This document shows positions 1-20,081 of a stretch of DNA of 20,081 bases, one piece after another. Every line of letters starts with the position of its first letter. Within the stretch, counting starts at the first letter, position 1. Source of the stretch: a virus; IMG/VR virus record IMGVR_UViG_3300025127_000384, positions 1 to 20,081 of that record; one strand, 5' to 3'. A program made the translations under genes and the position numbers. The notes under the pieces were generated by a model, which was given only the letters and a program-made list of their open reading frames with translations, had not been told where the DNA came from and searched no databases.

Positions 1-102
1 GTGTGGTTGATATGACCACTTAGTATTATAATCAGAGAGCAAACTCTCTAATATATTTTGATACGTTGGTGATATAAAATCATCGTAAACTTCAAACTTC
101 AT
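1..102 (-). CDS. N-terminus of an unidentified gene, cut by the window edge
   Basis: An open frame starts with ATG at 102-100 and stays open for 34 codons to the window edge, so only the N-terminus is visible. It begins MKFEVYDDFISPTYQN and continues through LLSDYNTKWSYQPH. The start overlaps the stop of the upstream carbamoyltransferase-like gene by four bases (ATGA), the same arrangement seen elsewhere in this cassette, which is the main reason to believe it. The opening pattern (a short strand, then an acidic D-D-F-I followed by a helix) resembles the N-termini of small 2OG-Fe(II) oxygenases such as the 166-residue neighbour, which begins MKPEIIDNFLD. No catalytic residues are in view, so the family is only a guess. 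A perfect AGAGAG/CTCTCT inverted repeat at about 35-50 lies inside the coding frame and is probably incidental. Confidence 0.7.
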   Translation of the reverse strand, partial: MKFEVYDDFISPTYQNILESLLSDYNTKWSYQPH

Positions 103-1205
103 TGCTTTGACCAGTATAAAAATTGAGCCAATCCAACAGAGATGCCTGCATCTTCACATAAAGGATCTACAAATAGTTTAACACCTTCGGGTAAGTGTTT
201 TAAGTATTCATAATTTGCCACACAATTCATAGCACAACCACCACTCAAAACAATATTTTTCTTTCCTGTAATTTGCAAAGTATCTAATATTGCTTTAGTC
301 ATCCACCTCTCAAAATCTTTCTGTAATCTCCAACACAAATTAGCAATTTTCTGAACATCTTCATTCCAATTTCTGTAGTCCCAATCTCTTGGTAGATAAT
401 CATAATCTATAAAGATACAACCATCATGTGTTCTATAGAAGAGTTTAGAATTAATCTCATAGTTATCAAAAACAAAAGGTTTTATATTGGGATCTTCTTT
501 ACCATATGATGCTAAACCCATTATCTTACCAGATCCCAACTGTCCAAATCCACAGTAAGCAGCAATAGAAGAATATACCATACCAATTCCCATAGGCCAT
601 TTTGTATGAGAATGTCTTTCCTTCATTAAGTCTGCATGATGTTTTGGTGTCTCTTGCTTTGAATGACATATAAGTTTAGCTGGATATTCCACCGTGTATA
701 TACTTGCTACTTCGTGCATATCAGATTCTTTTGTTGAAGGATTACCCATACCATCAACAACTAAAACTGCTGCATCTTTAAATCCAGAATTATAAAATCC
801 AGAAAAAGCATGAAATACATGGTGTTCGTCAAATCTAGTATCCGTCCATTTGTTTTCCCACTTTTCTGTATCTTCAGCCTCCATCTTTATTTTCTTTGAA
901 TGGATATCAGTAGATTTAGAAATAACAAAAGTTATAAAAGAATATACCTCTTGTTCAAATGATAGATGAAAGTCTTGTGCTAAGTCATTTACAGGCCAAT
1001 ACTTAATACCACTGAATCCAAAATCAATGTCTAATAATTCTGATGAAGGAAAATTATCTCCAAACAGTCTTTGGTATGCTTTTGATGGATAAACATCATG
1101 TTTTGCACGACTGCATCTTTCTTCTTGCATGATGTTTTTTATTTCTCCATCCTCTACTACACAAATAGAAGCATCATGAGATATCATTATTCCAACAGTT
1201 TTCAT
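99..1205 (-). CDS. Carbamoyltransferase N-domain protein (NodU/TobZ family, stand-alone)
   Basis: This 368-residue protein matches only the N-terminal, ASKHA-fold domain of NodU/CmcH/TobZ O-carbamoyltransferases. That domain moves the carbamoyl group from carbamoyl-adenylate onto a hydroxyl acceptor. Visible family features are the start SHDASICVVEDGEI, an EERCSR motif near residue 29, the metal-site motif HHVFHAFSGFYNSGF (H128 and H132), VVDGMG (D151), GKIMGLASYGKE near 226, VLSGGCAMNCVANYEYL near 319 and CEDAGISVGLA (D352). All predicted metal ligands are kept. The protein then ends at residue 368, just where full-length members continue into a C-terminal YrdC-like domain that makes carbamoyl-adenylate. 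It therefore looks like a clean single-domain version, not a frameshifted relic, because no C-domain remnant follows. The start overlaps the upstream oxygenase stop by one base (TAATG). It may depend on the full-length paralogue at 2175-3977 for activated carbamoyl; that dependence is inference. Confidence 0.85.
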   Translation of the reverse strand: MKTVGIMISHDASICVVEDGEIKNIMQEERCSRAKHDVYPSKAYQRLFGDNFPSSELLDIDFGFSGIKYWPVNDLAQDFHLSFEQEVYSFITFVISKSTDIHSKKIKMEAEDTEKWENKWTDTRFDEHHVFHAFSGFYNSGFKDAAVLVVDGMGNPSTKESDMHEVASIYTVEYPAKLICHSKQETPKHHADLMKERHSHTKWPMGIGMVYSSIAAYCGFGQLGSGKIMGLASYGKEDPNIKPFVFDNYEINSKLFYRTHDGCIFIDYDYLPRDWDYRNWNEDVQKIANLCWRLQKDFERWMTKAILDTLQITGKKNIVLSGGCAMNCVANYEYLKHLPEGVKLFVDPLCEDAGISVGLAQFLYWSKQ

Positions 1206-1705
1206 TAGAAAAAATTAAAGTTGATATTAAATCGTCCCATAGCATCCGTAGTATTAGTGGAACGATGTTTAACACTAGGATCGAATAAAAATAATCTATT
1301 CTCAACACTATCTATTTTAGTGCCATCTTCAAATTCTGTAAAGCCGTTACAGGTATTCAATGCAAAAATAGCGCCCTGATGACTGAAATCTTGGTCAGTA
1401 TGATAGGGATGCTTGTGAAAAGTTTCACAATAAGGATAAAAGTTTACTTTAACCCTAAGCATAGTTTTATACTGACAGGCTAAATGAAATTTAGGAAGAA
1501 AAACGTCTTTAATGACACCCCAAGACTCATCGACTGGTTCGTCATTTAGATAGATCGTTTTAACAGAATAATAATTCCAATGAGGAATTTCTGTTTCCTC
1601 TCCAGAAGCGCCTGGGATAGGACTGTATTCTAGATTACTGAAAGCATTTTTAACATAATCAAACTCTCGATGATCTAAAAAATTATCAATTATCTCAGGT
1701 TTCAT
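1205..1705 (-). CDS. 2OG-Fe(II) oxygenase-like protein (prolyl hydroxylase type)
   Basis: This 166-residue protein has the layout of a small 2-oxoglutarate- and iron-dependent dioxygenase. The HxD iron motif is H102-T103-D104 in PYHTDQDFSHQ, the distal histidine is H147 in DPSVKHRST, and the 2-oxoglutarate-binding arginine is probably R158 in AMGRFNINFNFF. The strand pattern before and between them (RVKVNFYPYCE; IFALNTCNGFTEFEDG; NRLFLFDPS) fits a double-stranded beta-helix core of usual length. Such enzymes hydroxylate proteins, small molecules or nucleic acid bases; the substrate is unknown. The ATG overlaps the stop of the preceding gene by four bases and the gene's own stop overlaps the next start by one base, so it is likely made in coupled translation with the carbamoyltransferase-like genes on both sides. 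It may hydroxylate a target that is then carbamoylated, which is inference from context. Confidence 0.8.
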   Translation of the reverse strand: MKPEIIDNFLDHREFDYVKNAFSNLEYSPIPGASGEETEIPHWNYYSVKTIYLNDEPVDESWGVIKDVFLPKFHLACQYKTMLRVKVNFYPYCETFHKHPYHTDQDFSHQGAIFALNTCNGFTEFEDGTKIDSVENRLFLFDPSVKHRSTNTTDAMGRFNINFNFF

Positions 1706-2175
1706 CTTAGATTACCCGACAATACACATCTACCTTGATGATTACTAGGAGGTACGCAATGTGGGAGATCTTTATCCCATACCATACAAATTCCTTGATT
1801 TGCATCGAAAAAAGTTGGTTCAGTTGTTTCTGGATCTTCGCTAAAATATATTGACGAACTGTTTTCTGGAACTTTTATATAATAAACAAAAGAATATTTT
1901 ATATCTTTCTCACTATTATGTGCATGCCATTTAATACCACCACCATCACGATACCAAACACCCCATAAATTTTCCAAAGTAGAGTCTGTAGTTTCTTCTA
2001 CCCACTTTATAAATTTTCTTATTTTCGGTGGATAATCATTCCATTTTGCTATATGACAATTCTCTGATCTTTCAAGATAACTATCAGGCACAGACGTAGT
2101 AGCATTAAGAATCTCTACCTCTAATTCACTATGGTCTTCTTGATATGGATACTCGTATTCTTTTACTTCTCTCAT
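1702..2175 (-). CDS. Small cupin / 2OG-Fe(II) oxygenase-like protein with an HxH motif
   Basis: This 157-residue protein carries a cupin-like pattern typical of small phage 2OG-Fe(II) oxygenase homologues: LWGVWYRDGGGIKWHAHN, then YSFVYYIKVP, then ICMVWDKDLPHCV and GRCVLSGNLR at the end. The likely metal site is H84 and H86 with H139, and R149 could bind 2-oxoglutarate. The second ligand of the proximal motif is thus His (or N87 next to it) where canonical enzymes have Asp, so activity as a standard dioxygenase is uncertain. It could be a chlorinase-like, non-hydroxylating or structural cupin. Its ATG overlaps the TGA of the full-length carbamoyltransferase by one base (TGATG), and its TGA overlaps the next ATG by four bases. 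No signal peptide or membrane segment is seen. Confidence 0.7.
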   Translation of the reverse strand: MREVKEYEYPYQEDHSELEVEILNATTSVPDSYLERSENCHIAKWNDYPPKIRKFIKWVEETTDSTLENLWGVWYRDGGGIKWHAHNSEKDIKYSFVYYIKVPENSSSIYFSEDPETTEPTFFDANQGICMVWDKDLPHCVPPSNHQGRCVLSGNLR

Positions 2176-3977
2176 CAGTTCTTTACTTCGATCATAAGAC
2201 CATATTCAGGCAGATAGAGGTATTCTATCAAACTGTTTGCAAGAGTCCTCAGAGCGTCGTCTAGGGTCTCTACAAGAGGTTCTCCGCCTAGGTTGAAGGA
2301 TGTATTAAAGATAATAGGACATTCTGTTTTCTCATAAAACTTTTTGATTAAATTATAGTAATGAGGATTGACTTCTTCTGTAACTGTTTGGATTCTACAT
2401 GTATCATCAACGTGAATGATTGCTGGAATCTTTTCTTTGATTCCTTCCTGACATCTAACAGCATACATCATAAATGGTGTCTCATCCATTCCACGAAGAT
2501 CAAACCATTCGTGTACATGTTCTTTTAATATTGATCCAGCAAAAGGTCTGAAATACTCACGACGTTTTACTGTATTGACATGATCCTTTCCTTTTGGATC
2601 TCTTGGATCATACATGATAGATCTATTACCTAGCGCTCTAGGACCTGCTTCTGATTTACCTTGGAACATTGCAACAATATTCTTCTTAGTAATTAGATCA
2701 ACTACATCTTCGTGTGTGGCCTCAAAGATTCTAGTTGCATCATAGTAATTTGCAAGATCTGTAATGTACTCAGTATCATAGTCGTACTTAGGTCCATAAT
2801 ATAAATCAGTAATCATAGGTTTGATCTCCTTGTCTTTTGTTACTTTATGATAGTGCCAGTATGCAGCACCGATAGCTGTTCCAGCATCATTGCTTACTGG
2901 TTCTACGAATAGATTGATACCCTTATCTTTTAGTTGAGGAAGATACCAATAGTTTGCAACACAGTTCAATCCATATCCACCAGAAAGAACTACATTTTTA
3001 TTACCACTCATCTCAACTGCTTTGAAGATAAGATCCAATACCATAGATTGAGATTCAGTTTGAATTGCATAGGCCAGGTCTCTACGATTATCTAACTGAG
3101 TTATATCTTTTACTGTACTCGGATCTTGAGGTTCTCTTAGTTCTAAGAATCTACCTTTGTTTACGATTGCACCGTTAGGATAGGTAGGCACAATAAGATC
3201 TCTGTTAGTAGTAGTCCAATCACTTCTACCATCATAGTTTGTGTAGATATCTGGAATCTCACTATTCTCTTTTCCGTATGGGAATAGTCCCATAGTCTTA
3301 CCAGCTTCAATAGGAGCCCATCCACAATATTGTGTGACTGCCTCATATGCTTTTACAATACCAGCAGAGTCATCTAATATTAATTCATGAGATCCCTCTT
3401 CTTCTTCCCTATCGGAAGTAAACTCTTTAATTCTTACTGAACCCCAAGGACCTCTACCTCCTTGATGTTTGTATAAAGTTTTAAAATTATCAGGATAAGC
3501 ACAATTAATAATAGTTTCTAATTCCCATGTCATCTCCTGTTCACCATCAATCTGCATAGGAATGAATGTCCCTGCACCATCTACAATAACAGATACAGCA
3601 GACTCAAATCCAGATCTATAGAAAGCACAAGCAGAATGAAGTTTATGATGGATATGACTGTAATCTACAACTTGAGGATGTTTATAGACATCTTCTTTAC
3701 GATCAATGAGACCTAGTTTTCTTGCAAGAGCAACGTAGATAGGTTCTCCTGTAAAATCATTTCTCCCAGCCTCATCTAGAGGTTGTGTATGTGCAACCAC
3801 AAGATAGTCAAGTCTATCGGTATAATCCAATATCTTGATCATGGAAGCCATAGGACCTCCATCATATTTCTTTCTAGATAATCTTTCCTCTTCAATAGAG
3901 AAAACTAATTGTCCATCTCTCAGTAAGCATACACCAGAGTTGTGTCCTCTAGCAATTGCTGCAATCCACTGTGTCAT
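2175..3977 (-). CDS. O-carbamoyltransferase, full length (NodU/CmcH/TobZ family)
   Basis: This 600-residue protein has both domains of the family at about the usual length. The N-terminal ASKHA-type domain (about 1-385) shows ARGHNSGVCLLRDGQL, EEERLSRKKYDGG, the metal motif HIHHKLHSACAFYRSGF (H110/H114), VIVDGAG (D133), AGKTMGLFPYGKE, VLSGGYGLNCVANYWYL and SNDAGTAIGAAYW (D364). The C-terminal YrdC-like domain (about 390-600) shows the signature GKSEAGPRALGNRSI at 440-454, then RREYFRPFAGSIL and PIIFNTSFNLGGEPLV. Known members use carbamoyl phosphate and ATP to form carbamoyl-adenylate and transfer the carbamoyl group to a hydroxyl of a sugar or antibiotic. A phage enzyme of this family acting on 5-hydroxymethylcytosine has also been reported, as I recall. 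The start is one base after the glycosyltransferase stop (TAATATG), so translation is probably coupled. The acceptor here is unknown. Confidence 0.93.
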   Translation of the reverse strand: MTQWIAAIARGHNSGVCLLRDGQLVFSIEEERLSRKKYDGGPMASMIKILDYTDRLDYLVVAHTQPLDEAGRNDFTGEPIYVALARKLGLIDRKEDVYKHPQVVDYSHIHHKLHSACAFYRSGFESAVSVIVDGAGTFIPMQIDGEQEMTWELETIINCAYPDNFKTLYKHQGGRGPWGSVRIKEFTSDREEEEGSHELILDDSAGIVKAYEAVTQYCGWAPIEAGKTMGLFPYGKENSEIPDIYTNYDGRSDWTTTNRDLIVPTYPNGAIVNKGRFLELREPQDPSTVKDITQLDNRRDLAYAIQTESQSMVLDLIFKAVEMSGNKNVVLSGGYGLNCVANYWYLPQLKDKGINLFVEPVSNDAGTAIGAAYWHYHKVTKDKEIKPMITDLYYGPKYDYDTEYITDLANYYDATRIFEATHEDVVDLITKKNIVAMFQGKSEAGPRALGNRSIMYDPRDPKGKDHVNTVKRREYFRPFAGSILKEHVHEWFDLRGMDETPFMMYAVRCQEGIKEKIPAIIHVDDTCRIQTVTEEVNPHYYNLIKKFYEKTECPIIFNTSFNLGGEPLVETLDDALRTLANSLIEYLYLPEYGLMIEVKN

Positions 3978-3978
3978 A

Positions 3979-5220
3979 TTAAATAGATTTCTTTTCTATA
4001 GTAATTGAGTTTTCTTTGTCAGATTTTAGTAAACTTTTAATTTCAGATTGAAATCCTTTTTTACTTTTTGGTTTCTTCTTAGTGTCCATAGTAAAACTAG
4101 GTTTAGGAGCACCAGTCTGTAAAGGATTGGGAGCAGCTGCACCTGTAGGAGCCCAATTTGCAGTAGGTAAGTTATTCAAAGTTGATTGCATTGGTGATGC
4201 AATCGCTGGTTGTTGATTGGGAGGACAAGATTGTCCCTGCTGCTGTTGTTGTGGAGGAACAAAGTTACCTGTATATGTTTTTGGTTTACCTAGTCTCTTT
4301 CTACATGATGCAATAACTTCATCAATTTGTTTCTTACTTAGTTCCATTGATTCGTCATTGAAACGATCAACCCTTTCATCCATTGCAATTCTGATTGGTG
4401 CATATTCTCTACGACCATCACCCACATCAATAATATCAAAATCTTTGAGGCCTGGATAACTAATATTTTCTGGATATGTAGAACCAACCACAACAGTTGC
4501 AGTTTTATCAAATGCTCTTGCAATATGTTGACCCATACTATCACATCCTAAGAAATGATCTGCAACATCAATGACAGAAGCCCATATTCTCATGTCTGAT
4601 ATTTGAGGTCTTGCAATAGGATATTTCTCTTCATTCTCCTCAGTTGGAAAATGAATCTCGCTCATAACTACCACTGCATAGTCTTTCTTGAGATTATTAA
4701 TTACGTCTACTACTCCTGTAAGAGACATACTTCTAGAAGTTGGATCTGCAATAAACTCCCCCATCTGTTCAACAGATCTACCAAATGGTTGAACTACAAT
4801 TACTTTATCTTTTTTTGTTGTTGCTTTAATTTCTTCAACTATATTATATCCAGCAATAGCCTCTGACTTATTAAGATGAACTGTAGGTTTAGGAAGTTCT
4901 CTGGGTTCATCTAACCCATTGATCTCCATGTCATACGCTTGTGCTAGACTACATTTTTGATTGTAATAGTGCCATACTCTGTATGGTTCTGGACTCTCGC
5001 AATCTCTGTGTTTAATATGTTCTTGAAATACTCTTTTATGCCAGTGGTCGTAGACCTTATCATCTAATGTAGGATGTCCTTTGAAGAAATCAGTACCACC
5101 CTCACAAATGATAACAAAATCATCATGAGTCTCAGCATATTTTTCAAATGCTGGTATTGAACTTATTACTCTCCCCGCCCCACCATTGATGAAGAATGCT
5201 TTTGATCTCATAGTTTTCAT
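3979..5220 (-). CDS. GT9-like glycosyltransferase with a low-complexity C-terminal tail
   Basis: Residues 1-310 resemble glycosyltransferase family 9 (heptosyltransferase-like, GT-B fold). The N-terminal loop is FFINGGAGRVISSIPAFEKY at about 9-27. The C-terminal donor domain shows VIVVQPFGRSVEQMGEF near 140-155, then ADHFLGCDSMGQHIARAF at about 221-237 and ATVVVGSTYPENISYPG. These match the usual GT9 pattern of a nucleotide-sugar site with conserved Asp, Ser and Gly. From about residue 318 the sequence turns into a disordered-looking tail: a run of five Gln at 324-328, Pro/Ala/Gln-rich sequence to about 375, then a basic Lys cluster near 380-391. Such a tail is unusual for GT9 enzymes and may tether the enzyme or bind nucleic acid or virion protein, which is a guess. 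M1 at 5220 follows AGGA by 3 nt; M4 at 5211 is an alternative start. The donor and acceptor are unknown. Confidence 0.75.
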   Translation of the reverse strand: MKTMRSKAFFINGGAGRVISSIPAFEKYAETHDDFVIICEGGTDFFKGHPTLDDKVYDHWHKRVFQEHIKHRDCESPEPYRVWHYYNQKCSLAQAYDMEINGLDEPRELPKPTVHLNKSEAIAGYNIVEEIKATTKKDKVIVVQPFGRSVEQMGEFIADPTSRSMSLTGVVDVINNLKKDYAVVVMSEIHFPTEENEEKYPIARPQISDMRIWASVIDVADHFLGCDSMGQHIARAFDKTATVVVGSTYPENISYPGLKDFDIIDVGDGRREYAPIRIAMDERVDRFNDESMELSKKQIDEVIASCRKRLGKPKTYTGNFVPPQQQQQGQSCPPNQQPAIASPMQSTLNNLPTANWAPTGAAAPNPLQTGAPKPSFTMDTKKKPKSKKGFQSEIKSLLKSDKENSITIEKKSI

Positions 5221-5238
5221 AATTCCTATAGTATATAG

Positions 5239-5898
5239 TCACATAAAAAATACCTGTGCCAGACGAGGATGTTCCTTAAACATCGTTCGATTTATGTCTG
5301 CTCCGTGGGTACATTTGGCTTCATATAATAACATTCTATTATATTTCATCTCACTTGTAAAGGTAATATCTTTTTTTATGTCATATTCACCATAAGCGTG
5401 ATCTTCCATATATTTGTAAAACTGTGTGCCACCTTCACATTCCTCTGGTTTATTCAAATAAACTAGTGCAGCCCAACTAGAATCTGTATCTTTATGGTGA
5501 GTATAACAATAGACAGTCTTAGTAAATCTTTCATTTATATCTTCATTAGTTGTATGATTGACCCAGAACTTTTGATTATCCCATCTGTAGTCAAACATCC
5601 CTTCACCAAATTCAAGATTAGTCCACTCTGGATGTTGGCAGAGTTCTTTGAAAACTGGTTTCAAATTTTCAATCATGTCTGGTCTATCTTCAACAACTCT
5701 CGTTCCTATAAGACCACCACAATGTTCTTTGTCATTTGTCCTTTCACATGACAGAGCATAGTCTCTAACTTCATCTGGATTTTTGTAGAAGTCATCTATA
5801 ACAAATACTTTCCTCCAGAAATATCCTTGGTCAGTAAATTTTGCATAATCGTAGCAACGTTGTATGTGTGAAATTTTTATGGGATTTACTTCAAACAT
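5239..5898 (-). CDS. DUF6445-like 2OG-Fe(II) oxygenase
   Basis: This 219-residue protein fits the DUF6445-type branch of 2OG-Fe(II) oxygenases common in marine bacteria and phages. The core motif is YCYTHHKDTDSSWAALVYLN, giving an HxD site H135-K136-D137, followed by ECEGGTQFYKY. The distal part is YNRMLLYEAKCTHGADINR with H198, and PRLAQVFF with R212 as the probable 2-oxoglutarate ligand. The N-terminus (VFVIDDFYKNPDEVRDYAL) is the usual 'FYxnPdeVRdfAL' opening of this group. The ATG lies only 5 nt after the U-tract of an intrinsic terminator, and the only plausible Shine-Dalgarno sequence, GGGGA, sits inside the terminator stem. The gene is first in the enzyme cassette and is followed 18 nt later by the glycosyltransferase. 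The substrate is unknown. Confidence 0.82.
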   Translation of the reverse strand: MFEVNPIKISHIQRCYDYAKFTDQGYFWRKVFVIDDFYKNPDEVRDYALSCERTNDKEHCGGLIGTRVVEDRPDMIENLKPVFKELCQHPEWTNLEFGEGMFDYRWDNQKFWVNHTTNEDINERFTKTVYCYTHHKDTDSSWAALVYLNKPEECEGGTQFYKYMEDHAYGEYDIKKDITFTSEMKYNRMLLYEAKCTHGADINRTMFKEHPRLAQVFFM

Positions 5899-5903
5899 GT
5901 AGT

Positions 5904-5932
5904 AAAAAAGATCCCCTTATTAGGAGGATCTT
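5904..5932 (-). terminator. Intrinsic terminator before the enzyme cassette
   Basis: Read on the minus strand, AAGATCC pairs with GGATCTT (seven pairs, extendable by a bulged T and CC/GG) around a short A/T loop, then runs directly into TTTTTT and AC. It lies between the chaperone-like gene and the first cassette gene, 5 nt from that gene's ATG. Its 3' arm contains the GGGGA that would serve as ribosome binding site, so it could also act as an attenuator or mask the site. Confidence 0.8.
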
Positions 5933-5958
5933 GATGAATTATTTTATATATAAATGTC

Positions 5959-6744
5959 TTACATTGAAGATGGTGGTTCCCATGCTTGTCCACTTTCTGA
6001 ATCAGGATCTCCTTGATGAGGAGGATCTTGGAACCCAGGCTCTATTGGGAACATCATGTCAGCAAAGTTAGGATGTACTCCAGCAGCAATCATTTTGTTT
6101 GGAAGATCTCTTAACTGTTGACGATATGTTTTCCACTGTTCTTTAAGTGCATCAGGCATATCTTCTGCAATCTGACCATCAGTATTAGCAAGAACACTGT
6201 CTCTATGTTTTCTAACATGATCCCATGTCTTATCCTCATCAACACCATTTAACTTTTCTCTAGGTGTAAAGTTACCAATAGTGATGTCATCAGGTCCAGC
6301 ACTGCCAGGATTTGCAACTCTGATAGTATCATAATTATAGAAATCATCAGGGAAGATAGTTGAAGAATATGTAAACTGAGGGTATACACTTCCGTCTACT
6401 GCTGGAGAGCCAGGATGGTTTGTATCTGTACCAGCACCTCTGTCTTCTTCTTTCTCGTTAACAACAGGTCCTCTTAACTGACAGATGAGTGTGTGCAAAT
6501 CAGATTTAGCACAATCAACTTCGTACCACTGAACTACGTCAGCTGGTTTTGGACGACCATCTGCGATGTCATCTTCTGTTAGAGGTCCATATACCTCTTT
6601 TCCTTCTGCATTGATTTGCAGAAAAATCTTGTCTGGACCATCATAAGTTTGGTCTCTCTGGTTTCCATCAGATGTTGAGTGATCTGTAAGGAAAGCGTTC
6701 GGAAGATTTAACTTCCAATTGTGTGAAATAATCTTTGTTGCCAT
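5959..6744 (-). CDS. Tail-associated protein with a phage tail assembly chaperone C-terminus
   Basis: This 261-residue protein carries near its C-terminus the pattern RKHRDSVLANTD (178-189), then EDMPDAL, then WKTYRQQLRDLP (204-215). That is the recognisable signature of the Phage_tail_APC family (tail assembly chaperone: R..RD..LA.TD ... W..YRQ.LRDLP). Residues 1-95 form a separate region (KIFLQINAEGKEVYGPLTEDDI, then VVQWYEVD) of unknown role. The tail after 225 is rich in Pro, Asp and Glu. In many phages this chaperone-like module follows a tail fibre gene and helps its assembly; here it follows the cysteine-rich trio, so it may assist those proteins. The ATG at 6744 is chosen because a late promoter lies just upstream, with GAAGA about 8 nt and AAGGAG about 19 nt before it. 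The only other in-frame ATG (6816) lies upstream of the promoter, within the bases covered by the terminator flank. Confidence 0.75.
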   Translation of the reverse strand: MATKIISHNWKLNLPNAFLTDHSTSDGNQRDQTYDGPDKIFLQINAEGKEVYGPLTEDDIADGRPKPADVVQWYEVDCAKSDLHTLICQLRGPVVNEKEEDRGAGTDTNHPGSPAVDGSVYPQFTYSSTIFPDDFYNYDTIRVANPGSAGPDDITIGNFTPREKLNGVDEDKTWDHVRKHRDSVLANTDGQIAEDMPDALKEQWKTYRQQLRDLPNKMIAAGVHPNFADMMFPIEPGFQDPPHQGDPDSESGQAWEPPSSM

Positions 6745-6776
6745 TTTGGATTTCTTCGGGTTTACTCCTTCGGCAC

Positions 6777-6784
6777 TATTTATA
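6777..6784 (-). promoter_or_regulatory. T4-type late promoter TATAAATA
   Basis: The minus strand reads TTTATAAATAGTGCC, an exact match to the T4 late promoter octamer used by T4-like phages with a gp55-type sigma. Transcription would begin roughly 6 nt downstream near 6771, giving a leader of about 27 nt before the ATG at 6744. The octamer overlaps the end of the U-tract of the preceding terminator, so one transcript ends where the next begins. Confidence 0.8.
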
Positions 6785-6811
6785 AAAAAAGAGGGTCTAT
6801 AACCCTCTTTT
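6784..6811 (-). terminator. Intrinsic terminator after the cysteine-rich trio
   Basis: On the minus strand AAAAGAGGGT pairs perfectly with ACCCTCTTTT (10 pairs) around the 5-nt loop TATAG, and is followed by a run of T leading into the late promoter. It lies 20 nt beyond the stop of the last cysteine-rich gene. It is the strongest hairpin I found in the window. Confidence 0.92.
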
Positions 6812-6831
6812 GACAAATTTTCTTGTTCGGT

Positions 6832-7620
6832 TTAGACGTATGTGATTTTAACAAGTCCAGATCCACCTTGTCCACCTTGTCCACAACATCTTCCACAGTA
6901 GTTACTGTTTGCACCTTGGCCGCCGTGTCCATATGGAACTGTCCAACAACCACAACGCATCCAACACTGTCTTTGTCCGTAGGAAACACCAAGAGTTCCG
7001 ATAAATGGAGCACCTGTTGGCATACCTTCGTTATAGAAGCAGTGACAGTTGAATCCGTCAGGTCTGTATGAGTTACCACCGTGGTTGCCCATTCCGAAGT
7101 CTCCTCCGTGAGCGCCAGGTTGCATACAACAAGTATGGAATTCTGAATAACAGTTTGATGACCAGTCACCAGTTGCACAACCTCTAACACCACCTAAGGC
7201 ACAGAAGTTAGAAAGGTTATATCCATTTACATAGGAGTTACATCCGCAACACCCTGTACACTCTCTTGAACAACATCTGTAAACACCAGCAGCACACACA
7301 GTATATTGACATCCAGAATTAGTTGAAATAGTTTTTGTATTATAGTATCCACCACCAGCACCGTGCCAGTTTTGACATCTGTTACATGAACATGCACCGT
7401 GTCCGTTACCTCCAGCACCCCAGATTTCCCAAGTAATTCTCGAAACTCCTGTAGGAACAGTCCAGTTGCAACAGCAGCCAGGTGTACAATAACATGGATG
7501 ACCATACACCCATTTCACACACCAGTTTGAGAAAGTACCAGCCGTAACCGCAGACGCTGGAACTGTAGTGTCCTGTATCTGGGAGTTTATTACTTTTTTA
7601 TAACTCGAATAAGAAGCCAT
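6832..7620 (-). CDS. Cysteine-rich glycine-rich adhesin-like protein, third of three tandem copies
   Basis: This 262-residue protein has 30 Cys. An N-terminal MASYSSYKK is followed by a divergent segment. Then comes CYCTPGCCCNWTVPTGV leading into WEIWGAGGNGHGACSCNRC, the opening of a glycine-rich domain ('vPtGVt...WGAGGnG') known from phage tail fibres and tip proteins. Further blocks are VYRCCSREC, SYVNGYNLSNFCA, a variable region rich in Gly, His and Asn (about 150-215), then CWMRCGCW and YCGRCCGQGGQGGSG, ending in LVKITYV. The ATG at 7620 is preceded by AAGGGA at 5 nt, which overlaps the TAA of the upstream paralogue; a longer in-frame reading to 7686 would lie inside that paralogue and is not used. 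It is the last gene before a strong terminator. Likely role: virion surface or receptor binding, stabilised by disulphides or metal. This is inferred from domain and position; no function is proven. Confidence 0.85.
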   Translation of the reverse strand: MASYSSYKKVINSQIQDTTVPASAVTAGTFSNWCVKWVYGHPCYCTPGCCCNWTVPTGVSRITWEIWGAGGNGHGACSCNRCQNWHGAGGGYYNTKTISTNSGCQYTVCAAGVYRCCSRECTGCCGCNSYVNGYNLSNFCALGGVRGCATGDWSSNCYSEFHTCCMQPGAHGGDFGMGNHGGNSYRPDGFNCHCFYNEGMPTGAPFIGTLGVSYGQRQCWMRCGCWTVPYGHGGQGANSNYCGRCCGQGGQGGSGLVKITYV

Positions 7621-7628
7621 TGTTTCCC

Positions 7629-8423
7629 TTAGAAGTATGTAATTTTGACGAGTCCGCCACCGCCAGTACCGCCTTGTCCGCAGCACCTACCACAGTATGT
7701 AGACATCGCACTTTGTCCACCATGACCATAAGGTACGATCCAGCAACCACAACGAATCCAACATTCTCGGATAGACTGTGTTACTTGTGTACCAATCAAA
7801 GGTGCAGAAGTAGGTCTCTGACCATAGTGATAACAGTGACACCAACCTCTATAGGTATCGTGTCTAGATGTAGACCAGATTGAACCGTGGTTTCCAATTC
7901 CAAAGTCTCCTCCGTTTGTTGAAGGACCTCTGCAACATGTGTTCTCAGATGAACAACCAGTTGACCAACTTGTGTTTGCGTTACCTCTACATCCTCCGAT
8001 AGCACAGAAGTTTGATAAGTTGTATCCATTTACATAGGATGCACAACCTACACAACCATAACATTCTCTAGAAAGACATGGATAAACAGCAGCAGCACAA
8101 ATACTATATGAACAACCACCATTTGTTTGGATCATTTTGGAGTTGTAGTATCCTCCACCACCAGATTGGTAGTGTTGACATCTGTTACATGAACATGCAC
8201 CAGTACCATTTCCACCAGCACCCCAAGCCTGAATCCACATGTTGTTAACACCAGTTGGAACAGACCAGTTGCAACAACAGCCTGGTGAACAACGGCACAT
8301 TGTACCGAATACCCATTTTACGCCGTAAGTACTATTAGGAGAACTACTAAAACTAGAAGCGTTAAGAGCATTAGACTCTAACTGATCTCCGTGAATTTTT
8401 TTGTATGATGAATAACTTGCCAT
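7629..8423 (-). CDS. Cysteine-rich glycine-rich adhesin-like protein, second of three tandem copies
   Basis: This 264-residue protein has 27 Cys and aligns end to end with its two neighbours. It shares the N-terminus MASYSSYKK with the downstream copy. Shared blocks are CRCSPGCCCNWSVPTGV, WGAGGNGTGACSCNRC, SYVNGYNLSNFCA, ECWIRCGCW and YCGRCCGQGG, ending LVKITYF. It is the most diverged copy: it lacks the early Cys near residue 34, has TMCRC where the others have HPCYC, and PCLSREC where they have RCCSREC. The stretch between about 150 and 215 differs almost completely from both neighbours. The gene starts 13 nt after the stop of the upstream paralogue with only a weak ribosome site (AGG about 12 nt upstream), and ends 8 nt before the next ATG. 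Duplication followed by divergence of the middle segment is the simplest reading. Confidence 0.85.
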   Translation of the reverse strand: MASYSSYKKIHGDQLESNALNASSFSSSPNSTYGVKWVFGTMCRCSPGCCCNWSVPTGVNNMWIQAWGAGGNGTGACSCNRCQHYQSGGGGYYNSKMIQTNGGCSYSICAAAVYPCLSRECYGCVGCASYVNGYNLSNFCAIGGCRGNANTSWSTGCSSENTCCRGPSTNGGDFGIGNHGSIWSTSRHDTYRGWCHCYHYGQRPTSAPLIGTQVTQSIRECWIRCGCWIVPYGHGGQSAMSTYCGRCCGQGGTGGGGLVKITYF

Positions 8424-8436
8424 TTCTGTTTAATAC

Positions 8437-9225
8437 CTAGACGTAAGTAATTCGGACAACTCCAGAGCCGCCTTGACCGCCCTGTCCACAACAACGACCA
8501 CAATATGAAGTCATTGCTCCTTGTCCACCTGTTGCATATGGAGCAGTCCAACAACCGCAACGAATCCAACATTCGTTATGATTCATCTCAACACCTTCAG
8601 ATGTTAAGAATGGAGCACCAGATGACATTTCATTAGTAACTGCACCAGTACAGTGACAATCCCAGTGACCCGACCAACCTTTTTGGTGAGGAGCCATTGC
8701 GAAGTCTCCACCCCATGTTCCAGGCGATACGCAACACCAGTTAGTTGAAGTACATCTGACTGACCAGTCTGGGTTTGCACAACCTCTTGCACCACCGTAA
8801 GCACAGAAGTTACCTGAGAGATTGTAACCGTTTACATAAGATGAACATCCTTGACATCCATTACATTCTCTTGAACAACATCTGTAAACTCCACCAGCAC
8901 ATACAGTATATGAACAACCACCACTTGTAGCGATTGTTTTAGTATTATATGCACCACCAGCAGCACCTCTGTAGTGATGACATCTGTTACAAGAACATGC
9001 TCCGTGTCCGTTTCCTCCAGCTCCCCACATTTCAATGGTTAACTTTCCTACTCCAGTTGGAACTTGCCAGTTGCAACAACAGCCAGGACTGCAATAGCAG
9101 GGATGTCCATAGAACATCTTTACACAATAATCAGGAGTCACACCCGCCACTAACTTGCCAGGGTCTATAGTCCCAGCAAGCAGCATGTCAGAACTGATTT
9201 TTCTATATGATCTATAGTTGGCCAT
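8437..9225 (-). CDS. Cysteine-rich glycine-rich adhesin-like protein, first of three tandem copies
   Basis: This 262-residue protein has 29 Cys. Its order of blocks is: N-terminus MANYRSYRKI; HPCYCSPGCCCNWQVPTGV at 41-59; WGAGGNGHGACSCNRC at 67-82; GGCSYTVCAGGVYRCC and SRECNGC at 102-124; SYVNGYNLSGNFCA at 128-141; a variable segment of about 175-218; and the conserved end ECWIRCGCW (218-226) to YCGRCCGQGG (241-250) and VVRITYV. The 'VPTGV...WGAGGNG' stretch is the start of a glycine-rich domain found in phage tail proteins. AGGA lies 6 nt before the ATG. It comes 51 nt after the large tail-fibre-like gene. No signal peptide or membrane segment is present, consistent with release and assembly by lysis. 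Function as a distal adhesin or host-range protein is inferred. Confidence 0.85.
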   Translation of the reverse strand: MANYRSYRKISSDMLLAGTIDPGKLVAGVTPDYCVKMFYGHPCYCSPGCCCNWQVPTGVGKLTIEMWGAGGNGHGACSCNRCHHYRGAAGGAYNTKTIATSGGCSYTVCAGGVYRCCSRECNGCQGCSSYVNGYNLSGNFCAYGGARGCANPDWSVRCTSTNWCCVSPGTWGGDFAMAPHQKGWSGHWDCHCTGAVTNEMSSGAPFLTSEGVEMNHNECWIRCGCWTAPYATGGQGAMTSYCGRCCGQGGQGGSGVVRITYV

Positions 9226-9276
9226 TTACGATCCTAAAAAGGTTTGAATGAAAAACATAATGTAAAGGATCTCAAA

Positions 9277-12200
9277 TTAGATGGAGAAGATTCTCCAACC
9301 GTATGTATCACCTGAGTAGATGAGTGTGAACGCAGCACTTTCAGTTGAAACTGTTAGGTCAGCACCATCACCTTGAATGTTCTTACCGTTTCTTCCAACC
9401 ACAAGTGCGTTAGAGTCAAATGTCTTAGCAACATCTAAGAATGTAATCTCAGCACCTAAGTCTGGAGATGCAGGGAGTGTTAGAGTTATCTGTCCACCAC
9501 CTGTGTTAACGAAGTAGGTTCCGCCAGATAGAACAGATCCACTTGATGAAACTGTACTGTATGACTTAACACCTGGCTGAATCCATGCAGATCCGTTGTA
9601 GTACTCAAGAGCACCGAGGTCTGTGTTGAATCTTAACGCACCAGTATTGAACTCTTCGTCAATACCGCCAGGTCTTTGAGCAGTTGTACCTACAGGAGGT
9701 GTCATTGCCTTAGTACCCATCTTCGCACGAGTTAAGAAACCTTTAACTGAGAATTCAGTTGGACAAGCAGTGTTTGAGTTACCAGCAAGTGTCTCATCAG
9801 ATGAGAATTCGTTGATCGCTTCACCGACCTGACCACCAATCGCACCAAGTCTCAATTCTGTCAAACCAGAAAGGTTGAACGCAGAAGCATCCAATGTAGC
9901 ACGACCAGTCAACTGGTCAACGGAGAAGAAGTCTCCAACTCTGAAGTTACCACCTTGGTCGGTTGATACGAAGAACACCTTACCAGGCCCGAATACGTTA
10001 GTTTCTTGACCTTGAATTACGTTTGCCAAGTTAACGTTTGGATAACCAGTCTCTGTCTTGTTACCAGTACCAACTGCGAGGAAGTCATGTCCTGTTAGTC
10101 TTGCCTGTGAGAATAGAGTTCTGATCTCGATTGTAGATCCGTAACCTATGTTATCTGGATCTATGTTTCTAGTATCCCATGTTCCTCTTGACTTCTCAGG
10201 AGAGATTGTAAGAGTTGCACGATCATTGAATACCGTTTGTATACCAGCCGTCGATCCAGCCTGCCATTCAAAGTAAGTGGCCGCCGTCGAGACGTTGGTT
10301 ATTGTATTGATGATGTAGAACCTATCGTCTGCACCATATAGTGATGTTTGGAATCCAATAGCATCACCGATTAGAAGTGTACTTGATACTTGGTCAACTT
10401 CTAGAAGTGTACCTTTTTGTCCAGTTGTTGATGAGGCAGCAGCCGCAACTTGGATTGAACCGATACCAGAACTTTGTTCTGCACCAGCACCGAACCAGAC
10501 GATTTCACCGTCTACGAATCCAGTTGTACCGATACCAGCATTACCGTAACCAGACTGATACTTGAAGTAAATCTTATCAGCAGAAATCTGGTCGTTTAAC
10601 AGCCATGCAGTCGCCTTAGAGGTCTGACCGAACATTGTAGCACCTAATGCCACTGTTCCACCTTTACTTGTTCCTAGAACTGTCATCATGTCACCAAAGA
10701 CCTTTGCAGTTCTTGGAGTTTCATCAGTTGAGAAACCAGATGAGATAACACCGTAGTCTCCGTAAGAGTTGTTTCCACCAACACCCCTGATTCTTGATCC
10801 ACCACCTGAGTAGTAACCCCACTTAGCGTAGTATGTGAAACAGGAAACGATTTCAGCGATTGCACCCTTATCAAGAATGTAACCAGCACCGTCAGATGCA
10901 ACGTGGGTGAACGCATCGAACACCATTGATTTCGCACCTTGGGTGTGTACTCCACCATCGATGAATACACCGACACCACCACCACCGAATCTGCCACTCT
11001 CAGTTGCAGGGTCGGAGAAACAAGTACAGTCTTTAACGTAAGGTGACTTGTTATCGATTGGTGAATCTGGGTTCAAGGAGATGAATACACCAGCAGCAGT
11101 TGTACCAATACCAGTTCTTAGGTTAGCATTGTCAAGAACTAGAGGAGCGTTAGGATCATAGTAGAATCCTTCCATTCCTTTCATGGAGATCGCCTGAATT
11201 GTTGTAGCATCAGACATCTTGAACATGTGACTCCTGTTGTTAGGAGTTACAGAATCATCAGATGTTCCATCTTTAGGAAGAACCTGTGAACCTCTAAGTG
11301 CGTTACCGATAATAGAAGTGAAAGGAGGAACTTTAACTGGTAACTGTTCGTAGAACTGAGACGCAGATAGTTTCAAGATAGCAGGTGTTAGGTCTGTTAC
11401 CTTACCGCCTTCAACGTATGTGTGGTCGATAGTTGAAATACCAACGTTACACTTGAAGTTATCGATATCAGGAACTTCTAGAACCTCATAGTAAGACTTG
11501 GATACCTTATCAGGATACTTGGTTGTTGTTAGACCAACAAAGGCAGTACCACCAGAAACATAGAGGTAATCAGTAGTTGAAACACCTACGTTTAGTGTGA
11601 TTGAGTTAGAGTCGGGTACACCTTGAACCAAGAACTCATAAGTACCTTGAGTATGTACAGCAGGGAACTTACCAGTAATTGTCTGGTTGTCAGATGCAGT
11701 ACCAACGTTAATTGTGATTGTGTTGGTTGTAACAGCACTAATGTTTAGAGCAGTGTTGTATGCAGGGTCTGGGTTTCCGTCTCCAGCAACAGCACGAGGA
11801 TATGGGTGATCAGTTGTATAACCGTCCATTGAACAACGGAATGTCATACCTTCTGTCTCTAATCTTACAGATGTACCAACTGTTAATGAGTGAGCACCGA
11901 TTGTACAAACCATGTCACCAGTTGCTTGGTTGTAAGAAACCGCAGTTGGTTGATGGTTAACGATTGGAGAAGGTCCAACGTTTACAGTAAATGTATCAGT
12001 TGTTGTACCTGTAATTGCTAACTGTTGTCCAGCTGCAGGGTCTTTTCCAGCTCTAGGATATGTCTTCTGAGAACCATTATTGTTCATCGTACAGGTGAAC
12101 GTAAATGCGTTGTTAGCGATTGTAACCTTATCAGAAGTTGATAAACTATGACCAGCAAGGGTCATTACGAAGTTACCGTTTGAAGGATCGTATGTTGCAC

Positions 12201-13725
12201 TTGTTGGAGTTATACTTGCTCCACCAACAATTGTAACTCCGTTTGCAGCACAACTGTTGAATGTGTGAGTGTAGTCACCACCAGATTGGATAGCGTTTGC
12301 TAATGCACTTCTGAATGTATGGGCAAACTGAGCAGAACCTGTGTATTGAACACTTAAGTTTCTGATTCTAACTTTTTCGCCAATTCCAACTTCGGGAGCA
12401 GCACCAAGACCAATAGCAGTAATCGTTGCAAGACCAACTGCCTTGTTGTAAGTCATACCCAAGACGTTGAATACGTTACCTCCAGATAGACACTCAAACT
12501 GAATATCTTGTAACTGAACGAAAGTACCAGTGTTTAATAGACCGTGACCAGGCGCAGTAACTGTTGCCACACCAGTGGAAGCAGTATACACCATATTGGT
12601 GATGTCTGTTTGAGGACGAGCAGATTGGCAAGCCTGTTTAATAGTCTTAAACGCCAAGTTAGGTGCAAGACCGTTGTTTGTGTCGAGTCCGTCTTCGGAG
12701 TCAACATAGTAAATTCTAGTCTGGTTTCCTACAATCTCGTAGCCAGGCATTCCATTTGACTGAACTGCGAGTGCGTAACCTGTAGATCCAATACCGATTC
12801 TTACGTTACCTGAGTTGTAACTTAGTAAGTCACCCTTAGTATTAAGAGCAGCGGATGAATCTCCTGATGCAAGCACTTCCCAGAATGTTCCGATTCCAGC
12901 AGTAGGAACGACGTTCTTGTGAGAGTTACCAACAGAAACATATGAATCTGAACCGTATCTTGCAACGTGGCCTGGATGATAGTTGAAGGTAGTGGAGAAG
13001 CCACCTTTAAATTCAAATCCTTTAACAAGTAAATCCCATACTTCTTCACCATTGTATGATTGAGGTTGAATTGATCCTACACCAACTTGTAACGGAGAAA
13101 CGTTAGTTGTAACACCAATCTTATGACGGTAAATATTACCACCATACTGAGTAAGATCACCTCTGTAGTATGAACCCTCGATATATGTTGAAGCCGCACC
13201 AGCAAGACCGTCAGATAAGATACTCCATTTTGCAGAAGGGTCTGTAGTTACACCCAAATACTGTGGAGGTTGAAATCCAGCAAGTGATGTTGTTAAAGCA
13301 ACATAAGATGAACCGTTGTAATTTACAACGTCACCTGATTGATATTCTGTTCCGTTGTCCCACTCACCCTCGTTTTGAAATCCCTTTACATACTCAGTAA
13401 CTTTCGTTTCATCGATGAAAGTTCCTGCTGAAGTATGTGCAGTAGTTACTCTGTAAACAACGTTACCGAATTTTACTAAGTCGTTAATACGATAGTAAAC
13501 TCCAGAAGCCCATTGTCCTTTTTGTTCTAGACCTTCAATATGGATGTTCCATTTGGAAAGGTCGTTAGAATAAAAGTCACTGACGTTAGCGGTTGACGTG
13601 TGGTTTTCGATTGCCACATAAGTATTACCACCAAACTTGGCGATATCGTCAATTAGGTAGCTTTTGGATACTGCCCAATCACCTGTCCAGTTGAATTTTA
13701 CTCTTCCAAGTCTAAACTCAGCCAT
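9277..13725 (-). CDS. Large tail-fibre-like structural protein with carbohydrate-binding-like repeats and a beta-helix
   Basis: This 1482-residue protein has a modular layout. Residues 10 to about 290 hold five copies of a 45-60 residue repeat of the form W....Y..gDlV.yGg..Y.a...h, like the small chitin-binding (CBM5/12-type) modules. At 340 a new region opens with YYVDSEDGLDTNNG and FKTIKQA, a common start of pectate-lyase-like beta-helices. Two homologous inserts follow at about 506-585 and 593-676 (each with 'ATYDPSNGN / VSYNQATGD', 'HSL', 'TF.C.M', 'YPRA', 'TVNVG / TINVG'), then helix-like sequence from about 800 to 1000. Near the C-terminus are TTAQRPGGIDE, GALRFNTDLGALEYYNG and a final beta domain (about 1390-1482) ending YGWRIFSI. 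This domain order is common in cyanophage tail fibres and large virion proteins. GGAG lies 6 nt before the ATG. The 51 nt between its stop and the cysteine-rich genes contain no convincing terminator. Confidence 0.85.
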   Translation of the reverse strand: MAEFRLGRVKFNWTGDWAVSKSYLIDDIAKFGGNTYVAIENHTSTANVSDFYSNDLSKWNIHIEGLEQKGQWASGVYYRINDLVKFGNVVYRVTTAHTSAGTFIDETKVTEYVKGFQNEGEWDNGTEYQSGDVVNYNGSSYVALTTSLAGFQPPQYLGVTTDPSAKWSILSDGLAGAASTYIEGSYYRGDLTQYGGNIYRHKIGVTTNVSPLQVGVGSIQPQSYNGEEVWDLLVKGFEFKGGFSTTFNYHPGHVARYGSDSYVSVGNSHKNVVPTAGIGTFWEVLASGDSSAALNTKGDLLSYNSGNVRIGIGSTGYALAVQSNGMPGYEIVGNQTRIYYVDSEDGLDTNNGLAPNLAFKTIKQACQSARPQTDITNMVYTASTGVATVTAPGHGLLNTGTFVQLQDIQFECLSGGNVFNVLGMTYNKAVGLATITAIGLGAAPEVGIGEKVRIRNLSVQYTGSAQFAHTFRSALANAIQSGGDYTHTFNSCAANGVTIVGGASITPTSATYDPSNGNFVMTLAGHSLSTSDKVTIANNAFTFTCTMNNNGSQKTYPRAGKDPAAGQQLAITGTTTDTFTVNVGPSPIVNHQPTAVSYNQATGDMVCTIGAHSLTVGTSVRLETEGMTFRCSMDGYTTDHPYPRAVAGDGNPDPAYNTALNISAVTTNTITINVGTASDNQTITGKFPAVHTQGTYEFLVQGVPDSNSITLNVGVSTTDYLYVSGGTAFVGLTTTKYPDKVSKSYYEVLEVPDIDNFKCNVGISTIDHTYVEGGKVTDLTPAILKLSASQFYEQLPVKVPPFTSIIGNALRGSQVLPKDGTSDDSVTPNNRSHMFKMSDATTIQAISMKGMEGFYYDPNAPLVLDNANLRTGIGTTAAGVFISLNPDSPIDNKSPYVKDCTCFSDPATESGRFGGGGVGVFIDGGVHTQGAKSMVFDAFTHVASDGAGYILDKGAIAEIVSCFTYYAKWGYYSGGGSRIRGVGGNNSYGDYGVISSGFSTDETPRTAKVFGDMMTVLGTSKGGTVALGATMFGQTSKATAWLLNDQISADKIYFKYQSGYGNAGIGTTGFVDGEIVWFGAGAEQSSGIGSIQVAAAASSTTGQKGTLLEVDQVSSTLLIGDAIGFQTSLYGADDRFYIINTITNVSTAATYFEWQAGSTAGIQTVFNDRATLTISPEKSRGTWDTRNIDPDNIGYGSTIEIRTLFSQARLTGHDFLAVGTGNKTETGYPNVNLANVIQGQETNVFGPGKVFFVSTDQGGNFRVGDFFSVDQLTGRATLDASAFNLSGLTELRLGAIGGQVGEAINEFSSDETLAGNSNTACPTEFSVKGFLTRAKMGTKAMTPPVGTTAQRPGGIDEEFNTGALRFNTDLGALEYYNGSAWIQPGVKSYSTVSSSGSVLSGGTYFVNTGGGQITLTLPASPDLGAEITFLDVAKTFDSNALVVGRNGKNIQGDGADLTVSTESAAFTLIYSGDTYGWRIFSI

Positions 13726-13759
13726 TTTTTCTCCGTGTAATTATCTGAGGGGGATTTTT

Positions 13760-14164
13760 TTACTTTGGTCCGATGGTATTGTACGCATAGTCAGGCCCAT
13801 TGAACCTTATAACGAAAAAGCCATCATCATCTATGTAATAGTATAAGTTTCTGCGGTCAAAGCGAATCTGTTGGTATTTATCATTCGGATCATCTACGAA
13901 TTTTTTGACCGTTGCAATATCATTACGAATGACAGATGTTTTACCAACACCAACATCATAGCAACCATAATCAACACCATCACCGAATTCTGGTATAGCA
14001 GTTCCATCGTTACGATAGAATTCTCCTAGTTCTGTTGAAGCAGCACTAACTTTTGAAAAGTAGAGCATATCGTCCGCATCTCTTCTGAGTGCATACACGA
14101 AAAAACCCGACGATTCGGAGGGGTCAAACTGTCCAGAAATTGAATTACTTAGCGTAAGTGCCAT
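13760..14164 (-). CDS. Unidentified small structural-region protein
   Basis: I do not recognise this 134-residue acidic protein by family. It has MALTLSNSISGQFDPSESSG at the start, a middle with LRRDADDMLYFSKV and GDGVDYGCYDVGVGK, and a Tyr/Asp-rich end RRNLYYYIDDDGFFVIRFNG. There are no membrane segments or signal peptide. It begins 2 nt after the stop of the 152-residue tail-fibre-domain protein and ends 34 nt before the large tail-fibre gene, so it very likely belongs to the same late operon and may be a fibre connector or baseplate accessory. That role rests on context only. No good Shine-Dalgarno precedes the ATG (GGGCAAG is the nearest), so coupling to the upstream stop is likely. Confidence 0.8.
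   Translation of the reverse strand: MALTLSNSISGQFDPSESSGFFVYALRRDADDMLYFSKVSAASTELGEFYRNDGTAIPEFGDGVDYGCYDVGVGKTSVIRNDIATVKKFVDDPNDKYQQIRFDRRNLYYYIDDDGFFVIRFNGPDYAYNTIGPK
13875..13882 (-). promoter_or_regulatory. Possible late promoter variant GATAAATA
   Basis: The minus strand has GATAAATA, one mismatch from the late octamer, inside the 134-residue gene and about 150 nt upstream of the large tail-fibre ATG. It could give extra transcription of that gene. A one-mismatch match can occur by chance in A/T-rich coding sequence, so support is weak. Confidence 0.25.
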
Positions 14165-14166
14165 AG

Positions 14167-14625
14167 TTAACTTGCCCTATTGTTGAATACTTTCCAAAGA
14201 GATCCATTCCAAATAAAAGTCACTGACGCACCCGACACGTCCATAATAAATGGGGAAGATTCTCTAACTAAATGTCCATTCTCAAAACTGTACGTTGATG
14301 TAACACTCACAGGATTAATACTAAAAAAGTTCGCAAAGTCTTCAATTGATACCCAGTCACCAACTGCACGAGGAGTTGGCATCGCTAAGCTAAAACCGCC
14401 TGGAGTATTTTGGGAATCAGTAGTATACTTTTGGTTAGTCGCCAATGTATATGGTCCAGAAACGAACGTCCATCTTGCTTTTGCAAGTTCAAATCCGCCA
14501 GGTGTTGAGCCATCGTGAACAACAGCAGTATTCTTGTCAGTATCTACTGTTATTTCTGCTAACGCCCCAGTGAAGTTAAAGTGCTCAGCTGTAGTTCCTT
14601 TTCTGAATTGGACCTGTTTAGTCAT
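14167..14625 (-). CDS. Small tail-fibre protein with an Mtd-N-like attachment domain
   Basis: The first 45 or so residues of this 152-residue protein follow the pattern QFRKGTTAEH..FTG...EITVDTDKNTAVVHDG..PGG. This is the N-terminal attachment motif shared by phage tail fibres and the major tropism determinant (Mtd-N-like). The C-terminal half (about 50-152) is a beta domain with GGFSLAMP, VGDWVSIEDFANFFSINPV and VSGASVTFIWNGSLWKV. It resembles the last 95 residues of the 1482-residue fibre protein (SPDLGAEITFLDVAKTFDSN ... YSGDTYGWRI), so the two may share a fold. It is first in its group, 34 nt downstream of an exact late promoter. The ATG lacks a close ribosome site; GGAG lies about 27 nt upstream. 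Baseplate or fibre-network role is inferred. Confidence 0.8.
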   Translation of the reverse strand: MTKQVQFRKGTTAEHFNFTGALAEITVDTDKNTAVVHDGSTPGGFELAKARWTFVSGPYTLATNQKYTTDSQNTPGGFSLAMPTPRAVGDWVSIEDFANFFSINPVSVTSTYSFENGHLVRESSPFIMDVSGASVTFIWNGSLWKVFNNRAS

Positions 14626-14658
14626 GCTATTTTGATCAAATAGTTATGCTTCTCCATT

Positions 14659-14666
14659 TATTTATA
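14659..14666 (-). promoter_or_regulatory. T4-type late promoter TATAAATA
   Basis: On the minus strand TTCCTATAAATAAATGG holds the exact octamer in the gap between the stop of the 1550-residue gene (5 nt away) and the 152-residue gene. Transcription would begin near 14653, leaving a leader of about 28 nt. As at 6777, a GGAG lies close to the predicted transcript start rather than next to the ATG. Confidence 0.8.
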
Positions 14667-14670
14667 GGAA

Positions 14671-17600
14671 TTAAATAATAACAACGTAAGTTCTTGGTTC
14701 CTCGAAGGTGATCTTCTCAGTTGGAGAAGCACCGAAGGTGTTAATCTGACCAATGCCAACGTAAGTTGCACGAGCAAGAGATTCTTTAGATCCAGCAAGT
14801 CCTTTGAATCTTCCTTGAGTCTCGTAGTTGGCAAAGGTGAAGGATTCTGAAGCAGATCCACTGGTCTGATAAAGGACTGCAACACCAATTCCAATCGAAG
14901 GTGTGTAATCGACAAATGGATGTACAAGTGGTGTATTGGAGAATGTAAATCCACCTGATGTGCCTGGATCTTTGTCATCTCCGTAGTAACCATAGTTCTG
15001 AATTTCTCTCGTATCGCCGATACCAGATATTGTTGCAATACCAGATGCTGTAGGTGAGTACAACCAGTGAAGTTTGGTAATTGCGGATGCACCCTTTGTA
15101 TCGAAGAGAACTGTTCCTTCGAGATCGTCTGCTGTAAATCTGACAATAGATCCACCAGAGATGGTAGCAATACCAACACCAATCTCTCTGACAAGATCCA
15201 CCTCGTCGGCAGATCCAGAAATTGTTGTAATTCCAGATGCTGTGTACAGAGGTGTGTAATCGATATCTGGATGTGTAAGTTCTCCAGATAGTGTGAGTGT
15301 ACCAGATGGAACGAAGTCTTGGAATACTTGGATTGGTCTGTATTCCGCAGCACCTGTGATATCTGTAAGTATTGCTCTTGCAGCAGATGGTTCGACTGTT
15401 GACTCGGCAGCACCACCAAATACACTGAATGTACCAGATCCGTCGTGAGATAATTTGACACCAGTGACAGGATTGATATCTCTTCTGAGCGTGAGAGTTC
15501 CTGTTCCTTCCCATTCGTATTCTCTGCGAGCAGTTGCTGTTCCAGATAGTGTAAGTGTTGCAGTATTCTCTGGAGAATTTGCAATGAAACTTTCTTCTGC
15601 CGTTCCATTGAATATGGAGGTTCCAGCAACAAGTTCTGCACTTGCTTTGTTCTCGGATAGTCCACCGATTGCAAATAGAGATCCACCACCAACTTCGGAG
15701 AATGTTGTTGCTTCGTCTTGAGCAGCACCCTCGTAAGTATATCCTCCAGCACCATCTGTTTTGTAGATCCTGATGATACTTTCTTCTGTGAGAATACCAC
15801 CTTCCTGACGGATAGTAATTTGACCAGATGTGCCTGGATCTTTGTCGTCTCCATAGTATCCAAAGACTGTGATTGGTCTTGCTTCTGCTCCAGTTGTCTG
15901 GAAGTCGAATAGGAGAGATCCAGCACCAAACTCGGTAGCGGGAACAAATCTTTCCTTCGCACCAAATTCGACTCCGTTGAGATCTCCTTGTTCGTCTGGG
16001 CCTCCAACACCGTTTCCAGCAGTACCAATACCAAGAATGTAGATAACACCGTGAGTTGATATAGGTGCGTTTGTTCTGGATATCGAACGACCATCGAGTT
16101 TGAGGACAGGACCAACAGATGGATATTTCGGAATAAACCTTGTAGTAACAATGCCAGGATCTCCGTACTCTCCACCAGCACCGCCAGGAAGGATGGTAAG
16201 ACCTGTTTCGATACCAATGTTCCTGTCGATACCATAATGAGGTGTGTAGTCGATATCTGGGTGAGTAAGTTCCCCAACAAGACGTAGTGTTGCTTTTTGT
16301 GACTGTGAAGCGTATGTAAGTTTGAGCTCTGTGTATCCGCCACCAAAGATGTGTAGGTAAGTTCCTTCTGGTGGATCGAAGCTGGACTTGACAACTGCAC
16401 TGCCTGTGAATGTTTGAATACCAACAGGAGAAACATGATCGATAACTCTTGAGTAAGTGGTAATTCCAACTCCTCTTGAAAGAGTGAGATCTCCAGATCC
16501 AACGAAGTCTCTGGTAACACTCTCGTTTGCAGTATCATAGATATCGAATAGAACTGTTCCTTCTGGAGTCTGAGCAATGTACCTTTCTTCAGCACCACTA
16601 ACGAAGTCGAATAGAGATGTTGTACTACTTGCAACTGCAACTCTCTCGTTGACGATACCAGATAGGGTAAGAGTACCAGAACCATTCCAGTTTGGAATGT
16701 ATTGAATTTTCTTGGCAGAAAGATCTGTCTTGAACCCAATAGCTCCATATGGGAATATGGATTGTGTTGGAGCCTCTTCGTTGATAAATCCGTGGTCGTC
16801 GTAACCTTTGTCGATTTCCTGATGAGAGAATCCAGTGTAATGTGGATATAAGAATTGATCGTACTTGGGAGCATTACCAACAGAACTGACACCAAGAGTG
16901 CCATAGTTCTCAGATACAACAGTATCAGAGAAGTTAATATCGTATTGTTCAGTCTTATCAAAGGATGGTAGGATGAGAACTCCACCAGATCCTTGGTCGA
17001 ATGTTAGACCACCATTAGAGAATGTAATATCTTGGTCATATGTGTCAGTCTCATCATCATATGTCTCAGTACCAGAAGCCTGTCCAAGTACATTGAGTCC
17101 GAATCCGTAACTTGGATCTTGTGTAATATCTCCGTAGTTCTCGTTCTCTTCTCCGTAGAATATGGAAGACTCATTGTAGGAGTCTGTATTCTTCTCACCA
17201 GAGGCAGCACCACCAAAGAATAATGTTCCACCAAACTCATCTTCTCTGTGTTGTATAACTCGTGCGTATGTGAGGTTGGGAGCACGACCTTGACTGAACG
17301 TTCCAGTACCAACACCACTGATATGAGGTGCAAATACTTGACCAGCAGTGCCACCAAGATATGAGTAATCTCCTTGTAAGTATGCCTTTGTACTGGATTC
17401 GACTGCACCACCAATAGTGAAGAGTGAACCAGATCCAATCTCGGTAGCTGGTGTGATAGACTCATTACCAGTACCACTGAATGTAAATTCACCTTCCTCA
17501 CCGAAGACTGTATGTTGTGGAGCCTGACTGAACCAGTTTGCACCGAAGATGTTGATGCCAGCCTTGAATGTGGCAATACCAGTGATACCAGAAGACTCGT

Positions 17601-19323
17601 AAGAAATTGCAGACGCAATACTGAGATCTTCTGAAAGTAGGAACGTTGCTGTTCCTGTAAATCCAACAGTCTGTCTGGTAAGTGAAGTCTCTCCAAGAGA
17701 GAATGTAACTTCTCTGTTGGGGTAATGTTGACCACCAATCTGAACGTAGTTGAAGTCTGGAAGTAAGAATCCCCAGTTCTCTGCTTCCTTCGGTATTGTC
17801 TCGTCGTTTGTATTGATTGGTCCCCAATCTTCTGCTGGTTGAGTTGGAGTGGCAGAAATAAGACCCCAATCGTATTCTTCTGTTGATTGATCTCCTTTTG
17901 GTGATATCCAAGATGGAGTGTATACAGGAATACCCTGAGACATTCCTCCAGAGAAGTCGAAGAGGTTTGTATTCTCGTAATCTTTTGCAACTTGAATATT
18001 GGTTGCAGCACCACTAACATTAAACAGTACAGTTCTAGCACCAACACCAAGACCAAGTTTGATACCAGATACAGAACCAGTAAGTCTAATAGTAACTTTT
18101 CTGGTAGATGGAAGTATGACTGTGCTGTCTGCACCAGTTCCAGATGTATCAAAGAGAACTGTGTTATCAACAGTTGCAGGGACGAATGATTCGTCTGCAC
18201 TACCAGATGCAGTGATTGTATCGCCAACACCGAAGACTGTACTTTGTGGAGCCTGACTGAAGAAGTTGGTTCCAGAGAATGTTGCTGTACCAGATCCAGA
18301 GTATGCAAAGAGTGATTGTTCTGATACAGCACCTTCTTTCTTGAATGTACCAGAACCATCATATCCTCTGACAGTGGCTTCGTTACCTTTAACGAAGGTT
18401 GCCTGATATTCGTCAAAGAAGAATCCGCCTTGTAATTGTTGTTCTATTAAACCGTAATCTTCAGCAGATGTAGGTGTATCTACTATATTTCCGTAACTTA
18501 CAAATGCTACCTGATCTTCGTCAGAGAATGATCTCTCCTTCGCAAGAGGATCTGTGATAATCTCGTCGAATGTAATATCGAGATTATCGAAGGACGCACC
18601 TTCTCTAACTGTAATTGTTCCGTTATCTTCTTTCTCGAATACGTCAGAAACACTTCTGGCGTAGTTGTATATGACTTTCTCAACGTCAAATAGTCGGGTA
18701 TCTCCACCCTTCGCCCTAAAGGCATTCTTAATTATCGGTAGATATGCCTGATCATAAGGTGTTGTAGTTGCACCACTTACGTTTAGTGTACCACTACCAT
18801 CATAAGGATAAACTTGGTCTAGATCGGTTACTGATAAGCCAGACTTGGCAATAACACCAGAACCATCGTAGTTTGCTTTTGATATAGATTCGTTTGCAGT
18901 CCCAGATGGGATAAAGATGACAGGCCCTGCCGCTCCGAGATCTGGTATGACGACTCTTTCGAGACCGTTACCAAACTCATGAATTGTACCAGTACCAACC
19001 CAAGGCGTTACTGCTGACTCTAGTGCAGAGTCATTTACATCAAACAGTACAGTATTTGCGTTCTCTGGAATCCACTGTGTTCTACTTCTACCAAACTCAT
19101 CTCTTCCATCTACTACTTCTATTGGGCCAAATGGTAGTATATCTGCTGTTGCTGTTATTAATCCTCTATCATTTACAAAGAAAAAATCTGAGTCTCTTTC
19201 GGGTTCTACATGTTGATTTATATCGCCATAGTCAATATTCTCCACTGATCCAACGGTGATATCACCCGCTGAGAATGTAGTGAATTGATCTATCTTCGTA
19301 TTGTCGTAGACAAATACTGTCAA
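14671..19323 (-). CDS. Very large repetitive virion structural protein (TTG start)
   Basis: This 1550-residue protein is built mostly of short beta-rich repeats of the form GSGTxxxSGxxxES/ER...LFDxxGxA, spaced by roughly 30-45 residues and repeated dozens of times. A second family of motifs is YG/WG-type: VENIDYGDI near 30, SYGNIVDTPTSAEDYGLI near 277-294, and EYDWGLIS, AEDWGPI and AENWGFL between 484 and 520. Such sequences occur in large virion structural proteins of cyanomyoviruses; fold and role (tail, baseplate or fibre shaft) are inferred. It has very few Met and Cys residues. The start is TTG at 19323-19321: GGAG stands 6 nt upstream, no ATG is found in the first several hundred codons, and an in-frame stop (TAA at 19386-19384) limits any extension. 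It follows an intrinsic terminator and ends 5 nt before a late promoter. Nucleotide-level repeats inside it may allow length change by recombination. Confidence 0.85.
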   Translation of the reverse strand: MTVFVYDNTKIDQFTTFSAGDITVGSVENIDYGDINQHVEPERDSDFFFVNDRGLITATADILPFGPIEVVDGRDEFGRSRTQWIPENANTVLFDVNDSALESAVTPWVGTGTIHEFGNGLERVVIPDLGAAGPVIFIPSGTANESISKANYDGSGVIAKSGLSVTDLDQVYPYDGSGTLNVSGATTTPYDQAYLPIIKNAFRAKGGDTRLFDVEKVIYNYARSVSDVFEKEDNGTITVREGASFDNLDITFDEIITDPLAKERSFSDEDQVAFVSYGNIVDTPTSAEDYGLIEQQLQGGFFFDEYQATFVKGNEATVRGYDGSGTFKKEGAVSEQSLFAYSGSGTATFSGTNFFSQAPQSTVFGVGDTITASGSADESFVPATVDNTVLFDTSGTGADSTVILPSTRKVTIRLTGSVSGIKLGLGVGARTVLFNVSGAATNIQVAKDYENTNLFDFSGGMSQGIPVYTPSWISPKGDQSTEEYDWGLISATPTQPAEDWGPINTNDETIPKEAENWGFLLPDFNYVQIGGQHYPNREVTFSLGETSLTRQTVGFTGTATFLLSEDLSIASAISYESSGITGIATFKAGINIFGANWFSQAPQHTVFGEEGEFTFSGTGNESITPATEIGSGSLFTIGGAVESSTKAYLQGDYSYLGGTAGQVFAPHISGVGTGTFSQGRAPNLTYARVIQHREDEFGGTLFFGGAASGEKNTDSYNESSIFYGEENENYGDITQDPSYGFGLNVLGQASGTETYDDETDTYDQDITFSNGGLTFDQGSGGVLILPSFDKTEQYDINFSDTVVSENYGTLGVSSVGNAPKYDQFLYPHYTGFSHQEIDKGYDDHGFINEEAPTQSIFPYGAIGFKTDLSAKKIQYIPNWNGSGTLTLSGIVNERVAVASSTTSLFDFVSGAEERYIAQTPEGTVLFDIYDTANESVTRDFVGSGDLTLSRGVGITTYSRVIDHVSPVGIQTFTGSAVVKSSFDPPEGTYLHIFGGGYTELKLTYASQSQKATLRLVGELTHPDIDYTPHYGIDRNIGIETGLTILPGGAGGEYGDPGIVTTRFIPKYPSVGPVLKLDGRSISRTNAPISTHGVIYILGIGTAGNGVGGPDEQGDLNGVEFGAKERFVPATEFGAGSLLFDFQTTGAEARPITVFGYYGDDKDPGTSGQITIRQEGGILTEESIIRIYKTDGAGGYTYEGAAQDEATTFSEVGGGSLFAIGGLSENKASAELVAGTSIFNGTAEESFIANSPENTATLTLSGTATARREYEWEGTGTLTLRRDINPVTGVKLSHDGSGTFSVFGGAAESTVEPSAARAILTDITGAAEYRPIQVFQDFVPSGTLTLSGELTHPDIDYTPLYTASGITTISGSADEVDLVREIGVGIATISGGSIVRFTADDLEGTVLFDTKGASAITKLHWLYSPTASGIATISGIGDTREIQNYGYYGDDKDPGTSGGFTFSNTPLVHPFVDYTPSIGIGVAVLYQTSGSASESFTFANYETQGRFKGLAGSKESLARATYVGIGQINTFGASPTEKITFEEPRTYVVII
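14951..14990 (-). repeat. Direct repeat 'DKDPGTSG', copy 1 (copy 2 at 15821-15860)
   Basis: About 40 bases here are nearly identical to 15821-15860, sharing an unbroken GATGTGCCTGGATCTTTGTC on the plus strand. Both encode YYGDDKDPGTSG in the 1550-residue protein. The copies are 870 bases apart in the same frame. Confidence 0.85.
15251..15286 (-). repeat. Direct repeat 'LTHPDIDYTP', copy A (copy B at 16241-16276)
   Basis: The plus-strand core TCGATATCTGG with flanks GGTGTGTA and GTAAGTTC recurs at 16241-16276 with only a few substitutions; a weaker third copy is at 14900-14930. The encoded peptides are GELTHPDIDYTP twice and LVHPFVDYTP once. Copies A and B are 990 bases apart, in frame. Confidence 0.85.
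17501..17540 (-). repeat. Direct repeat 'FSQAPQxTVFG', copy 1 (copy 2 at 18230-18269)
   Basis: Both copies share TTGTGGAGCCTGACTGAA on the plus strand with CCGAAGACTGTA beside it. They encode FFSQAPQSTVFG and WFSQAPQHTVFG, each leading into the same GSG/ES repeat unit. They lie about 729 bases apart, a multiple of three. Confidence 0.85.
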
Positions 19324-19333
19324 GTAGTTCTCC
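19321..19333 (-). promoter_or_regulatory. Ribosome binding site deciding a TTG start
   Basis: The minus strand reads TTCGGAGAACTACTTGACA. GGAG is 6 nt before TTG, ideal spacing, and no ATG or GTG lies nearby in this frame. This supports the rare TTG as the initiation codon of the 1550-residue protein and could lower its translation rate. Confidence 0.75.
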
Positions 19334-19337
19334 GAAT

Positions 19338-19370
19338 AAAAAGACCCTGCCTTAGTTATAAAGCAGAGTC
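19338..19370 (-). terminator. Intrinsic terminator between two structural genes
   Basis: On the minus strand GACTCTGC pairs with GCAGGGTC (eight pairs, one G-T) around a 12-nt A/T-rich loop and is followed by TTTTTATT. It lies 25 nt beyond the stop of the right-edge gene. The loop contains TATAACTA, one base from the late octamer, which may be coincidence. Confidence 0.8.
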
Positions 19371-19395
19371 CACATATTGATATTTAGTGTTTCTA

Positions 19396-20081
19396 TTAGT
19401 CGAGTGCGACGTTTAGAGTAATCTTGATTTGGTCTCCATTGTTCTGAATGTTGTAAGGACCGTTTGTGAATCTTTCAGCGTACATGATAGAACTGTAAAG
19501 AGTCGCAGTGTTAAGTCCAAGAACACCGTTTGATGTAGCAGTTAGAGATGGAGTTGTTACAAACTCATCTGCGTTTGGTACGTCAAATACAGTGTATACA
19601 TTAGATTCAAGAGTTGTGTTACCAGTACCAGCGTTAACGTAAAGGATGTCTCCAGCTCTAAGTCCGTGGTTAGCAAACGAGATCTTACCGAAACTGAATG
19701 TAACTGATGGGTCAGTCGCAACCTGAATGTTATCGACAAGAGGTTTGTCTAGGTAAATCGTTCTATAACTTCGGTCAATACCGATAATCTTCGTTCCAGT
19801 AGCAACACCTGAGTTACCAGCAACAAATTGTCCAAGAGTTAGATCATCAATGCTAACCTGTGGGTCAATTGTAAGGTAAGAGTTACCAACAACACCGATA
19901 GTTGGGTCTGTGTTGTTACCCTTAGTAACTGTAGTTCCAATACCAACGCTTGCACCGTGTACAACACCCTGTACTGCGACAGGCATGTTATTTGCTCTAG
20001 TTACATAATATCCGTAGATATTACCAGCAGGGCCAGTGAAAGTGAAAGTCTGTTCTGGATATGTAGCAGTTGTTCCACTAC
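19396..20081 (-). CDS. C-terminal part of a virion structural protein, cut by the window edge
   Basis: The frame is open from the stop at 19396 to the window edge (about 228 codons). The ATG at 19986 is probably internal: the codons upstream of it encode sensible sequence (YPEQTFTFTGPAGNIYGYY, then VTRANN) and no ribosome site precedes it. The visible part has Gly/Thr/Val/Asn-rich beta sequence, such as VHGASVGIGTTVTKGN, VGNSYLTIDPQVSIDDLTLG and FANHGLRAGDILYVNAGTGN, and ends DQIKITLNVALD. Motifs like 'FANHGLRAGDILYV' recur in large cyanophage structural proteins and tail fibres. Exact family is not identified. It is followed by an intrinsic terminator. Confidence 0.8.
   Translation of the reverse strand, partial: SGTTATYPEQTFTFTGPAGNIYGYYVTRANNMPVAVQGVVHGASVGIGTTVTKGNNTDPTIGVVGNSYLTIDPQVSIDDLTLGQFVAGNSGVATGTKIIGIDRSYRTIYLDKPLVDNIQVATDPSVTFSFGKISFANHGLRAGDILYVNAGTGNTTLESNVYTVFDVPNADEFVTTPSLTATSNGVLGLNTATLYSSIMYAERFTNGPYNIQNNGDQIKITLNVALD

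Follow-up and report, generated by a model that had tools for sequence, protein, structure and literature searches.

A putative virion-decoration cassette beside Cys-rich tail adhesin genes in relatives of Synechococcus phage S-SSM7

Described systems and the layout of the locus

Among the closest described systems, TibC heptosylates autotransporter adhesins using ADP-heptose (PMC4358343), and in Pseudomonas LPS a heptose is carbamoylated by the putative transferase WapO (PMC8005017), a carbamoyltransferase within a heptose pathway like the one discussed here, although acting on an LPS core sugar and not associated with a phage tail module. Glycans bound covalently to virion proteins, and phage-encoded glycosyltransferases, are known from mycobacteriophage Che8 and others (cited in PMC11256854); these are capsid glycans and, unlike for our cassette, the accessible part of that source mentions neither a dedicated sugar-nucleotide pathway nor carbamoylation. 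Carbamoylation of phage-type DNA has been established in vitro (PMC8670742). The cyanophage 'LPS gene clusters' of Sullivan 2010 include T4-GC304/305/307/308, which are the heptose genes described below; in the text of that paper available to us their function was left open and they were not linked to GT9, a carbamoyltransferase or Cys-rich adhesins (PMC3037559). The annotations of several cluster members look wrong.

The window analysed here is an entire IMG/VR record (20,081 b) from a marine cyanophage, a relative of Synechococcus phage S-SSM7. Six complete minus-strand genes and the start of a seventh adjoin tail-tip genes (Table 1), and the six complete ORFs were found where the original prediction had placed them, being separated by gaps of 18 and 1 nt or overlapping by 1, 4 and 1 nt. 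Pfam and phrog matches and AF2 models bore out the enzymes it had named: 2OG-Fe(II) oxygenases, a GT9-like glycosyltransferase (GT) and two carbamoyltransferases (CT1 and CT2). It is the end of the contig, not of the cassette, that limits this gene set; in relatives the cassette runs on into putative ADP-heptose genes.

Table 1. Features of the cassette and the adjoining tail genes in the window
Feature	Coordinates	Strand	Evidence or remark
Seventh gene start, 2OG-Fe(II) oxygenase	1..102	-	SSSM7_124 same start; cut by contig end
CT2, stand-alone carbamoyltransferase N-domain (Kae1-like), 368 aa	99..1205	-	PF02543 1e-20
2OG-Fe(II) oxygenase-like, 166 aa	1205..1705	-	phrog_274 2e-34
2OG-Fe(II) oxygenase-like, 157 aa, HxH...H...R variant	1702..2175	-	phrog_81 1.5e-16; PF13759 0.0028
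CT1, full-length O-carbamoyltransferase, 600 aa (Kae1-like + YrdC-like)	2175..3977	-	phrog_1601 4e-171; Carbam_trans_C 1.2e-59
GT9-fold heptosyltransferase-like protein, 413 aa	3979..5220	-	phrog_8954 5e-170; AF2 model
2OG-Fe(II) oxygenase, 219 aa, DUF6445-like	5239..5898	-	PF20043 2.4e-8
Tail assembly chaperone-like protein	5959..6816	-	PF16778 1.8e-9; phrog_9740 6e-84
Cys/Gly-rich tail adhesin, ~30 Cys, Gly_rich_2, candidate acceptor	6832..7620	-	ATG start chosen
Cys/Gly-rich tail adhesin, 27 Cys, candidate acceptor	7629..8423	-	
Cys/Gly-rich tail adhesin, 29 Cys, Gly_rich_2, candidate acceptor	8437..9225	-	
Tail fibre with CBM_5_12 carbohydrate-binding modules, upstream context	9277..13725	-	PF02839 1.2e-16, 3 stretches

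Compared with S-SSM7, dN/dS was 0.07 for CT1, 0.11 for GT9, 0.17 for the 219-residue oxygenase, 0.19 for CT2 and 0.25 for the 157-residue oxygenase; the cassette genes are thus under purifying selection and are not chance ORFs. Sullivan 2010, in its accessible text, raised stuffer DNA as a possibility for cyanophage LPS genes (PMC3037559). For this cassette, however, functionless hitch-hiking or filling for headful packaging is highly improbable, given these dN/dS values, a gene order kept across deep divergence, and intact active sites.

Cassette enzymes and the putative ADP-heptose genes of relatives

The glycosyltransferase comprises a GT9-fold core, a disordered Pro/Gln tail and a terminal helix, and its AF2 model predicts a GT-B fold of the GT9/WaaC/WaaF type; the best PDB matches were to GT9 3tov (Z 21.1), WaaF (18.2), TibC (17.1) and WaaC (~17), with GT9, WaaF, TibC and WaaC entries together spanning 16.6-21.1, plant NDH-complex entries at 17-18, and UDP-GlcNAc 2-epimerases and other glycosyltransferases at 11.8 or below. 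By sequence the GT9 assignment is marginal: the window protein had no Pfam match and reached TIGR02201 at E 0.0095 with 15 bits against a cut-off of 170, its relative in Aeromonas phage HJ05 matched PF01075 at 0.0043 with 16.8 bits against a cut-off of 22, and PDB searches by sequence or profile gave nothing useful. The D...H nucleotide-site motif is shared, like the fold, with the WaaC/WaaF/GT9 LPS heptosyltransferases, but the catalytic Asp of WaaC, D13, corresponds to an Arg17 that is invariant in all relatives examined, as judged by aligning the GxGD/GxGR motif. Owing to this replacement, the chemistry may differ from that of known heptosyltransferases. A further difference from WaaC/WaaF is that the phage gene sits in a tail module, and that LPS of the host type is reported to lack heptose. 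TibC and the bacterial autotransporter heptosyltransferases (BAHT) resemble the phage enzyme in having a GT9-like fold and an adhesin partner. In TibC, however, the catalytic base is Asp110, and the protein also carries an iron finger and, at its N-terminus, a beta-barrel (PMC4358343); the phage enzyme, by contrast, lacks the 97-residue TibC-type barrel, its core beginning at about residue 5, shows no TibC-type four-Cys iron-finger module among its conserved columns and carries Arg at the base position. The TibC partner is an autotransporter adhesin, and those of the phage enzyme would be Cys-rich tail proteins.

CT1 matches the PDB structures VtdB, NovN and TobZ and, as in TobZ, NodU and GdmN, combines the motifs GPRALGNRS and HHxxxH with the two parts of an O-carbamoyltransferase, a Kae1-like N-domain with metal ligands and a YrdC-like C-domain. 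Its gene follows GT9 in 136 of 136 IMG/VR loci with room for it, in keeping with the earlier idea that the cassette both glycosylates and carbamoylates, and the GT9-linked CT1s form one tree group (support 85/67). CT2 was rightly called a carbamoyltransferase N-domain: its AF2 model matched the N-domains of TobZ, GdmN and NovN (Z 26-27), while the carbamoyl-adenylate-forming C-domain is lacking, seemingly an unusual departure from these enzymes. All 31 of its strong relatives are likewise stand-alone N-domains, HHxxH, DG and D352 are invariant among 15 aligned sequences, and this conservation, together with the dN/dS of 0.19, rules out a truncated pseudogene. One CT2 relative at 39% (L082) is full length. 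Of a separate stand-alone C-domain partner for CT2 we found none in S-SSM7, where the three C-domains all lie within full-length enzymes. A different carbamoyltransferase split, into a C-gene and an N-gene beside ThyX, occurs in S-RIM44 and S-SCSM1.

Phage DNA was one of three targets originally entertained, and CT1 does belong to the same family as a metagenomic phage carbamoyltransferase acting on 5-hydroxymethylcytosine (5hmC). Carbamoylation of 5hmC or another base is nevertheless very unlikely here: the CT1 C-domain is only 23% identical to the 5hmC enzyme, from which it lies far apart in a tree where the long branch is placed unsurely, and CT1 keeps two of the three residues that distinguish the non-DNA class, G421 and R423, with Met in place of W408 (TobZ numbering, inferred from the motif). 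In addition, a ThyA/dCMP-hydroxymethylase-family gene (PF00303) was found in 0 of 9 relatives, and the cassette's neighbours are glycan and tail genes; glycosyltransferase neighbours have been reported for unmodified contigs (PMC8670742).

In relatives the cassette continues with genes for HldE-kinase-like and HldE-adenylyltransferase-like proteins, a HAD phosphatase, a PMI-like (sugar-isomerase-like) cupin and an HldD-like epimerase. Such genes would lie beyond the end of our contig, where the original prediction could not see them. The best NCBIfam matches in the relatives (HldD-like TIGR02197 8e-63, HldE-kinase-like TIGR02198 2e-39, HldE-adenylyltransferase-like TIGR02199 2e-29) all fall under the curated cut-offs. 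All five heptose genes are present in 27 of 29 long loci and four of the five in the other two, and of 11 further contigs scanned over their full length 10 carried HldD, in some at a distance from GT9; the expected co-occurrence of cassette families in other genomes is therefore strong, for these genes as for the GT9-CT1 pair. No GmhA orthologue was found in the relatives, so the isomerase step would have to fall to the cupin; genes annotated as GmhA carry the HAD DxDxT motif (TIGR01689 8.5e-6). Based on this genomic linkage, ADP-heptose is the likely donor of the GT9-like enzyme. The LPS of marine Synechococcus WH8102 and CC9311 is reported to be without heptose (PMC4515613) and, taking this absence from the literature, the phage would need a heptose pathway of its own.

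A GT9 enzyme classically acts on LPS, and phage LPS-like genes have been viewed in the literature as changing the host surface (PMC7029224), as proposed for cyanophages and pelagiphages; the cassette might accordingly place heptose and carbamoyl groups on a host glycan or LPS and block superinfection. In P-TIM68 and S-SM2 the heptose genes lie within polysaccharide-type clusters without GT9 or a carbamoyltransferase, which suggests that they may also serve a surface glycan. We consider the host surface an unlikely target of the cassette itself, however, as the GT9-CT1 pair lies within the tail gene block and always near Cys-rich adhesins, as tail genes also flank the distant GT9 relatives of Vibrio and Aeromonas phages, where heptose and carbamoyltransferase genes are missing, and as homologous tail proteins vary in Cys content with the presence of the GT.

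Cys-rich tail adhesins near GT9

It is this association that clearly favours nearby virion proteins among the targets first proposed. A Cys/Gly-rich protein is encoded upstream of GT9 in 109 of 109 unique loci with room and downstream in 0 of 77, although most GT9 loci share a cyanophage ancestor and these counts are not independent events. Four whole cyanophage genomes lacking GT9 have no such protein; the 189 ORFs of S-SSM7 include exactly three, each of them beside GT9. Gly_rich_2 domains adjoining GT9 contain 9.6-12.1% Cys (12 cyanophage domains), and the partial domain beside the HJ05 GT 4.6%, as against 0-3.1% in the 16 measured elsewhere, including paralogues in GT9-carrying genomes; homology to the Cys-poor adhesins is based on Pfam Gly_rich_2 together with a comparison of profiles in which Cys was masked, an HMM search of the Cys-rich adhesins against GT9-less genomes having given no significant match. 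New here, then, and not visible to the original prediction, is that a Cys-rich tail protein always lies near GT9 and that Gly_rich_2 adhesins without an adjacent GT9 are Cys-poor.

Unrelated phages of Vibrio and Aeromonas show this pattern again. The gene abutting the GT encodes a tail protein in Aeromonas phage HJ05 as well as in Vibrio SBP1, D505 and K479, and no other ORF of the region has so high a Cys density. GT-less phages have Cys-poor homologues of the SBP1 tail protein, in which none of the SBP1 cysteines is matched by a Cys. Scans of viral contigs found 0 relatives of the HJ05 enzyme and two close relatives of that of SBP1. The hosts, Vibrio and Aeromonas, make ADP-heptose, and their phages with the same GT have neither HldD nor CT.

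The cysteines might instead serve metal binding or disulfides as a separate adaptation, with the GT acting on Ser, Thr or Asn of the adhesins. This differs from our preferred reading in the acceptor residue only, so that the probabilities of the two overlap. The clustered CxC/CC motifs of the cyanophage adhesins could bind metal, and TibC-type enzymes modify autotransporter adhesins for which no Cys enrichment is described; yet the SBP1 cysteines are scattered singly across long stretches, and two different types of tail protein are Cys-rich, in each case only in the presence of the GT, which leaves this variant doubtful. A 1550-aa repeat protein was also considered as a TibA-like acceptor; with few repeat-like motif matches, no periodicity and an occurrence in only a few GT9 phages, it is not favoured. 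Literature searches for S-linked or Cys-rich phage fibre glycosylation returned nothing with the terms tried.

Proposed pathway and the variable oxygenases

We consider it probable that the cassette is a virion-decoration module by which tail adhesins are heptosylated and then carbamoylated, possibly on cysteine. The downstream phage genes, off the contig here, would make ADP-heptose; the GT9-like enzyme would transfer heptose to the Cys-/Gly-rich adhesins encoded just upstream; CT1 would form carbamoyl-adenylate and O-carbamoylate the sugar; and CT2 may take carbamoyl-adenylate made by CT1 to modify a second position. More tentatively, we speculate that the GT9-like enzymes are Cys S-glycosyltransferases, placing on tail-tip thiols a heptose that is then carbamoylated, and that Vibrio and Aeromonas phages do likewise with ADP-heptose of the host and without carbamoylation; Arg could then take the place of the usual catalytic Asp, since no strong base is required for a thiol. 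If the module works in this way, widespread marine phages, as well as Vibrio and Aeromonas phages unrelated to them, would glycosylate the tail tips with which they bind receptors. This would be a novel means of chemically decorating the part of a virus that contacts its host, and a phage would bring a whole sugar pathway where the host cannot supply the sugar. The cyanophage 'LPS genes', described as possible stuffer DNA in 2010, would gain a function, carbamoyl-sugars and perhaps S-linked sugars would join virion chemistry, and a concrete acceptor family would be named in phages already cultured.

The 2OG oxygenases, along with a tryptophan halogenase present in relatives' cassettes, may add lineage-variable modifications to the adhesins; among the parts of the cassette, the oxygenases vary most. 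The original prediction had left three of them as oxygenase or cupin-like; all three are 2OG-oxygenase-like. In the 219-aa protein the triad H135xD137...H198 is invariant in 24 of 24 relatives, and the 166-aa protein, with relatives in 221 phage records and no homologue at the corresponding place in S-SSM7, has a conserved HxD...H...R; the 157-aa protein has HxH...H...R instead of HxD...H, its ligands being conserved in 33 relatives. The seventh gene, which overlaps CT2 by 4 nt (ATGA), has its start at 102, reads MKFEVYDDFISPTYQ... and matches SSSM7_124 of S-SSM7, a 2OG oxygenase by Pfam (PF13640 5e-9). SSSM7_124 is misannotated there as 'denV' or endonuclease V, and the 219-aa oxygenase goes under the mistaken annotation 'minor coat protein'.

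The cassette and its continuation in related phages

The window, a whole virus record in IMG/VR of 20,081 bases, aligned with Synechococcus phage S-SSM7 (Kyanoviridae, Lipsvirus; 87,417-107,060) at ~86% identity over 95% of the window length. All genes of interest lie on the minus strand, and within the cassette their spacing (1-18 nt gaps, 1-4 nt overlaps) agreed with the original prediction. As dN/dS values relative to S-SSM7 were 0.07-0.25 for the cassette genes (S-SSM7 lacks a counterpart of the 166-aa gene at this site), these genes are under purifying selection. A core of the GT9-like glycosyltransferase gene, the CT1 carbamoyltransferase gene and heptose genes adjoins tail genes also in Sf-FS3, S-CAM1, S-CAM3 and P-SSM2. 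Among IMG/VR loci, which are mutually related and incompletely de-duplicated, GT9 was followed by CT1 in 136 of 136 with room, and the five heptose genes (HldE-kinase-like, HldE-adenylyltransferase-like, HAD phosphatase, PMI-like cupin and HldD-like) were complete in 27 of the 29 with at least 7 kb past CT1, the remaining two having four. Sullivan et al. 2010 (PMC3037559) had described four of these as "LPS genes" that co-occur and are either functional or stuffer DNA; conservation of the cassette contradicts a stuffer without function. The relatives' heptose enzymes scored below NCBIfam cut-offs. Clear HldD matches were found on 10 of 11 contigs searched whole, several of which had no heptose genes within 6 kb; on contig G002, searched whole, the sole HldD match was weak.

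Features of the window and of compared records
Feature	Sequence	Coordinates	Strand	Position or character
1550-aa tail protein	window	14671-19323	-	Gly/Thr/Ser-rich; first in transcription order
1482-aa fibre	window		-	CBM_5_12 modules; second
Three glycine/cysteine-rich proteins	window		-	after the fibre
Tail-chaperone-like protein	window		-	between these and the cassette
219-aa oxygenase, GT9-like enzyme, CT1 (600 aa), 157-aa oxygenase, 166-aa oxygenase, CT2 (368 aa)	window		-	cassette, in this order
Further oxygenase	window		-	first codons only; last in cassette
Disordered tail of GT9-like enzyme	window	3982-4260	-	contains Pro/Gln/Cys
2OG oxygenase ("denV"), tryptophan halogenase, HldE-adenylyltransferase-like, PfkB/HldE-kinase-like, methyltransferase	S-SSM7			continuation of cassette, in order
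Short HAD protein ("phosphoheptose isomerase"), cupin ("cysteine dioxygenase"), another 2OG oxygenase	S-SSM7			next
HldD-like epimerase, DUF6445 protein ("minor coat protein")	S-SSM7		opposite	followed by gp13/gp14
Tryptophan-halogenase-family gene	S-SSM7 (L004)	23511-24998		in cassette
CT2 relative with full C-domain	L082	7662-9395		39% identical; fused
Split carbamoyltransferase	S-RIM44 (L091)	7998-9619		adjoins ThyX
Split carbamoyltransferase	S-SCSM1 (L092)	8193-11775		adjoins ThyX; pair present twice in succession
HJ05_52	HJ05 (L132)	9624-11228		tail sheath-like on inspection
HJ05_55	HJ05 (L132)	12377-15001		tape measure-like on inspection

In S-SSM7 and other cyanophage records, products annotated "denV/DNA endonuclease V" or "minor coat protein" resemble 2OG oxygenases, the "cysteine dioxygenase" is a PMI-like cupin and the "phosphoheptose isomerase", a short HAD protein, carries a DxDxT motif. 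The tryptophan-halogenase-family gene, downstream of CT1 at most IMG/VR loci, occurs in the cassette at 41 of the 45 loci that extend 4 kb downstream, sometimes in two copies. GT9-CT1 contigs (L134-L142) also occur in MAGs whose labels include Rhodobacteraceae, Euryarchaeota and Neomarinimicrobiota; as gp13 adjoins the cassette on at least one, these are probably misbinned phage.

A GT9-like enzyme beside cysteine-rich adhesins

The AlphaFold model of the GT9-like enzyme (pLDDT mostly >85 in the core) matched the GT9 structure 3tov (Z 21.1), WaaF (18.2), TibC (17.1) and WaaC (~17); UDP-GlcNAc 2-epimerases and other glycosyltransferases scored ≤11.8, and plant NDH-complex subunits also reached 17-18. 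The D227...H232 nucleotide-site motif is kept, and every relative examined, distant ones included, has Arg at the catalytic-Asp position, which we take to align with D13 of WaaC. In TibC this Asp is D110 (PMC4358343). The C-terminal 85 residues are disordered in the model and close in a short helix, which is Lys-rich; tail and helix, which most cyanophage relatives share and distant ones lack, may be a docking element.

In counts all drawn from related phages, a Gly/Cys-rich protein (≥12% Gly and ≥4% Cys) lay within 4.5 kb upstream of GT9 at 109 of 109 unique loci with enough upstream sequence, and downstream at 0 of 77. Cys makes up 8-13% of the adhesin family (308 unique proteins), and several of its Cys columns are 95-100% conserved. 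Exactly three of 189 S-SSM7 ORFs are Gly/Cys-rich, every one beside GT9, and four whole GT9-less cyanophage genomes contained none. Pfam Gly_rich_2 takes in several Cys-rich adhesins together with Cys-poor adhesins of GT9-less phages (hhalign probability 97% with Cys masked). Its cyanophage domains beside GT9 contain 9.6-12.1% Cys (n = 12), versus 0-3.1% in those measured elsewhere (n = 16), a set that includes paralogues elsewhere in GT9-positive S-CAM1 and P-SSM2.

Distant GT9-like relatives (~27% identity) occur, flanked by tail genes, in Aeromonas phage HJ05, whose genes are all annotated hypothetical, and in Vibrio Schitoviridae-like phages (SBP1 and the D505 and K479 groups). Each is abutted, across a gap of about 8-12 nt, by the ORF with the highest Cys density in the region examined: HJ05_49 has 23 Cys (rank 1/52), SBP1 gp067 41 (rank 1/46), and those of D505 and K479 have 41 and 39. 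Of 14 Cys positions in the N-terminal 264 residues of the SBP1 protein, 11 keep Cys in its GT-positive siblings D505 and K479; in four GT-less Vibrio phages the aligned segments of gp067 homologues had few or no Cys, and none opposite the gp067 cysteines. The Cys association was first noticed in the data; later checks were the D505/K479 comparison, the homologues in GT-less phages and the survey of Gly_rich_2 domains. This link suggests, as a hypothesis, S-glycosylation of adhesin cysteines, and a thiol acceptor would fit the replacement of the catalytic Asp. The halogenase-family protein might halogenate the same adhesins.

Candidate pathway and targets

Our best reading is that the phage would make ADP-heptose, the GT9-like enzyme would put heptose on a Cys-rich tail adhesin, and CT1, perhaps also CT2, would carbamoylate the adhesin-bound sugar, with the oxygenases adding variable changes. 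Precedents are carbamoylated heptose in Pseudomonas LPS (putative WapO; PMC8005017), adhesin heptosylation by TibC (PMC4358343) and the glycosylated virions of mycobacteriophages to which PMC11256854 refers. LPS of two marine Synechococcus strains, WH8102 and CC9311, is reported to have neither heptose nor Kdo (PMC4515613); a cyanophage would therefore have to bring the heptose pathway. Searches of HJ05, SBP1 and D505 found neither HldD nor carbamoyltransferase, which is what a supply of ADP-heptose by the host would predict. Modification of the host surface is nevertheless possible, because the heptose genes are also found in polysaccharide-type clusters that lack GT9.

CT1 comprises both domains of a carbamoyltransferase, and their motifs are conserved. 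DNA, among the targets originally proposed, is an unlikely substrate, as CT1 retains two of three residues that are substituted in the DNA-modifying class (PMC8670742; positions numbered after TobZ by inference from the motif), its C-domain shares only 23% identity with the proven DNA-carbamoylating enzyme, and nine relatives searched have no member of PF00303, the family of dCMP hydroxymethylase. The predicted fold of CT2 resembles the N-domain of TobZ/GdmN/NovN (Z 26-27) with metal ligands retained, and its strong relatives were stand-alone in 31 of 31 cases, each sharing its locus with CT1. Enzymes of the TobZ type form carbamoyl-adenylate in the C-domain and transfer it with the N-domain; CT2, an N-domain alone, would thus need adenylate from elsewhere, most simply from CT1. 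The cassette oxygenases, which vary among relatives, keep their 2OG-Fe(II) ligands.

The fused relative on L082 hints that stand-alone CT2 may have arisen by loss, or the reverse; in S-RIM44 and S-SCSM1, C-domain and N-domain are separate genes. The 1550-aa protein, which has scattered GSGT...SG motifs, occurs also in S-SSM7, S-SSM6a, Sf-FS3 and, partly, S-SCSM2R.
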